The notes beneath the pieces were generated by a model, which did not search any database, had not been told where the DNA came from, and worked only from the letters and a program-made list of their open reading frames with translations. A stretch of DNA of 64,000 nucleotides from Chromatiaceae bacterium (GTDB lineage: Bacteria > Pseudomonadota > Gammaproteobacteria > Chromatiales > Chromatiaceae). Location: the NCBI GenBank assembly GCA_007693535.1, contig REDK01000111.1, forward strand, positions 1-64,000, written 5' to 3'. Numbering within the stretch: the first letter of the stretch is position 1; each line of letters opens with the position of its first letter. This document shows positions 1 through 64,000 of the stretch, in pieces. The position numbers were made by a program, and so were the translations under genes.

Positions 1-566
1 AACTTCGGCGGAATCTCGATCATCGCCTTGTTGATGAGGACGGCGACTGGATTCAGGTCGCTCGCGTAAGACTCAAGCCCGAGCCGCTGCGCCTCTAACG
101 GCAGGGCGCCGCCCCCCGCGAAGGGATAATGAAAGGCGGGCAGCTTGTCCGGATCGAACAGCTCCGAGGCCTGCGGATGGTCCTTGTTGATCTCGCAGGT
201 TTCCCGCCAGGACTTGCGGATTTCGGATCTGGCCTTCTCCAGCACGGTCTCGTTGGTAGTGTTCTCCCACTGCACGAGGTCCTCGATCAGGCTGAACAGG
301 CGCTTCCGGCTCGCGGCCCAACTGGCCTTGAGGTTGCCCGGCGGGATTTCGCCGGGATGCTCCAGCTCCCACTTCCATGACGGGTCGTTGACCATCTGCG
401 AGAAAATCACCGCCCGCGCCGCGGCCAGGGGCCGTCGCGCCCACCAGAGATGCAAGGTGCTCGGATGGCCGTGCCGGATCGATTTCTCGCGCGCCGCCGC
501 GACGTTGATGGCGTCGAGGGGCAACGCGACTTCGATCAGCTTTTTCGGGGCCTTCACGGATTCCAT
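1..566 (-). CDS. DUF1156-type DNA methyltransferase (DrmMI-like), C-terminus beyond window
   Basis: The open frame starts at ATG 566-564 and runs off the left edge, giving about 188 residues. The N-terminus carries the DUF1156 signature ([14 protein letters not shown], then [18 protein letters not shown]), followed by a SAM-binding motif ([13 protein letters not shown]) and [11 protein letters not shown]. Proteins of this family are large N6-adenine or related DNA methyltransferases in phage-defence operons. It lies downstream of the SNF2-type helicase gene on the same strand, with a toxin-antitoxin pair in between. In class 1 DISARM, DrmMI would mark host DNA as self. The catalytic NPP[YF/W] motif would lie outside the window, so activity cannot be judged. 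A related DUF1156/DUF499 defence cluster is an alternative context. Confidence 0.8.
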
Positions 567-607
567 GTTCGTTCCTGGTTTGTTACTGCCTCGAAGGTCG
601 ATGGCGA

Positions 608-841
608 TCATTCATCTCCAGGCAGTGGTGTGCGCTTGGGGACCCGATCGAGGATGGCTCGAAAGGCATCGGCATCCGCGCGTTGCGCTCGGGCGCGAAG
701 GTAGGTCTCCGCGGTGAGCGCGGAAATCTTCTCGGCTACGGCCGTGGCGACGAATTGATCCACAGGAACGCCTTCCTGATCGGCGATCTCCTGAAGGTGG
801 CGCTGCAGGGAGTTGGGAAGGGTCAGGTTGATGGTCGTCAC
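608..841 (-). CDS. Small antitoxin partnered with PIN-domain toxin
   Basis: A 77-residue protein starting at GTG 841-839, chosen because a clear AGGAG lies five bases upstream and because the GTG overlaps the stop of the preceding PIN gene. The N-terminal stretch [12 protein letters not shown] resembles the ribbon of CopG/RHH antitoxins, followed by a helical region with many Ala and Arg. It probably binds its own operator and neutralises the PIN ribonuclease. The order is toxin first, antitoxin second, the reverse of most VapBC pairs. The pair sits between the helicase and methyltransferase genes of the defence operon. Confidence 0.65.
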
Positions 842-1263
842 GATAGCTCCTCCAGCAAGGTCTTGGGAGATATGACATCGATACCGAACAGGGACGCCGG
901 GCGAAAGTCCTTGGCGTTGAATGTCACGATCCGTGAGGCTTGCGCCGCGACGGCAAGCTCCAAGACTAAATCGTCTTTGGCATCCGGAAGGCAAGGGCGC
1001 CAAAGGAAATAGATGGCTTGGAAATCGGCCATTGCACACAGTTGATCAAGCACGATGTCGATATCGTTGCCGGGCAGATCGAGCATGGCCTGATTGCGCT
1101 TCAGAACGTCTTCGTACTCGAACAGCAGCGGCGTTGAGAGCACCAGTTGGACTCGACCGTCCAGAACGGCCCGCAATACCTGGTGGGAGCATCCACTGGC
1201 GGAATACAAGCCGGCGTAGAGCACATTGGTATCGAGAACGATCCGCGGCGGACTCTCAGGCAT
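838..1263 (-). CDS. PIN-domain toxin (VapC-like ribonuclease)
   Basis: A 141-residue PIN-domain protein. The first acidic residue is in IVLDTNVLYAG near the N-terminus, a second cluster is in LPDAKDDLVLELAV around residue 93-106, and the strand IVTFNAKDF lies near the C-terminus. This is the order expected for the four-acid PIN nuclease site. Family members are toxin RNases that cut tRNA or rRNA. The stop codon overlaps the GTG of the downstream antitoxin (GTGA), so the two are translationally coupled. It begins about 30 bases after the helicase gene ends, so it may be co-transcribed with the defence genes and act as an addiction or suicide arm. Confidence 0.75.
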   Translation of the reverse strand: MPESPPRIVLDTNVLYAGLYSASGCSHQVLRAVLDGRVQLVLSTPLLFEYEDVLKRNQAMLDLPGNDIDIVLDQLCAMADFQAIYFLWRPCLPDAKDDLVLELAVAAQASRIVTFNAKDFRPASLFGIDVISPKTLLEELS

Positions 1264-1296
1264 TGGCCTGTTCCGGGTTTCTGCTGGTGGGCCTTA

Positions 1297-4200
1297 TCAT
1301 GGCTGATTCGCCGCGCGAGCCAGTAGCTCGCCCAGGTTGAAGTTGATGGACGCAACGCCCCAGCCGGGCTCGCTTTGGAAGGGATTGCGGATGTAGTACG
1401 GGCCTTCGGCGCGATCGTCCTCATGAACCAGCACGACGGCCAGGACGAACTTCTCGCCCTGATTGGAGGCATAGAGCATCTCGTTGCGGGTCACGGTGAC
1501 GGTGCTCGCGCCCTTCACCCGCCCCTTCACCTCGATATGCCGGGGATCGGGAAGCTTACCGTCGATGGCGGGCGGATAGGCGGACAGGTCCCAGCCGCAT
1601 TGTTCGGCGGAGACATCGACCACACGGCAGCCCCGCGCCTCCTCAGCCTGCCGTACCGCGTCCATGGCAATCCGCTCGATGCGCGAGCGCGCCTGCGCAT
1701 CGGCGGCAAAAGTCGCCGCGATGGTATCGATCGGCTCCTCGCCGCGCAGCCTGTTCATCAGGCCCGCAGGAACGATCAGCGCCGCACCCAGCACAACCGG
1801 GGTGCAGCTTACGACGTGGCGCATGGACTGGAGCTCCTTCTTGCGGCTCTCCAGGCGACTACCGAGGTCGGCAATCGTGCGCTCGACGTTTTGCAGATTG
1901 AGCCGGATATCCTTGCCCGCTTCCCCGTCCTCCTTGAGCTTCATCCACCGGTCCTGCCAGAAGGCGATCTCCTTGCTGAGACGCTCATGGACAGCGGCAA
2001 GGGTCTTATCGATGTGGCCGATACTGCGGTGCGCGACTTCCTTGTAGTGCTGGGGAACCAGGGTTTGGGCGGCGAGGGCGAGTGCACATCCTTCCTGTCC
2101 CGAAGCGATCCAGGGCGCGGCCAGGGTTTCGGCCAGCAATGGGTATTCAGCCTCCGGGAGAGGCTCCAAGTCGAGATGCGGTGCCCATCCCGCAAAATCG
2201 GTCTTGCCGTCTGCGCCGACGCGCACGAATTGCAGGCGCTTGGAGAGCACTGTACCGTCGCCGGATTTGATCTCGTGGGTCAGCAGGAAAAGAAGAGCGG
2301 GATCGAGGCCCTCGTCCGCCGGATCGATCAGGATGGCCCCCTGGCGCAGCAGGTTGGCGTACTGCTCCAGGAGCATGTCGGTCATCGAGAGCATCAGCGG
2401 ATGGCCCGGATGCATCAGCACGGCGCGCTCGATCCCCGGCTTATCCATGGGCTGGATCGCATCGCGCTCGAAACAGATCCGGCTATAGCGCTTCACCACC
2501 GGCTCGTGATCGCGCCGGTTGCGCCCGGTGATGCGGCGGTCGCGCTCGCGGATCGCCGCCGGGACGTGGGTGATCTCGAAGCGCCCGGCCTCGCGCGGAT
2601 GGGCGGTGCCGCCGAGGGCATCGAGGGCCTTGCCGAAGAAGGCTCGCACGAAAAACGGCTGCAAGCGGCGCGCCTCGGCCTTGTCCATCTCCTCCTTGAC
2701 CGCGAAAAGACGCTCCGCGCTCATCGTCTCCTGGGCAAGGGCGTTGCGGTTCAGCAGGGATTTGAGGTGATCGTGATCGAGCGCCATGTCGATTTTCTGG
2801 CTCAGACGATCCCGAACGTCTTGACGGTCCCCGTAGCGGATCGCCTCCATCAGCAGGTCCTTGAGGCTCGTCTCCTCGAAGACCTCGCCGAGAATGTCGA
2901 AGACGCGGCCCTTGAGCGCCTGGCTTTCGACTTCGAGCTTCATCAGCAGGCGGTGATAAACGTCGCCTTCGCGGGTCTCCTTGGCAACGAGGTTCCAGAG
3001 ATGGCAGACCTCGCGCTGTCCGATGCGGTGAATCCGTCCGAAGCGCTGCTCCAGGCGGTTGGGGTTCCAAGGCAGGTCGTAATTCACCATCAGGTTGGCG
3101 TTCTGGAGGTTCACGCCCTCCCCTGCGGCATCGGTCGCCACCAGAATGCGCACGTCGGGATCGGAGCGGAACAGCGCTTGAAGGCGGCGGCGCTCGTCGC
3201 GGTGCGTCCCGCCGTGAATGGTGATGATGGCGTCGGGATTGCCGAGCACGCCCGCGATCTTGCCGCGCAGATAGTTGAGCGTGTCGCGGTGCTCGGAAAA
3301 GATGATGAGCTTGCGCTGCCGCCCGGCAGCATCGCGCATCTCCGGATTGTTCTGGAGGATTTGCGAAAGCTCGTCCCACTTGCGGTCCTGACCCGAGGTA
3401 ACGACCGCCTTGGCCTGCTTCTCCAGGCCATTGAGAATGATGATTTCGGCCTCCAGCTCCGCGACGGTCTTGGCGGCGGTGGCCTGGTCGATCAGGGTCT
3501 CCTCTAACCCCTCCTGCTCTTCGGCGGTGAGATCGTCGTCGTCATCGGGGATATCGCCGAGGGTCTCGGCGCGGGCCTGCTTACCCTTGATCCCGAGCTT
3601 CTCGTCGCGCAACCGACTTTCCAGCCGCTCGCGGCGGCGCTTGAGTGACTGGAAGATCGCCTCCGGGCTGGAGGCGAGACGGCGTTGCAGGGCGGTGAGC
3701 GCGAAGCCGATGGAGCCTTTGCGTGGGCCTTTGAGCTGGTCAGCCTTGCCCATCTCTTCCTTAACGTAAGCGGTCACGGCTTCATAGAGTGCGGACTCGA
3801 TCTTCGACAGCTCGTAGTTGACGGTGTAGGCCCGGCGCTCCGGAAACAGCGGCGTGCCGTCGAACTTCACCAGCTCTTCCTTGACCATGCGGCGCATCAG
3901 GTCGGAGGGATCGACCTTGTGCACGCCGTCTCGGAACTTACCGTAGAACCGGTCGGAGTCGAGCAGCGACAGGAAAAGCTGGAAGTCCGCTTCCTTGCCG
4001 TTGTGGGGCGTGGCCGTCATCAGCAGGAGATGCCGGACATGCGCGCCGAGCTTCTCGGCAAAGCGGAACCGTCCAGTCTTCTCCAGCTTCGATCCGAAAT
4101 AATGGGCGGCGAGCTTATGGGCCTCGTCGAAGACGGCCAGGTCCCATCCCGGTGCGCACAGCTTGTCCTGAAGTTCTTCGTTGCGGGCAATCTGGTCGAG

Positions 4201-4812
4201 CCGCACGATCAATCGCGGGAAGTCATCGAAGGGATTGCCGCTCGGCGAGGTCTGCTCCAGCAAGGAGGAGTAGATGTGAAACTCGAGCCCGAATTTCTCG
4301 TACAGCTCGTCACGCCATTGCTCGACCAGACTCCCCGGAGCGACGATCAGGATGCGGTGCGAGTCCGCGCGCATGATGAGCTCGCGGATGTAAAGCCCGG
4401 CCATGATGGTCTTGCCCGCGCCGGGATCGTCGGCCAGGACGTAGCGCAACGGCTGACGCGGCAGCAGGGATTCGTAAACAGCGGTGATCTGATGCGGCAA
4501 CGGCTCGACGTTCGAGCTGTGCACGGCCATCATGGGATCGAAGAGAAAGGCGAGGTCGATGCGTTTGGCCTCGCAGGCGAGCTGGAAGGTAGCGCCGTCG
4601 CCATCGAAGGCAAACGGACGCTCGGCGGTGGCGATCTCGACCGTGGCCTCGTCGTCGCGCGCGAGCAGGCGCTCTTTGATCGCGCCGTCGGGGGTCCGGT
4701 AGATGAGCTGGAGCGCCCCGTCCCCATGCGGAACCGTCGCCATGACCGACACGATCTGGCTGGCCTCGATGCCGGACAGGCTTTGCCCTACCGAGATGTC
4801 TTCGAGTTTCAT
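1297..4812 (-). CDS. SNF2-family helicase with C-terminal DUF3883-like domain (DrmD-like)
   Basis: A protein of 1171 residues. I place the start at ATG 4812-4810, preceded by GGGGAAGGA, rather than at the longer upstream Met. The SNF2 helicase core is intact: Walker A DDPGAGKT near residue 130, FDEAHKL near 230, [10 protein letters not shown] near 265, and the motif V/VI block ending [10 protein letters not shown] near 605. The last 110 residues contain [13 protein letters not shown], typical of DUF3883. In class 1 DISARM, DrmD is the SNF2-like protein encoded ahead of the DrmMI methyltransferase, as here. DrmA, DrmB and DrmC would be expected beyond the left edge. The long open frame on the opposite strand is a GC-rich shadow. 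Confidence 0.75.
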
Positions 4813-4986
4813 GGGTCCTTCCCCGGTTCGTCTCCCGAGAGTTTCCGCGCCTGACACGGCACGTTAAACCCCCGGGAACCAAATTGCACATAACCTCTTC
4901 ACCATCAAGCAAAGAAGGGGCATTGTTCACGGCGACACGCCGCCTCGGGCAAGGCTCATGATCGCCGACCGCCTCGGCCTGCCCTG

Positions 4987-5310
4987 TTACGACTGCCCCG
5001 CACGCTGCACGCTGAAGGAGACGCCCTCATGCGCCTTCAGATGCGCGACCACGGCGAAGAGGTTGTCGGCGCGGGGGTTCCCTTGCTCGCTGAGCATCCG
5101 CATCAGGCTCTTCGGGCTCTTGTGCAGCTGCGCCCCGAGCTGTTCGAACCCGACGGTCGCGTTGACGTAGTCGCGCAGGAGGACCTTGCCGGTGTCGAGA
5201 TCGGCATTCAGAAAGGCATCGAGGGCCTCTTCCAGCAAGGCGACCCGAAACTCCGGATCACGCTCGGCGCGGGCCTTGACGGTATCTTTGAAATTTCTGG
5301 TGAGTGCCAT
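4987..5310 (-). CDS. HigA-like addiction-module antitoxin
   Basis: A 107-residue DNA-binding antitoxin of the addiction-module antidote family. The N-terminus is acidic and helical (EFRVALLEEALDAFL). The helix-turn-helix region reads VGFEQLGAQLHKSPKSLMRM, followed by GNPRADNLFAVVAHL, the usual order in HigA-like antidotes paired with Gp49-like toxins. It starts at ATG 5310-5308 with GGAGGG just upstream, and that site lies in the tail that the upstream toxin would normally occupy. It should repress its own promoter ahead of the toxin gene and neutralise the toxin. Confidence 0.75.
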   Translation of the reverse strand: MALTRNFKDTVKARAERDPEFRVALLEEALDAFLNADLDTGKVLLRDYVNATVGFEQLGAQLHKSPKSLMRMLSEQGNPRADNLFAVVAHLKAHEGVSFSVQRAGQS

Positions 5311-5365
5311 GGCATCACCCTCCTTGCTGCTTACGGTGTTTGTAGTCCTGCCAGTACGCCCTGGC

Positions 5366-5644
5366 CTAGTCGATGTCGCGCTGTTGGCGCGTTTTCGTCC
5401 CGCCCACGAGCAGGATCACGAGCCGTTGCCCGTCCTGCCCGAAATACACCCGGTATCCGGGGCCGAAATCGATCCGCCGCTCGGAGACGCCCGCCCCGAC
5501 CGGCTTCACGTCCCCGAAATTCCCGGTCTCGATGTGGGCAATCGCCGCCCGGACCTTCGCCGCGGCCCGCGCATCGAGGCCCTCGAACCACGTACCGAAG
5601 GGACACGCGCCGTCAATCGTCTCGTACTCGACGACCGCGATCAT
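5366..5644 (-). CDS. HigB/RelE-ParE superfamily toxin, shortened by an in-frame amber stop
   Basis: A 92-residue RelE/ParE-fold protein: a conserved N-terminal strand, ARAAAKVRAAIAHIETGNFG, RRIDFGPGYRVYFGQDG, then GGTKTRQQRDID. Related toxins continue with a short helix A-x-x-YW-x-DY-x-x-R. Here the reading frame after the TAG at 5366-5368 goes on to encode ARAYWQDYKHRKQQGG and stops at 5315-5317, just before the antitoxin start. The ancestral gene was therefore about 17 codons longer. The cut removes part of the C-terminal helix near the RNase surface, so the toxin may be weakened, inactive, or made full length by occasional readthrough. Confidence 0.7.
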   Translation of the reverse strand: MIAVVEYETIDGACPFGTWFEGLDARAAAKVRAAIAHIETGNFGDVKPVGAGVSERRIDFGPGYRVYFGQDGQRLVILLVGGTKTRQQRDID

Positions 5645-5682
5645 AACGTATAGTCACGTATAAGTTACCTTTGCACAATCAG
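5645..5682 (-). promoter_or_regulatory. Candidate promoter/operator of the toxin-antitoxin pair
   Basis: Two direct ACGTATA heptamers at 5646-5652 and 5656-5662 are spaced one helical turn apart immediately upstream of the toxin start codon. The AT-rich segment could also hold the -10 region of a near-leaderless promoter, with TTGTGC further upstream. Paired sites at this position fit autorepression by the antitoxin. This is inference from position and repetition only. Confidence 0.4.
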
Positions 5683-6222
5683 AAAACACCTCCTCCGGCC
5701 CTTCAATTCCGGGAGGCGCTCCGAGCACCGCGCGCGCGCAGGATTCCGGGGTCCGGGTTCAACGGCCTGTCTCGTTTGTAGTGGTTCAATGAAAACGGAC
5801 ACCCAGCAACCGCCGCAGCTCCGGCAGCATCATGGTCCAGGCCGCTTGCGGACCGCCTTTGCCAACCTTGAAGCCGAAGCAGGCAAGGCGTTCGCGGGGG
5901 ATTTCTGTGAACACTGACTGCCGATTGGCGCGATGGTCGATCTGCAGCTGCCTGATGCTGCGTGAAGGCGCGCGAGCATCGAGAACGCCTTGCGCCCAGC
6001 CGGCCGACGCCGGCGCCGGGCGCTCGGGAGCGGTGCCCTTGGCACGCGCCCGCGCCCGCGTCGACGGCGCGGGGCCGGGGCGCTAGAGTTCTGCGGCCTG
6101 CTGGCACCTTTATCGTAAGGATGCAGTCGTAGACGCAACTGCTATAGTGTTGCGCAAGGCCTCGGCACCGGCCGCGCGCGTCGACCGGTTCCCTCCATCC
6201 TATATTCTTTGAGGAGTCGATC
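5683..6222. other. Intergenic region upstream of hypB, with one gene remnant
   Basis: No intact gene is visible. The minus strand holds a decayed C-terminal fragment (5786-5960). A short imperfect inverted repeat GCAAC/GTTGC surrounds TATAGT near 6135-6153 and could be a promoter for hypB, but no good -35 element is present. A Shine-Dalgarno GAGGAG lies just before the hypB ATG. Confidence 0.4.
5786..5960 (-). pseudogene. C-terminal remnant, possibly of a transposase or other mobile gene
   Basis: A minus-strand frame without a plausible start reads IRQLQIDHRANRQSVF, then EIPRERLACFGFKVGKGG, and ends LRRLLGVRFH at a TGA (5786-5788). Its composition is that of a real protein rather than shadow sequence, and it looks like the end of a longer ORF whose N-terminal part is lost. 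I cannot name the family with certainty; a transposase tail is a guess. Confidence 0.3.
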
Positions 6223-7290
6223 ATGTGCGACACCTGCGGCTGCAACATCACCCCCGGCAACGCGCATCTGGTGCGCCCGGACGGACCCCATGGACACACC
6301 GCCGACGGCCGCGCCGCGGTCGAGGTCCTGCAGGGACTGCTGGGCGCCAATGACCATCAGGCGGCCCACAATCGCGAGCACTTCGACGATCTGGGGGTCC
6401 TGGCGATCAACCTGATGTCCTCGCCCGGGGCAGGCAAGACCAGCCTGCTGGAGGCCACCATCGAGGCGCTCGGTACGGAGCTGCGCATCGCCGTCATCGA
6501 GGGCGACCTAGAGACCGAGAACGACGCCGAGCGCATCCGCGCCAAGGGCGTCCCAGCGATCCAGATCGCCACCGGCAGCGCCTGTCACCTAGATGCCCAC
6601 ATGGTGCATACGGCCCTGCACCGGCTCGATCTGGGCAGCATCGACGTCCTCTTCATCGAAAACGTCGGCAACCTGGTATGCCCGGCCAGCTTCGACCTCG
6701 GCCAGCATCGCAATGTGACCCTGCTGTCGGTGCCCGAGGGCGACGACAAACCCGCCAAGTATCCGGTGATGTTCCGCGCCGCCGACCTGGTGCTGCTGAC
6801 CAAGACCGATCTGCTGGCGGTACTCGACGAGTTCGAGCCGGCGCGGGCCGAGAGCTGTCTGCGGGCGCTGGCCAGTACCGCCCCGTTCCTGCCGGTGGTG
6901 GCCCGGCGCGGCCGCGAGGACCTGGCTGCCTGGCTCGACTGGCTGCACACCGAGGTGGCGGCGCAGCGCGCCCGCCGCGGCACCGGCGCAACCCTGCGCC
7001 CACGCATCCAGCCCGAGGGTCAGTCCTTGCCTGGGGCCGCGCACGCTGCGGGTCATCAGCACAGCCACGGCCACGGGCATGACCATCACCATGGACATGA
7101 CCATGACCACGCACACGGCCATCCTGGTCATCGGCATCCGCACGACCACGCGCACGCCCATCCGGACCATCGGCAGACCCACCATCACCCGCATCCCGGC
7201 GACGCCCCCACGCACGTAGCGTCACCGGATCAGCCTGGAGCCGAGCATCCGCATGCGCTGGGCCAGACGCATCCGCACCTACGGCCCTGA
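6223..7290 (+). CDS. hypB: Hydrogenase nickel incorporation GTPase HypB with C-terminal His-rich tail
   Basis: HypB delivers nickel to [NiFe]-hydrogenase large subunits, driven by GTP hydrolysis. The protein has 355 residues. The N-terminus MCDTCGC is the high-affinity Ni site (Cys2, Cys5, Cys7). The P-loop SSPGAGKTS lies near residues 66-74, followed by EGDLETENDAERI, ENVGNLVCPASFDLG and the G4-like LTKTDLL. From about residue 275 the last 81 residues contain 29 histidines. Most His-rich HypB proteins carry this store at the N-terminus, so a C-terminal position is unusual. A good GAGGAG ribosome site fixes the start. No other hyp or hydrogenase gene is in the window, so hypB is an orphan here. 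Confidence 0.93.
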   Translation: MCDTCGCNITPGNAHLVRPDGPHGHTADGRAAVEVLQGLLGANDHQAAHNREHFDDLGVLAINLMSSPGAGKTSLLEATIEALGTELRIAVIEGDLETENDAERIRAKGVPAIQIATGSACHLDAHMVHTALHRLDLGSIDVLFIENVGNLVCPASFDLGQHRNVTLLSVPEGDDKPAKYPVMFRAADLVLLTKTDLLAVLDEFEPARAESCLRALASTAPFLPVVARRGREDLAAWLDWLHTEVAAQRARRGTGATLRPRIQPEGQSLPGAAHAAGHQHSHGHGHDHHHGHDHDHAHGHPGHRHPHDHAHAHPDHRQTHHHPHPGDAPTHVASPDQPGAEHPHALGQTHPHLRP

Positions 7291-7446
7291 TCGATCCCCC
7301 GCTGCCGCAGTATCCTCCCTTGGCATCCGCCGCCTCCGCCACTCCGGCCATACACCACCAGGCTCGGTGATGCCGGCGGCGTTGCCAGCCCGAGCCCGGT
7401 GACAGCAACGCGGCGGCACAGAAAGCGCGACGCCCCTACCCGGGCC

Positions 7447-7476
7447 CCTGGCGGCTGACAAAAAAAGCCGGCCAGG
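7447..7476. terminator. Hairpin between convergent hypB and ptsP
   Basis: CCTGGC-GGCT can pair with AGCC-GGCCAGG across a loop rich in A (plus strand) or T (minus strand), with one bulged base. It sits between the ends of the converging hypB and ptsP genes, where a bidirectional terminator is expected. The U-tract lies in the loop rather than after the stem, so it is not a textbook terminator. Confidence 0.35.
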
Positions 7477-7498
7477 CGTTCGAGGATCGCACAGAGTC

Positions 7499-9775
7499 TC
7501 AGCGACCCGGCCGCACCAGGCCGCCGAGGCCGATGTCGTCGAGGGCCTCGATGAGCAGCCGGCGCACGGCGTGACCAGTCTCGCAGTGCAGCGCAACGCG
7601 CAGCAGTTCGCGAGCGCGGATGCGGCTCATGCTGCGGATCACCCCCTTGACCCGCAACAGACTCCCGGCCCCCATGCTCAGGCTGTGCACGCCCATGCCG
7701 AGCAGTAGTACCGCGGCCAGCGGATCGCCGGCCATCTCGCCGCAGACGCTGACCTCGCGGCCGTGGGCGCGGGCGCCGGCCAGGACCATGATCAGGGCCT
7801 CGAGCACGGCCGGATGCAGGTCGTCGTAGAGGGCGGCGACATGGGCGTTGTTGCGGTCCACCGCTAGCAGATATTGGGTGAGATCGTTGGTACCCACCGA
7901 CAGGAATTGCACCCGCCGCGCCAGGGCATCGGCCTGATAGACCGCGGCCGGGACCTCGATCATCACGCCGATGGGCGGCATGTCCACGTCCAGACCCTCG
8001 TCGCGCAATTCGGCATGGGCGCGCTCGATCAGCAACAGGGCATCATCCACCTCGTCCACGGTGGTGATCATCGGCAGCAGGATCTGCAGATTGTCCAGTC
8101 CCATCGCGGCACGCAGCATGGCGCGTACCTGGGTGATGAAGATCTGTGGATTGTCGCGGGTGATGCGAATCCCGCGCCAGCCGAGAAAGGGATTGGATTC
8201 GCTGACCGGGAAATAGCTCAGCGGCTTGTCGCCGCCGATGTCCAGGGTGCGGATGGTGACCGGGCGCGGGGCGAAGGTGGCAAGGACCTGCCGGTAATGA
8301 TTGGTCTGGTTATCCTCGCTCGGGAAGCGGTCGCGCACCATGAAGGGCAGTTCGGTGCGATAGAGCCCGACGCCGGCGGATTCCTCGATCCCCAGCGGAC
8401 GCTGTTCGGAGACCAGGCCGGTATTGAGGAAGAGCGGCAGGTTATAACCGTCGGTGGTCTCACAGGGCAGCCCGCGCAGGGCGTCGAGTTCACTGGTCAG
8501 GGCCAGATCGTCGGCAGACAGGCGCTCGTATTCGGCCCGCACCGATGCCGATGGCGAGACATAAACCCGTCCGCGGTAGCCGTCGATGATGAGTTCCGTC
8601 CCCTCCATCCGGCTGACCGGCAGGTCCACTACCCCCACTGCCGCCGGCACGCCGATGCCGCGGGCGAGGATGGCCATGTGCGAGGAACCCGAACCGCTGC
8701 TGCTGACGATGCCGGCCAGCGCTGCCCGCGGCACCTCGGCGATCTGCATGGCGCTGATCTCCTCGCCCACCAGGATGGTGCGCGGCGGATACTCCGGGAG
8801 CTGGGCCTCCTCGTGCTGCAGCCGCACCAGCACCCGCTGACCCAGGTCGCGCAGGTCGGCCGCCCGCTCGCGCAGGTAAGGGTCGGACATCTCGTCGAAG
8901 ACCCGGGCATGATCGGCAATGGTGGCGCGCAGGGCGCCCTGCGCCCAATTGCCAGCCTCGATGCGGGCGATGGCATCGTCCACCAGGGTGTCGCTCTTGA
9001 GCATGAGGCGCCAGGCGGTGAATAGGGCGCGATCCTCCTCGCGCAGCGCATCGCCGAGACGGGCAGCAAAGGTGCGGATGTCCTCGGCGACATCGGTCAG
9101 GGCCTCGCGCAGGGCATCGATTTCGCCTTCGATGTCGGCGGCCGGCTTGTCCGGGACCGCATCCAGATCGGCCGGCGGATAGACCACGAAGGCGGTCCCG
9201 AAGGCGATGCCAGGGGCCGCCGCCAGCCCCTCCAGGAAGCGCCGCGAGGCAGGGCCGCCGGCGTGCTGCAGGCGGGCCAGCTCGCCCGTGCTGCGGGCCA
9301 TCGCAATGGCCCCGGCGAGCTGGGCAGCCAGGGTGATGACGAAGGTGACCTCGTCGTCGTTGAAGGGCCGCGGCGCGGCCTGGCGCAACACCAGCACCCC
9401 GAGTACCTTGCGGCTCTGGACGATCGGCACGCCGAGGAAGCCGCGAAACTGCTCCTCGCCGGTTTCGTTGACATGCAGATAGCGGGGATGACTCGCGGCA
9501 TCCTCCAGGTTGACGGCATCGGCGCGCTCGGCCACCCAGCCGATCAGACCGCGGTTGAGCGGCAGGCGCACCCGGCCGACCGCTTCCGGATGCAGACCGT
9601 CGGTGGCCTGCAGAACATGCTCGCGGGAATCGAAGTCGGTCAGATAGACCGAGCAGACATCGGCGGCCACCGCCTGCTTGACCTGCTGCACGATCAGGCT
9701 GAGGGCATGCTCGAGGGAGGACGAGCGGTTGACCTCCTGGACGATACGACGCAGAGGCTCGAGCATGTTTGGCAC
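7499..9775 (-). CDS. ptsP: PTS-Ntr phosphoenolpyruvate-protein phosphotransferase PtsP (EI-Ntr)
   Basis: A 758-residue EI-Ntr, the first enzyme of the regulatory nitrogen PTS. It transfers phosphate from PEP to NPr, then to EIIA-Ntr, in the cytoplasm. A GAF domain fills roughly the first 160 residues, which separates it from sugar EI. It is followed by the PEP-utilising N-domain, the phosphohistidine segment SGSGSSHMAILARG around residue 355, and the C-terminal TIM barrel with DIGGDKPLSYF, NPFLGWRGIRIT and SVGTNDLTQYLLAVDR. All parts look complete. rppH lies upstream on the same strand, the common gammaproteobacterial rppH-ptsP pairing. Its output would couple nitrogen and potassium status to gene expression. 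Confidence 0.95.
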   Translation of the reverse strand: MPNMLEPLRRIVQEVNRSSSLEHALSLIVQQVKQAVAADVCSVYLTDFDSREHVLQATDGLHPEAVGRVRLPLNRGLIGWVAERADAVNLEDAASHPRYLHVNETGEEQFRGFLGVPIVQSRKVLGVLVLRQAAPRPFNDDEVTFVITLAAQLAGAIAMARSTGELARLQHAGGPASRRFLEGLAAAPGIAFGTAFVVYPPADLDAVPDKPAADIEGEIDALREALTDVAEDIRTFAARLGDALREEDRALFTAWRLMLKSDTLVDDAIARIEAGNWAQGALRATIADHARVFDEMSDPYLRERAADLRDLGQRVLVRLQHEEAQLPEYPPRTILVGEEISAMQIAEVPRAALAGIVSSSGSGSSHMAILARGIGVPAAVGVVDLPVSRMEGTELIIDGYRGRVYVSPSASVRAEYERLSADDLALTSELDALRGLPCETTDGYNLPLFLNTGLVSEQRPLGIEESAGVGLYRTELPFMVRDRFPSEDNQTNHYRQVLATFAPRPVTIRTLDIGGDKPLSYFPVSESNPFLGWRGIRITRDNPQIFITQVRAMLRAAMGLDNLQILLPMITTVDEVDDALLLIERAHAELRDEGLDVDMPPIGVMIEVPAAVYQADALARRVQFLSVGTNDLTQYLLAVDRNNAHVAALYDDLHPAVLEALIMVLAGARAHGREVSVCGEMAGDPLAAVLLLGMGVHSLSMGAGSLLRVKGVIRSMSRIRARELLRVALHCETGHAVRRLLIEALDDIGLGGLVRPGR

Positions 9776-9930
9776 AGCGGCGGGACTGACTGAATACTGA
9801 CTGAATGAAGGGATGGATGCCGGGATGGATCGGCCATGGTTGCGCCAGCGCCTGGACGCTCACGCCAGCCGCCGCTCGCGGGGTCGCGATCCGGATGGCA
9901 CCGCGCCCGGCGCCGAACCCGACGGCGTCT

Positions 9931-10482
9931 TCAGCGGCGCCGGCCGCCGCTCAACAAGGCACCGGCCGGCTGCGGCTGCGCCAGGCCAGATTCGACCCCC
10001 GGCACGCCTTCCGGATAGAGCAGCGGGGCCAATTCGCTCAGGGCCTGCTCATAGACTCGGCGCTTGAAATAGACCACCTCCCTGAGCGGATACCAGTAGC
10101 GGACCCAGCGCCAGGCATCGAATTCCGGCTTCTCGCTGCGATCCAGGCAGAAGGCGCCCTCCTCGCAGTCCACCCGCAGCATATACCAGACCTGTTTCTG
10201 TCCGATGCAGATGGGGCCGCAATGCCGGCGGATGAAGCGTTTCGGCAGGCGATAGCGCAACCAGCCGCGGGTACAACCAAGCACGGTGACCTGGCAGGAA
10301 CGCAGACCGACCTCTTCTTCGAGTTCCCGGTACATGGCCTCCAGCGGGGTCTCGTCGCTACGGATGCCCCCCTGGGGAAATTGCCAGGCATTCTGTCCGA
10401 CCCGGCGCGCCCAGAAGAGCCGCCGCTGGTCGTTGCTCAGGATGATCCCGACATTCGGCCGGAAGCCGTCGTGGTCGATCAA
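9931..10482 (-). CDS. rppH: RNA pyrophosphohydrolase RppH
   Basis: A 183-residue Nudix hydrolase that removes pyrophosphate from 5'-triphosphorylated mRNA and so triggers RNase E decay. The N-terminus [14 protein letters not shown] and WQFPQGGI are characteristic of RppH rather than other Nudix enzymes. The Nudix box [20 protein letters not shown] is intact. The length is close to the E. coli enzyme, with a slightly extended Ala/Gly-rich C-terminus. It precedes ptsP on the same strand with about 155 bases between, so co-transcription is likely. Confidence 0.93.
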
Positions 10483-10966
10483 GGTGCCGTACCTCGTTGA
10501 GTTCCGTCAGCATTTTTCCACATTCGCGGCAATGTCGGCAAATCGCGGGCTGCGGCGGGGTTTGCCCTCGATGCCATGATATCGCCGGAGAGTCGCTGAT
10601 GCCTGGTCGCCAGCACCGGGTGTCCCGGGCGCCTCGGCAGGGTACCATCGCCACCCTGGCGCGAAATCGGCGCACGGGACTGTTCAGTGGATTGGCAGCA
10701 AGTGCTGCCAGCCGCGCTACGGCGCACGCCACCTGGCGTCGTCGCGCTGTTGCTGTCCGCGGAACTGGCCGGCCCGGCGCGCGACTTTGGCGCCCGCGGC
10801 TAGGCGCTGCTGGCGTCTGTGGTGCCAGCGCTGAACCATCGCCTGCGGGGCACGCTCAGGTTGCCGTCCTTGCACTGGTGATCGCGGCGAATCCGGACCA
10901 CCCGACCTGGTGGTATTGCTGCCGGGAGGCGGAAACCGGTTAGGATTCGGCACCGACCGCGCACGA
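10483..10966. other. Intergenic region upstream of rppH
   Basis: I see no supported gene. A short plus-strand frame near 10685-10803 (starting VDWQQVLPAALRR, ending in TAG) has protein-like composition and might be a remnant, but it is too short to identify. Other open frames here are GC-rich shadows. Confidence 0.3.
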
Positions 10967-11549
10967 TCACCCGACGGCCCGATCCCAGGTGTGACTCGCC
11001 GCCGGCACCCAGTCTCCGTCCGGTTCGCGCTGCTCCACCACCGGGTCTGCGGCGGCGAGCGCCCAGTGCAATCGGTGGGGGAACCCATCGCGCAGCCGCT
11101 CGACCCGGATACGGGTCTCATCCCGGAGTGCCCCGTCACCTCCCCGTCCTTTGACCGGACGACGAAAGCGGTCGAACTGGGTCCGGGGTTCCGCGGTCTC
11201 CGGCAGTCGGACAAGCTCTTCGTCGCGCCGCAACGCGAACCGCAGGGCATGCACGATGGTGGACTTGCCGGTGCCGCGCCCGCCGATCAGGGCGTTGTAC
11301 CAGGGGGAGAACGCCAGCCGTTCCACCTGGCCGTTGCCCATGAAACGCCTCGCAGCCCCCGAACCGGGCGACCGCCGGCACGAGGTCGGCGCGCGCGGCC
11401 TCGCCCAGGAACGCAATCGTGCGCGGCAGATTGACCTTCCCCGCGCCGTTCGGCCCGACCAGCACGTTGAGCGGCCCGCGGTCGACGCGCACCCGGGCAA
11501 GGCTCAGGAAATTCTGTGCCGCGATGCTGGTCAGACGGCGCGCTGTGAA
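10967..11549 (-). pseudogene. Decayed chimeric ATPase: AAA N-terminus joined out of frame to a TrlF-like ATPase segment
   Basis: Two minus-strand frames carry different ATPase pieces. The first (about 11549-11370) reads ARRLTSIAAQNFLSLARV and then LNVLVGPNGAGKVNLPRTIA, the start of an AAA/DUF2813-like ATPase with a P-loop in which the usual Ser/Thr is Val. The second frame (about 11345 to 10967) reads LAFSPWYNALIGGRGTGKST followed by VHALRFALRRDEEL, resembling the core of TrlF-type AAA-like ATPases. Neither has a proper end, and the two have separate P-loops. The locus is best read as a deletion or recombination scar. Confidence 0.55.
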
Positions 11550-11962
11550 TCCGCAGATCGTCGCTTGCGTGGATCATGGGCCGCGCGCGCCTGGTTGCCA
11601 CGGACGGCGCGTCGATCAGAATCGATGGCTAGCATGGTAAGGGTTCTCTCCTCTGCTGTGCCGGTGCTGGCAGCCGAGCGCTGGGCGTCCCGCGGCCGCC
11701 GCGAGCGCGCCGGACCATCGACCTGTCATCAGCCCGAGGCTGGTGGGCACAGCGTCGTGCATGCGCTGTCCCGGGGCAGTACCGACGCATTGGGACTGGA
11801 CCCGCGGCAGCGGAACCGCGATGCTAGATGGCAGCACCGAGCATACCTGCCGCGACGCGGCTGCCGCGCCCGTGGTCACACCGGGACCTCAGCGGGGCCG
11901 CGATGTGCCCCCCAACCCCAGGCCTGCTCCGCAGGCCAGCCATCCAGACCGCGCGACCCGGC
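11550..11962. other. Intergenic region upstream of HAD phosphatase
   Basis: Nothing convincing is encoded. A minus-strand SD-like GAGGAG near 11650 precedes an ATG (MLAIDSDRRAV...), but that frame stops after about 34 codons without recognisable similarity. It may be the former start region of the decayed ATPase, now out of frame. Confidence 0.3.
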
Positions 11963-12649
11963 ATGCCCCTCGCCCTCTTCGATCTCGACAATACCCTGCT
12001 CGCCGGCGACTCCGATTATCTCTGGGGTCGCCATCTGGTCGCCCGCGGCGTCGTCGATGGCGCCGCCTACGAGGCCGCCAACCAACGCTTCTACGATGAC
12101 TATCGCGCCGGCTGCCTGGATATCGATGCCTTCCTGCGCTTCGCGCTGGCACCGCTGCGCGACCATGCCGTGACGGACCTGGAGCACTGGCGCGAGGAGT
12201 TTCTGGCAAGCACGATCGACCCGCTGATCACCCCCGCGGCTCGCGCCCTGGTGGAGCGACACCGCGCCGCCGGGGATACCCTGATGGTCATCACCGCCAC
12301 CAACCGCTTCGTCACCGCCCCGATCGCCGCACGCTTCGGCATCGACCATCTGATCGCCACCGAGCCGGCCCGGGACGCAACCGGCTTCACCGGCGCCGTG
12401 GCCGGCCTGCCGGCCTTTCGCGAGGGCAAGGTCCGCCGCCTGCAGGATTGGCTTGACGCGACCGGCGCGGACCTGGCCGGCAGCCATTTCTACAGCGACT
12501 CCATCAACGACCTGCCCTTGCTGGAGCGCGTGGAGCATCCGGTCGCGGTGGACCCGGACCCGCAACTGGCGGCGATCGCCACGGCTCGCGGCTGGCCGGT
12601 ACTGGCCTTGCACCGGGCACCGCCGCAGACCGCGCCCGAGAGCCTGTGA
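11963..12649 (+). CDS. HAD-superfamily (IB, SerB-like) phosphatase
   Basis: A 228-residue haloacid dehalogenase-type phosphatase. Motif I is FDLDNTLLAGDSD at the N-terminus, motif II is MVITATN near residue 110, the motif III Lys lies in FREGKVRRL, and motif IV is FYSDSINDLPLL. The HAD-IB pattern resembles phosphoserine or histidinol-phosphate phosphatases, but the substrate cannot be set from sequence. I chose ATG 11963 because motif I begins six residues later, as usual in the family; the longer upstream frame has no similarity. The TGA stop lies inside the 5' arm of a long hairpin. Confidence 0.85.
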   Translation: MPLALFDLDNTLLAGDSDYLWGRHLVARGVVDGAAYEAANQRFYDDYRAGCLDIDAFLRFALAPLRDHAVTDLEHWREEFLASTIDPLITPAARALVERHRAAGDTLMVITATNRFVTAPIAARFGIDHLIATEPARDATGFTGAVAGLPAFREGKVRRLQDWLDATGADLAGSHFYSDSINDLPLLERVEHPVAVDPDPQLAAIATARGWPVLALHRAPPQTAPESL

Positions 12650-12714
12650 ACAAACCGCCAAGCGACTGTGGACGCGCCCGGACGCGCCCTCGCCACAGCC
12701 GGCGGTCTGTTCAC
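12646..12714. repeat. Long imperfect hairpin at the end of the HAD gene
   Basis: GTGAACAaACCGCC (12646-12659) pairs with GGCGGTcTGTTCAC (12701-12714). An inner CTGTGG (12666-12671) pairs with CCACAG (12693-12698) around a GC-rich loop. No U-tract follows, so a simple terminator is doubtful. It could stabilise the mRNA 3' end, act as a small structured RNA, or be the relic of a palindromic element. Confidence 0.45.
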
Positions 12715-12963
12715 AACCTTTGAGGTCATCGATGTGCTGCCAGGCCCCGACAGCACCGAAGACAACGCCCTGGGCACCGGCGCAGCCCATCCCCAGCGAC
12801 GCACTGGTTCCATGCGGACGAACGCTGGCCAATCGGCGACGGGGTCATGGACCTGATGGCCCGGGCCGCCTCCTGGTTGCAACGGATTCGCTATCTGGAC
12901 CTGCTTGTAGACCACTGAACAAGTGCTACTGTCCACGCCAGGCAAACCCAGAGATCGGCATCC
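12715..12963. other. Intergenic stretch with a short C-terminal remnant
   Basis: A plus-strand frame ending at TGA 12916-12918 reads HWFHADERWPIGDGVMDLM and then ARAASWLQRIRYLDLLVDH. It has real-protein character but no start, so it is probably the last 40 codons of a lost gene. I cannot assign the family. Confidence 0.3.
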
Positions 12964-13414
12964 ATGAGCGTGAAATTCTCCGAAGACGTGGTCCCGTTGA
13001 CTGAACTCAAGGTCAACCCTGGTCGCGTGGTCAAGCACGCGGTCGAGGCCCATCGGCCCGTGCTTCTCACCAGCAGGGGACGGGGGGTCGCCGTCATCCA
13101 GTCCGTGTCCGACTACGAGCAGGCTGCGGAGGAGCGCGCCTTCATGCGCGCCCGTGGTCGCGGGATTGGCCGATCTGGACGCTGGCCGCGAGGTCTCCCT
13201 CGCCGAGGCCAAGGCCAGATTCGGCTTGGCCGAAGGAATGGCAACGATGAGTCCGGAGCAGCCGAGATCCCCAGACGTCGCCTTACAACAGGGTGATGTG
13301 CTGGTAGTGCTCTCCCCACAAATGGCCAACCCCAGCGCCTGGCAGCTCAAGGATCGACGCATCCGCGTTCTCGCCGCCTTCGACCGCTCTGGGCAAACCC
13401 GCATCCGCGTCTGA
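12964..13414 (+). pseudogene. Phd/YefM-type antitoxin, frameshifted
   Basis: The first 62 codons encode a Phd/YefM antitoxin N-terminus: VPLTELKVNPGRVVKHAVEA, then RPVLLTSRGRGVAVIQSVSD. At 13151-13153 a run of three C shifts the frame. Dropping one C restores ERAFMRAVVAGLADLDAGRE followed by VSLAEAKARFGL, the normal C-terminal half. The restored frame then continues through an unrelated tail to 13414 (QQGDVLVVLSPQMANPSAW) instead of stopping, so the 3' end is also rearranged. No partner toxin is present. An antitoxin relic that lost its toxin is the simplest reading. Confidence 0.7.
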
Positions 13415-13648
13415 AGGATACCGGTTGACCCGAACCCTGCCGCCAGGGACCGGCGGCAGCCACTTGGTGCTGCGCTGGTGGCAGCGTCATCCTGCGCCTG
13501 GGCGCGGAGTATGACGATTACAGATTTTGTATTATCCTCTGCGCCGACGGGTCTGACCCGATCGGTCAACGGGCGGCCCTGTGCCGATCGGTAGCTGGTC
13601 GCGGCTGCAGACCCGTCTCCTGCCGCGCTGCCACCGGAGCCACCGTCC

Positions 13649-14452
13649 ATGCAAGCCATCTGCCGGGCGCTGTTATGCGCCACCTGCCTGGGGCTGAGTC
13701 TGCCCCTGACCCCGGTCCGCGCCCATGACTACTGGGTCATGCCGGCGACCTTCAACCCCGCCGACCCCGGCCTGCTCCCGGCGAGCTTCGCCTACGGGCA
13801 CGCCTACTTCGTCGATGAAGGCATCCCCGACCTCACCCGCTTTCGCACCTTTCTGATCCAGCCCGACGGGCGCGAGGTGCCCTTACCGGTCGCGCGCATC
13901 AGCGCCGAGCGGGCGCACCTGTTGGCTCCGCTGACCATCCCCGGCACCTATGTCCTCGGCGCCGGTTCGACCCAGCCCGAGTACTGGAGCAACACGCCGC
14001 AAGGCTTTCGCCCCGGTCGCCCCGGCGAGGTACCCGAGGCCACCAGCACCGCGGCCTTCGTCAAGTCCACCAAGACCCTGCTGACCCTGGGAGAGCCCAC
14101 CGACACCTGGGGCCAGGTGCTCGGCCTGGAGATCGAACTCGTCCCGCTGGCGGACCCGACCCGGCTCGCCCCCGGCGACCGCCTGCCGGTACAGGTGCTC
14201 TGGCGCGGCGAGCCGGCGGCGGCGACGGTGGTCGCGTTGCACCAGGGCCTGGCCGAGGGCGATCGGGACGGCGCCCAGCAGACCGCGAGCGATGCCGAGG
14301 GCCGCGCCGAGTTCCGGCTGGACCGGGCGGGTCCCTGGCTGATCGTCGCCCGCCTCGATCGCGCCGCGCCGCCGAGCAGTGGCCTGACCCGCGAGAACTA
14401 CCGCGCCTATCTGTTGTTGGAAGTGACCGCCACCGGGGGGGACGACGCATGA
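13649..14452 (+). CDS. Periplasmic DUF4198 (NikM-like) metal-uptake protein
   Basis: A 267-residue exported protein. A signal peptide (AICRALLCATCLGLSLPL...VRA) is followed by HDYWVMPATF, the usual His-containing mature start of DUF4198 proteins. The body is Pro-rich with beta-type repeats. Family members accompany TonB receptors or nickel/cobalt transporters and probably bind or pass metal in the periplasm. Its stop overlaps the start of the TonB receptor (ATGA), showing translational coupling. A possible -10 element TATTAT lies at 13530-13535, and a CCGATCGGT repeat occurs at 13558 and 13584. I found no cobalamin riboswitch boxes. Nickel supply for the HypB system is a tempting but unproved role. 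Confidence 0.75.
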   Translation: MQAICRALLCATCLGLSLPLTPVRAHDYWVMPATFNPADPGLLPASFAYGHAYFVDEGIPDLTRFRTFLIQPDGREVPLPVARISAERAHLLAPLTIPGTYVLGAGSTQPEYWSNTPQGFRPGRPGEVPEATSTAAFVKSTKTLLTLGEPTDTWGQVLGLEIELVPLADPTRLAPGDRLPVQVLWRGEPAAATVVALHQGLAEGDRDGAQQTASDAEGRAEFRLDRAGPWLIVARLDRAAPPSSGLTRENYRAYLLLEVTATGGDDA

Positions 14453-16497
14453 GCAGCAACCGCACGCACCGACCCCCCGTTCGGTTCACCCCGCTGGCAC
14501 TGCTGCCGATGCTGCTGCCGGCGGTCGCACTCGCCGAGGACAACGACCCACCGCTGGCCATCGAACTCGGTGCGATCACGGTCAAGGGCCAGGGCCTGCG
14601 CCGCACCGACATGCCCACCACGGTCAATATTGTTGGCGCCCGCGAGTTCGAGGATCGGCGCCTGCCCCGCACCGAGGACATCCTGTTGCAGGTGCCGGGC
14701 ATTGACATCGGCAATTTCGGTCAGGGCGGGGTGGTCAACAACATCCGCATGCGCGGCTTCGGCGGTGGCGGTCATGGCGGCGATGTCGCCATCTTCATCG
14801 ATGGCATCCCGCTCAATGAGGGCGAGTCCCATGCCGATGGCTATGCCGACATCAATGTGCTGATCCCGTTGGAGATCGAACGGCTGGAGGTGTTCAAGGG
14901 GCCATCCTCGGTGCTCTTCGGCAACTTCGCCCGCGGTGGCACGCTCGCCTTCTACACCAAGCAGCGCGGCGACTATCGGCAACTGGAGACCAGCTACGGC
15001 AGCTTCGACACCTGGGATCTGCAAGGGGCGTTCGGCATCGACCTCGGCGGCGGTCTCTACAACAACACCGCCTTTCAAGGGGCGCGCACCAATGGCTTCC
15101 AGGATAATTCCGAATGGTCGCGGATCAATGCCAGCACCCGCTTCACCTGGGATGTGAACGAGGACCTCGACCTGGCCATCGGGCTGCGCGCCCATGATTC
15201 CGACTGGGATGCCCCCGGCTATATCCCGCGCGCCCAGTTCGATGCCCGTTCGCGCCGCCAGGCCCCCAATGCCGAGAACGACGGCGGCAACAAGACCTTC
15301 TATACCCAGCGGGTCGACCTGGGCTGGACCATCGATCCGCGCGCCCGCCTGCTCTGGTGGGCCTACGCCACCCAGCAGGGCTTCACCCGCTGGGCCAAGT
15401 TCGGCTACGAGCCCGGTGGCCAGCGCGAGGAGGACCATGATCGCGACGTCTGGGGGACCGGGGCCAGCCTGAACTTCAATCTCCTGGCGGCCGAGCGGCC
15501 CCTGGCCGCGGTGATCGGGATCGAGTATTACCACGAAAGCACCGACTGGCGCCGTTGGGATACCGCGAACCGCGTGCGCGAGGACCTGCGCTTCGACCGC
15601 CGTTACATCATCGACACCCTGTCGCTGTTCGGCGAGGTGCAATGGGAACTCTCGCGCTGGTTCCGGCCCACCCTCGGCCTGCGCTACGACCACTTTGGCG
15701 GCAATGAGCGCAATCGCGACCCCGCTGGCATCCCGTTCCGGCGCGGGATGAACGACTACGACAGTTGGAGCCCCAAGGTCGGCTTCCGCAGCCTGCTGCT
15801 GCCCGGGCTCGATCTGCGCGCGAGCTACAGCGAGGGCTTCGCGCTACCGCGCGGTGATGCCAAGTACCGGCCCGAGCTGAATGTCGATCCGGAGCGCATC
15901 CAGCAATACGAACTGGGGCTGACCTGGGACTATCAGCAATTGGTCTGGGCCGATCTGGCCGGTTTCATCCTGGACACCCGCGACGAGATCCGCCAAGACC
16001 CGCCGGGCTCCGGCCTGTTCCGCAACTTGGGCAAGACCCGCCGCACCGGCCTGGAGGCCGAGCTGCGGGTGACCCCGACCCCGGACCTGGAGTTCTTCGC
16101 CAATGGCGCCCTGATCGACACCGAGATCCGCAGCAACCCCGATCCGGCCCTGCGGGGGCGTCAGATTAACGGCATCCCGAACAGCCTGCTGAACCTCGGC
16201 GTGCAATACGAACCACCCCGCGGCGTCGGCGCCCGGGCCAAATGGCGCCAGGTCGGCCGCTACCAGATCGATCCGCTCAACACCCAGTCGTACAACGGCT
16301 ATGACACACTCGATCTCAGCCTGTTCTATCGCCACCGCCTAGGCGGCGAACGTGGCGGCAGCCTGCGCCTCGCGCTCGATGTCCTCAACGCCCTGGACGC
16401 CTGGTATGCCCCGACCGCCTTCAGCGGCTTCGGCACCGTCAACTACGCGGTCGGCTGGCCGCGCACCTGGTGGCTGACCATGAACCTGGATTGGTGA
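14449..16497 (+). CDS. TonB-dependent outer-membrane receptor
   Basis: A 682-residue TonB-dependent receptor with an N-terminal signal peptide ending VALAED. The plug domain contains RTEDILLQVPGIDIGNFGQG and the segment LEVFKGPSSVLFGNFARGG. A long barrel of alternating aromatic strands follows, ending in MNLDW with a terminal aromatic residue suited to BAM-assisted insertion. It imports a metal complex or other scarce ligand using the proton motive force. Coupling to the DUF4198 gene suggests nickel, cobalt or an iron chelate, but the substrate cannot be read directly. A fair TonB box may lie near AIELGAITVKG. Confidence 0.9.
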   Translation: MSSNRTHRPPVRFTPLALLPMLLPAVALAEDNDPPLAIELGAITVKGQGLRRTDMPTTVNIVGAREFEDRRLPRTEDILLQVPGIDIGNFGQGGVVNNIRMRGFGGGGHGGDVAIFIDGIPLNEGESHADGYADINVLIPLEIERLEVFKGPSSVLFGNFARGGTLAFYTKQRGDYRQLETSYGSFDTWDLQGAFGIDLGGGLYNNTAFQGARTNGFQDNSEWSRINASTRFTWDVNEDLDLAIGLRAHDSDWDAPGYIPRAQFDARSRRQAPNAENDGGNKTFYTQRVDLGWTIDPRARLLWWAYATQQGFTRWAKFGYEPGGQREEDHDRDVWGTGASLNFNLLAAERPLAAVIGIEYYHESTDWRRWDTANRVREDLRFDRRYIIDTLSLFGEVQWELSRWFRPTLGLRYDHFGGNERNRDPAGIPFRRGMNDYDSWSPKVGFRSLLLPGLDLRASYSEGFALPRGDAKYRPELNVDPERIQQYELGLTWDYQQLVWADLAGFILDTRDEIRQDPPGSGLFRNLGKTRRTGLEAELRVTPTPDLEFFANGALIDTEIRSNPDPALRGRQINGIPNSLLNLGVQYEPPRGVGARAKWRQVGRYQIDPLNTQSYNGYDTLDLSLFYRHRLGGERGGSLRLALDVLNALDAWYAPTAFSGFGTVNYAVGWPRTWWLTMNLDW

Positions 16498-16966
16498 GAG
16501 GTCAGCCACCGACTCATCGAGGCTTGGCTGCATGGAGCAGCCACCGCACCAGCACGTCTGGGTCAACCGCGACAAGGCCAGGTCCTACCAGGCTCACGTG
16601 GGCCGGGCTCTGCTGAGCGAATGGATCCTGCGGACCGCCTGGGATGGCCTGGGGTCGCGGCTTGGCGGCATGCATGCATGCATGGTAGGAGTGTCGGCTC
16701 CTACGAGGACGGCGCCGAACAGCTCCAGGCGATCGCGAAACGCCGAGTTCCCGAGGTGGAACCCCTCCTGCCCGTCGATGGGCTGGGAACCGATGTCTTT
16801 CTGCCCGTTTAGCACGGCAGTCGGATTGACTATACTGAGCTACCACAAATGTGGTAACGGAGTCGTCCTGCACCCGAAGCTGCACCGGGATGAAAGGCGC
16901 CGGGCGGAGGGCGAAAGCCTCTTCCTGCGGCAAAGCGGGCGCTACCGGATCGATCCGCGCATGGGA
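16498..16966. other. Intergenic region between TonB receptor and ClC gene, with palindromes
   Basis: No gene is supported. It holds a (GCAT)4 microsatellite at 16668-16683 and a perfect palindrome TACCACA-AA-TGTGGTA at 16841-16856, just downstream of TTGACT/TATACT-like promoter words. The palindrome looks like an operator, and the frame after it (VVLHPKLHRDERRRAEG) could be a degraded small gene, but nothing recognisable follows. Confidence 0.4.
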
Positions 16967-19261
16967 CTATTCGGCATCGCTCGGGTCGGCACCGGTGATT
17001 GGTCGCAGCTGCTCATCGGGGCCGATGCGGCGAATGATCGGGGCGAGCGCCTGCAGGTCTGCGGGCAGACCCGCCAGTGCCGCGGCGGCGGCGGCGCGGT
17101 CGGTGAACTCGCCGAGCAGGACCGGGTGCCAGCGCGGGTCCGGGACACCGGTCTCGAGCCGATGCGCCCGCGCACTCAGGCCCGCGCGCGCGACGAAGGG
17201 CCTCAAGCTGTCGGGGTTGCGGAAGCTGATCAGTTGGATGCTGTAGCGCGGGGCCGCCGGGTCAGCAACGTCGGTCGCGGCAGTCCGTGCCGACGCCGGT
17301 GCCGATCCCGGTACCGTTCCTGATGCCGTTCCTGGTGCCGATCCCGGTAATGATGCTGGCACTGGCGGTCCGCGCACCGGGGGCGCCGGTTGGATGTCCA
17401 CGGCCGTCGCATCCATGCTCGGGACCGGCCGGCCAGCGCCGTGCCTGGTGGCGGTCGCGGAGGTCGGTCCCAGGCCTAGATCAAGGTCGGCGGCGATGCC
17501 GGCAGCCGGTTCGGCGACCGGTGCTGAGACCAAGGCCGGGGCCGAGTCCGTTTCCAGTTCGGGTTCCAGTTTGGGCGCGCGCCTGAGGTCGATCTCGGTA
17601 TTTGGGTCCGGCTTGCGCGCTGGCGACGGCCTGGCAGCCAGCACTGGGGCGCCGGCAGGGGCCGTTGGCGGCGTGACCGGCGCGGCGCTCGGGGTCGCGG
17701 CAGCACCGGCGCGCTGATCAGGCAACACCGGCCCGGCCTCGAACAGCCGTTGCAACGGGTCGATCGCCAGCAGCGCGACCAGGATCAACCCGGCGCCGAG
17801 CAGGACCCGCCGCGGTGCCCGCGGCGGCGACCGGTGGCCGGCCGCAAGCAACAGCGTGTAGATGGGCTGGCCCTTGAGCGCCGCCGCCGTGAAGGTGGCA
17901 CTCAGGCAGGTCAGGATGATCGGCAGGGCGAGCGGCTGGGCACCAGTGAGTTCGATCACTAGGATGATCCCGGTTAGCGGCGCGCGCACCGTGGCGGCGA
18001 ACAGCGCACCCATCGCTGCCACCGCAAACACCCGCGGGTCGAGCCCCAGCCCTGGCAGGGGCAGTGCCACCAGTTCCGCGAACAGGGCGCCGGTGATGGT
18101 GCCCAAGGCCAGCATCGGAGCGAAGATGCCGCCCGGCACCCCGGTGCCATAGCTGCCGGCGCTGGTCAGCAAGCGGACCGCCAGCAGGCCCAGCAGAAAC
18201 CACGCCCCATGGGCCTGAAGGAACAGGGTCTCGACCAACTGCTCGCCGCCGCCGACGCTCTGCGGGGCGAACCAGAGCAGGACCCCGACGGTGAGCCCGA
18301 TGCCAGCGACGGCCACATAGGGCTGGCGTCCGGGCAACGCGCGAAAGGCCCGGACCGCGCCTTGGATCAACCAGTTGAAGATGACACCGAGCACGCCGAT
18401 CAGCATCCCCAGCAATAGGAACAGCGGCAGCGTCGCGAGCGGTGGCTGGGACAGGTTCGGCATCGGTAGCGCCGGGCCCTGGCCGAGCAACCAGCCGCTG
18501 ACGATGACCGCGGCGCAACTGGCAAGGATCACCGACTGGATCGAGTCGAAGCGATCGGTGAAGTGCTCGCGCAGCTCTTCGGTGACGAAGACGATGGCCG
18601 CGAGCGGGGCATTGAAGGCCGCCGCCAGGCCGGCGGCGGCGCCGGCGGCGATCAGCGTGCCGCGCTCACCCGCCACTTGCTCGCCGGCCGCCTGGTCGCC
18701 CACCCGGCCGGCATCATCCGATATCGGCGCTGCCGCCGGATCAGGTCCGGCCCCCTTGCCACCAAGGCGCTCGGCAGCCAGTTGCCCGACCGCGGCACCG
18801 ATGTGCACGGTCGGCCCTTCGCGACCGAGCACGAGCCCGCTGCCGATGGCCAAGGCCCCGGCGACGAACTTGACCGGCAGCACCCGCTGCCAGCGCAACG
18901 GCCGGGCACCGGCCAGGATCGCCTCGACCTCCGGGATGCCACTGCCAGCGGTCTCCGGCGCAAACCGGCGCACCAGCCACAGCGACAGGGTCAGCAGCAG
19001 CGCCGCCAGCGTCATCAGGAGCAGCCAACCGGGCAGCGGTGCGACCGCCAGTGCTGCGCGCAGTGCGCCACGCCCGCGCTGGGCATGGTCGAGCACGGCG
19101 TGGAAGGCAGCGCCCATCAGGCCGACACCCCCACCGACCAGGGCCGCGGCCAGATAGAGCCGCCAGGCATCGCGCCGCGGGATCAGCACGCCGCCGCGTG
19201 CGGCCAGCCACCAGTGAGTGATCGGGTGGTTGATCGGATTCGTCATTGGCGGCGCCGTCAC
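16967..19261 (-). CDS. ClC-family chloride channel/antiporter fused to a C-terminal SPOR domain
   Basis: A 764-residue protein starting at GTG 19261 or possibly ATG 19246. The first 500 residues form a ClC core with about a dozen hydrophobic segments: GSGIPEVEAIL (selectivity Ser), GREGPTVHIGAAVGQL (gating Glu) and FVTEELREHF, whose Glu matches the proton Glu of ClC antiporters, so H+/Cl- exchange is likely. A linker rich in Ala, Pro and Thr of about 170 residues follows. The last 80 residues read RYSIQLISFRNPDSL...WHPVLLGEFTDRAAA, a SPOR peptidoglycan-binding domain. SPOR normally acts in the periplasm, whereas ClC C-termini are cytoplasmic, so topology is a puzzle. The frame is uninterrupted, and a sequencing artefact is not evident. 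Confidence 0.85.
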   Translation of the reverse strand: MTAPPMTNPINHPITHWWLAARGGVLIPRRDAWRLYLAAALVGGGVGLMGAAFHAVLDHAQRGRGALRAALAVAPLPGWLLLMTLAALLLTLSLWLVRRFAPETAGSGIPEVEAILAGARPLRWQRVLPVKFVAGALAIGSGLVLGREGPTVHIGAAVGQLAAERLGGKGAGPDPAAAPISDDAGRVGDQAAGEQVAGERGTLIAAGAAAGLAAAFNAPLAAIVFVTEELREHFTDRFDSIQSVILASCAAVIVSGWLLGQGPALPMPNLSQPPLATLPLFLLLGMLIGVLGVIFNWLIQGAVRAFRALPGRQPYVAVAGIGLTVGVLLWFAPQSVGGGEQLVETLFLQAHGAWFLLGLLAVRLLTSAGSYGTGVPGGIFAPMLALGTITGALFAELVALPLPGLGLDPRVFAVAAMGALFAATVRAPLTGIILVIELTGAQPLALPIILTCLSATFTAAALKGQPIYTLLLAAGHRSPPRAPRRVLLGAGLILVALLAIDPLQRLFEAGPVLPDQRAGAAATPSAAPVTPPTAPAGAPVLAARPSPARKPDPNTEIDLRRAPKLEPELETDSAPALVSAPVAEPAAGIAADLDLGLGPTSATATRHGAGRPVPSMDATAVDIQPAPPVRGPPVPASLPGSAPGTASGTVPGSAPASARTAATDVADPAAPRYSIQLISFRNPDSLRPFVARAGLSARAHRLETGVPDPRWHPVLLGEFTDRAAAAAALAGLPADLQALAPIIRRIGPDEQLRPITGADPSDAE

Positions 19262-19285
19262 AAGACAGACGCGGTCGAACTGGTA

Positions 19286-19582
19286 TCAATCGGCGTCCGC
19301 TCCATGCGTGCTGGTCGTCTGGCTCAGCGCGCCCTGGTATGGCTCCGCAAACGGCGCGGGCTGTCCGCCGGTGTGCCAGAAGAGGATGCGCGCGTCCCGT
19401 GCCTGTGCCTTGCCCACCAGGAACACCAGCTTCCGGGTCTTGTTCGCGCCCAGCGCCAGACCGGTCTGAGCGTCGCGCTTGATGAAGAGCTGGGGACCGC
19501 CGAACAGGGCCGATAGTCGTGGCAGCGGCTCGACCGGGGTCGGCAGGTGGGCCAGGGAGCGCCGGTGATTGGATACGGTCAA
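19286..19582 (-). pseudogene. Internally deleted D-cysteine desulfhydrase / ACC-deaminase-like remnant
   Basis: The N-terminal part matches the family start: SLAHLPTPVEPLPRLSALFG, then LFIKRDAQTGLALGANKTRK with the PLP lysine region. After LVFLVGKAQARDARI the frame jumps straight to ILFWHTGGQPAPFAEPYQG, which is the normal C-terminal end of these pyridoxal enzymes. About 230 residues of the core are missing, so it cannot be active. The apparent start is TTG 19582-19580. It lies between the ClC gene and the Wadjet operon, showing deletion activity at this junction. Confidence 0.7.
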
Positions 19583-19844
19583 CGTTGGCGTCTCCGGGGG
19601 TCGGGTTGATCTGCGTCGCGATGATGCAACGGATCCAATAACGATTGCCAGCAGGTCCAGGCCTGGCAGAGGGCTCGTGGGCAGGATCAGGCGGTGCAGG
19701 CAACCGGCTTGGCCGCACCCTCGAGATCGGACGGCGCCGTCTTGGAGTACAGGCCTTGTCGCCGGACTCAAAAGCGAACACGCCTTGCCATCCGGCGGAC
19801 CCTGATATCCAATTCGCCGGGATGCCCGCGCAGGAGCGAACCGG

Positions 19845-21197
19845 ATGCAAGACGTCGCCGACCCGGCCCATCCCCCGTCCCGCGACCTGACCGACCGTAT
19901 CGCTCGCACCTGGGCGGCCGATCTCTCGCTGCAATTGGACCGGGAGCGGCTGGCCTTCCTCACCGGCATCCAGGCCTATCTGGAACTGAATCCAGACCCG
20001 ATGCTGGGGGAGAGGGAACTGCGCGACGTCTTCTCGCTGCTCAACGATGTGGTGCAAGGCGACCAGGCCAGCCTGGCCCTGCGCGCGACCCACGCGATCG
20101 ACAGCCTGTGCCGTCAGCACCTGCTCGTGCGCGCCGATCTGGGCGGTATCGCGGCCGAGGGCGAATTCACCCTCAGTCCGCTGGGAAAGACCCTCGCCGA
20201 GTGGTTCGGCGCCCACGAGACCCTGACCCAGGAGGGGCTGGAGGTCATGTTGACCAGGATCCGCGGTGACCTGGCTGGGGTTCGTGCCGCTGCTGCCAGG
20301 GATGGGGACGATACCCATTGGCGCACCCGTGTCGTCGCTCCGCTCAAGCTCACGGTGGCCGGACTGGTGGAGATGATCGACCGGCGCCAGCGCGGTATGG
20401 ATGTGCAGCAGCAGGAGACCCGGGAGCGAATCGGGCGGTTGCTGGAGGCCCACTGGTTCGATGCCATCGATCAATGCGAGGCGCTGCTGCGCGACACCAG
20501 CGCCACTCTGCACGAGCTTCACCGTACCCTGATGAGCGAGACCGAGGGCGTCGCCAACCTGCTCAACGAGATCTTCGATGCCGCCGACGCCGCCGGTCGG
20601 GACGAGGCCCTGGACGCGGTCAATCATGTGCGGACCCAGATCGAGCGCGTTGCCGCCTGGGGCGATAACCGGTTTCAGTCCTGGTCCGCCTACTACCAGA
20701 ATGTGCACGAGTTCATCCGCAGCGTCGTCCGGGTCGATCGCCAGCGCGCCCTGCGCACCCGCTTGACAGAGGGCCTGCGAGGATTCGCCGCGACCCCCTG
20801 GTACCTGCGCTGCGCCCGTCAGACCCCCTACCGACACCTACGCGAGCCCGAGTCGCGGTTGGAAACGCGGGTGATCGCCCGGCCGGTGCGCGAGCGGGAC
20901 CAGGGGTTGCGCGACCATCAGACCGAGGGTGGGCTGATGGAGCGTCTGGTCGATGCCTGGCGCCAGGAGTTGGAGGACACCGGGCGGCTGGATCTCTGGG
21001 AGCTGTTGCATCGGCTCCTGCCCAGCCATTCAGACGACGAACTCTATCGTCTGGCCGGGGAGCTGCTGGCCTGGATGGTCGAACAGGGCGAGCCGCTGCC
21101 CGCCGACGGCTGGGGCTGGCGTCCGCTCGGTACCCGCCTGGAGCTGCAAAACCTGGTCGTCAAGCGCGCGACAGGGCGAGGAAAGACCGATGGATGA
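19845..21197 (+). CDS. jetA: Wadjet JetA / MksF (MukF-like kleisin)
   Basis: A 450-residue MukF-like kleisin. Residues 20-110 form the winged-helix dimerisation region (LSLQLDRERLAFLTGIQAYL, EGEFTLSPLGKTLAEWFG). The middle helical region includes TRVVAPLKLTVAGLVEMIDR and MDVQQQETRERIGRLLEAHW, close to MukF motifs. The C-terminal winged helix should bind the ATPase head of JetC. In MukBEF-like Wadjet systems JetA, JetB and JetC form a loop-extruding complex that senses small circular DNA for cleavage by JetD. AGGAG lies eight bases before the ATG. The stop overlaps jetB by eight bases. The gene also fits MksF naming. Confidence 0.9.
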   Translation: MQDVADPAHPPSRDLTDRIARTWAADLSLQLDRERLAFLTGIQAYLELNPDPMLGERELRDVFSLLNDVVQGDQASLALRATHAIDSLCRQHLLVRADLGGIAAEGEFTLSPLGKTLAEWFGAHETLTQEGLEVMLTRIRGDLAGVRAAAARDGDDTHWRTRVVAPLKLTVAGLVEMIDRRQRGMDVQQQETRERIGRLLEAHWFDAIDQCEALLRDTSATLHELHRTLMSETEGVANLLNEIFDAADAAGRDEALDAVNHVRTQIERVAAWGDNRFQSWSAYYQNVHEFIRSVVRVDRQRALRTRLTEGLRGFAATPWYLRCARQTPYRHLREPESRLETRVIARPVRERDQGLRDHQTEGGLMERLVDAWRQELEDTGRLDLWELLHRLLPSHSDDELYRLAGELLAWMVEQGEPLPADGWGWRPLGTRLELQNLVVKRATGRGKTDG

Positions 21198-21870
21198 GCT
21201 GCGCTTTCGCTGCCTGGAGGACGTCATCACCGATCCGCTGTTCCCGTCCCTGGACCAGCGTCTGCGCAAAGGCTTCCACGTCGACAGCGACGACATCGCC
21301 GAGTACGAGCTGCTCGCGCGCGCCGCCGAATGGCTCGAAGCCTTCTACGCGGGTTACGAGTGCCGCCTGGTACACGGACCGGAAGGCTATTGGTACCTGC
21401 TCGCCGAAGGCGACCTGCTCGGACACCGGCGCCTGAGCCCGGCGGAGATGCTGGTTGGGCAGGTCCTCGCGCTGATGCGCATGGACCCGGCCTGGCTCAG
21501 CGAGACCGGCTGGATCCCGCGCGTCAAGGTACTGGAGACCCTGGAGCACCTGCTTGGGCGGGAGCGTCTTGCGGCCGTGCTGGCGCCGCGCAGCAGCCGC
21601 CGCGACCACCATACCGACGAGCGCAAGATCCGCGAGGCGATCGACAAGGCCATCAAGGGGCTGGAAGCCTTGGGATTCCTGCGCGTCCGAGGCGAGACCG
21701 AGGAGCTGTTGCCCAGGCGCAGCCTGATGCGTTTCGTCGGGCCGGTGCGCGACAGCGCGGAGCCCGAGGAGTCCCTGCGCCAACTGATCCGCGACGGTGA
21801 GGTAGAGCTGGAGGCGCCCGGCGAGGCAGCGGGCAACGACGTGGACGGGGACGGGCCGGATGGCCGGTAG
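21190..21870 (+). CDS. jetB: Wadjet JetB / MksE (DUF4194, MukE-like)
   Basis: A 226-residue KITE-type subunit. The start at ATG 21190 (MDELRFRCLEDVITDPLF) overlaps the end of jetA. A winged-helix body includes CRLVHGPEGYWYLLAEGDLL, LSPAEMLVGQVLALMRM and RKIREAIDKAIKGLEALGFL, as in MukE and DUF4194 proteins. It binds the JetA kleisin and stabilises the complex on DNA. The C-terminus is acidic (EVELEAPGEA...). The longer upstream frame is shadow of jetA. It overlaps jetC by 11 bases, indicating tight translational coupling. Confidence 0.88.
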   Translation: MDELRFRCLEDVITDPLFPSLDQRLRKGFHVDSDDIAEYELLARAAEWLEAFYAGYECRLVHGPEGYWYLLAEGDLLGHRRLSPAEMLVGQVLALMRMDPAWLSETGWIPRVKVLETLEHLLGRERLAAVLAPRSSRRDHHTDERKIREAIDKAIKGLEALGFLRVRGETEELLPRRSLMRFVGPVRDSAEPEESLRQLIRDGEVELEAPGEAAGNDVDGDGPDGR

Positions 21871-24800
21871 GGCCCGCATCGAGCGCCTGCTGCTGCTCAA
21901 TTGGAAGGGCATCTTCTGCCAGCCCTTCGAGCTGCACGAGGCCGTCACCGCTCTGGAAGGCGAGAACGGGTCGGGTAAGACCACAGTGATGATTGGCGCC
22001 TTCGTCGCACTGCTCCCGGATCTGCAGCGCCTGGCCTTCCGCAATGTCGGCGAGGCCGCCGGCAGCGACGGCGACCGGGGCATCTACGGACGGTTGGGAG
22101 AGAAGGGCCCCAGCTACAGCCTGCTGGACTTGCGCGCGGCCGACGGCTCCCGGGTGATCGCCGGGGTGTGCCTGATCCGCGGCGCGCCACCGCGCATCGA
22201 GCTGCACCGTTTCCTGATGGAGGGGCTGCCCTGGGACGAGGATCTGGAGATGCTGGTGCTGGTGCGCGACGGCCGCAACGAACGCATCCCCGAGATCGCG
22301 GACCTGCGCCAAGCCTTCGCCCGCGCGGGGGCCGGCCTGACGGCCTACGAGAGCGCCGGGCGCTACTGCGGGCGGCTGCACGAACTCGGCATCCTGCCCA
22401 TGCGCATGGAGCAGCCGCAGGACCGCCAGCGCTACCACCAGATGCTGCATACCAGCATGTACGGCGGCTTTTCCGGGTCGCTGCAGAAGGGGCTGCGGGA
22501 CTATCTGCTCAACGAGGACCAGAAGCTCCGCAACCACGTCGGCCGCATGCGCGAGAACCTCACCGCCTGTCGCGTCACCCGCAGTCGGATCGCCGAGTCT
22601 CAGGCGCGCTACAAGCTGATCGAGGAGGTCTTCCGCCTCGGCTGGGGCATGGCCGAGGCCGCCTTCCACGGCAGCCGGCTCTTCTACGAGACCCGCCGCG
22701 GCAGCGCCAACCTGGCGCGCGAGGAGCACCGGGAGGCCCGTCACCAGAGCGCCGCCGCCCTGGTCAGGAGCCGGCAACTGGCGGACCGCCACCGGGAGGC
22801 GATCCAGGCTCTGGAGTGCCTGCGCCGGGAGCTGGAAGAGGCAACCAGGCTGCTCGCCGCCTGCACCCAGGCCAGACAATACCGCACCCAGCTCGAGCGG
22901 CTGGCCCCCCGGCGAACCCAGCAGGAGCAGGCGCTGCGCACGGCCGCCGAGGACAAGGAGGCTGCGCGCCAACGCCACGGCGAGGCCCGCACCCGGGGCG
23001 ACCGGCAGCGCCGGGAGCGGGATCGGTTGGCCCAGGACCTCGCCCGGGCCCAGGACGCCTTCGAGTCGGTCTCGCGCCAGGTCGGGCTTTACCGTGCCGC
23101 CGTGCAGGCCCTCGACGATGCCCGCGCCGCGCTGTCAGATCGGTCGCTGGAGATCTCGTCCCTCGCTGGCCTCTTGGCCGAGTGCGAGGGGCAGTGGCGG
23201 CGCGCCCTGGAGGAACAAGGGCATTGCCGCGAGGCGCTCGAGGGCGCCCAGGCCAGGCGCGCGCGCTTCGATGCGCTGCTGGGGGTGGTCCAGCGTCTCG
23301 CCGACGCGCAGATCGCCCCGGGCGAGGCGGCCGCCGCGGCCAGACGGTTGGATACCGAGTTCCGCGACCTCGCCGATCGGCTCGAACGAGCCCGGGACCT
23401 GCCCGAGCGCATCGCGCGGGCCGAGGACGCCGCCCGCGCCCAAGCCCGCCTGCGCCAGCGGCTCGCACCGCTCCGCGAGGCCTGCGGCCGGTTGGAGACA
23501 TCCGCCCAGTTGCTCGAGGCCAGGACGGCGCGGTGGGCCGAGCGGGGCGCCCTCGAGCGGGACCAGGCAGATCTGCAAGGGCGTTGCGCCGAGCACAGGT
23601 CGGCCCTGGCGATCGCCGCCGAGCGCATTGCCGCCCACGAGGACAACTTGAAGGGCTGGCAGGCCGCTCGGGACCTGGCAGCGGAGCTGTCGTCGGCGAT
23701 GAACTGGCCGCTCGAGGACGCCGCCGGCCTGGACGCCCTCGGGCGCGACCTTGACGCTCGCGGCGAGGACCTGGCGCAGCAGATCCGGGAGCACGAGCAC
23801 GAGCGGAAACGGTGCATCGAGGAGGCCGAGCGGTTGGCGTTCGGCGGGGGACGCCTGGAGGAATCGCTGGTGGCACTGGCCGACCGTCTTGAGGGCCGCC
23901 TGCTGATGGAAATCTTCGACGATACGCCCGCCGCGGAGGCGGCCCGCGTCGAGGCCTGCCTCGGCCCGCTGCATCGGGCCTTGCTGGTCCCGGACGCGGC
24001 CGCGGCCGCCCGCCGGGCCGCTGCCGAGCCCCGGCGACCGGACGACCTGTGGCTGGTGGCGGCCGGCGGTACGGAGGAGCTGACCCCGTCTGGCGAGACC
24101 ATCGGCGACAGCGAGCTGGTCGCGGGCGCGCACGCCTGGCGTCTCAGTCGCCGCCCGGCGCGGCCGGTGGTAGGGCGGGCCGCACGCGAGCAGGAGATCG
24201 AGCGCCTGCGGACCCAGGCCCGAGGGCTCGAGCAGGCGCGCGACCGCGCGCGCCGCGAGCGCGAGCAACTGCGGACCCATCAGGAACGCTTGAACCGCCT
24301 GCGCGGCATGGCCCGCTGGCTGGGGACGCCGTCCCCGCGGGGGGCGCTCGACGCCGAGCGCCGAGATCGAGACCAGCGCCAGCGCCAGCTACGCATCGAC
24401 GAGGCGGCCCTGGCCAGGTTGGGCGCGGATCTCGAGACCTGCGTTGCGCTATGCCAGACGCTCGACGCCTGCCTCCTAGACGCCGCCCTGCTGGATCAGG
24501 AGGACTGGGGCGCCACCCTCCGCCGGCTGCGCCGCGAGCGCGATGAGATCAAGTTGGATCGGGCCAGGCTCGAGCGGGCTCAGCCGGACCTTGCAAGGCT
24601 GCGCGAGGGTTTCCTCGATCTCCAGCAAACGCCACCGGACGATGCCTTCCTGGATGGGCTGCGCCGGCGTCGGGACATGGCCTCCGCGGTGCTCGACTAC
24701 TGGCGCCGAGGCCGTGAACTCCTCCAAGACCTGGACCGGCACCGACCGCATTTCGCCTATGCCGACCAAGTGCCTCTGTTGGAGGCACAGCAAGGCGCCC

Positions 24801-26257
24801 TGGCGGCATTGCGGACGCGACTCGACGACATGGGCAGCCTGATCGATGCGTTGCAACGGGACGAAGAGCGTTGCCGCGCGCAACTCGATGAGGCCGGCGG
24901 TCGCTGGAGCGACGCCGACGCCGCGCTCAAGGGTACGGACGCGCGCATCGGCGACCTCCAGGGGCAGCTTGCCGAGACCGGGGAAGACGGCAGCGAGGAG
25001 ACCCTCGCCGAGGCCAGGCGGCTGCACGCTGCGACCCAGGAGGCAACCGCACGGGCCGACCAGGAAGAGCGGACGTTGGGCAAGGCGCTGGCGTTAGCGG
25101 AGAACGAGGTCAAGCATGCCCGCGACGCCGCAGCACGCGCACGTGCCGAACGACGCAAGACCCTCCTAGAACTCCGTCCCAACTGGCGGAACTGGCTGCG
25201 CCTGCGCGGCCAGGCGCGGTGCCTCGGACTGCTGCAACGGCTCCAGGCCGGCGCCGAGCGCTACCAGGGCATGGGCCCGCCTACTGTCGTCAGCCAGGCC
25301 AGTGAGCTTCGCGGCCGGCTCGAGGGGGTCCTGAGACAGGCCGATGGCGGCCCAGCTTTGCTGGAGCGCCTCGGCGCACGTCAGGACCCGGCGTCGGGGG
25401 AGGCCACCGCGGCCCTGCGCGACCTGCGTCACTGGCTGCTGGTGCGCGGGTTCCTGGAGCAGAGCATCCCTCGCGACATCGTCCAATCCGACGACCCGGA
25501 GGAGGCCCTGGTACAGATCGGCGCCCAGCTCAGGGTCCTGCGCGAACGCCTCGATGACCAGGAGCGCGCCCTGCGCCAGAGCACAGAGGAGATCGCCAAC
25601 AGCGTTCGTACTCGCATCCGCCAGGAGGAGGCGCGCATCCGCACCCTGAACCGGGGGCTTGCTCGGGTCCGCTTCGGCTCCATTCGCGGCGTGCGCATCC
25701 ATATGGAACAGAAGCGGATCATGGCCCGGCTGTTGGACGCCATGCGCACCCAGCCGGACCTGTTCGAGCAGGACGCCTCCCTGGAAGACGTCATGGCTAG
25801 GGTCTACGTCCACATCGGCGGTGGCCAGGTCAAGGGCGAGCAACTGCTGGATTACCGTCAGTACCTGGACCTGACTGTCCAGGTGCAGCGCCTCGGCGGC
25901 GATCTCTGGACCGAGGCCCGGGCGGGGGCGCTGTCCACCGGCGAATCCATCGGGGTCGGGGCGGCGGTGCTGGTGGTGATCCTCGACGCCTGGGAGCAGC
26001 AGGCTGCGCTCCTCAAGGGGCGCAAGGCGGGTCAGGCCCTGCGCTTCCTGTTCCTCGACGAGGCCAATCGGCTGAGCCCCGATTCGTTGGACACCCTGAC
26101 CGAGTTCTGCCAGCAGATGCAGGTCCAGTTGCTCGCCGCTGCCCCGGCCGCTGACCGGGCCCGGCGCGGACACATCTATCGCCTGGCCCGGCGCAGCACC
26201 GAGGACGGTCGCGAAGAGGTCATCGTGCGCGGACGACGGATGCGCGAGGACGCTTGA
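21860..26257 (+). CDS. jetC: Wadjet JetC / MksB (MukB-like SMC ATPase)
   Basis: A 1465-residue SMC-like motor, close to MukB length. Walker A is GENGSGKTTVMIGAF near residue 35. Long coiled coils rich in Arg, Glu, Leu and Ala flank a hinge-like segment near residues 660-780 (LMEIFDDTPAAEAARVEACL). The C-terminal head has the signature GALSTGESIGVGAAVL and the Walker B strand LRFLFLDEANRL, all nearly identical to MukB. ATP-driven loop extrusion on circular DNA is the established role of such complexes. The head, hinge and coil proportions look complete, with no frameshift. Confidence 0.93.
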   Translation: MAGRARIERLLLLNWKGIFCQPFELHEAVTALEGENGSGKTTVMIGAFVALLPDLQRLAFRNVGEAAGSDGDRGIYGRLGEKGPSYSLLDLRAADGSRVIAGVCLIRGAPPRIELHRFLMEGLPWDEDLEMLVLVRDGRNERIPEIADLRQAFARAGAGLTAYESAGRYCGRLHELGILPMRMEQPQDRQRYHQMLHTSMYGGFSGSLQKGLRDYLLNEDQKLRNHVGRMRENLTACRVTRSRIAESQARYKLIEEVFRLGWGMAEAAFHGSRLFYETRRGSANLAREEHREARHQSAAALVRSRQLADRHREAIQALECLRRELEEATRLLAACTQARQYRTQLERLAPRRTQQEQALRTAAEDKEAARQRHGEARTRGDRQRRERDRLAQDLARAQDAFESVSRQVGLYRAAVQALDDARAALSDRSLEISSLAGLLAECEGQWRRALEEQGHCREALEGAQARRARFDALLGVVQRLADAQIAPGEAAAAARRLDTEFRDLADRLERARDLPERIARAEDAARAQARLRQRLAPLREACGRLETSAQLLEARTARWAERGALERDQADLQGRCAEHRSALAIAAERIAAHEDNLKGWQAARDLAAELSSAMNWPLEDAAGLDALGRDLDARGEDLAQQIREHEHERKRCIEEAERLAFGGGRLEESLVALADRLEGRLLMEIFDDTPAAEAARVEACLGPLHRALLVPDAAAAARRAAAEPRRPDDLWLVAAGGTEELTPSGETIGDSELVAGAHAWRLSRRPARPVVGRAAREQEIERLRTQARGLEQARDRARREREQLRTHQERLNRLRGMARWLGTPSPRGALDAERRDRDQRQRQLRIDEAALARLGADLETCVALCQTLDACLLDAALLDQEDWGATLRRLRRERDEIKLDRARLERAQPDLARLREGFLDLQQTPPDDAFLDGLRRRRDMASAVLDYWRRGRELLQDLDRHRPHFAYADQVPLLEAQQGALAALRTRLDDMGSLIDALQRDEERCRAQLDEAGGRWSDADAALKGTDARIGDLQGQLAETGEDGSEETLAEARRLHAATQEATARADQEERTLGKALALAENEVKHARDAAARARAERRKTLLELRPNWRNWLRLRGQARCLGLLQRLQAGAERYQGMGPPTVVSQASELRGRLEGVLRQADGGPALLERLGARQDPASGEATAALRDLRHWLLVRGFLEQSIPRDIVQSDDPEEALVQIGAQLRVLRERLDDQERALRQSTEEIANSVRTRIRQEEARIRTLNRGLARVRFGSIRGVRIHMEQKRIMARLLDAMRTQPDLFEQDASLEDVMARVYVHIGGGQVKGEQLLDYRQYLDLTVQVQRLGGDLWTEARAGALSTGESIGVGAAVLVVILDAWEQQAALLKGRKAGQALRFLFLDEANRLSPDSLDTLTEFCQQMQVQLLAAAPAADRARRGHIYRLARRSTEDGREEVIVRGRRMREDA

Positions 26258-27246
26258 TGAGCGCCCTGGACTGGTCGCTCCCGGAACACCCCTGGACGCT
26301 ACTCACACTGCTGCAACAGGGCGAGGTCACCCGGAACAAGGGCAACGCCGGCTTGCTGGACTGGCTCCAGGGGGCGGGCTGGATCGGCCAGGGACCCAGG
26401 CGGGATCGGCTGCGGCTCGTTCCCGCGCGCCGCGCCGAGGTCGAGGCCAGACTGGATGTCCTCTGGCCCGCATGGCGAGCGGACCTCGCTGCCCTCGACC
26501 GGGCGGGCCTGCCCGGCGATCCGGCGGGCCTGCGCCGGCTGCGCCGCCAGCGCCTGCCCCTGCGGCCACTGCCGGCGCAGCTCCATCGCAAGACCTGGAC
26601 GGCCCGTTTTGGCGCCCACTCGAAGGCCGGCGTTCCCGACGAACAGCCACCCAGCGGGGTCACGCTGACCGACGACGACCTATTGCGTCTGCAGCCCAAT
26701 CAGGGTCTTGCCCTGCGCCTGCCAGACGGCACTGAACGGCCCTGCGCACACTGGGCCGCCCCCCTTGGCGAACTGGTCATCCCGGAGCGGGCCCTCGCGC
26801 AGGGGCTCACCCTGGCGGGGACAGCACCGCGCTGGGTGATGACGGTCGAGAACCTGGGCGCCTATCTGGACCTCCCGGCCCCTGCAGATGCCTTGATCAT
26901 CCACCAGCCCGGCTGGAACACCCGGCTCGCTGCCCGTTTCATCGCCCTGCTGCGGCCCGGCCCGAGTTGGTGGCACTTCGGCGACCTGGACCCCAAGGGC
27001 TTGGCAATCTTCGCCAGCCTGGGCGATGCGGCGGCCAGGGCGCGACATTTCGTCCCGGCCTGGTGGCAGGACTATTTGGAGACCCACGCCCTGGCGTTGC
27101 CCGGTGGCTGGCCAAAGGCGCTGGACCACCCGCCAGATGGGCAGGACTCCGATCTCGTCCAGCGCCTGCGGGCAGCGGGCCTGTGGCTGGAGCAGGAGGC
27201 CATCCTGCTCGATCCGCGCTTGGTCGCGGATCTGGCGCGGCTGTAA
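26257..27246 (+). CDS. jetD: Wadjet JetD / MksG (TOPRIM nuclease, DUF3322-DUF2220)
   Basis: A 329-residue nuclease subunit. The N-terminal half is a DNA-binding arm rich in Arg, Leu and Pro. The C-terminal TOPRIM domain keeps the catalytic Glu198 (VMTVEN) and Asp243/Asp245 (HFGDLDPKG). In Wadjet the JetABC motor recruits JetD to cut plasmids below a size threshold. I placed the start at ATG 26257, which overlaps the jetC stop by one base (TGATG). An alternative TTG start lies one codon upstream. All four system genes are therefore present and apparently intact. Confidence 0.9.
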   Translation: MSALDWSLPEHPWTLLTLLQQGEVTRNKGNAGLLDWLQGAGWIGQGPRRDRLRLVPARRAEVEARLDVLWPAWRADLAALDRAGLPGDPAGLRRLRRQRLPLRPLPAQLHRKTWTARFGAHSKAGVPDEQPPSGVTLTDDDLLRLQPNQGLALRLPDGTERPCAHWAAPLGELVIPERALAQGLTLAGTAPRWVMTVENLGAYLDLPAPADALIIHQPGWNTRLAARFIALLRPGPSWWHFGDLDPKGLAIFASLGDAAARARHFVPAWWQDYLETHALALPGGWPKALDHPPDGQDSDLVQRLRAAGLWLEQEAILLDPRLVADLARL

Positions 27247-27316
27247 CCCTAGAGGCGGCGGTCGGCTGCTCAGGCGCAGCCCGGCTGGCAACCCGGCTGG
27301 ACCGCCAGCGCGGTGC

Positions 27317-27529
27317 TCAGTCCGCCGTCTCCTCGCCCGTGGCGGGTTCGGCATCCGCTGCGGGGGCGGCCTTGGTCGGCGGCGGCTTGATCAGCCCCTC
27401 GGCGAGCAGCAGCGCTACCTTGTCCTCGCCGTGGACCCATTGCTTGCCCTTGCCCTTGGCCAGGACCGCGTAGCGGCCGGAACGCTTTTGGTAGATAGTC
27501 TTGTCGCCGACTTGCTTGATCTTCTGCAT
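27317..27529 (-). CDS. Small conserved hypothetical protein
   Basis: A 70-residue protein starting at ATG 27529. The N-terminal 45 residues form a compact beta-type unit (QVGDKTIYQKRSGRYAVLAK, GKQWVHGEDKVALLLAEGLI). The tail is rich in Pro, Ala and Glu (PPPTKAAPAADAEPATGEE) and probably disordered. I have seen the same unit in proteobacterial small proteins of unknown function, but I cannot give it a role. It lies just downstream of the DUF4342 gene on the same strand. Confidence 0.6.
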   Translation of the reverse strand: MQKIKQVGDKTIYQKRSGRYAVLAKGKGKQWVHGEDKVALLLAEGLIKPPPTKAAPAADAEPATGEETAD

Positions 27530-27584
27530 CGAGTTGGGCCTCTTAGGGTTGGTGCGGACGCGCTCACCGCGAGCCGCGGTCGCG

Positions 27585-27881
27585 CTAGGACAGGTCCGGC
27601 GGATCACTGGGATGGTCGTGGATGATATCCAATTCCACCTTGGCGACCAGCGCCCCGATGGCGGCGATAGCGGCCAGGGCCGGCATGAACAGGGTCAGCG
27701 CCCCGCCCACGGCGACCCCGGCCGTGAGCGGGATCTCCAGCAGTCGACCGCCGTCCGGCTTGCGCAGGATCAGCCGACGCACATTGCCCTCGGCGACCAG
27801 TTGCTTGACATAGCTGACCACCTCGCCGCCAACAACGCTGACGCGCTCGGTGATTTCCCGTCCAGTACGATGCTCTTTCAT
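27585..27881 (-). CDS. DUF4342 domain protein
   Basis: A 98-residue protein with the DUF4342 pattern. A UBA-like helical start (TERVSVVGGEVVSYVKQLVA) is followed by NVRRLILRKPDGGRLLEIPL and a hydrophobic helix GVAVGGALTLFMPALAAIAA ending in an acidic tail. It likely combines a small nucleic-acid or protein-binding N-terminus with a membrane-associated C-terminus. ATG 27881 was preferred over the upstream Met because the domain begins there. No function is known for the family. Confidence 0.7.
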   Translation of the reverse strand: MKEHRTGREITERVSVVGGEVVSYVKQLVAEGNVRRLILRKPDGGRLLEIPLTAGVAVGGALTLFMPALAAIAAIGALVAKVELDIIHDHPSDPPDLS

Positions 27882-28007
27882 GGGCGATGGTCTCAATGCG
27901 GTTGCTCGGGGTGATGCCGGGCCCGAATTCGGCGTGAGTTGCTGGGTGCGGTGCTGGCGCCGTTGGATCGTGGGGGTCGGGGGCGCCGATCTGGCCAGGC
28001 CGATGTC

Positions 28008-29150
28008 TCACCCCCGCAGCCCACGACGCGCCCGAGCCGCGCAGAATTCGGCCAGACGGGGGCTATCGCGCCGGACCTCCTCGCCAGATGGCAGGGGGGC
28101 TTGCGGGTCGCGCAGCCAGGTCAAGATGTCGGCACCGACACGCCCACCCTGCAGATCCCGCGGCAGCATATGCCAGCCGTCGCGATAGAGCACCAAGCGC
28201 CGGCCGGGATCGGTCGCCGGCAGATCGGCGAGCAGGCGGCATAGGGCGCGCGGCGGGATGATCTGGTCATGCTCGCCGTAGAGCAGCAGCAGCGGCATGC
28301 CGAGCCGGTCGGCGTGCAGGTCGGTCGCCGCCAGCAGGGCGGCGTCCATGAGGTTGCTGATGCCCCAGAGGGCATCGACTCGCGCCCCATCGAGCACCAG
28401 CGGGTCAGTGCCCATGGCGCGGAGCATCTCGTGGTTGTCGGAAGGGTGGATCGGCACACCCTCGCCGGTCAGCCGCAGCCCCGGCAAGGTGTGCGCGGCC
28501 AGGTCTAGGGCGACGCGCTGATAGACCGGCATGGTGCTACGTGCCCAGACCGCCGGGGCGATCAGGACCAGACCGTCCGCTGGCAGGGTGGACGCGACCG
28601 CCGCCTGCATCGCCACCGCCCCGCCCATGCTCTCACCGATCAGAATCAGGCGCGCCTCGGGATGGCGCGCGCGCAACAGCTCTAGCAAAACCCGAACATC
28701 GGCGACCAGGCGCTCGGTGCCGTGCCAGAGGCCGGCCTGGCGGGTGGCCCCGAAGCCGCGCTGATCCACAGCATAGGTCAGCACCCCGGCGCTGGCCAGT
28801 TGCCGCGCCAGCGGCGCGAACGCCTGGCTGTAGTCGTTGAAGCCGTGCAGCCCGAGGACCACCAGTTGCGCCGCGGCATCCGTCGACCCGACGCCTAGCC
28901 CGGACTCCAAGCCAGTATCGGATGTGGCAGGGCTGGACTTCGACGCAGGTCCCCAACGCTGTAGCGGCAGTCGAAAGCCATCTGGCATCCAGGCGGCGTC
29001 GTCCGTCATGCGCGGGATGATCGCCACGCTGCCGGGGGCGACCACGGTGGGGCTTGCGCAGCCGGTCAGGCCGAGCGAGAGGCTCAGCAACAGCGCCACG
29101 GGCCGCCACCAGGAAGCGGCCGGCGCTCGGGGCCTATCAGTCGTCCGCAT
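28008..29150 (-). CDS. Lipoprotein alpha/beta hydrolase (lysophospholipase-like)
   Basis: A 380-residue alpha/beta hydrolase anchored as a lipoprotein: the signal [15 protein letters not shown] has a lipobox ending at Cys. The nucleophile elbow is [14 protein letters not shown], the Asp lies in [12 protein letters not shown] and the His in [10 protein letters not shown], giving a complete catalytic triad. The spacing resembles monoacylglycerol lipases or lysophospholipases. Its start overlaps the 3' end of garB by 14 bases, so it is probably translated from the same transcript. Substrate is unknown; membrane lipid turnover is likely. Confidence 0.8.
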
Positions 29151-30546
29151 CCAGTTCGTAGGGCTCCTTCAGGGTCACGAGTTCTTCGGCGCTGACCGGA
29201 TGGATGGCGACCGTGTTGTCGAAGTCGGCCTTACTGGCGCCCATCTTCAACGCCACCGCGAACCCTTGCAGCATCTCATCAACGCCGTCGCCGACCATAT
29301 GGATGCCCACCACGCGCTCCTCACTGCCGATGCAGACCAGCTTCATCGCGGTGCGTGGCCCGTGGTCATTCAGCGCGTAGCGCATCGGCTTGAACTCGGT
29401 CTGATAGATGGTCACCGGGCCGCTGCCGCTGGCGCGCGCCGCAGCCTCGGTCATCCCCACGCTGCCCACCGGCGGATGGGCGAAGACCACGGTGGGGATG
29501 TTCTCGTAATCGAGCCGCCGCTCGGGCATGTTGTTGAACAGCCGGTCGGCCAGCCGGCGGCCAGCGGCGATCGCCACCGGGGTCAGCGGCGCTCGGCCGG
29601 TGCAATCGCCGATCGCATAGACCCCGGCAGTGCTGGTGTTCTGGAAGGCATCGGTCGGGATGATCCCGTTGGGAAGCACATCGACCGCGGCGGCTGCCAG
29701 GTTCAGATCGCGGGTATTGGCCCGCCGCCCCACTGCCCAGAGCACCGTGTCGAAACCGGTCAAGGCGGTGCCATCCTTGGCGAGTACGGCAAGCCCGTCG
29801 TCGCGCCGCTCCAGCGCACCCACCGCGAACGGCAGGTGCAGCCGGATACCCTCCAGTTCCATGTTGTGGGCCACTGTCGCGCTGATGAGGGGATCGAAGG
29901 TTTCCAGCACCTTGTTCTCCAACGCGACGACGGTCACCGCCGAACCCAGCGCCCGCAGCACGCCAGCGAGTTCCACGCCGATATAGCCACCGCCGACCAC
30001 GCAGACCCGCTGCGGCTGTTCCGTCAGCGCGAAGAAGTCATCGGAGGTGATGCCCAGCTCGGCCCCCGGAACTGGCGGCACGATGGGCTGCCCGCCGGTC
30101 GCAATCACGATGTGCGGGGCACTGAAGTGCCGGTCACCCACCGCGACGGTCTGGCGATCGACGAAACGGGCAGTGCCCGCAATACGGGTCATCCCGAGTG
30201 TTTCGACATAGCCGTTCCAATAGTCCAAGATGCCGGCAATGTAGCGATCGCGCCCCGTGGTCAGTTGTTGCCAGTCGATGCCGTGCAGCTCGGCTTTGAC
30301 CCCGAAATCCGGTGCCCCGTGCACCGCGGTGGCCAGGTTGGCGGCATACCACATCACCTTCTTGGGGACGCAGCCCAGGTTCACGCAGGTACCGCCGAGT
30401 TTGCCAGACTCAATGATGGCAACGCGCTTGCCAAGGGCAGCGGCTCGCTCGGCCACCGCCAGACCACCGCTGCCACCGCCGATAGCGATGAGGTCGAACG
30501 GTTCCGATGTCTGCGCCGCTTCGGACTCCGGCATGGACTCAGGCAT
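29137..30546 (-). CDS. garB: Glutathione amide reductase / glutathione reductase (class I disulfide reductase)
   Basis: A 469-residue FAD-dependent disulfide reductase with [18 protein letters not shown], the redox disulfide [16 protein letters not shown] and the C-terminal HPVSAEELV bearing the base His. In the pyridine-nucleotide loop the E. coli glutathione reductase arginines that contact the NADPH phosphate are replaced by acidic or neutral residues ([15 protein letters not shown]). This points to NADH preference, as in glutathione amide reductase of Chromatium. The next gene upstream is the Prx-Grx fusion garA, the same pairing described there. The start at ATG 30546 has an AAAGGAGA ribosome site. 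Ordinary glutathione reductase remains possible. Confidence 0.82.
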
Positions 30547-30831
30547 AGTCGTCTCCTTTAGGAAGGTCGGGGAAAGGCTTGGGGGAAGACTTGAGGAATA
30601 AGAGGGGTATACGAAGCTCGAATCCGCCGGGCAGCCGAGTGGTCGCTGGCAGGATGGCCCGCCGGCAAGGCCGACGAGCCAGTCACGTGCGTGGATCATC
30701 TCGCACCGGGGCCGATGCGACGCCGAAGGCGAGTGTCAAGAGCAAATCAGATCGTATGGAAGCCAGCAGAAATCGCTTGGGGGCTCGGCGCGCGACCCGG
30801 CCCGAACGACCGGGGCTGCGCCAAAACCGTC

Positions 30832-31566
30832 TTACTTGCTCGACAGCCAACGCTCCAGATCGTCAGAGCCGCCGACCTTGACGCCGTCGACGAACACCTG
30901 GGGGACGCTGGTGGCCGCTGCCACGGCGCGCAGGGTCTCCTCGGTATAGTCGCGGTTCAGCACCAGTTCCTCATAGTCGTAACCGGCGTCGGTCAGCAAT
31001 TGCTTGGCCTTGGCGCAGTAGGGGCAGCCGGGCCGGGTGAAGACAGTCACGTCGACTGGCTTGGGCGCCTGCGGGGCGATGTAGGCCAGCATGGTGTCAG
31101 CATCGGAGACGCCGAAGGGATCGCCCGGCTCCTCAGGCTCAATGAACATCTTCTCGACGACGCCATCCTTGACCAGCATGGAATAGCGCCAGGAGCGCTT
31201 ACCGAAGCCAAGGTCGTCCTTATCCACCAGCATGCCCATGCCTTCGGTAAACTCGCCGTTACCGTCAGGGATGAAGCGAATATTGTGTGCCTTTTGCTCC
31301 TCCTGCCAGGCATTCATAACAAAGGTATCGTTGACCGAGATACAAACGATCTCATCCACGCCGTGCTTCTTGAACAGCGGCGCGAGCTGGTTGTAACGCG
31401 GCACGTGCGTGGACGAACAGGTAGGGGTGAAGGCGCCCGGGAGCGAGAACACTGCCACCGTCTTACCCTTAAAGATCTCGTCGGTGGTCACGTCCATCCA
31501 TTCATGGCCGACGCGGGTGCGAAAGACGACGTGGGGTACGGGTTGGCCGGTATGATCTTGCAGCAT
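30832..31566 (-). CDS. garA: Peroxiredoxin-glutaredoxin fusion (glutathione amide-dependent peroxidase)
   Basis: A 244-residue hybrid peroxidase. The Prx5-type domain holds the peroxidatic Cys in [20 protein letters not shown], and the C-terminal glutaredoxin has [15 protein letters not shown] and [15 protein letters not shown]. The Grx domain recycles the peroxidatic Cys with glutathione or glutathione amide, which garB reduces with NAD(P)H. The two genes therefore form a peroxide-detoxifying pathway suited to an anaerobic phototroph meeting oxygen. ATG 31566 is preceded by CAGGAGACT. The fusion is known from Haemophilus and Chromatium. Confidence 0.9.
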
Positions 31567-32072
31567 GGTGAGTCTCCTGTCGTTGGTCGTGGTGAAGAAG
31601 TGCGCATTGCGCTGATCGATTGGAGCGGACCGGGCCTTCGGCAAGCCGGCGATGATGGTCTGCCCGCTGGTTTGGCCTAGTCCCAGGCTGGTTGCCGGTC
31701 TTGCACGAGCCAGCGCTCGGAGTCAAGGATGCCGGTTTAGCGGCGATAAGCAAAATCGATTATTCAAATCGCCGACATCGGGCGCGCCGATCGTAGCCGG
31801 TAGCCGCCTTGAGGTCTGCCTGCCCCGCCGAAGCCCGTCGGACCGCGGCCCTACCGCGGGGTCCTGCCTCGCTGACACCAGCGGCGCGGCTTAGGTCATG
31901 GCCTGCAACGCGGGCTGGAACCGAGAGTGATCTGACCTGCCGAGCGGGTCGAGGGCTGAGATCGAAGACCGAAACGGCGCCGGGACGGCACAAGCGGCCC
32001 GGCACTGCGATCGATTGCGGGGATCTGACGGGCCGCGCACTAGGACAGCAACCCAGCATTCTACAGCGTTTA
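31567..32072. other. Intergenic region upstream of garA
   Basis: I found no gene, repeat or confident promoter. The long plus-strand frames have shadow composition. Regulation of garA and garB, if any, would be expected in the first 150 bases, which are rich in GC and lack an obvious OxyR-type palindrome. Confidence 0.3.
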
Positions 32073-32252
32073 TCAACTCGACCGCGGCGCCGGATCGGTG
32101 CTGGCACGGGCGTCCTGCCAGTGCTCGATCGCATGGCCGACACTAGCGCCAGTGTAGGCACCGAGATGAGCCGCGGCATGTCCGATTGCGCTGATATTGA
32201 GCCCGAGGGCCAGGAGCGCAGCGGTGGCAAAAGTGGCCTTGGACAGGGTCAT
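32073..32252 (-). CDS. Short secreted protein, 59 residues
   Basis: An ATG at 32252-32250 follows AAGAGGAGAGGCTC, a strong ribosome site. The product begins MTLSKATFATAALLALGLN and continues ISAIGHAAAHLGAYTGASV, a signal peptide with a likely AxA cleavage site. The mature part of about 30 residues is rich in His, Ala and acidic residues (GHAIEHWQDARASTDPAP). No Cys is present. The signal peptide plus good ribosome site makes a real gene likely. I do not recognise the family. Confidence 0.6.
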   Translation of the reverse strand: MTLSKATFATAALLALGLNISAIGHAAAHLGAYTGASVGHAIEHWQDARASTDPAPRSS

Positions 32253-32491
32253 GAGCCTCTCCTCTTCTTACAAAGGTTTGACGGCCGCGACCGAGACGCG
32301 GCCGATACCTGTTCAAGGTCTGGTCAAGCGTACTCGAAGCAAGGGGCCAGGTCGGCGGCGCGCCGGCTGACGGGCTGGACACGGAGCGTGTATCGGCGCA
32401 GTCCGAGGTCGGCGTTCAGCAGGGGCGGTGGCAGCAGGTGGCAGGCCGGCCAACGAGGCCGTCAAGGAAGAATGACGCCAGTTAAATAGTT

Positions 32492-32522
32492 AAGGCCCCG
32501 CGCGGGTAACCGGCGGGGCCTT
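32492..32522. terminator. Perfect 10-bp stem-loop, likely terminator
   Basis: AAGGCCCCGC (32492-32501) is matched by GCGGGGCCTT (32513-32522) across an 11-base loop. On the minus strand it is followed by TAACTATTTAAC, an AU-rich but not pure U tract. It lies about 130 bases downstream of the small secreted protein gene that ends at 32653, which it would terminate. Confidence 0.6.
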
Positions 32523-32652
32523 AGGTTAGGATCACGGAGCTGGCCTGGTGGCCGTTGCTCAAGACTGACGACTGCCTCCGGGTTCGGTGAGTAGGGCCAC
32601 ATCCGACCCCAACGTCAGCTCAGCGATCCCGCGCGACGGCAACATCGGGCGT

Positions 32653-32808
32653 TCAGACCCGGGGCAGATCCGGTACGACGACCGCAGCAGTATCGCCACT
32701 CTTCTTGCTACCGCAGGACTTACCATCACCGGCCACGGCAGTGTTGGCAAAACCCATCGACAGCGCACCAATCAGGGCCGATACGAGCAGTAGATGACGC
32801 TTGATCAT
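32653..32808 (-). CDS. Short secreted protein, 51 residues, single cysteine
   Basis: The ATG at 32808-32806 is preceded by AGAGGTC at good spacing. The translation starts MIKRHLLLVSALIGALSMGF and then ANTAVAGDGKSCGSKKSGDT, a clear signal peptide with AVA cleavage. The mature peptide of about 25 residues has one Cys in a Gly/Lys/Ser-rich segment and ends DLPRV. A strong hairpin terminator lies 130 bases downstream on the same strand. The size and architecture resemble small exported peptides of unknown role; a metal-binding or signalling peptide is possible but unsupported. Confidence 0.65.
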   Translation of the reverse strand: MIKRHLLLVSALIGALSMGFANTAVAGDGKSCGSKKSGDTAAVVVPDLPRV

Positions 32809-33355
32809 GGTCTTGACCTCTGGATTTCAGTGAACAGGACTGAGGCTGGACAAGCCTTGGATGCGTCAGATTGGGACTCTGGACAGCCCTCCGACGAGAC
32901 CGAAGTTGCGAGCGGTCTAGGGTGATTGCAACCGCGACCGCGACAGAATTTTCGGCAGCGACCGCAGACCACGGCCCCGACGCACTGCTTTGCCGTACAG
33001 ATAGCGGCCCAACCTGCGGCCCGACTGAACCCGATCCGAGAGCGGGTTGACTAAGGCGGCTCTGTCGACCTGCACACTAGACGACCGGTCTTGACTTCTG
33101 CCAATGGCGCCGGACTAGCGATCATCGAGGTTGCGATGCTCCCGCCGGCCCTCCTTCCAGAACGGCTTCAAGGCGAATGTCAAGCCTGCTTCGTCGACCA
33201 GATCGGTTTCCGGCCATCGCCCAACCTCGTCGCTGGTCGGACCGCCTACCGGCGGCGGCCAGCCACCGGAACCAGCCACCGGAAGCGGATCGATGCGAGA
33301 TCCAAGTCCGTGTCCGTTTCGTCACCTCATGTCCCATCGACTACCGGAGCAGCCT
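32809..33355. other. Intergenic region between divergent small-peptide and redoxin genes
   Basis: This region must hold both promoters. I see no clear sigma-70 pair, palindrome or additional gene. The ribosome site CCGGAG before the redoxin ATG (33356) lies at its right edge. Confidence 0.3.
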
Positions 33356-34027
33356 ATGTCCGCGACCATCCCTGTCCGCCATCCTCGCACCCGCACCGCG
33401 GTCTTCGCACCGATTCCCCGCCTAGTCCCGATCCTGATCCCGATGCTGGCCTTCGCCGCCCTGCTTGTGACCGGCACCGCGCTGGCCGCCCCCCAGGTCG
33501 GCCAGCCGGCCCCGGACTTCACCGGCACCGACACCGCCGGCAAGACCTGGTCGCTGGCCGACCTCGCGGGCCAGCCGGTCGTGCTGGAATGGACCAACCA
33601 CGACTGCCCGTTCGTAGTGAAGCATTACCGCACTGGCAACATGCAGGCCCTGCAAAAGCAGGCCACCACCGACGGTGTCGTCTGGCTGTCGGTGATCTCC
33701 TCGGCCCCGGGCAAGCAGGGCCATGTCACGGCGGCGCAGGCCGATGAACTGACCAGCAGCCGCGACGCCGCCCCCAGCGCGGTGCTGCTCGACCCCACCG
33801 GCGAGATCGGGCGCGCCTATGGCGCGCAGACCACCCCGCACATGTTCGTCATCGACCGCGAGGGCACTCTGGTCTATGCAGGTGGCATCGATAACCGGCC
33901 TACCACCAACCCCGATGATGTCCCCGGGGCCGACAACTATGTGCGCCTGGCGCTGGACGACCTGGCCGCCGGCCGACCGGTCGCCAAGGCCACCACCCGG
34001 CCCTATGGCTGCTCAGTGAAGTACTGA
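33356..34027 (+). CDS. Exported redoxin (AhpC/TSA-like thioredoxin-fold protein)
   Basis: A 223-residue protein with an N-terminal signal/TM segment (LVPILIPMLAFAALLVTG) and a thioredoxin fold: QVGQPAPDFTGTDTAGKTWS, VVLEWTNHDCPFVVKHYRTG, then TPHMFVIDREGTLVYAGGID. The usual CxxC is reduced to a single Cys (DCPFV), with a second Cys only at the very C-terminus (YGCSVKY). That suggests peroxidase or a mixed-disulfide activity rather than classical thioredoxin. It should act in the periplasm. ATG 33356 precedes the signal segment with GGAG upstream. It is a redox neighbour of the garA/garB genes. Confidence 0.82.
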   Translation: MSATIPVRHPRTRTAVFAPIPRLVPILIPMLAFAALLVTGTALAAPQVGQPAPDFTGTDTAGKTWSLADLAGQPVVLEWTNHDCPFVVKHYRTGNMQALQKQATTDGVVWLSVISSAPGKQGHVTAAQADELTSSRDAAPSAVLLDPTGEIGRAYGAQTTPHMFVIDREGTLVYAGGIDNRPTTNPDDVPGADNYVRLALDDLAAGRPVAKATTRPYGCSVKY

Positions 34028-34183
34028 CCGGCGCCGCCAGCGACCGGCGGCCTGCGCGCCGCCGGTTCCGCTGGCTCCCAGTGTGGCCGCCGCTGCCGGG
34101 CGCGGACGACTGACCGCGCTCACAGCAGCGGCTGCGGGGCAACCACCGGCGGCGCCGGCGCCATACCGCTCAGTGCCGGCGCG

Positions 34184-35245
34184 CTACAGATGGTTGGCAT
34201 CCACCAATTGTCGGATCGGTTCGGCCGCTTCCTCGCCGTGGCGGTGGTGCAGCGCGAGCATGGCCTGGCCCAGTTGCGCCCAATGCACACGACCGCGTTC
34301 GGCGCTGTCGGCGAGGATGGCCAGGTCGCCATGTCGATGCCACTGCTCATAGGCAGCGGCCAGGCCCGGAAAGATGGCCCGGCGCATGGCGGTGAGATTG
34401 CCGAGGTAGAAATGTAGGCCGGCGACATCCGGCTCAGCGTCCGCGCTGCCAGTCAAATACGGCAGCGTGACCAGGCAATCGGCCAGATGATCGCGCACCG
34501 CGCGCGCCATCAGTTCCGCCGGGGTCAGGGCCAGGTCCATCAGCATCGCATTCCAGGCCGGCTCGCCGAGGCACTGCCCGGCGGCCACCTCGCCCTGCTC
34601 ATGCAGCAGCACCGCGTTGATCTCGTGGTCGGTCATCGCCGTCAGGGCGCCATCCAGGTCGGCATCGAAGGGATAGCAGGCAAAGGCGCGCCCGAGGGCG
34701 TTATCGGGCCGGTTCCAGCGCCAGCTCTCCAGCTTCTCCCACAGCATGCGATGCAATGATTCGCGGCGCAGAAAGATGCTGCGACCGCGCGTCATCGCCG
34801 GCGGGGCGGCCAGGTCGCGAGCATACTCGGTGGCAGCCACATAAACGGCACAGCCGCCAGCCTCGGTACGCCGCTCCAGCGCGCCGAGAAAGAAATGCGG
34901 TTGGGCGCGGTTGCCGAGCCCGCTGCTATAGACCAAGCCATGATCGCCCAAGCGGGCATTGATGGCATCAGCATCGAAGGGATCGAGGCACGCCCCGTCG
35001 ATCGGCAGTGGTTGCAGTTCCGCCCCTTCCAGCTCCTCCCACAGACGCTCGCGTGCCGACAGCCAGTCGCCGACCGCGTCTTTTTCAAGCGGGGCGCCGA
35101 ACGGCAGACGCATCTCCCAGCGGTAGTATTCGCGCATCTTCATTAGATAGATGCAGAGGGAATAATCAGCACCGTAGCGGGCATCGGCAATATGGCAGTT
35201 GCGCTGGACGGCAGCGGCCAAGACGTTCAGGGCTTGAGGGGTCAT
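34184..35245 (-). CDS. Sfum_1244-family conserved protein
   Basis: A 353-residue cytoplasmic protein starting at ATG 35245 (MTPQALNVLAAAVQRNCHIA). It contains SLCIYLMKMREYYRWEMRLP near residue 35 and a conserved block with HGLVYSSGLGNRAQPHFFLG. A later helical part includes AWNAMLMDLALTPAELMARA and HFYLGNLTAMRRAIFPGLAA. This architecture matches proteins named Sfum_1244 family in proteobacteria, whose function is unknown. There is no signal peptide. It is divergent from the next gene, with a promoter-like hairpin between. Confidence 0.65.
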   Translation of the reverse strand: MTPQALNVLAAAVQRNCHIADARYGADYSLCIYLMKMREYYRWEMRLPFGAPLEKDAVGDWLSARERLWEELEGAELQPLPIDGACLDPFDADAINARLGDHGLVYSSGLGNRAQPHFFLGALERRTEAGGCAVYVAATEYARDLAAPPAMTRGRSIFLRRESLHRMLWEKLESWRWNRPDNALGRAFACYPFDADLDGALTAMTDHEINAVLLHEQGEVAAGQCLGEPAWNAMLMDLALTPAELMARAVRDHLADCLVTLPYLTGSADAEPDVAGLHFYLGNLTAMRRAIFPGLAAAYEQWHRHGDLAILADSAERGRVHWAQLGQAMLALHHRHGEEAAEPIRQLVDANHL

Positions 35246-35389
35246 GCTGTCGGTCCTGTGTACTTCTAAGGGCGCCACGGCCGGGTTACTGGACCACCAC
35301 GGGCTGCGCGGCAGGGTTCCGCGACCGGGCCGGTGGGCCGGGTTGGCGAAGGGGCGAAGACCCAGGTCGCGGCCAGCCGCCCACGCTTC

Positions 35390-35423
35390 CCCGACTTTAC
35401 CAAGTAAAATAGTCGGGTATGAT
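35390..35423 (+). promoter_or_regulatory. Sigma-70-like promoter overlapping an inverted repeat
   Basis: A hairpin CCCGACTTTAC/GTAAAATAGTCGGG (35390-35417) contains a TTTACC -35-like word (35396-35401) and is followed 16 bases later by the -10 TATGAT (35418-35423). The palindrome over the spacer suggests regulation. It would serve the plus-strand gene at 35660 with a leader of about 230 bases. The rest of the 35246-35659 interval holds nothing recognisable. Confidence 0.45.
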
Positions 35424-35659
35424 CGGCGCAATCCCAAGACCGCCGCATCAAGCAGACCGCCAACGGCTGGCCAGCGCCGCGCCGCCAGCACCCCCGTGCA
35501 CCCCTTGGCACCGCCCAAACGCGGTCCCAAACTACGCAGCCGGTTCCGGCCCGCGCTGGCGGTGCGCTGGTACCGCAACCGGTGTCGAGGGCGACCCGGT
35601 ACCGACGCCGATTGAACCCCGCGGCGGTGCATCTTGATCCTCACCTTCAGGAGTGCTGT

Positions 35660-36214
35660 ATGGCCATCCGTATCAAGAGCCACTGGTGGAACGACGAGCA
35701 AGAGCGTTCCCTCGACGAGATCGGCGGAGCACTCGCGTTCATCGCCTGGCGCATCGCCGTGGACAAGGCGATCACCCTGCATTGCGAGCGCTTCGTGTAC
35801 CGCGATGATGTCCAACGGCTGGCGGTGATCCAGGAATACCTGATCTTTCTGATGCAGATCGCCGACCGCCTCACCCATGGCATGCTCGACGACGAGCGGC
35901 GCCGGGAGCTGATCACCAGCCTGGCGCGCAAGCTGGTCGAGCACGTGCAGGACAACAGCCAGGATCTGCTCGGTGCCGGCGACTACGGCAGCCCCTTCCT
36001 GGCCCTGCTCAACACCCGATCGGAGGAATATTCCGAATTTCGGATGGGAGACGACGGCCCGACCTACCCCTTCCTACGGCACCTGGGCTTCGAAATCCAG
36101 ACCCTGATGGGACGCGAGGACGAGAACCGCTGGGTCATCGATCAGGTGATGGACAAGGATGGCTGGGACGCCTACAAACGCTTCGCCAAGGCGCTGCAAG
36201 ACCTGTTCGAGTAG
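35660..36214 (+). CDS. Hypothetical helical protein, 184 residues
   Basis: The ATG at 35660 follows CAGGAGTGCTGT. The protein is charged and mostly helical (IAWRIAVDKAITLHCERFVY, LAVIQEYLIFLMQIADRLTH), with a conserved-looking C-terminal WDAYKRFAKALQDLFE. It lacks a signal peptide and membrane segments. I do not recognise the family. The gene stands alone behind its own promoter, divergent from the Sfum_1244-like gene, and is followed by the BMC-like gene after 216 bases. Confidence 0.6.
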   Translation: MAIRIKSHWWNDEQERSLDEIGGALAFIAWRIAVDKAITLHCERFVYRDDVQRLAVIQEYLIFLMQIADRLTHGMLDDERRRELITSLARKLVEHVQDNSQDLLGAGDYGSPFLALLNTRSEEYSEFRMGDDGPTYPFLRHLGFEIQTLMGREDENRWVIDQVMDKDGWDAYKRFAKALQDLFE

Positions 36215-36430
36215 GGGACCTTCGGCGCGCGGCGGGCGTGCTGCGAACGACGGTAAACGTCGCTCTCCGCCTGGCGCGGGTGCCGCCCGCCGACCCCGGG
36301 CGGGCGCATCACCTCCGGGCGCATCGCCGCCACGGGGTGGTTGGCGCGTGTGTCGGCTACCGCGGGCGGGCTACAATGCTGGGTTTCGCGTCCGCCCCGG
36401 GCGCCTCAACCGCCCCCTGGTGCCCGCCCG

Positions 36431-37066
36431 ATGATCAGACTCAGGACCTACGTCTATATCGATTCCCTGCAGCCGCAACTGGCCGAGTACCTGGGCACGG
36501 TATCCCAAGGCTTCCTGCCGGTACCGGGCGACGCCTGCATGTGGATCGAGGTCTCCCCGGGCATGGCCATCCACCGCCTCACCGATGTCGCCCTCAAGTC
36601 CACCCGCGTCCACCTGGGACAGCAGGTCGTCGAGCGCGCCTTCGGTTCGATGGTCATCCATCAGCGCGACCAGAGCGACGTGCTCGACGCCGGGCGCACC
36701 GTGCTGCAATACATGCGCGCCCGCGAAGACGACCGCCAGAAGTGCCGCATCGCCTGGAACGAGGTGATCCGCGCCATGACGCCGGACCACACCGTGCTGA
36801 TCAACCGCCAGAACCGCCGCGGCTCCATGATCCTGCCTGGGCAGAGCATGTTCATCCTCGAGACCGAGCCGGCCGGTTACATCGTCTATGCCGCCAACGA
36901 GGCGGAGAAGGCCTCCAACATCACCCTCATCGACGTGCGCGCGGTCGGCGCCTTCGGCCGGCTGACCCTGTCCGGTAAGGAGGCCGACATCGACGCGGCC
37001 GGACATGCCGCGATGACGGCGATCCGCGGTCTGACCGGGGTGGTCGGGGAACCCACCACCCACTGA
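36431..37066 (+). CDS. Orphan tandem BMC-domain (microcompartment shell-like) protein
   Basis: A 211-residue protein with two BMC-like repeats. The first half contains [20 protein letters not shown] and VLDAGRTVL, and the second contains [20 protein letters not shown] followed by [20 protein letters not shown], the beta-alpha unit and Gly-rich strand typical of BMC shell subunits. Tandem BMC proteins form pseudohexameric trimers in bacterial microcompartment shells. No EutN/CcmL pentamer, Rubisco or encapsulated enzyme gene is near, so its compartment is elsewhere or it is a stand-alone member. The start at ATG 36431 fits the domain start, though no strong ribosome site precedes it. Confidence 0.65.
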
Positions 37067-37120
37067 GGCAACCGCTGCCGTCTTGCCGGGCTCGCGCCGG
37101 TCAGGATCTCTGCCAGCCGA

Positions 37121-37591
37121 TCAACCGCTCCCGTCGCGCCAACTGACCCGCCGCCAAGTGTTCTCATCGCGTTCCACCTCGTAACGGGCCCAGCGGGCGA
37201 ACGCGGCGCGGGTGCTGATCCCGCGAACACGCCGGTCGGCCCCGGCCATGCCGCGATAGACCAATTCGGCATCATCCTCGCCGCCCGCCAGACGCACAAT
37301 CCAGCGCGCCGCGCTCACCCCTACCAATGCCGAGACCAGATGCCCGCCGAGGACCGGCCAGGGCTGGGACAGGGCGCCGTGGGGGACAGCGAAGATCAGC
37401 ACTGCCGAGGCACCCATCGAAGCCACCACCAAGGCGTTCCCGCCCCCCACCGGCTGCCACCCGGCAACCGCCATCACCACCGCGATGCCGAGCAGTCCAC
37501 CGCCCATCGATAGCCAGCGTTCTTGATGGCTGGCAGGCCGCTCGATACCGAGCAGGGCCGCCAAGCGCCGGCCGATCCAGGTCGCGCTCAT
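37121..37591 (-). CDS. Truncated HPP-family membrane protein with unrelated C-tail
   Basis: A 156-residue protein. The N-terminal 105 residues hold the HPP family start: GGGLLGIAVVMAVAGWQPV, ALVVASMGASAVLIFAVPHG and PWPVLGGHLVSALVGVSAAR, about three membrane helices. The defining HPP motif and the last helix are absent. Instead there is a soluble Arg-rich tail (ELVYRGMAGADRRVRGIST, FARWARYEVERDENTWRRVS). Family members are linked to nitrite uptake. A perfect FNR-type box lies about 60 bases upstream of the start, so anaerobic control is likely. Confidence 0.65.
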   Translation of the reverse strand: MSATWIGRRLAALLGIERPASHQERWLSMGGGLLGIAVVMAVAGWQPVGGGNALVVASMGASAVLIFAVPHGALSQPWPVLGGHLVSALVGVSAARWIVRLAGGEDDAELVYRGMAGADRRVRGISTRAAFARWARYEVERDENTWRRVSWRDGSG

Positions 37592-37651
37592 GACACCTCA
37601 CATCAGAGACCGGGAAGGCGACCAGGGTGCCCCAGCAAGACGCTGCGGAGC

Positions 37652-37665
37652 TTGATCCGCATCAA
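37652..37665. promoter_or_regulatory. FNR/Anr-type binding site
   Basis: TTGATCCGCATCAA is a perfect match to the CRP/FNR-class consensus TTGAT-N4-ATCAA. It lies 61 bases upstream of the HPP gene start on the minus strand. With the usual -41.5 spacing, transcription would start about 25 bases before the ATG, so activation without oxygen fits. Confidence 0.65.
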
Positions 37666-38107
37666 GCCCGTTAGGGCGGCAACCCGCCCGCATCCCCCCT
37701 CATCCGACGCCGTTGCACGGCGCAGCGGCCGTCCTGAACAAAGCAGCCTTCCGGGAGCGACAGCGACCAACGCACCGGCAAGCACGCTGGCGCCGGCTCA
37801 GTCCACATGCCCGCCGCCTGGGTCACTGGATGACAGCCGGCCAACCGCTCGCCACGGGATCCGCGAGCTAAGCGGTCGTCGCGAGCGCGTCTCCGGGCAT
37901 CTCTGGGCGTCTGCGGGCGTATCCGGCAAGGTGCGGGAAGCGGACCATTGGGGAGCGAAGCTGGCCGGCGTGACCCGATGCTCGGTTTTCCGCAACGCAA
38001 TCGGGCACGTCCGGGGGTGTCTGCAGCAGGTCGGCGTTTTTTCACAAGCTCTCGGCACGGCCGTCTGCGGCCTTGCGAGGACCGGGGCGGACCGGCTCAG
38101 GAACGGG
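37666..38107. other. Intergenic region between HPP and PhoX genes
   Basis: No gene is supported. A few CGGGCRTCTSYGGGCGT-like repeats near 37890-37920 (GTCTCCGGGCATCTCTGGGC and GTCTGCGGGCGTATCCGG) are minor. The right end runs into the PhoX stop. Confidence 0.3.
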
Positions 38108-40153
38108 TCAGCCGCCGATCGGGCCGCCATCCTCACGGGTGATGACCACGACCGATGGGCGCGGCGGGACCTCGGGATCGAAGTCCGGCCAGCGCGTGGC
38201 TGGATCATCGTAGCTGGAGCGGCGCCCGAAGCCGGCCCAGGCCTCGGTGCCGTCGGCGCCGGGATGCTGCACGGCGACGAATAGGGTGCGCCCATCCGGG
38301 GTGAAGCGCGGACCGCAGAGTTCGGCCCCCACCGGGACGCGATAGAACATCCGCCCGGTCCCGCGGCCAGCGCCGGCGGTCTGAAGTGCCCACAGCCCAT
38401 CGGCACTGCCGGAGGTCTGGTGCCAGTCCTTGCCCTGATCGGTCGCGACCCACAGCCGCCCGCTCGGGTCCACCGCGCAATTGTCCGGGCAGGCGAACCA
38501 GCCCTGCGCGCTGGTGGCCGGGTTCCACCGCGCCGCCACGCCGGGGACGGCCGGATCGCCGGCCTGGATCAAGACCTCCCAGGTCGCACTGCTGGCGGCA
38601 TGGTCGCCACCGGCCGGGGTCAGCTCCAGGATGTGCCCCCACAGGTTGCCCGCGCGTGGGTTGGCCGCATCCGGCCCGGGCTGGCCCGGGCCACCGCGCT
38701 CCTGATTGTTGGTCAGCATCACGTAGACCCGGCCGGTGACCGGATTGGGCTCGACATCCTCGGGACGGTCCATTGGGGTCGCCCCGAGCAGGGTCGCAGC
38801 GCGGCGGGTCTCGATCAGCACGTCGGCCTGACTGGCAAAGCCGTTGGCGGCGGTCAGCGGCCCCTCGCCATGCACCAGCGGCAGCCAGGTCAGGGTGCCA
38901 TCGGCGTCGAGGCGGGCGCAAGCGAGGGTGCCATGATCGAGCAGGTCGCGATTGGCGCTGCGATCCTCCCGATTGACCCGGTCGCGGGTGACGAACCGGT
39001 ACAGATACTCAAAGCGCTGATCGTCGCCGGAATAGAGCACCAGGCGCCCATCGCCATTGACGATGCACTCGGCCCCCTCGTGCTTGAAGCGCCCGAGTGC
39101 GGTGCGCTTGACCGGCAGCGACTGGGCATCGAACGGATCGACCTCGACGATCCAGCCGAAGCGATTGGGCTCGTGGGGCTCGGCGCCAATGTCGAAGCGC
39201 GGATCGAAGCGGGCCCAGGCATAGAGCCCGCCGGGCACCCCCATGCGGGCATGATTGGCCGCCTCGGGATGCGCCTCGGCGAGCCGGCCCTGGAAGTAGA
39301 AGTTGATATTCTCCTCGGCCAGCAACCAGGTGCCCCAGGGGGTGATGCCGCCGGCGCAGTTGTTCAGGGTGCCGATCACCCGCCGGCCGCTCGGGTCGGC
39401 ACTGGTGCGCAGCCGCGCGTGGCCGGCGGCCGGGCCGGAGAGCGCCATCGGCGTGTTCAGCGCATCGATGCGCCGGGCATAGGGGCTGTCTGCCCGCACT
39501 CGCCAGGCCCCGTCACGCCGCTCGACCTGCAGGATCGAGCCGCCATGGCTCGCCATCTCGACCTCGACCTGGGCCTGACTCAGTGCCGCATGCAGTTCGG
39601 CCAGACCGGCCGCCGCAGCCGCCCCGAGGCCGGGAAACATCAGGTCGGTATTGCTGTACTCGTGATTGACGCAGAGCAGGCCATGGTCGGCCTGGTCGCC
39701 GTCCGGCGGCAGCGGGATGAAGCCGATGAAATCGTTGTTGTAACCGAACTGCCCGGCCTGGGCGGCAGCCGTCTGTTGATGCGGGTCGAAGGCCGGCGCC
39801 GCGGGCAGCACCGGGTCGCCCCAGCGGATCAGCACCTCGGCGCGATAGCCGGGGGCGACATGATGGTCCGCATCCACCCCATGGCTGATCTCCGGGAAGA
39901 CAAAGGCGCTGGGCGCTGGTGCCGCCTTGGGGCCAGCGCGGTCCTCCGCTGCCAGCGCCAGCCGCGTCAGCGGCACAGCGGCGAGCGCCTGTAGCGCGCT
40001 GACCCCGAGCATGCCGCGCAGCAGCGCGCGGCGACTGAACCGTGCGGCGATCAGATCGCCCAGGGTCGGCGCCTGGCTGGGGTTGAGCGGGATGTCCTCC
40101 AGGGCATCGGGCCGGGTGGACGGCGGATTCGTGGGCTTGGCGCGGCGGGACAT
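38108..40153 (-). CDS. phoX: PhoX-family alkaline phosphatase (DUF839), Tat-exported
   Basis: A 681-residue PhoX-like protein. The N-terminus has a Tat signal (FSRRALLRGMLGVSALQAL) after a long leader. The body is a beta-propeller with family motifs: LLCVNHEYSNTDLMFPGL, GTLNNCAGGITPWGTWL, TAEENINFY-like LLAEENINFYFQ, and GNLWGHILELTPAGGDHA near the C-terminus. PhoX enzymes are calcium/iron-dependent periplasmic phosphatases. I chose ATG 40153 because GAGG lies five bases upstream; in-frame starts at 40171 and 40195 are less likely. No Pho box was identified. The gene is intact in length. Confidence 0.88.
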   Translation of the reverse strand: MSRRAKPTNPPSTRPDALEDIPLNPSQAPTLGDLIAARFSRRALLRGMLGVSALQALAAVPLTRLALAAEDRAGPKAAPAPSAFVFPEISHGVDADHHVAPGYRAEVLIRWGDPVLPAAPAFDPHQQTAAAQAGQFGYNNDFIGFIPLPPDGDQADHGLLCVNHEYSNTDLMFPGLGAAAAAGLAELHAALSQAQVEVEMASHGGSILQVERRDGAWRVRADSPYARRIDALNTPMALSGPAAGHARLRTSADPSGRRVIGTLNNCAGGITPWGTWLLAEENINFYFQGRLAEAHPEAANHARMGVPGGLYAWARFDPRFDIGAEPHEPNRFGWIVEVDPFDAQSLPVKRTALGRFKHEGAECIVNGDGRLVLYSGDDQRFEYLYRFVTRDRVNREDRSANRDLLDHGTLACARLDADGTLTWLPLVHGEGPLTAANGFASQADVLIETRRAATLLGATPMDRPEDVEPNPVTGRVYVMLTNNQERGGPGQPGPDAANPRAGNLWGHILELTPAGGDHAASSATWEVLIQAGDPAVPGVAARWNPATSAQGWFACPDNCAVDPSGRLWVATDQGKDWHQTSGSADGLWALQTAGAGRGTGRMFYRVPVGAELCGPRFTPDGRTLFVAVQHPGADGTEAWAGFGRRSSYDDPATRWPDFDPEVPPRPSVVVITREDGGPIGG

Positions 40154-40290
40154 CGGTACCTCGGGACGCATGGGGATGGGACTGGGATCGCGCATCGGCA
40201 GCGATGAGTGATGCGGGCGCGGAGGCACGGCGTCGGAGCGGACGCGGTCACGTCGAGCAGGCCGCGGCTGCCCGCTGCTCGGCCGCTGCC

Positions 40291-40887
40291 CTACCCGCCG
40301 GCGGGTGCCGCGGGTGGCAGGGTCGACCAGTGGATGCACAGCCCGGCGATGGCCGCCACCGGCGTCGTGCCCTCCAGCGCCAGGACCTCGGGTTTGCCGT
40401 AGCCGGCGGGACCGAGCCGGTAGATGCTCAGCACCTGATCCACCGGGTGCACCAGCCAGTATTCGTGCACCCCATGGCGCTCATAGAGGTCGCGTTTCTC
40501 GCGCTGGTCCTTGCGTGCGGTCGCGGGCGAGAGGACCTCGACGATCCAATCCGGTGCGCCGCGGCAGCCCTGGTCGTCGAGCTTCGCCGGGTCGCAGATC
40601 ACCGCGACATCGGGCTGCACTACCGTGTCGATCCGTGCTTCGGCCTCATCGGCACGCGGCAGGCGCACATCGAATGGGGCGACATAGGTGCGACAGTCAC
40701 TACCGCGCAGGTGAGCGACGGCCTGGGCCGCCAATTCGACGACGATGTCCTGATGCCGCCGACTCGGCGCTGGGCTCATGTCGTAGGCGACGCCGTCGAT
40801 CAGCTCCCAGCGTTCTTCCGCGGGCCAGTTCAGATAGTCGCCATAGGTGAAGCCGTCGGTGCCGGATTGGGGTTGCGCAAAGGCCAT
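40291..40887 (-). CDS. Uma2-family putative endonuclease
   Basis: A 198-residue Uma2 protein with a PD-(D/E)xK-like nuclease fold: TYGDYLNWPAEERWELIDG at the N-terminus, VVQPDVAVICDPAKLDD, PDWIVEVLSPATARKDQREK, and LYERHGVHEYWLVHPVDQVL. The Asp, Glu and Lys pattern for metal-dependent cleavage is present. Uma2 proteins are abundant in cyanobacteria and phototrophs, and their targets are unknown. A second copy of the family begins about 1.1 kb to the right. Confidence 0.85.
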   Translation of the reverse strand: MAFAQPQSGTDGFTYGDYLNWPAEERWELIDGVAYDMSPAPSRRHQDIVVELAAQAVAHLRGSDCRTYVAPFDVRLPRADEAEARIDTVVQPDVAVICDPAKLDDQGCRGAPDWIVEVLSPATARKDQREKRDLYERHGVHEYWLVHPVDQVLSIYRLGPAGYGKPEVLALEGTTPVAAIAGLCIHWSTLPPAAPAGG

Positions 40888-41422
40888 GGCCGTTGTCCTC
40901 GGTGGTCTCCTCGGTTCTTCCGGGCCGGGCGCAGCGGGCTTGCCGTCGCCGACCTGAATCTTCGGCTCGCCGCGCGGCTAGCGTCAGATCATCGACCTGA
41001 CACCGGCGGCACCCACCGCGACGAGGGACTGCATCGTGGCCTCGGTCGCCGGTGCCAGATCCGTCGCGGCGATCAGGTCGCCATCTTCGCACTGCATCAC
41101 CCACCCCGCGCGTTGCAGCTCCTGGACCTTGCGGCGCGCACGTCAGGAAACGCTGCAGCATTCAGCGTGCCCCGCGGCTCCGGATACCCTGCCATCCTGC
41201 GCGGCGAGAAGCCACGATAAAGGCAGGGGCTCGACGATGAAGGAACCCGGCGACCGCGTCGCCGAGTGAGGTGCTGCGTTGCGCTCGGGATGCCCGCTCG
41301 ATCGGCGCCTCCCTGCGGTTCTCGCGAGCGGCGCCGCGCTCCGCGTCGGAACGGACCGCGCCCCCGTCCGCCCCCTGTGTCTGTACCCTGACCGTCCGCG
41401 TGACGCGGCGGCATGCGCCCCG
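40888..41422. other. Intergenic region between Uma2 genes with a short gene remnant
   Basis: On the minus strand a frame ending at TGA 40984-40986 reads ARRKVQELQRAGWVMQCEDG, then LIAATDLAPATEATMQSLVA. It looks like the last 50 codons of a lost protein, with no start. Otherwise no gene, repeat or clear site is seen. Confidence 0.3.
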
Positions 41423-41986
41423 TCACCAGACCAGGTCCTCGTAGAGGTCCGCCAGGGACAGGCGCAGCGCGAGGGCACCGCAGTCCAGCGCGAGACTGCC
41501 CTGCTCGTGGACCTCGTAGCGCCAGCCGCCGTCCTCGGTGCGCCGATAGACCTCCACCCGCGGCCGGTCCTGGGCCAGCAACAGGTAGTAACGCAGCGCG
41601 GCAAGGCCCCGATAGGCGAGCAGCTTCTCGCCGCGGTCGATCGCCTCGGTGGAGGTCGAGAGGACCTCGGCGATCAGACAGGGGGAAACCTTGAACAAGG
41701 CCCCCGGGTCCGCCGGCTCGCAGGTCAGCAGCACGTCCGGATAATAGAAGCGCTCCTCGGCCTCGATGCGCACCTTCATGTCGCTGATGAAGACCGCGCA
41801 GGGCTGACCGCGGGTCGCCGCGCGCAGGTGGAAGGCCAGGTTCAGGCTGATCCGGTTGTGGGCCTCGTCGGCACCGGCCATGGCGCGGACCGCGCCGGCC
41901 AGGTACTCGTGACGGATCGGGCTGTGTTGCTCGCCCGCGAGGTAGTCGGCAACGCTGATCGGCAGATCGACCGCGGGGACAGGCAT
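41423..41986 (-). CDS. Second Uma2-family putative endonuclease
   Basis: A 187-residue Uma2 homologue starting at ATG 41986 (MPVPAVDLPISVADYLAGEQ). It keeps YYPDVLLTCEPADPG, CLIAEVLSTSTEAIDRGEK and LLAYRGLAALRYYLLLAQDR, including the PD..D/E and E-x-K positions. It is of a different subtype from the copy at 40291, so the pair probably did not arise by recent duplication. Its target and biological role are unknown. Confidence 0.85.
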   Translation of the reverse strand: MPVPAVDLPISVADYLAGEQHSPIRHEYLAGAVRAMAGADEAHNRISLNLAFHLRAATRGQPCAVFISDMKVRIEAEERFYYPDVLLTCEPADPGALFKVSPCLIAEVLSTSTEAIDRGEKLLAYRGLAALRYYLLLAQDRPRVEVYRRTEDGGWRYEVHEQGSLALDCGALALRLSLADLYEDLVW

Positions 41987-42204
41987 GCCAGGGCTCCATG
42001 TGGTTCGGTGGGTGCAGGATGCAAATAGCATAGCGCGCCAGGGCGCGGAGGCCCTCGCGCCGCCGCGCTGGTCGGACGCGCTTGGCCGCACCCGCTCGGC
42101 CGGCACTGATTGCTATCCTTCTCTCCACGCAGAACCGGCCCTGCCCCGACAGCGCGCGCCCCCGCCGGTCCACCGCCACCTGTCACACGAGACCTTCCAG
42201 ATCC

Positions 42205-45051
42205 ATGCGCATCCTGACCTACCGCGGCCTCGATAGCAGCGCCATCCCCGGCCTCGACAAGCTGATCGCCCAGCTCGCCGCAGACGATTTCCGCTCCGCG
42301 GAGGTCAAGAAGGTGGGCGACAACCTCTATCGGGCACGACTCGACCGCAGCAACCGGATGCTGTTCGCACTCTATCGGCATCAGGGCGAGTGCTGTGCGC
42401 TGCTGTTGGAATACATCCCCCACCATGCCTACGAGCGCTCCCGCTTCCTCGCCGCGGGGGTGTCAATCGATGAGGACCGCATCCCGGCGGTGACCCCAAA
42501 GGCGGCCGACGAGGCACCGGAACTGAGCTATCTGAACCCGGGCCTGCCGCGCTTTCATCTGCTGGATAAGGTGCTCTCCTTCGACGACGATCAGGAACTG
42601 GTCTACCGCCAGCCGCCGCCGCTGGTCATCATCGGCTCGGCCGGCAGTGGCAAGACGGCGCTGACGCTGGAAAAGATGAAGGATGCCGTCGGCGACATCC
42701 TCTATGTCACCCGCTCGCCGTTCTTGGTGCAGAATGCCCGCGACCTGTATTACGCCAATGGTTGGCAGAGCGATGATCAGCAGGTCGATTTTCTCTCCTT
42801 CCGCGAATACCTGGAGACGATTCGGGTGCCGGCCGGCAAGGAAATCACGCCGCGCGCCTTCGCCGCCTGGACCGCACGGCAACGGCTGCCCAAGGCGCTC
42901 AAGGACAGCCACCGCCTGTTCGAGGAATTCCAGGGCGCCATCACCGGGACCGACCCCGAACAGCCCTATCTGAGCCGCGATGCCTATCTGTCCCTAGGCG
43001 TGCGCCAGTCGATCTTCGCCCCCGAGGATCGCGCCGCGGTCTATGACCTGTTCGAGAAGTACCTGCACTTCCTCGCCGAGCAAGGCTGGTTCGATGCCAA
43101 CCTGGTCAGCCATGACTGGCTCGCGCGGGTCACACCGCGCTATGACTTCATCGTCGTCGACGAGGTGCAGGATCTGACCAATGTCCAGCTCCTGCTGATC
43201 CTGCGCGCCCTGCGCGACCCGACCAGCTTCCTGCTGTGCGGCGACTCCAACCAGATCGTCCATCCCAATTTCTTTTCCTGGTCCAAGGTCAAGACCCTGT
43301 TCTGGCGGCAACAGGACCAGGCGACCAGCACCGACCTGATTCGCATCCTCAACGCCAACTTCCGCAACTCCCCGCAGGTGACGGAGATCGCCAACCGGCT
43401 GCTGCACATCAAGCATGCCCGCTTCGGCTCAGTGGACCGGGAGAGCAATTACCTGGTGCAGAGCCGCGGCCCAACCCAGGGCCGCGTCGGCCTGCTGCAG
43501 GACAGCGAGGCGGTCAAACGCGACCTGGATCGACGCACTGCCCAGTCCACCCGCTTTGCGATCCTGGTGCTGCATCCAGAGCAGAAGACCGAGGTCCGCC
43601 AATACTTTCGCACCCCGCTGGTGTTCTCGATCCACGAGGCCAAGGGCCTGGAATACGAGAATGTGCTGCTATACGGCTTCGTCTCCAGCGAGGAAAAACG
43701 CTTTCGCGACATCGCCGGCGATCTTGGCGAGGCCGATCTGCACGGCGAACTGCGCTATGCCCGCGGTCGCGACAAGGGCGACAAATCGCTGGAGGTCTAC
43801 AAGTTCTATATCAACGCCCTCTACGTGGCGGTGACCCGCGCGGTCAAGAACCTGTACCTGATCGAGCCACGGCCGAAACAACAGTTGCTCGCGCTCCTCG
43901 GGCTGACCGAGGTCCACGACAGCGTCGCCGACGTCGAGACCCACAGCTCCAGCCTGGAGGAATGGCGGCACGAGGCGCATCGCCTGACGCTGCAGGGCAA
44001 GGAGGAACAGGCCGCCGAGATCCGCGCGCAGATCCTCAAGCAGCGCACCCCGACCTGGACCGTGCTGCGGGGCGATGCCCTGGCCGCCCTGCAGGACAAG
44101 GCCCTGGCCCAGGGCGAGCGCAAGGCCGGCATCGGACTGATGGAATACGCCCTGGTCTACCACGATCAGCGCCTGCTCAATGCCCTGATCCAACAGGGCA
44201 TCAAGGCCGCCGCCCAGCCCGACAAGGCGCTCGCGACGCTGGAGAAGAAGCACTACCTGGCCTATACCCTCAAGCAACCCGGCGCGGTACTGCGCGAGGT
44301 CGATCGCTACGGCGTGGACCATCGCAATGTCTTCGATCAGACCCCGCTGATGATCGCCAGCCGCATGGGCAATGCCGATCTGATCGAGGCCCTGCTCGAC
44401 CGCGATGCCGACACCGGACTGGTCGATGCCAATGGTCTCAACGCCTTGCAGATCGCGCTCGATCGCGCCTGCGCCGACGAGCGCTTCGCTCGCACCCGGT
44501 TGCCGGCCGTCTTCGCCCGCCTGGCCCCGCCCGCCATCGACATCCAGGTCGATGGTCGCCTGATCAAGCTCGACCGGCGGCAGATGGAATACCTGCTGCT
44601 GTGTATCGCAATGGTGCACTTCTACCAACGCCTCGGCGAGAACTGGGCCCAGCGGCGACGGCTGTTGTCGGCTGCCGACCTCGAGGAGATCCTAGCCCAC
44701 TTCCCGGAAACGGTGGTCCCGGCGTTCCGCAAGCGGCGCAACTACATCTCCTCGATCCTGGCCAAGAACGAGATCGACCGCGATGATCCATACAACCGCA
44801 AGCTGTTCCTGCGCTGGCGCCGCGGCGAATACAGCATCAACCCGCAACTCGCATTGCGGGTCGATGGCGAATGGCGCCAGATCTACGACCTACTGCAACC
44901 GCAGCGCTTGGGTGCCCAATGGCGCGACCCCGTGCGCTGGGGCAACTACGTCTACGACCCCAACAGCGACGCCGAACAGCGCCTCGCGCTCCTGCGTCGA
45001 TACCTCACAGAGCTGAGCGAGGGGCGCCGACCCGCAGCCCTATCGCGCTGA
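42205..45051 (+). CDS. UvrD-like SF1 helicase with RelE-like N-terminus and ankyrin-like repeats
   Basis: A 948-residue multi-domain protein starting at ATG 42205. Residues 1-90 resemble a RelE/StbE toxin fold (DNLYRARLDRSNRMLFALYR). The SF1 helicase core follows: Walker A IIGSAGSGKTALTL near residue 150, FIVVDEVQDLTNVQLLLIL near 315, NANFRNSPQVTEIA, EAKGLEYENVLLYGF near 480 and YVAVTRAVKNLYL near 545. Residues about 700-760 look like ankyrin repeats (NVFDQTPLMIASRMGNADLI, NGLNALQIALDRACA). The C-terminus is basic. Such toxin-like plus helicase fusions are candidate defence effectors, but function is unproved. It stands alone, with no operon partner visible. Confidence 0.85.
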   Translation: MRILTYRGLDSSAIPGLDKLIAQLAADDFRSAEVKKVGDNLYRARLDRSNRMLFALYRHQGECCALLLEYIPHHAYERSRFLAAGVSIDEDRIPAVTPKAADEAPELSYLNPGLPRFHLLDKVLSFDDDQELVYRQPPPLVIIGSAGSGKTALTLEKMKDAVGDILYVTRSPFLVQNARDLYYANGWQSDDQQVDFLSFREYLETIRVPAGKEITPRAFAAWTARQRLPKALKDSHRLFEEFQGAITGTDPEQPYLSRDAYLSLGVRQSIFAPEDRAAVYDLFEKYLHFLAEQGWFDANLVSHDWLARVTPRYDFIVVDEVQDLTNVQLLLILRALRDPTSFLLCGDSNQIVHPNFFSWSKVKTLFWRQQDQATSTDLIRILNANFRNSPQVTEIANRLLHIKHARFGSVDRESNYLVQSRGPTQGRVGLLQDSEAVKRDLDRRTAQSTRFAILVLHPEQKTEVRQYFRTPLVFSIHEAKGLEYENVLLYGFVSSEEKRFRDIAGDLGEADLHGELRYARGRDKGDKSLEVYKFYINALYVAVTRAVKNLYLIEPRPKQQLLALLGLTEVHDSVADVETHSSSLEEWRHEAHRLTLQGKEEQAAEIRAQILKQRTPTWTVLRGDALAALQDKALAQGERKAGIGLMEYALVYHDQRLLNALIQQGIKAAAQPDKALATLEKKHYLAYTLKQPGAVLREVDRYGVDHRNVFDQTPLMIASRMGNADLIEALLDRDADTGLVDANGLNALQIALDRACADERFARTRLPAVFARLAPPAIDIQVDGRLIKLDRRQMEYLLLCIAMVHFYQRLGENWAQRRRLLSAADLEEILAHFPETVVPAFRKRRNYISSILAKNEIDRDDPYNRKLFLRWRRGEYSINPQLALRVDGEWRQIYDLLQPQRLGAQWRDPVRWGNYVYDPNSDAEQRLALLRRYLTELSEGRRPAALSR

Positions 45052-45380
45052 TCCGGCGCACTGGCGAGTGCGCCTGCCAAGATGGATTGCCCGGCGTCAT
45101 CATCCGGCTACCGCCATGGGCCTCGATCGTCACTCCTGCCAGAGCGGCGACTGACCGCGTCGTCAGGCCATCCTGGCCTGATGTGATCAGGACTGGAAAC
45201 CCTGACGACGCACGGCGCCCGAGCCGCTGGCCGCGAGCACGATCAAGGCGCCCGCGGCAAAGTCAGCTTCGCAGCGTCACATGACGCTCATTCTCTCCTG
45301 CAAGACCACCGGTGGTGCTGCAGCAGTTTTTATCGTTGAGTGCGTACAGCTTGATCATTGGAACCCGACGCTCGCTGGCC
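45052..45380. other. Intergenic region after the helicase gene
   Basis: No complete gene. On the minus strand a 63-residue frame (AIVMIALFACCLVRRPASER, then MIKLYALNDKNCCSTTGG) has a hydrophobic start and several Cys, but no good ribosome site, so I do not call it. Decayed sequence continues into the remnant at 45381-45768. Confidence 0.3.
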
Positions 45381-45768
45381 GGTCGCCGGACCAGGCAACA
45401 CGCAAACAGCGCAATCATCACGATCGCGACACTCCTGTTCTGGCAACAGCGCAATTGGATGATCGATGCTGGTTTCGAGGCCTCCCCGGAGCAGGGAAAC
45501 AGCTGTCCGGGAGTATGCGCTCTGGGATGTCTGGCGAAAGCACTGGCCCAGCAAGGTATCCTGCTCGCAGAGAAGCCTCGACCTCGTCTCGAGTATCAGG
45601 GATGGCTGCTGAAGCAGGATTAAGCAACTGAACCGTGAACACCGCGTGCCAGTCAGCCACTTACTGCAGGCGAACAGTCAGCAGCTTGGCTTGCTGCTGA
45701 ACTTCTGGCACCATCCTAAGAGCGAGCGCGAACCGATCATCAACCAACTTTTCTCTTGTATCGCGTAG
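45381..45768 (+). pseudogene. Possible degenerate GxxExxY-family gene
   Basis: Two plus-strand frames carry family-like pieces. Frame A, ending at 45623, reads GCLAKALAQQGILLAEKPRP followed by LEYQGWLLKQD. Frame B, ending at TAG 45766-45768, reads VSHLLQANSQQLGLLLNFWH and SEREPIINQLF. The second is like the C-terminus of GxxExxY proteins, where the LLxN-type strand is followed by K/E-rich residues. The first half (GxxExxY motif) is not recognisable, so the match is weak. Confidence 0.35.
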
Positions 45769-45823
45769 TTCCAGAAAACAGAGTAGCTCCAGCAAACCTA
45801 ACAAAGTCAATGGGGACTATCCG

Positions 45824-48010
45824 ATGAGCGATCTGATCCTGCATTTTCTGCGGCCCGCCGACTGGGCCGAGCCGGTCCGGGTGCATTTCTGGGACCGCCA
45901 GCCGCCGGCACCCGGCAGTACCTGGCCCGGCGAGGCGATGACGCCGGACCCGGAGCATGTCGGCTGGTATCGTTATCGGCTCGCCGGTACCCGGACCGCG
46001 CGGCTGGTCTTCAGCGATGGCCAGGGCCAGCAAGGTCCGGACCTGGCCAGCGATGCCGCCGGCCCGACCTGGTACCGGCCCGGTGCCGGTTGGCAGGCTG
46101 GACCGGCGATGCCCGCACGGGCAGCAGACGCGGCCGCGACAGCCAGCAACGCGCCGACCCCAGTAACGGCGCCGATCACCGAGGTGCCGCTGCCGTCGGT
46201 GGCCGAGCGCACCGATTTCCGCGCCGAGACCATCTATTTCCTGCTCACCGCCCGCTTCTATGACGGTGATCCATCCAATAACTTCTTCTGCCGCGACCGC
46301 ATCCGCTTCGATGCCGCCGGCAACGCGGTCGATCCGCACTGGCGCGGCGATTTCAAAGGTCTGATCGCGCGCCTGGATTACATCCGCGACCTCGGCTTCA
46401 GCGCAATCTGGATCACGCCGCCGGTGGAGAACCGCTCGGGGCTCGATTACCACGGTTATCATCCCTACGACTGGACCCGCATCGATCCGCGCCTGGAATC
46501 CCCGGATGCAACCTATCAGGACCTGATCGACGCCGCCCATGCCCGCGGCATCAAGATCATTCAGGATGTCGTGATCAATCATTCCTGCCAGTATGGCATC
46601 CGCGGCCAGGTCCATATCGACCATCTGCCGATCAAATACTATGTCCCCCAGGGCTCGGCACCAGGACAGGTCGATCACGGCCCCTATCAGGGCAATCTCG
46701 GCAATTATGCCTGGCCCAATCGCGACGATATCGACAACCCGCTGGCACCGGACTGGTATCGCGAACGCCATGCCAGCGACCCCGACGGGAGCGAGCCGCT
46801 GGTCGACCCCAAGACCGGCGAGACCGTGCCCAAGGCCGGCTACAATCCCGGACGCTTCTTCGGCATCGATGTCAATGATCTGGACCCAGACTGGTACCAT
46901 CAGGACGGGTTCATCTGCGGCGGCGACTGGGAGAGCGCCTGGCCCCTGCAGCAGAAGCATCTGGCCGGCGATTGCATCGATCTCGCCACCGAGCGCCAAA
47001 ATGTAAAGGACTATATCATCGGTGCCATCGCGCGCTATCTCGACATGGGCGTGGATGCCCTGCGCATCGATACCGTCAAGCATATCGAGCGCAATAATCT
47101 ATTGGAATATGTCAATGCCTGGAAGGCGCACAAGCCGGGGCTGTTCGTCTTCGGCGAGAACCTGGTCAAAGGCTATGGCTGGGGCGATCTCGGGGGCGGC
47201 GACAACGGCCCCTCGCAGATCCGGCCCTGGTGGTATACCCGGCTCGGCGATGATCCCCGCGACCCCGCGAGCGGCGGCGATTCCGGCTTTGCCCAACTCG
47301 ACTTCGGGTTGTTCTCCACCTTCCGCGATACGGTCAGCAAGGGCACCTATGCCGGCACCGCCCAGATCCTCTCGATGGACTGGATCTATGGCGATGTCAC
47401 CAGCCTGGTGACCTTCCTGCAGAACCATGACGTCGGCCCCGACAACGACTTCAAATACCGCTTCCAGGGCGAGCAGTGGATGGCGGCGGCGGCCTACAAC
47501 CTGATCTGGACCGCACGCGGCATCCCCTGCCTGTACTTCGGCGAGGAGATCGAGTTCATGCGCGGGGCGCCGCAGGATGTCGAGGGCGAGCGGGATACGC
47601 TGGAGACCACCGGCCGCGCCTATTTTGGCGATCATCTCAGCGACGAGCGGCTTGCCGAGACTCAGGCGCACCCGCTCTACCGGCACATCCAGCGCCTCAA
47701 TCTCATCCGCCGCGCCATCCCGGCCCTGCAGCGGGCGCCGATGACACAGGTCAATGAGTGGGGCAGCGGCATGGCCTTCGTGCGCGACCTCTCGGCGCAG
47801 GGCAGCTATGCGGTGGTCGGGCTTGCCATCGGCGCCGATCAGCAGGTCAGCATCGGCGACGTTCGCCCCGGACTCTATCGCGACGCGGTGACCGGCGCCG
47901 AACAGCACAGCGACGGCAGCCTGCACTTTTGGGTGCGCGCCAACAGCGCCGGCATTTGGGTGCTCGACGGCCCCGGCCAGATCGGCCACCCCGGACCCTA
48001 TCTGCAGTGA
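45824..48010 (+). CDS. GH13 alpha-amylase with N-terminal starch-binding-type domain
   Basis: A 728-residue glycoside hydrolase. The first 100 residues (LILHFLRPADWAEPVRVHFW, WYRYRLAGTRTARLVFSDG) resemble a CBM-type starch-binding module, followed by a Thr/Pro/Ala linker. The GH13 barrel has YHGYHPYDWTRIDPRL, DVVINHS (region I), MGVDALRIDTVKHI with the nucleophile Asp, FGENLVKG with the acid Glu, and TFLQNHDVGPDNDF with the third Asp. It hydrolyses alpha-1,4-glucans such as glycogen or starch. No signal peptide is visible, so it likely acts on intracellular storage polysaccharide. A weak ribosome site lies before ATG 45824. Confidence 0.92.
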   Translation: MSDLILHFLRPADWAEPVRVHFWDRQPPAPGSTWPGEAMTPDPEHVGWYRYRLAGTRTARLVFSDGQGQQGPDLASDAAGPTWYRPGAGWQAGPAMPARAADAAATASNAPTPVTAPITEVPLPSVAERTDFRAETIYFLLTARFYDGDPSNNFFCRDRIRFDAAGNAVDPHWRGDFKGLIARLDYIRDLGFSAIWITPPVENRSGLDYHGYHPYDWTRIDPRLESPDATYQDLIDAAHARGIKIIQDVVINHSCQYGIRGQVHIDHLPIKYYVPQGSAPGQVDHGPYQGNLGNYAWPNRDDIDNPLAPDWYRERHASDPDGSEPLVDPKTGETVPKAGYNPGRFFGIDVNDLDPDWYHQDGFICGGDWESAWPLQQKHLAGDCIDLATERQNVKDYIIGAIARYLDMGVDALRIDTVKHIERNNLLEYVNAWKAHKPGLFVFGENLVKGYGWGDLGGGDNGPSQIRPWWYTRLGDDPRDPASGGDSGFAQLDFGLFSTFRDTVSKGTYAGTAQILSMDWIYGDVTSLVTFLQNHDVGPDNDFKYRFQGEQWMAAAAYNLIWTARGIPCLYFGEEIEFMRGAPQDVEGERDTLETTGRAYFGDHLSDERLAETQAHPLYRHIQRLNLIRRAIPALQRAPMTQVNEWGSGMAFVRDLSAQGSYAVVGLAIGADQQVSIGDVRPGLYRDAVTGAEQHSDGSLHFWVRANSAGIWVLDGPGQIGHPGPYLQ

Positions 48011-48037
48011 GCAACGGCACCGCAGTCGGTCGGGGGT

Positions 48038-48820
48038 CTACGGCGCCCCCAGCCCCAGGATGACCGGCGCCTCGCGGCCCGGCAGGGCCACCAGGACCGG
48101 CGGCCAGGTCTGGGTCGGGCTGTGCAGCTCGATGCGCACCCGCAACGGTGGCCAGGGCTGATCCACCCAGTCCTCATACCAGTCGGGGCGGTCCGCGCCC
48201 TCGGGGATGCCGAAATAGCGCAGCTCGAAGTGATCCACCCGCGGCAGCAGGACGGTGCGGCCATGGGCACCGGCGGCGAGATCGCGATCGAAGGGACCAA
48301 GGTCGGCAGCGGCCAGGCCGCCTTCGAGCAACGGCGTCCAGGGGCCATGGTCGTCGCCCCCTGCCAGGACGTCCGGATGCAGCAGCCAGCGGGTCAGCAC
48401 CAGCCGCGGTCGCGTCCGTCCGACCGCCTGCTCCAGGCCAAGGCGCAGGACATAGAGGCCGGGGAGGCCCACGTGATCGGATAATGGCGCGACCCATTCG
48501 AGCTGCTCGCGCTCGCCGCTGAAGACTGGACGTTCGAAGTCCTCGAAGGGCACGCTCTCCGGGCGCAGCTCCCGCAACAGGTTGGCGATCACCTGGTGCG
48601 CGGTGCGCAGGTCGGCGACGCGCTCGGTGGCCTGGTCCACTGCCTCCCAGGCGCGCCCGCCCAGGCGCAGGGCCGAAAACAGCAGCAGGGTGATGATGCT
48701 GATCAGCACCAGCGCGATCAGCAGTTCAGCCAGGGTGAAGCCGGCCGCGCGGGTCCTGGGTGGACCGCGGCGGGATCGCCGCAACCGCGGCGGCGGCAGA
48801 GGCCTGAGCAAGTCCGCCAT
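48038..48820 (-). CDS. GspJ-like type II secretion minor pseudopilin
   Basis: A 260-residue protein with a prepilin leader: GFTLAELLIALVLISIITLL, with the expected Gly, Phe and Glu at +5 for PilD cleavage, followed by LRLGGRAWEAVDQATERVAD. The periplasmic body is typical of GspJ/PulJ (VANLLRE-like VIANLLRELRPESVP, PLSDHVGLPGLYVL). GspJ caps the type II pseudopilus. No other gsp gene is in the window, so the rest of the system is elsewhere. The annotated start gives a long basic leader of about 27 residues. Confidence 0.72.
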   Translation of the reverse strand: MADLLRPLPPPRLRRSRRGPPRTRAAGFTLAELLIALVLISIITLLLFSALRLGGRAWEAVDQATERVADLRTAHQVIANLLRELRPESVPFEDFERPVFSGEREQLEWVAPLSDHVGLPGLYVLRLGLEQAVGRTRPRLVLTRWLLHPDVLAGGDDHGPWTPLLEGGLAAADLGPFDRDLAAGAHGRTVLLPRVDHFELRYFGIPEGADRPDWYEDWVDQPWPPLRVRIELHSPTQTWPPVLVALPGREAPVILGLGAP

Positions 48821-48825
48821 TGGGG

Positions 48826-50346
48826 CTAGCCGCGGGGGTCGGCCTGGCCGCGGTCCAGGCGCCGGTAGCCGATCGCCTCGCTCAGGTGCAGCGGGCTGAT
48901 GGCATCACTGCCGGCCAGATCGGCGATGGTGCGCGCGACCTTCAGGATGCGATGGTAGGCGCGCGCCGACAGGGCCAGGCGCTGCAGGGCCTGATTGAGT
49001 AAGGCGCGACCGTTGGCATCCAGCGCGCAATCACGCTCGATCTCGCGCGGAGTGAGGGCGGCATTGGGCTTGGCAGCGCGCTGCTCTGCGCGCGCCCGGG
49101 CCGCCACCACCCGCGCCCGGACCGTCTCGCTGGTCGCGGCCGCGGTGGCCGCCTGCAGGCAGTCTGGCGGCAGGCGCGGGACCTCGACCTGCAGATCGAT
49201 GCGGTCGAGTAGCGGCCCGGAGATGCGCCCGCGGTAGCGGGCAACGACCTCGGCGCTGCAATGACAGCGACCACTGCTGTCGCCCAGATAGCCGCAGGGA
49301 CAGGGGTTCATCGCCGCCACCAGTTGGAATCGGGCCGGGAAGCGGGCCTGGCGGGCAGCGCGGGAGATATTGATGTGGCCTGACTCCAACGGCTCGCGCA
49401 GCACCTCCAGCACGCGCCGATCGAACTCCGGCAGTTCGTCGAGGAACAGTACCCCATGGTGGGCTAGGGAGATCTCCCCCGGCCGCGGGTTACTGCCGCC
49501 GCCGACCAGGGCCACCCCAGAGGCGGTGTGATGCGGGGCGCGAAATGGACGCTCCCGCCAGCGCGCCGAATCAAGAGGCACGCGGCCGCTCACCGAACGG
49601 ATCGCGGCGGCCTCCAGGGCCTCGTCCTCGCTCAGGTCGGGCAGGATGCCGGGCAGACGCGATGCCAGCATCGACTTGCCGGTGCCCGGGGGGCCAATCA
49701 ACAACAGACTGTGGGCACCGGCGGCGGCTACCTCTAGCGCACGCTTGGCGTGGTCCTGCCCGCGTACCTCGGCCAGATCGGCGGCGATGGGCGGCCGCGG
49801 TGGCACCGCCGGGGCAACGCCCGGCTGCAGTTCGGCCTCGCCGTTCAGATGCCGGCAGACCTCGATCAGATGCCCTACCGGCAAGACCTGCAGCCCACTC
49901 ACCAGGGCCGCCTCGTCGGCATTGGCGCGCGGCAGCACCAGGGCGCGTCCAGCGCGGCGGGCAGCAAGCGCCGCCGGTAGCACCGCGTCTACTGGGCGCA
50001 GGGCGCCGGTCAGGGCCAGTTCGCCGATGAACTCCAGCCCACCCAGACGCTCGGCGCGCACCTGCCCGGACGCCCCAAGGATGCCAAGGGCGATCGGCAG
50101 ATCGAAGCGCCCGCCCTCCTTGGGCAGATCGGCCGGGGCCAGGTTGATGGTCACGCGCCCGCGCGGGAAGTCGAAATGGCCGTTGTAGAGGGCGCCGCGC
50201 ACGCGGTCGCGGCTCTCCTTCACCGCTAGTTCCGGCAGGCCAACGATAGAGAGGGCTGGCAGCCCGCTGCCAGCATGCACCTCCACAAAAACCTCGGGGG
50301 CATGAATGCCGTCACGGGCGCGGCTGTGCAGGATGCAGAGTCCCAT
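48826..50346 (-). CDS. comM: ComM/YifB-family magnesium-chelatase-like AAA+ helicase
   Basis: A 506-residue YifB/ComM protein: an N-terminal Lon-like protease-fold domain (IHAPEVFVEVHAGSGLPALS, GLPELAVKESRDRVRGAL), AAA+ core with Walker A LIGPPGTGKSMLASRLPGIL and Walker B HGVLFLDELPEFDRRVLEVL, and C-terminal zinc-type NPCPCGYLG. ComM promotes branch migration when transformed DNA is integrated by RecA. The gene is full-length, with a good start. Its presence suggests natural transformation, though competence genes are not in the window. Confidence 0.93.
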   Translation of the reverse strand: MGLCILHSRARDGIHAPEVFVEVHAGSGLPALSIVGLPELAVKESRDRVRGALYNGHFDFPRGRVTINLAPADLPKEGGRFDLPIALGILGASGQVRAERLGGLEFIGELALTGALRPVDAVLPAALAARRAGRALVLPRANADEAALVSGLQVLPVGHLIEVCRHLNGEAELQPGVAPAVPPRPPIAADLAEVRGQDHAKRALEVAAAGAHSLLLIGPPGTGKSMLASRLPGILPDLSEDEALEAAAIRSVSGRVPLDSARWRERPFRAPHHTASGVALVGGGSNPRPGEISLAHHGVLFLDELPEFDRRVLEVLREPLESGHINISRAARQARFPARFQLVAAMNPCPCGYLGDSSGRCHCSAEVVARYRGRISGPLLDRIDLQVEVPRLPPDCLQAATAAATSETVRARVVAARARAEQRAAKPNAALTPREIERDCALDANGRALLNQALQRLALSARAYHRILKVARTIADLAGSDAISPLHLSEAIGYRRLDRGQADPRG

Positions 50347-50537
50347 GCCGGGCGGTGCCTATTAGCAGAGGTGGTTGGAGGGATGGCCCGGAGAAGTGGC
50401 GGATGATGACACCCGCGAGAGGTAGTGGCCATCGCCATCAACAAGTGGCCGGCCTTGGGCCGGCCCTGGACGAGTCTGCGGTCGATGCTGGGTCACCGAG
50501 TCTACGGCGAGATCCTGAACCAGCCCGAGATCAGGCG

Positions 50538-50858
50538 TTAGGCGGAAGGGGCCTCGGGCGCGCTGGTCTCGCTGTCCACCCCGGCGGCGGTCCCGGGACT
50601 GGTCGCCGCGCTGCCCGAATAACCGGCCTCCAGCTCGGCCACGCGCCGGGCCAGGGCCTCCAGTTTTGCACGGGTGCGCGCCAGCACCGCCGCCTGGACA
50701 TCAAATTCCTCCCGCGTCACCAACTCCAAGCGGCCCAGGCCGGCCTCCAGCGTGGCGCGGAAGCTGCGGTTGATATCTTCCTGCAACACCTGCACGCCCT
50801 TGGGCAGACTAGCGGCGAGGCGGCGGGCCAGCTCATCGAGGTTCTTCGGGTCCAACAT
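50538..50858 (-). CDS. ubiK: UbiK-family accessory factor
   Basis: A 106-residue protein with a typical BMFP/UbiK start, NLDELARRLAASLPKGVQVL, then INRSFRATLEAGLGRLELVT and the C-terminal coiled coil DVQAAVLARTRAKLEALARRVA. UbiK helps the aerobic and anaerobic ubiquinone biosynthesis complex. It is separated from comM by about 190 bases and divergent from the nitrogen-regulated operon. The tail past residue 85 is Ala/Pro-rich and disordered. Confidence 0.85.
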   Translation of the reverse strand: MLDPKNLDELARRLAASLPKGVQVLQEDINRSFRATLEAGLGRLELVTREEFDVQAAVLARTRAKLEALARRVAELEAGYSGSAATSPGTAAGVDSETSAPEAPSA

Positions 50859-50957
50859 CGAGTGTTACCTGTGATCATTGACGGCGTCACGCCCAATTAT
50901 AGGCGCATGCCGCCATCGGTGCCCGGGGCGTACCCGGCAGGCCATCGGGGCGGGGAC

Positions 50958-50973
50958 GCACCAGAATAGTGCA
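50958..50973 (+). promoter_or_regulatory. Candidate NtrC-binding site
   Basis: GCACCAGAATAGTGCA is a near-palindrome with the GCAC...GTGC half-sites and spacing of NtrC enhancers. It lies about 120 bases upstream of a sigma-54 promoter, the usual NtrC distance. A further half-site TGGTGC occurs at 50995-51000. Inference by pattern and context. Confidence 0.5.
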
Positions 50974-51090
50974 ACCTTGAACCAAGGTAGCGCGTGGTGC
51001 GCCCCGGCCCTGGGCAGCGACTGTCGTCTTTTCCCCAACAGACAGCGGGGCAAGCCCCCGGTCGGGATGTCGCGCAGGCGCCAGTGTTGC

Positions 51091-51106
51091 TGGCATGCAA
51101 TCTGCT
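51091..51106 (+). promoter_or_regulatory. Sigma-54 (RpoN) promoter of the nitrogen-stress operon
   Basis: TGGCATGCAATCTGCT matches the -24/-12 consensus TGGCACG-N4-TTGCW with the invariant GG and GC ten bases apart. It is 90 bases upstream of the porin ATG and precedes glnK-amtB, a classical RpoN/NtrC target. Confidence 0.65.
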
Positions 51107-51195
51107 TAACAGATCATCGCAACCCGCCCGCCCAACGCGGGCCTGTCCTGGCGGCGGTCAGCATCCGCCCACTCTTTAGGTTCAGAGGTAGCCCT

Positions 51196-52053
51196 ATGAA
51201 AACACAACGTCTGGGAATGGTCGCCGCGGCTGGCGCCCTGCTATCGGCAGCTGCCGCGTCGACGCCGGCCCGGGCCGCAGACTCCCCCATCCACGACTTC
51301 AGCGCTAACATCGCCCTGACCACCAACTATCTGTTCCGCGGGGTCAGCCAGACCAATGACGGGCCAGCGGTGCAAGGCGGGTTCGATTACGAGTTCACCC
51401 CGGCTGGTCTCTATGCCGGCGTGTGGGCATCGAACGTCGACAGCGGCGCCGGGCGCAGCCTGTTCGTTGACAATGCCCTGGCCCCGACCATGCTGCTGGC
51501 GCCGAATGATCCCGCGGCCGAAGAACTGGTCCTGCGTGGTGCCGGCTACGACGGCGCCAGCATGGAACTCGACCTCTATGTCGGCTGGCGCCCCAACTGG
51601 CAGGCGATGGGGATCAACGGCCTGGATGCGCTCAGCGTTGATGTCGGCTACCTGCGTTACCAGTATCCCAACAGCGGCGACGATGCCAACAACACCAACG
51701 AGTGGCATATCGGACTGAGCTATGACGTGATGGGCCTGTTCACGCCCTCCTACAGCGCCCACTATAGCGATGACTTCTTCGGCGCCGACAGCGCCTGGTA
51801 TCATTCGTTCGGGCTGGAGGTGCCACTGCCCTATGACTTTACTCTGCATGGTAGCTATGGCCTGACCCGCTATGACAACAGCGCAGTCAAGGGCGGCGGC
51901 GACAGTTACGACGACTATAGCGCCGGGCTGTCGTATAGCTACGGCGGCTTCGATTTCGACCTGTCCTGGGTCGGCCGCAACAAGCAGGATCAGTGCTCCG
52001 CGCCGTTCCGCTGCGGCGATACCGCAGTCTTCACCATCTCCAAGACCTTCTAA
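51196..52053 (+). CDS. TorF-family putative porin
   Basis: A 285-residue outer-membrane protein. The signal peptide ends PARAADS, and the mature protein starts HDFSANIALTTNYLFRGVSQ, the TorF/Gcw_chp hallmark. Repeated amphipathic strands include YGYSYGGFDFDLSWVGRN-like GLSYSYGGFDFDLSWVGRN, and the protein ends FTISKTF with a terminal Phe. These porins are often upstream of glnK-amtB and may pass ammonium or small amines. ATG 51196 has AGAGG upstream. Co-transcription with glnK from the sigma-54 promoter is likely. Confidence 0.85.
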   Translation: MKTQRLGMVAAAGALLSAAAASTPARAADSPIHDFSANIALTTNYLFRGVSQTNDGPAVQGGFDYEFTPAGLYAGVWASNVDSGAGRSLFVDNALAPTMLLAPNDPAAEELVLRGAGYDGASMELDLYVGWRPNWQAMGINGLDALSVDVGYLRYQYPNSGDDANNTNEWHIGLSYDVMGLFTPSYSAHYSDDFFGADSAWYHSFGLEVPLPYDFTLHGSYGLTRYDNSAVKGGGDSYDDYSAGLSYSYGGFDFDLSWVGRNKQDQCSAPFRCGDTAVFTISKTF

Positions 52054-52476
<423 letters not shown>

Positions 52477-52499
52477 AACCCCGTGGGAGGTACCGATTC

Positions 52500-53801
52500 G
52501 TGGAAGACAGCATTACCGAACTCGCCAGCATCGCCCAACTCGCCCGCATGACCGAACTCGCGTATTCGCTGGATACGTTCTATTTTCTCATCTCCGGCGC
52601 CTTGGTTATGTGGATGGCAGCCGGCTTCTCAATGCTTGAGGCCGGCCTGGTTCGGGCCAAGAACACTGCCGAGATCCTCACCAAGAATGTCGCCCTATAC
52701 GCCATCGCCTGCATCATGTATATGCTGATCGGCTACGGCATCATGTATCCCAGCGGTGGCAATGGGGTATTCCCCGCAATCGACCTGAGCTTCATGTTTG
52801 GCGGCGATCACAGCGTCGATGACGTACTGACCAGCGATGGTGAGAACTACTATGCGATGATGGCCGACTTCTTCTTCCAGGTGGTTTTCGTCGCGACCGC
52901 CATGTCGATCGTCTCCGGGGCGGTCGCTGAGCGCATGAAGCTGTGGGCCTTTCTGCTGTTTGCGGTGGTTATGACCGGGTTCATCTACCCCATGCAGGGC
53001 TATTGGACCTGGGGCGAAGGCTGGCTCGACGGCATCGGCTTCAGCGACTTCGCCGGCTCCGGCATCGTGCATCTCGCCGGCGCCTCGGCGGCCCTGGCCG
53101 GCGTCCTGCTACTGGGCCCGCGCAAGGGCAAGTACGGTAAGGATGGCAGCATCAACGCGATCCCTGGTGCCAACCTGCCGCTGGCTACGCTAGGCACCTT
53201 TATTCTCTGGCTTGGCTGGTTCGGCTTCAATGGCGGCTCGCAACTCATCATCACGACCATCGAAGACGCCAATGCCGTAGCAGCGGTGTTCGTCAATACC
53301 AACATGGCCGCGGCCGGCGGACTGGTGCTGGCATTGATCACCGCGCGACTCCTGTTCGGCAAGGCCGATCTCACCATGGCCCTGAACGGCGCCCTGGCCG
53401 GATTGGTGGCGATTACTGCCGCGCCCGATACCCCGGCCCCGATCGGCGCCACCCTGATCGGCGGCGTCGGCGGCGTCCTCGTGGTATTCGCCATCCTGTC
53501 GCTGGATAAGCTGCGAGTGGATGACCCGGTTGGGGCGATCTCGGTGCACGGCGTGGTCGGCATGTGGGGTCTGCTGGCGGTGCCGCTGACCAATGCCGAT
53601 GCCAGCTTCGGCGCCCAGTTGATCGGGCTTGGCAGCATCCTGATCTGGGTCTTCGTCACCTCGAGTATCGTCTGGCTGCTGATCAAGATCAGCATGGGCA
53701 TTCGAGTCAGCGAGGAAGAGGAATACTCTGGTGTCGACGTCGGCGAGTGCGGGCTGGAGGCCTATCCTGAATTCGTGCCCAGCCGCGGCGTGACCGTCTG
53801 A
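52500..53801 (+). CDS. amtB: Ammonium transporter AmtB
   Basis: A 433-residue ammonium transporter of eleven helices, starting at GTG 52500 with GGGAGG upstream. Characteristic stretches are FYFLISGALVMWMAAGFSML, MMADFFFQVVFVATAMSIVS with the Phe gate, and HLAGASAALAGVLLLGPRKG plus SVHGVVGMWGLLAVPLTNAD, holding the twin-His pore. It conducts NH3/NH4+ into the cell and is closed by GlnK. It lies third in the porin-glnK-amtB unit and is followed by a strong terminator. Confidence 0.96.
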   Translation: MEDSITELASIAQLARMTELAYSLDTFYFLISGALVMWMAAGFSMLEAGLVRAKNTAEILTKNVALYAIACIMYMLIGYGIMYPSGGNGVFPAIDLSFMFGGDHSVDDVLTSDGENYYAMMADFFFQVVFVATAMSIVSGAVAERMKLWAFLLFAVVMTGFIYPMQGYWTWGEGWLDGIGFSDFAGSGIVHLAGASAALAGVLLLGPRKGKYGKDGSINAIPGANLPLATLGTFILWLGWFGFNGGSQLIITTIEDANAVAAVFVNTNMAAAGGLVLALITARLLFGKADLTMALNGALAGLVAITAAPDTPAPIGATLIGGVGGVLVVFAILSLDKLRVDDPVGAISVHGVVGMWGLLAVPLTNADASFGAQLIGLGSILIWVFVTSSIVWLLIKISMGIRVSEEEEYSGVDVGECGLEAYPEFVPSRGVTV

Positions 53802-53849
53802 CCGGCAGCCTGCCAGTCGTTACGACAACCCGGGACGACAACCCGGTAG

Positions 53850-53877
53850 GACAACAGGGCCGCGCGGCCCTGTTGTC
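53850..53877. terminator. Bidirectional terminator between amtB and penicillin-binding protein gene
   Basis: A perfect 28-base palindrome GACAACAGGGCCGC/GCGGCCCTGTTGTC is followed by GTTTGG. It lies between convergent genes and should end transcription of the amtB unit. A partial repeat of the GACAAC arm occurs just upstream (53824 and 53836). Confidence 0.75.
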
Positions 53878-53915
53878 GTTTGGTCGCGGCGGCCATTCGC
53901 GCCCTGCTGTCGGCC

Positions 53916-55499
53916 CTAATCCAACAACCCCAGCCGCGCGGCGCTCAAGAACAGGTCGCGGGCGATCGGGGCGGCGGCGCTAGACCCGTAGCCGCCATGT
54001 TCCACCAGCACCGCGACCGCCAGACGTGGGCGCGCCGCCGGGGCCAGGCCGACGAACCAGGCATGGGAGGCCCCGGCCGGGTTCTCCGCGGTGCCGGTCT
54101 TACCGGCGATGGCCAGTTGCGACTGATCGATGCCGCGGCCGGTGCCCGCGCTGACCGCCAGGCGCAACATCTCACGCAGCCGCGCCGCGGTGGTGGCCGT
54201 CATGAACTGTCCCAGGGGCTCCGGCGCTTGCGCCCGCAGCAAGCGTGGGCGCATGGCCAGGCCATCGTTGCCGATAGCGGCGGTGATCAGGGCCATATGG
54301 GCCGGGGTGGCCAGCACCCGGCCCTGGCCGATTGCGGCCTGCGCCAGGCCGTAACGGTCGCGCTCGGGCAGGGTCGGCAGACGCCCGGTGTGCATTTGCG
54401 CACCGGGGCCATCACCCAGGCTCAGGGTGCGGTTGAACAGGAAGCGCTCGGCGATGGTGGCGAGGCCGTCACGCCCTTGAGCGACCCCGAGCTGGGCAAA
54501 GAAGACGTTGGACGACTTGGCCAGGGCCGTGGCGAGATCGAGCCGCCCGTGGCCACCCCAGGTCCGACCCTCGCGCCGGGCCAGGTAATACTCATGGTCG
54601 CGGATGCGCGGATAGCGGGACGAGGTGGTGTAGCCCTCCACCGGACAATCCAGCCGCCCGCTGAAGCCGGCCTCCAACGCCGCGGCAGCGATCACCACCT
54701 TGAAGACCGAGCCGGGCGGATACTGGCCCTGGGTGGCTCGGTTGAGCAGCGGGCTGGTGGGATCATCGCGGGCGGCCAGGGCCGCGGCGATCTGGTTGGG
54801 GTCGAAGCCCGGGTTACTCGCCAACACCAGCACCGCACCATCGTCCGGGCGCATCAGCAGCACGGCACCGCGGCGCTGGCCCAGGGCTGCCACCGCCTGC
54901 TGCTGCAGCTCTGCATCCAGGGTGGTGATCAGATCCTGCCCGCGCGGGCGCTTATCCCCAACCACCAGTTGCCGGCCCAAGTCGCCCCAGGCGCTCAGGC
55001 TGGCCGGCAGTCCGCCGTTGAGCGCCACATTGCCGAGTGCCTCGATGCCGGTGGCACCGTACCGGGGATGCGCATAGCCCACCGCATGGGCGAAGACCGG
55101 GCCGAATGGGTAGACCCGCACCACGCCACCGTCCTGCTCGCGACTCTCTGCCAGCACCGTGCCGCGATGATCGAGGATGCGCCCGCGCTGGATCCAATGC
55201 GCGGGGTTGAACTGGCGCCGGTCATGGAGCTGCATGAAGGCGATGAAACGCGGGCGGATGGTGCCGGCCAGTTGCCAGGTCGCCTGATAGACAAGGATAC
55301 CGAGGCAGGCCAGCGTCAGGGCAATGCCGAGCGCGCCAAACCAGGGGCGTGCCCGGGCTCTGGACCGCGCCGTGGTGGCCCGACCCAGGAGCAGCGCCTG
55401 CTTCAACAACAGCAAACTGGCCAGCATGAAGGCAATGTGCAGGCCGATGCGCAGCACCGCCCAGGGCGGAGCACGAAATAGATCGTTGAGCAGGTCCAC
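53916..55499 (-). CDS. Class B penicillin-binding protein (transpeptidase)
   Basis: A 527-residue monofunctional transpeptidase. An N-terminal membrane anchor (RIGLHIAFMLASLLLLKQAL) is followed by a dimerisation region and the catalytic domain: SVFK in GQYPPGSVFKVVIAAAALE, SSN in LAKSSNVFFAQLG, and KTG in LAIAGKTGTAENPAG. It cross-links peptidoglycan and resembles PbpA-type class B enzymes paired with SEDS proteins. No SEDS gene is in this window. Length and motifs are complete. Confidence 0.87.
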   Translation of the reverse strand: MDLLNDLFRAPPWAVLRIGLHIAFMLASLLLLKQALLLGRATTARSRARARPWFGALGIALTLACLGILVYQATWQLAGTIRPRFIAFMQLHDRRQFNPAHWIQRGRILDHRGTVLAESREQDGGVVRVYPFGPVFAHAVGYAHPRYGATGIEALGNVALNGGLPASLSAWGDLGRQLVVGDKRPRGQDLITTLDAELQQQAVAALGQRRGAVLLMRPDDGAVLVLASNPGFDPNQIAAALAARDDPTSPLLNRATQGQYPPGSVFKVVIAAAALEAGFSGRLDCPVEGYTTSSRYPRIRDHEYYLARREGRTWGGHGRLDLATALAKSSNVFFAQLGVAQGRDGLATIAERFLFNRTLSLGDGPGAQMHTGRLPTLPERDRYGLAQAAIGQGRVLATPAHMALITAAIGNDGLAMRPRLLRAQAPEPLGQFMTATTAARLREMLRLAVSAGTGRGIDQSQLAIAGKTGTAENPAGASHAWFVGLAPAARPRLAVAVLVEHGGYGSSAAAPIARDLFLSAARLGLLD

Positions 55500-55571
55500 G
55501 GACAGATCGCAGGGATGGCAGGCAGGGGACTGTGGATCGCCGGGCTGGCAGCGTCGCGGCCGCCGGGCCGA

Positions 55572-57047
55572 TCAAGTACCCGGCGCCGGGCGCCAGCAGC
55601 CATGAAAGCCGAGCGGAATGACCGCCGGCAGTGCGAGCACTGCGCGCGGGCCAGCGGCGAGATCGGCGGCGTCCAAAACCCAGACCTCGGAGCGATGATC
55701 GACGCCATTGTAGACCACCGACAGCAGCCAGCCGTCCGGGGCATCGGCAACCGGTCCGGTCAGGATGGGCTCGGACGGATAGCGGGCCGGGCCGAGATCG
55801 GCCTCATAAAGGCGTCCGCTGGCATAATCATGGCAGCCGAGGCTGTCATAACGCTCGCTGGTAGTGTCGGTCCCGACCCGGTGCAGCACGCCGTAGGTGC
55901 GGGTCCAGGGCCGCCCGACGGCCGCTGGGGCCACCATCGGAAACTCGAAGGAACGGTCGCTGACCGGCTCGGCCACCAGCAGGCGCGCACTGGCCGGCGC
56001 TAGCCGCAGCCGCCAGAGTCGGGCCTCGGCCGGCGTGTAGGTGCATCCATTGGCCACCTCGGCCAGATGCGCGTTGGTGGCGAAGTCCTCGTAACGGGCC
56101 AGGTCCAGCACCAGCTCGTCAGCGGCGACCAGGGCCCCGTTGCCGAAATGCCACTGATACCAGGGCGGCGCCTCGCCGCGGGCAACCAGTTGCAGGGAGT
56201 CGCGGGCGAACACCAGGATCTGGGTGCCCAGTTCCGGGCGCCAGCGCATGGCCGCCCGGTAGCTCTTCAGCCCCAGGAAAACCGACAGCACGTCGATGCG
56301 CACCGGCGGGATCAGGAACAGCAGGTACGGACCGGCCAGCACGAAGTCATGCACCAGCGGCACTCCGGTCAGGCGCAGCTCGGAACGTGCCTGGACGCGA
56401 CCGCTGGGATCGCCGCGATACAGGCGCAGTGTTGCATCCGGCCCGCCGATGGCGATCCCGAAGTTGTAGATGTCGCCGCCCTCGGGGTCGCGCTTGGGGT
56501 GTGCCGAGTAGGGGGCCTGCGCCGGCAAGGTCCCGTCGAGGTCGTCGCTGCCGAAGGTGGCCAAGGTGGCAAGGTCCAGGGCATGGGGTTGCCCCCCCTC
56601 CCATAACGCCAGCAGCCGGTCTGGCAGGGCCAGTACCGAGGTGTTGGCGCTGTTCTTCAAGGGCCGGCGCCAGTGGTTCCAGATCGGCCCCGGCGCGGTC
56701 ATTCCATAATTGCCGAACAGCAACCGGCCGGCCGCGGTCTCGGCGCGATAGCCGGCGGTCTCGACGAAACGATAGGTGGCCATGGCACGGCCCTGGTCGA
56801 ACTGCACCGCCAGTACCGCGCCATCGCCGTCGAACCAATGTCCGACCGGGCGCCCGCCGCGCCCGAGCCGGGCCGGTCCGTTACGGTAGAGGGTTCCCTG
56901 CAGCCCCGCCGGCAGACTGCCGGCGAGCAGACGCAGCGGGGTCAGATCAAAGCCGCGGGCGGGCTCGCGCAGGCAGCCGGCCCAGGCCGGAGGCGTGGGG
57001 GCAGCGCTCGACGCGGCGGCCACGGACGGGGCGATGCTGTCAGTCAT
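55572..57047 (-). CDS. Carotenoid oxygenase (RPE65/CCD family)
   Basis: A 491-residue carotenoid cleavage dioxygenase with the N-terminal LQGTLYRNGPARLGRGGRPV and HWFDGDGAVLAV. Iron-binding His are visible in APYSAHPKRDPEGGDIYNFG, PLVHDFVLAGPYLLF, WYQWHFGNGALVAADE and IPLGFHGCWRPAPGT. These enzymes split carotenoids or apocarotenoids with O2, forming retinal-type products. It lies divergent from yajD and a second family member at 57675. In a phototroph rich in spirilloxanthin or okenone-type carotenoids the substrate may be endogenous. Confidence 0.85.
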   Translation of the reverse strand: MTDSIAPSVAAASSAAPTPPAWAGCLREPARGFDLTPLRLLAGSLPAGLQGTLYRNGPARLGRGGRPVGHWFDGDGAVLAVQFDQGRAMATYRFVETAGYRAETAAGRLLFGNYGMTAPGPIWNHWRRPLKNSANTSVLALPDRLLALWEGGQPHALDLATLATFGSDDLDGTLPAQAPYSAHPKRDPEGGDIYNFGIAIGGPDATLRLYRGDPSGRVQARSELRLTGVPLVHDFVLAGPYLLFLIPPVRIDVLSVFLGLKSYRAAMRWRPELGTQILVFARDSLQLVARGEAPPWYQWHFGNGALVAADELVLDLARYEDFATNAHLAEVANGCTYTPAEARLWRLRLAPASARLLVAEPVSDRSFEFPMVAPAAVGRPWTRTYGVLHRVGTDTTSERYDSLGCHDYASGRLYEADLGPARYPSEPILTGPVADAPDGWLLSVVYNGVDHRSEVWVLDAADLAAGPRAVLALPAVIPLGFHGCWRPAPGT

Positions 57048-57242
57048 GCTTAGGGGTCCGATATCCAGATGGCGGACCCGCGAGGATGGGGCGACCGTCG
57101 CCGGCCAGCAAGCAGGCGCTCGCCGCGGGGTGCCGTGCGCGCATCCCGATTCACACGTGCAATGTGCGGCAATGGGAATGCTTTGACGGATAATCTGGTC
57201 TCACCCGGGCGACGTGCCCGTCACCTGCCGGAGCAGTAGATC

Positions 57243-57668
57243 ATGGCCCCCAAGCATCCCGACCCTCCCCGTCACGGCCGCACTGGCCGCCCGATCGACA
57301 GCAGCCGGCTCGACGAAGTGGTGGCCCGCGCCCGCCAGGTCGCCGACGAGCGCGCGGCCGGCTATCGCGAGCAGGCCCTGAAGCTCTATCCCTGGGTCTG
57401 TGGACGCTGCGCACGCGAGTTCACCCATGCCAACCTGCGCGAACTGACCGTCCATCACAAGGACATGGACCACGACAACAATCCGCCCGACGGCTCCAAC
57501 TGGGAACTGCTCTGCCTGTACTGTCACGACAACGAGCATCAGCGCCACGAGGAGCACCTGGCGGCCCTGGCCGCCGGTCGCGGCGGGGCGCGCCCGGGCG
57601 AGCGCGCGGCAACGACCACGCATCGCCCCTTCGCCGATCTGTCGGCACTGCTGAAGAAGCCGGAGTAA
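57243..57668 (+). CDS. yajD: YajD-family HNH nuclease
   Basis: A 141-residue HNH protein. VCGRCAREF and LLCLYCHDNEHQ supply the structural zinc Cys pairs around the catalytic LTVHHKDMDHDNNPPDGSNW. This is the YajD pattern. Its role in the cell is not established, and it may process nucleic acid. It ends six bases before the second carotenoid oxygenase, so the two are likely an operon. The start ATG 57243 has GGAGCAG upstream. Confidence 0.9.
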   Translation: MAPKHPDPPRHGRTGRPIDSSRLDEVVARARQVADERAAGYREQALKLYPWVCGRCAREFTHANLRELTVHHKDMDHDNNPPDGSNWELLCLYCHDNEHQRHEEHLAALAAGRGGARPGERAATTTHRPFADLSALLKKPE

Positions 57669-57674
57669 GGGCCG

Positions 57675-59213
57675 ATGGCGAGGTCTGGGAAGGACGCTGT
57701 AAGCGGTGCGGCGGATCGCGGGGCGGCACCGACCGCCGCTGCCGCCGTGCCACCCGACCTGAGCCCCGCGGCCATGAGCGGCGCCTTGCGGGCGGCCCTC
57801 GCCGACGTGGAGCAGGAATTCACCGACCTGCCCCTGACCCCGCTCGGCACCCTGCCCGCCGACCTGCGGGGGGTGCTGTACCGCAACGGCCCCGGCCGCT
57901 TCGGGCGCGGCGGGGTGCGTTACGCGCATCCGTTCGACGGCGATGGCCATGTGGTGCGCATCGCTATCGGTGCCGACGGGGTGCGCTATACCAACCGCTT
58001 CGTGCGCACCGCCGAGTACCGCGCCGAGACCGCCGCCGGGCGCATGCGCTATCGCGGCTTCGGCAGCAACCTGCCCGGCGGCCTGGCGACCAATCTGCTG
58101 CGGCTGCACTTCAAGAATGCCGCCAACACCAATGTGGTCTGGCAGGGCGGGCGACTGCTGGCCCTGTGGGAGGGCGGGCTGCCACATCGGCTGGACCCGC
58201 ACAGCCTGGCGACGCTGGGTCCGGAGGACTTCCAGGGCCGTCTGCGCAACCCGCTGCCAGCGCCCGCCCGCTGGCTGTCGCCCTGGCTGCCCTTCGCCGC
58301 CCATCCCCGCCTCGCTGCCGACACCGGTGCCATGATCAATTTCGGGGTGGTCTTCGGCCGCCCCTGTCGGCTGGTCTTCTATCGGATCGACGCCGACGGC
58401 TGCATGGCCCCACCGCTGCTGTATCCGCTGCCGCGCTTCAGCTTCGTGCATGACTTCGCGGTCACCCGCCATTGGTACTGCGTGCTGCTGCCCTGGGCCG
58501 AGTTCGACCTGCCGCGCGCCCTGCTCGGGCTGGCGACCCCGGTGGGGTCATTGCGGCTGGCCACCGAGCGGCCGATGCAGGCGCTGCTGATCCCGCGCGC
58601 CGGCGGCCCGCCGCGGGTCCTGGAGACTGTCCCGGGGTTCGTCTTTCATATCGCCCAGGGCTGCGAGGACGCCGCCGGCCGGCTGGCCCTGGATGTGATC
58701 CGCTATCCCCGCTATCCGGCCTTCGATGACCTCGAGGGCCTGTTTCAGGCCGCCGACGACGCCAACCTGCCGCGGTTGGAACGGCTGCTGCTCGACCCTC
58801 GCCCCGGCGCCGCGGCGCCTTGCACGCTGACCCCCTGGAGCGACCGCCCTAGCGAGTTGCCAAGCACCGCCCCGGGTGCGCTCGGCGCAGCGCGGCGCAT
58901 CGTCTACAGCGTGGGCGCCCCGCCCGGGCGGCGCGGCCCCTACTTCACCGCGGTGCAGCGTCTCGATACCGACAACGGCCGCCTGCAGGTGCGTGATTTC
59001 GCTCCCGACCTGCCCGGCGAACCGATCCCGGCGGGCGGTGCCAGCGGCGAGGACTGGCTGCTGACCCTGCTCTGGCGCCACGCGACGCGGCGCTCGGAAC
59101 TGCTGATCCTGCGCGCCGCCGATCTCGCCGTGCAGGCGCGCCTGCCACTGCCGCACGCGGTGCCGCCGGGGTTTCATGGCTGCTGGGTGGCGGCCACCCC
59201 CGGATCGGACTGA
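57675..59213 (+). CDS. Second carotenoid oxygenase (RPE65/CCD family)
   Basis: A 512-residue carotenoid cleavage dioxygenase. The start region LPADLRGVLYRNGPGRFGRG and the His sites in FAAHPRLAADTG, RFSFVHDFAVTRHWY, GFVFHIAQGCED and VPPGFHGCWVAATPG are intact. It differs clearly from the first copy, so the two arose by an older split rather than a recent duplication. It follows yajD after six bases and is the last gene on that strand. Product and substrate are unknown. Confidence 0.86.
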   Translation: MARSGKDAVSGAADRGAAPTAAAAVPPDLSPAAMSGALRAALADVEQEFTDLPLTPLGTLPADLRGVLYRNGPGRFGRGGVRYAHPFDGDGHVVRIAIGADGVRYTNRFVRTAEYRAETAAGRMRYRGFGSNLPGGLATNLLRLHFKNAANTNVVWQGGRLLALWEGGLPHRLDPHSLATLGPEDFQGRLRNPLPAPARWLSPWLPFAAHPRLAADTGAMINFGVVFGRPCRLVFYRIDADGCMAPPLLYPLPRFSFVHDFAVTRHWYCVLLPWAEFDLPRALLGLATPVGSLRLATERPMQALLIPRAGGPPRVLETVPGFVFHIAQGCEDAAGRLALDVIRYPRYPAFDDLEGLFQAADDANLPRLERLLLDPRPGAAAPCTLTPWSDRPSELPSTAPGALGAARRIVYSVGAPPGRRGPYFTAVQRLDTDNGRLQVRDFAPDLPGEPIPAGGASGEDWLLTLLWRHATRRSELLILRAADLAVQARLPLPHAVPPGFHGCWVAATPGSD

Positions 59214-59358
59214 GCGGCGCTGACCAAGCAAGGTCCCGATGCGGTGCCGATGTGTGCCGCCGCCGGCAACGAGGAATCGATCAGCCCCAGATCCACGCCG
59301 TGGCGGTCACCACCGACGCGGTGGCGACGCCGGGACGACTGGCAACCAGGGCCCGGCG

Positions 59359-60264
59359 CTAACGGATATGCGCCAGGATGCCGTCCAGCTCGTCCAGACT
59401 GTTGTAGGCGATCACCAGCTTGCCGGCACCTCTGCCGCCGTGCTGGATGGCGACCCGGGCGCCGAGCCGCTCGGTGAGGTCGTCCTGTAGCCGACGGATA
59501 TCCGGGTCCAGGTCTGGTTTGGGCGTGGGCGTGCCGGCCGCAGCGGCGGCTTGCAGTTGGCGCACCAGGCGTTCGGTCTCACGCACTGACAGTCCGCGCG
59601 CGACCACCTGCCGCGCGGCCTGCAATTGGCCGTCGCCGCGCAGCCCGAGCAGGGCGCGGGCATGCCCCATCTCGATCTGACCAGCATCCAGCAGGGCCTG
59701 GGATTCCGCCTCCAGTTCCAGCAGCCGCAGCAGATTGGTCACGGTGGTACGCGATTTGCCGAGGACCTCGGCCACTTCCTGATGGGTGAGGCCGAACTCG
59801 GTGATCAGCCGGTGCAGGGCACCCGCCTCTTCCAGCGGGCTCAGATCATCACGCTGGATGTTCTCGATCAGGGCGATGGCCAGCGCAGTCGCCTCGTCCA
59901 CCTCCCGCACCACCACCGGGATGTCGGTCAGGCCGGCCTGCTGGGAAGCACGCCAACGCCGTTCGCCGGCGACGATTTCGTAGCGGTCGCCGGCCAACGG
60001 ACGCACCACGATGGGCTGCAGCACGCCTTGAGTAGCGATGGAGTCGGCCAGTTCCTGCAGCCGCTCGGGGTTGAAGTCGCGGCGGGGCTGATAGCGACCG
60101 CGCTGTATGCGCTCCAGCGGCAGCCGGGTCACCGCATCGCCGGGATGGCCGTGCTCGGCGTGGGCACCGCCGCCCGTCGCCACCCCATCGTCATCCTCCC
60201 GCATCCCCCCAAGCAGGGCATCGAGGCCGCGGCCGAGGCCGCGCTTTCTGCTTGCCGTGGTCAT
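59359..60264 (-). CDS. parB: Chromosome-partitioning protein ParB
   Basis: A 301-residue ParB/Spo0J. The N-terminus RKRGLGRGLDALLGGM is typical of gammaproteobacterial ParB. The CTP-binding box is GERRWRASQQAG, followed by NIQRDDLSPLEEAGALHRLI and the helix-turn-helix LTHQEVAEVLGKSRTTVTNL. The C-terminal dimerisation domain follows. It forms CTP-driven clamps at parS. I saw no parS palindrome in the window. It follows parA on the same strand. Confidence 0.93.
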   Translation of the reverse strand: MTTASRKRGLGRGLDALLGGMREDDDGVATGGGAHAEHGHPGDAVTRLPLERIQRGRYQPRRDFNPERLQELADSIATQGVLQPIVVRPLAGDRYEIVAGERRWRASQQAGLTDIPVVVREVDEATALAIALIENIQRDDLSPLEEAGALHRLITEFGLTHQEVAEVLGKSRTTVTNLLRLLELEAESQALLDAGQIEMGHARALLGLRGDGQLQAARQVVARGLSVRETERLVRQLQAAAAAGTPTPKPDLDPDIRRLQDDLTERLGARVAIQHGGRGAGKLVIAYNSLDELDGILAHIR

Positions 60265-60383
60265 TCGTTGGTCACCTCGGGGTCAGCGGACGAATCGACG
60301 ACCGGTGGGGCCGGCCATTGCGCTGGTTCGGATGCCCGCTGGCGGCTGGGGCCAGCCGCCGGACGGCACATTCCCATCATGGC

Positions 60384-61172
60384 TCAGGCCGCATCGGGCG
60401 CTGGCACGGGCCGGCGCAGCACCTCGCTGGCAAGGGCCTGATAAGCGATGGAGCCGCGCGAGGTCCGATCATAGAGCAGGGCCGGCAGACCATGGCTGGG
60501 GGCCTCGGCCAGGCGCACATTGCGCGGGATGATGGTGCGATAGACCTGGCGGTCGAAATGCGTCACCAATTGGGTAGAGACCTGGTTGGCGAGATTGTTG
60601 CGTGGATCATGCATGGTGCGCAGGATGCCCTCGATGCGCAGCCCGCCGTTGCGGCTGGCGCGGATCTGCCCGATGGTATCGAGCAGCGCGGAGAGCCCTT
60701 CCAGGGCATAGTATTCGCACTGAATCGGGATCAAGACGCCATCGGCGGCGACCAGGGCATTGACCGTCAGCATATTCAGCGACGGCGGGCAATCGATGAT
60801 GATCATCTCATAGGCCGGCGCCACCGGGGCCAGGGCCGCGGCCAGGGTCCGTTCCCGCTGCGCCCCCTGCATCAGACCCACCTCGGCGGCGGTCATGTCG
60901 CCATTCGCCGGCAGCAGGTCGAAACCCGGCGCTGGCGCGGCGACGCGCACCACGCAGTCGGTGAAGGCACTTGCCCCCAGCAGCAGGTCGCAGCCGGTCT
61001 GGGTGAGCGCGGCCTTGTCGACGCCCACGCCCATAGTGGCATTGCCCTGGGGGTCCAGGTCCACCAACAGGACCCGGCGTTGTAGTGCGGCCAGCGAGGC
61101 GGCCAGATTGACGGCAGTGGTGGTCTTGCCGACGCCACCCTTCTGGTTGGCGATGGCGATGATTCTAGCCAT
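60384..61172 (-). CDS. parA: Chromosome-partitioning ATPase ParA
   Basis: A 262-residue ParA/Soj ATPase starting [20 protein letters not shown], with the deviant Walker A, then [17 protein letters not shown] and [20 protein letters not shown]. The C-terminus contains [20 protein letters not shown]. It overlaps the rsmG stop by eight bases and lies upstream of parB, the conserved rsmG-parA-parB order found near gammaproteobacterial origins, although mnmG is not adjacent here. Confidence 0.95.
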
Positions 61173-61911
61173 GGGGTTGCGTGGGGAATGGGATCAGGAT
61201 GAGGTTCCGTTCACCGGGGAGCGCGGGAATGGACAGCGGATAACAGCGCGGCGCCGGCTGCCCTGCCAGGCGTGCCGCACCCGCTGGCGAGTCGCCGGTG
61301 CCGGCCCATTGCACCTGCAGGGCGGCCAGTTCCGCCGCGGCATCGGGACCCTTCAGCGCCAGCAGGCGACCGCCCGGGGCGGCCAAATGGGCGGTTGCCG
61401 CATAGAGTTCGGGAAGGCGCGCCAACGCGCGGGCCAGGATGGTAGCGAATTTCCGCGGCGGCCGATATGTCGCCAGACGCGTCTGCACCACCGCGACATT
61501 GGTCAATCCCAGTTCCAGTGCCGCCTGACGCACGAATCTGGTCTTCTTGCCATTGCTGTCGAGCAGGACAAAGGGCAGGTCCGGACGCGCCAGGGCGAGC
61601 GGGATGCCCGGCAGTCCGGCACCGGTGCCAGCATCGAGTACCGGTCCCACATCCACCCAGGGCAGCACCGCCAGGCTGTCGAGCAGGTGGCGCGCGATCA
61701 TCGCCACCGGATCGCGCACCGCGGTCAGATTGAAAGCCCGGTTCCAGCGCCACAGCAGTTCAATGAAGGCGATGAGGTGCGCGCGTGCGCGCACGTCGAG
61801 AGCGGCACCAATGACTGGGTCCATGGCCGCGAGCCCGGCGTCAAGACGCTGGCGCAGATCATTGGGGTCAGGCGGAGCGGGTTGGCCGGCGGCCGGGGGG
61901 ACCGGGGTCAT
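61165..61911 (-). CDS. rsmG: 16S rRNA (guanine527-N7)-methyltransferase RsmG
   Basis: A 248-residue SAM-dependent methyltransferase that modifies G527 of 16S rRNA. Motifs include [40 protein letters not shown] and the SAM site [15 protein letters not shown], then [21 protein letters not shown] start it at ATG 61911, because the longer frame upstream is GC-rich shadow. An Ala/Pro-rich N-terminal extension precedes the domain. It is coupled to parA. Confidence 0.92.
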
Positions 61912-62334
61912 CGCGGATTCCGGGCAGGCGCAGCAGTGGCGGGAGGCGGCGAACGGCCGCGGGATCGGTTCGCGCCAGTGTAACCCTTGCGGCGCGGTGC
62001 GCGGTGCCTGTCCACCTAGTCGCTGCCGGGCCAGCCGATAAAAATGTTGAGTAAAACAATAATGATTCGCGTTCGTTTGCCAGCCCTCGGGCCAAGCCGT
62101 TACCATGCGACGCCGGTGGACGCATCCCTGTCCCGCACCCGGGGCCAAGCCACGGCGACCCGCAGTGGCCGGACTGCCTCGGGTCGATGAGCGTCCGGTC
62201 CCGCCGAGCCGGCGGCGTGGACGCGCTCGGCGGACGCCCGCTCCAGCCCCCGTGACGGGGTGCGCGCCGCTCCCGATCGCGTTCAACCTGCGCCGGCCCC
62301 GACTCACCACGCACCCCCAGCGAGACCAATCGAC
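61912..62334. other. Intergenic region between rsmG and the MamC-like cluster, with AT-rich island
   Basis: No gene is supported. A strikingly AT-rich segment (62035-62075) stands out in GC-rich surroundings, and probably carries promoters for both divergent units. It contains a Fur-like sequence described separately. The remainder is GC-rich and featureless, and the first gene of the right-hand cluster lacks an obvious Shine-Dalgarno. Confidence 0.4.
62058..62076. promoter_or_regulatory. Possible Fur box
   Basis: AATAATGATTCGCGTTCGT resembles the Fur consensus (AATAATGATTCTCATTATT-like) in its first eleven bases, but the right half is poor. Its place upstream of a suspected iron-related cluster makes it worth a test. 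Low confidence by sequence alone. Confidence 0.3.
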
Positions 62335-63264
62335 ATGAGTGATCACGGCAACAAGGACGCGGGACCTCCCGCCCAGGACCACGCGCACGCGGCCGGGGTC
62401 GCGGTGAAGGCCGGTGAGCCGGGATGCTCCGCGGCCCCGGGCGCCGCAGCGGCGATGCCCGGGGCGGCCATGGGGGCGGGCCCAGGTCCTACCGCGGCGA
62501 CGGCCACCGGGACCGGCCCGGCTGCTGGCCTCTACAATGCAGCCCAACATCCAGTCCCGGGTCAGGCGGCCCCCGCGCGCGGTGCGGGCCCAGCGCAACC
62601 GGCAGCCTATGGGGCAGCGGGCGCGCCCGGCCCCGGGCAGCAGCCCGCAGCGCCGCATCCCTACGGGGCCCGCCCCTATAGCGCCGCTCCAACGATGCAA
62701 CCTCCCCCCGCTGGTCAGCCAGCCTGGGCACCCGGTCAGGCCCCGGGCCCGGCGTATTCACCGGCCTATGGGCAGGCAGCCTACGGGGTACCGGCCTATG
62801 GGCAGGCAGCCTACGGGGCACCGGCCTATGGCCCGGCAGCCTATGGGGCACCAGCCTATGGGGCCGCGCCGCATGGTGCGATGCCAAGCCATGCCGGCGC
62901 CCATGGCGCCGGTCAGCACGGACTCCCGCCCGGTATGCAGCCCAGCCAACAACCTGGCCAGCAGCCTGGCCAGCATCAGGGTCCCCGAGCACAGGCAGGC
63001 CTCAACGACCTGGTCGAGGAGATTAGCAACGGCGGCAACGGCCTCGCCAGCCTCGGGCGCATGCTCAATCTGGAGGATTCGGAATTCTGGAAAGGGGCGC
63101 TGATCGGTGCCGCCGCGGTGCTGGTGGTTACCAACGACGCGGTGCACGACCTGCTGTTCAAGACCGGCGCCGCCGCCAAACGCACGGTGCAGGGCGGGAC
63201 CGACCGGCTCCGCGAGTCGGTCGGTGGCACGGCGTCCGACAAGTCCGGACCGACCCAAGGATGA
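62335..63264 (+). CDS. Low-complexity protein with C-terminal Gly-zipper membrane helix
   Basis: A 309-residue protein. Residues 1-220 are rich in Ala, Pro, Gly, Tyr and Gln, with four decapeptide repeats (PAYGQAAYGA-type) near residues 143-182, so this part should be disordered or phase-separating. The C-terminal part reads LNDLVEEISNGGNGLASLGR, then LNLEDSEFWKGALIGAAAVL and VTNDAVHDLLFKTGAAAKRT. One Gly/Ala-rich membrane helix lies near residues 253-268 with an amphipathic tail. The stop overlaps the next start (ATGA). I know of no named family for the whole. It could anchor or scaffold a membrane-bound compartment with its three coupled neighbours. Confidence 0.72.
   Translation: MSDHGNKDAGPPAQDHAHAAGVAVKAGEPGCSAAPGAAAAMPGAAMGAGPGPTAATATGTGPAAGLYNAAQHPVPGQAAPARGAGPAQPAAYGAAGAPGPGQQPAAPHPYGARPYSAAPTMQPPPAGQPAWAPGQAPGPAYSPAYGQAAYGVPAYGQAAYGAPAYGPAAYGAPAYGAAPHGAMPSHAGAHGAGQHGLPPGMQPSQQPGQQPGQHQGPRAQAGLNDLVEEISNGGNGLASLGRMLNLEDSEFWKGALIGAAAVLVVTNDAVHDLLFKTGAAAKRTVQGGTDRLRESVGGTASDKSGPTQG
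62761..62880 (+). repeat. Four tandem 30-bp repeats encoding decapeptides
   Basis: Units at 62761, 62791, 62821 and 62851 begin CCGGCCTATGG or CCAGCCTATGG. The first two differ at only the last bases, the third is diverged and the fourth is degenerate. They encode PAYGxAAYGx repeats and keep the reading frame, so the repeat number could vary between strains. Confidence 0.8.
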
Positions 63265-63422
63265 CGACCATGGCCACGTCGGTCGCTGCATCCCCGCTAG
63301 GTACGACGGCCAAGCCCGCCGTGACCACCCCGGCGCTGGTCGACCACCCGCGCCGCACCCGGCTGGCGGTACCCGGCGCCAGCCGCCCAAGCCGACCCGG
63401 CCGGCCGCCGGAGGCGCGCTGA
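63261..63422 (+). CDS. Short Pro/Arg-rich protein, translationally coupled
   Basis: A 53-residue frame starting at ATG 63261, which overlaps the previous stop (ATGA), and ending at TGA 63420-63422, which overlaps the next ATG (TGATG). The translation is MTTMATSVAASPLGTTAKPA and then TTPALVDHPRRTRLAVPGAS, ending RPGRPPEAR. It is hydrophilic, with no membrane helix. The two-sided overlap is the main support for a real gene. Function unknown; a basic peptide could bind acidic surfaces or nucleic acid. Confidence 0.5.
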   Translation: MTTMATSVAASPLGTTAKPAVTTPALVDHPRRTRLAVPGASRPSRPGRPPEAR

Positions 63423-63643
63423 TGTCCGCCGGCCAAGCGCCCCCGGGCGCCGGACGCGGCGCTCAGCAGGGACCGCAGCGCCAGCGGCACGGCGTCGCCA
63501 AGAACCTCGCCGAGGGCATCGGTGGGCTAATGGTGGGCGCCGCGCTGGTCCTGCTGCTCGGCGCCCTGCGCCGCTCGCGCCACCCCCAACCGCCGGCCAG
63601 CATTCCCTCACCTCCCCCGACACCGACGGAGCCCGAGTCATGA
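63422..63643 (+). CDS. Small single-pass membrane protein
   Basis: A 73-residue protein. A basic N-terminus (GPQRQRHGVAKNLAEGIGGL) leads into one hydrophobic helix with Gly and Ala (MVGAALVLLLGALRR) and a Pro-rich tail (ASIPSPPPTPTEPES). The ATG overlaps the preceding stop by one base and the TGA overlaps the next ATG (ATGA). Its topology resembles small proteins of ferrosome or magnetosome-type membrane compartments, but there is no firm family match. The tail may be an interaction site. Confidence 0.6.
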   Translation: MSAGQAPPGAGRGAQQGPQRQRHGVAKNLAEGIGGLMVGAALVLLLGALRRSRHPQPPASIPSPPPTPTEPES

Positions 63644-64000
63644 GCAGCCACTACGAGTACGCCGGTCAGTACCCGGTTCAGGGCGGCCTCGCCCAACCCG
63701 GAACACCCGTGCCCTACTACCACAGCCACAGCACCAGTTATGCCAGCGTACCGAACGCCGGCGCCCTGTGGGAGGCCGGCAAATTTGGCGCTGTGGTCGG
63801 CCTGTGCGGAGCCGGGGCAGTGAATCTACACCGGTTGCAGGCCGACGAATTGAGCCGGCGCGAGGCGACCATCGACACCCTGCGCACCGGCGTCGCCGCC
63901 GGGGTCGCCACCGCTGCCGCGACCCTGGTCGCCAGCCAGTTCCGTGGCTCGGTGCTGCCCTTGCTGGCCACCCTGGCGACCGGCACCGCCCTGATGTATG
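63640..64000 (+). CDS. MamC-like small membrane protein, C-terminus beyond window
   Basis: At least 120 residues from ATG 63640; the frame is open at the right edge. The first 40 residues are Tyr/Pro/His-rich and disordered. Residues 47-62 (GKFGAVVGLCGAGAVN) and 82-120 form two hydrophobic Gly/Ala helices joined by the loop LHRLQADELSRREATIDTLR. This pattern aligns with magnetosome MamC, whose corresponding loop reads as N-V-R-x-L...T-x-x-E-A-x-I-D-T. MamC Glu66 and Asp70, which bind magnetite surfaces, correspond to Glu75 and Asp79 here. The alignment rests on memory of MamC, not on a search. A ferrosome or other iron-storage compartment is one reading. Confidence 0.6.
   Translation, partial: MSSHYEYAGQYPVQGGLAQPGTPVPYYHSHSTSYASVPNAGALWEAGKFGAVVGLCGAGAVNLHRLQADELSRREATIDTLRTGVAAGVATAAATLVASQFRGSVLPLLATLATGTALMY

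Follow-up and report, generated by a model that had tools for sequence, protein, structure and literature searches.

A probable ferrosome operon with a MamC-related hairpin gene in a Chromatiaceae bacterium

What is encoded by a run of small, overlapping membrane-protein genes if one of them resembles the magnetosome protein MamC? This question is raised by the right-hand end of a 64,000-nucleotide stretch of DNA (in the following, the window), which corresponds to positions 1-64000 of contig REDK01000111.1 of a Chromatiaceae bacterium (GenBank assembly GCA_007693535.1). A preliminary description of the window had drawn attention to four such genes and suggested that they represent either the start of a ferrosome (fez) cluster or a new iron-storage compartment. 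Ferrosomes are iron stores enclosed by a membrane that occur in some bacteria, and MamC is employed by magnetic bacteria in shaping crystals of magnetite. The contig comprises 69,521 bases, 5.5 kb of which continue beyond the window; of an operon of six genes (g1-g6), the window covers the front half, and the remainder was read from the contig to the right.

Gene order and gene products

All six genes are located on the plus strand and either overlap or are nearly contiguous, and are thus predicted to form a single transcription unit. The first gene, g1 (62335-63264), encodes a protein of 309 amino acids, in which a disordered part rich in Ala, Pro, Gly and Tyr is followed by a C-terminal Gly-zipper helix (FWKGALIGAAAVLVV..., read from the sequence at 63085..63160). 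It is followed by g2 (63261-63422), an open reading frame (ORF) of 53 amino acids, by g3 (63422-63643), encoding a small single-pass protein of 73 amino acids with one hydrophobic stretch, and by g4 (63640..64000 in the window, ending at 64071 on the contig), which encodes a MamC-like helical-hairpin protein of 143 amino acids. The overlaps between these genes, as previously described, are borne out by the ORF coordinates and the junction letters, being ATGA at g1/g2 (63261-63264), TGATG at g2/g3 (63420-63424) and again ATGA at g3/g4 (63640-63643); also the earlier characterization of the g1 and g3 products holds. Past the window, g5 (64094-64618 of the contig) encodes a Tyr/Pro-rich protein of 174 amino acids with a Gly-zipper helix, and g6 (64635-66767), with a TTG start, a FezB-like P1B ATPase of 710 amino acids.

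Sequence comparison relates the C-terminal part of g1 to g5, and relatives of g3 are present in most such operons within the order. For g2, the ORFs from the first 34 loci included no significant relative (best other match, E 0.035), and it may not be a real gene. It occupies the slot in which same-genus relatives carry a first MamC-like gene; its interpretation as a remnant of that gene was considered as well, but it displays no DNA similarity to four relatives, leaving this idea unproven.

The g6 product matches TIGR01525 (heavy metal P-type ATPase) with an E-value of 3.4e-147, exhibits an N-terminal HMA_2 match below the Pfam cut-off, and contains the motifs SCALKLGTP and HNGTT. Among 20 aligned g6 relatives, the motif of transmembrane helix 4 (TM4) reads [SA]CALKLGTP without CPC, and the HN of a His-Asn-Gly close to the C-terminus is invariant (20 of 20 sequences). 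An HN in TM6 is described as a conserved feature of P1B6 ATPases, with CPC as the contrasting motif of the P1B1 and P1B2 groups (PMC9374683), and Fe(II) is listed as the P1B6 substrate in the table of a review (PMC7558416). Extending the sequence to the right in search of a P1B6-ATPase, as had been proposed in the preliminary description, leads to g5 and a predicted P1B-type ATPase within the operon, not to genes unrelated to metals; with an HN-containing ATPase following the small genes, the beginning of a fez cluster is the most convincing of the readings offered at that time.

Regarding the surroundings, the minus strand of the window at 60384-62000 reads by eye as ParA and RsmG, and from this reading the operon appears to adjoin a chromosome-partition region. 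Downstream of g6, on the opposite strand, an apparent methyltransferase gene is followed by a lytic transglycosylase gene (likewise by eye). A plasmid search with the window DNA gave no match. A second DNA match within the own genome (65 bases, 82% identity) was discarded as a chance GC-rich match, as its ORF reads as unrelated.

Occurrence and iron-related neighbourhood

Within the order, g5 was found in 35 of 147 genomes, comprising 33 with a MamC-like gene, one in which the operon is present without any MamC-like match (G111), and one with a fragment (G131). The MamC-like gene therefore occurs in 33 of the 34 genomes with an assessable operon. The usual layout is g1, a first MamC-like gene, g3, sometimes a second MamC-like gene, g5 and FezB, which is kept across the 33 genomes apart from the gain or loss of individual genes. 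Three same-genus relatives (L051, L056, L060) possess both MamC-like genes; the window contains the second kind only (branch support 97/92).

A scan of named genomes using a FezB segment yielded 237 qualifying loci, the best 80 of which were analysed. In 77 of these 80, a MamC-like gene precedes FezB (profile E<=0.01), a share that is not a census because the best 80 lie nearest to a gammaproteobacterial first row. Among the best 80 of 237 are loci of Vibrio, Photobacterium, Shewanella, Ferrimonas, Hafnia, Kluyvera and Budvicia, as well as of Allochromatium, Thiorhodococcus, Parasulfuritortus, a Methylocystaceae metagenome-assembled genome (MAG) and a Magnetovibrio MAG. The three loci without a MamC-like gene are L182, L197 and L201, of which L182 displays a remnant with the extended profile (E 6e-4). 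Rhodopseudomonas palustris and Shewanella putrefaciens were not among the matches listed (best 80 of 237), and two other Shewanella species carry operons of five genes, not six. In the class to which G437 belongs (taken to be Alphaproteobacteria), FezB was detected at E<=1e-15 in two of 385 genomes: in G544, a MamC-like gene is present (E 1.6e-9, search within that locus), and the FezB-like gene of G437 (L127) lies at a contig end and contains an in-frame TAG, the stretch upstream of FezB being off the contig. Four FezB loci in a class of 48 genomes (inferred to be Magnetococcia) contain both zipper genes and FezB, and no MamC-like gene. Hence, the MamC-like gene is a regular part of these operons, but it is not universal, because it is absent from the four inferred Magnetococcia loci, G111, L197 and L201.

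FezB relatives are also found on plasmids (12 records, four of them fetched). In all four fetched loci, a MamC-like gene is located just upstream of a g5-like gene and FezB, with E-values of 1.3e-40 (Vibrio), 8e-17 (Arcobacter), 7e-11 (Cereibacter) and 1e-8 (Azospirillum) using the extended profile, and of 1.8e-15, 9.6e-11, 1.4e-3 and 3.7e-4, respectively, using the first profile. The NCBIfam model of MamC, NF038051, matches the copies from Arcobacter (9.4e-7) and Vibrio (1.6e-8), and gives no match at E<=0.1 for that from Cereibacter. The DNA of the Kluyvera operon found no match in Escherichia coli genomes. With an operon containing a MamC-like gene being this widespread, the idea of a new iron-storage compartment confined to one purple sulfur bacterium is not supported.

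Several of these operons are accompanied by iron genes. Among 116 distinct fez loci, 12 contain FeoB relatives within the stretch that was retrieved (checked by Pfam in L051, L064 and L200), with about one expected by chance according to a rough estimate. The operons of L066, L113 and L184 include a ferritin-like DUF2202 gene (the scores of L066 and L184 being just below the curated cut-off); such a gene also lies near the operon in L194 and, by annotation, within the Arcobacter plasmid operon. In L194, the Magnetovibrio MAG, FeoB and Fur are located within 9 kb of the operon. As a side observation, fez genes, two MamC-like copies, DUF2202, HMA_2 genes, FeoB and Fur of this MAG share one stretch (18-15220), an apparent iron-storage island, judged by its genes, in a genus named for magnetosomes. 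On the Cereibacter azotoformans plasmid pORIO2 (L218), genes for FeoA, a TonB receptor and FecR stand beside the fez-type operon; because this plasmid is typed as conjugative, ferrosome genes may be transferable.

Possible regulation by Fur was addressed by scoring sites against a Fur consensus. A weak Fur-box-like site (62052..62070, plus strand) is located 283 nt before g1 and agrees with the consensus at 12 of 19 positions, a score that 6% of 35 control stretches from the same locus reach or exceed and that is at most suggestive. In the order, 11 of 32 loci have a Fur-like site ranking at or below 0.05 against same-locus controls, and among the named loci 13 of 63 do, which is likewise no more than suggestive. 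In Clostridioides difficile, fezA and fezB are described as Fur-repressed (PMC12574912), and rpa2333-2338 of R. palustris is reported as down in low light together with many iron genes (PMC6879726).

This neighbourhood also bears on the possibility that the operon encodes a metal-efflux platform, in which the zipper proteins would scaffold inner-membrane patches of the P1B6-like ATPase in the manner of the mycobacterial PacL1-CtpC, so that metal leaves the cell. A Shewanella relative of g5 would fit such a platform through a weak YtxH match (E 0.0018, below the curated cut-off), but Pfam scans at E<=1 detected neither DUF1490 nor DUF6110 in g1-g3 and g5 or in some scanned relatives, and a set of five or six proteins, one of them related to MamC, is more than a pump plus its partner. 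Moreover, the neighbouring iron genes (FeoB, FeoA, Fur, DUF2202) are for uptake and regulation or are storage-like, and we consider efflux unlikely.

Relationship of the hairpin protein to MamC

The g4 product matches NF038051 with an E-value of 3.9e-9 for the 120 residues in the window and of 1.9e-9 (37.7 bits) for all 143 residues. No other NCBIfam model reaches E<=1 with g4, and Pfam yields a weak ENOD93 match only (E 0.06-0.07). Judged by its sequence, g4 is a homologue of MamC and not a MamC equivalog, because 37.7 bits stand against a curated equivalog cut-off of 100 bits. An AlphaFold2 model of g4 residues 1-120, based on 32 aligned sequences (mean pLDDT 71.7, pTM 0.48), places helices at residues 40-67, 73-100 and 106-119, and sequence and model agree with the Gly/Ala-rich helices reported before; the motif EATIDT, which had first suggested MamC, comprises residues 75-80.

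Scanning the 147 genomes of the order with NF038051 resulted in 42 matches in 34 genomes, one of which scores above the cut-off (G067). Forty of the 42 sit in an operon of the g1-g6 type (33 genomes, neighbourhoods fetched), and the remaining two are G067 and a second site of G035 (L038); the scan thereby shows specificity over whole genomes. The site L038 (G035:C1:2535001-2555000) contains at about 9841-10612 an orphan pair of a g1-like and a MamC-like gene without FezB, and G035 additionally has a full operon.

The relationship was also obtained in the opposite direction. When 398 genomes from the phylum were searched with a profile of 27 fez-operon MamC-like proteins (A1), 21 gave a match, which in 16 cases reached E<=1.1e-9. 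Of these 16, three represent fez operons (the own genome, G386 and G478) and 13 do not; eight of these 13 were scanned with NF038051, and all eight score above 100 bits. Hence, the fez profile retrieves real MamC. Five further, weak A1 matches (L084-L088, E 6e-4 to 1e-3) fall inside ORFs of 587-1304 amino acids; four of them belong to a family group (f40) that also holds true MamC (L098). A search of PDB sequences with the fez profile gave three matches at E 0.29-0.36 and nothing useful.

That such a resemblance could arise by convergence of Gly/Ala-rich two-helix membrane proteins, without common descent, has to be weighed, as the proteins are short and compositionally biased with few invariant columns. 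However, the profile-profile comparison that the preliminary description had called for, performed by hhalign with A1 against 13 MamC sequences, gives a gap-poor alignment of 83 columns with a probability of 98.5 and an E-value of 2.7e-15, whereas g5, as the other Gly-zipper family of the same operon, reaches a probability of 7.5 in the control. A profile of 14 magnetosome MamC sequences, searched at E<=1 against 27,647 ORFs from the fetched loci, recovered the 14 themselves, 113 of 120 fez relatives (98 of them at E<=0.001) and six duplicates, and no further ORF, although the specificity seen here is limited to the fetched loci, in which fez and magnetosome regions abound. With this profile, the window protein scored 33.2 bits, and the highest score among 2300 shuffled sequences was 14.0 bits. 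Together with the reciprocal retrieval in the 398 genomes, these results render convergence very improbable; the match over the hairpin is specific, reciprocal and significant in both directions, and the earlier claim of a resemblance to MamC is strengthened to homology within a MamC superfamily.

After removal of six named loci that duplicate others (L128, L183, L189, L190, L192, L196), the 135 MamC-profile matches were reduced to 129, consisting of 14 magnetosome MamC, the window protein and 114 others, which include the orphan copy in L038 and a second L194 copy apart from FezB. In MamC of strain AMB-1, Asp70 is reported to function in iron binding and magnetite nucleation, and Glu66 together with Asp70 is the proposed template pair (PMC6584501). 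The corresponding columns in g4 are occupied by Glu75 (63862-63864, plus strand) and Asp79 (63874-63876, plus strand), so that the acidic pair noticed in the preliminary description is indeed present. Of the 14 magnetosome MamC, 13 have acidic residues at both sites, but among the 114 other relatives both are acidic in seven, one in 68 and none in 39. As a family trait and, hence, as evidence for magnetite, the pair was rejected, and it gives no reason to expect this mineral here. From the aligned sequences, it is the hairpin that appears common to MamC and its fez relatives, and not the acidic template. Ferrosome granules are reported to be rich in iron and in some cases to contain phosphorus and oxygen, and ferrosomes are considered separate from magnetosomes (PMC9160268).

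An unrooted tree was calculated from 88 sequences and 123 columns, with 41 of the 129 omitted to reduce the number of Vibrio, Shewanella and enteric copies. Magnetosome MamC is set apart by one branch (100/98) among several deep lineages of fez copies, and the window protein groups with fez copies (97/92); the tree program warned that columns were few and that long branches meet at the magnetosome MamC group. That the operon is part of a magnetosome cluster with true magnetite biomineralisation, as the significant MamC match and the two loop acids of g4 might suggest, is unlikely in the extreme, considering a score of 37.7 bits far below the cut-off of 100, a single match to the MamC model in the genome, the separate grouping of magnetosome MamC and g4 in the tree, an ATPase as operon partner, and no other magnetosome model being matched by g1-g6.

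Proposed function and comparison with known systems

The operon in the window is neither a magnetosome cluster nor a private new organelle. With good though not complete confidence, we regard g1-g6 as a ferrosome operon, made up of g1, the g2 slot, g3, the MamC-like gene, g5 and a FezB-type P1B6 ATPase, which would work as follows. The two Gly-zipper proteins with their disordered Tyr/Pro-rich tails, the single-pass protein and the MamC-like hairpin may gather in the inner membrane, where they would shape or scaffold a vesicle. FezB would pump Fe(II) into the vesicle lumen, and the iron would be stored there in mineral form for periods without oxygen or with little iron. The MamC-like hairpin most likely performs that part of the MamC job which both proteins have in common, being packed by its zippers within the membrane of an iron organelle, with the loop between the helices facing the mineral, and thus could shape the membrane or the mineral surface.

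The surprising part is the link to MamC, as the operon itself is of the known ferrosome kind. No link between MamC and ferrosomes was found in the literature searched, though it may be mentioned in the founding paper (Grant et al. 2022). A protein family fixed in the operons and common to both systems would provide an evolutionary and functional bridge between ferrosome and magnetosome, which can be tested without magnetosome genes. In addition, the combination of FezB, a MamC-like hairpin and Gly-zipper proteins may serve as a marker for ferrosome-type operons, including those on plasmids. In evolutionary terms, MamC-like hairpins could be an old core part of ferrosomes, with magnetosome MamC having been taken from a ferrosome-type operon and the role of the loop acids as a magnetite template having been added or fixed on the magnetosome branch. 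If true, two lipid-bounded iron organelles would have a mineral-facing protein family in common. Owing to few columns, long branches and an unrooted tree, such recruitment is attractive only, and we hold it tentatively, as somewhat more doubtful than probable.

Six-gene fez operons have been tested experimentally in S. putrefaciens and R. palustris CGA009. With RPA2333-2338 of R. palustris, the operon described here can be likened by its layout of six reading frames for small membrane proteins and a P1B6 ATPase of the FezB type; in contrast, the version found in the order, known here from its genes alone, has one or two MamC-like genes and usually g3. FezC, a tested protein from Desulfurispirillum indicum, is described as a DUF4405-like cytochrome (PMC10979944); DUF4405 is not among the Pfam domains listed for g1-g6. 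The mycobacterial PacL1-CtpC system likewise combines a P1B6-like ATPase with a small transmembrane, partly disordered protein, whereas the operon in the window has no DUF1490 match, [SA]CALK instead of CPC in TM4, and more accessory proteins. With MamC (Mms13, NF038051), finally, g4 has the Gly/Ala-rich helical hairpin and its short loop in common over about 83 aligned columns, and it retains acidic residues at the columns of Glu66 and Asp70, which most fez copies do not; unlike MamC, it carries a long Tyr/Pro-rich N-terminal tail and has FezB as its operon partner.
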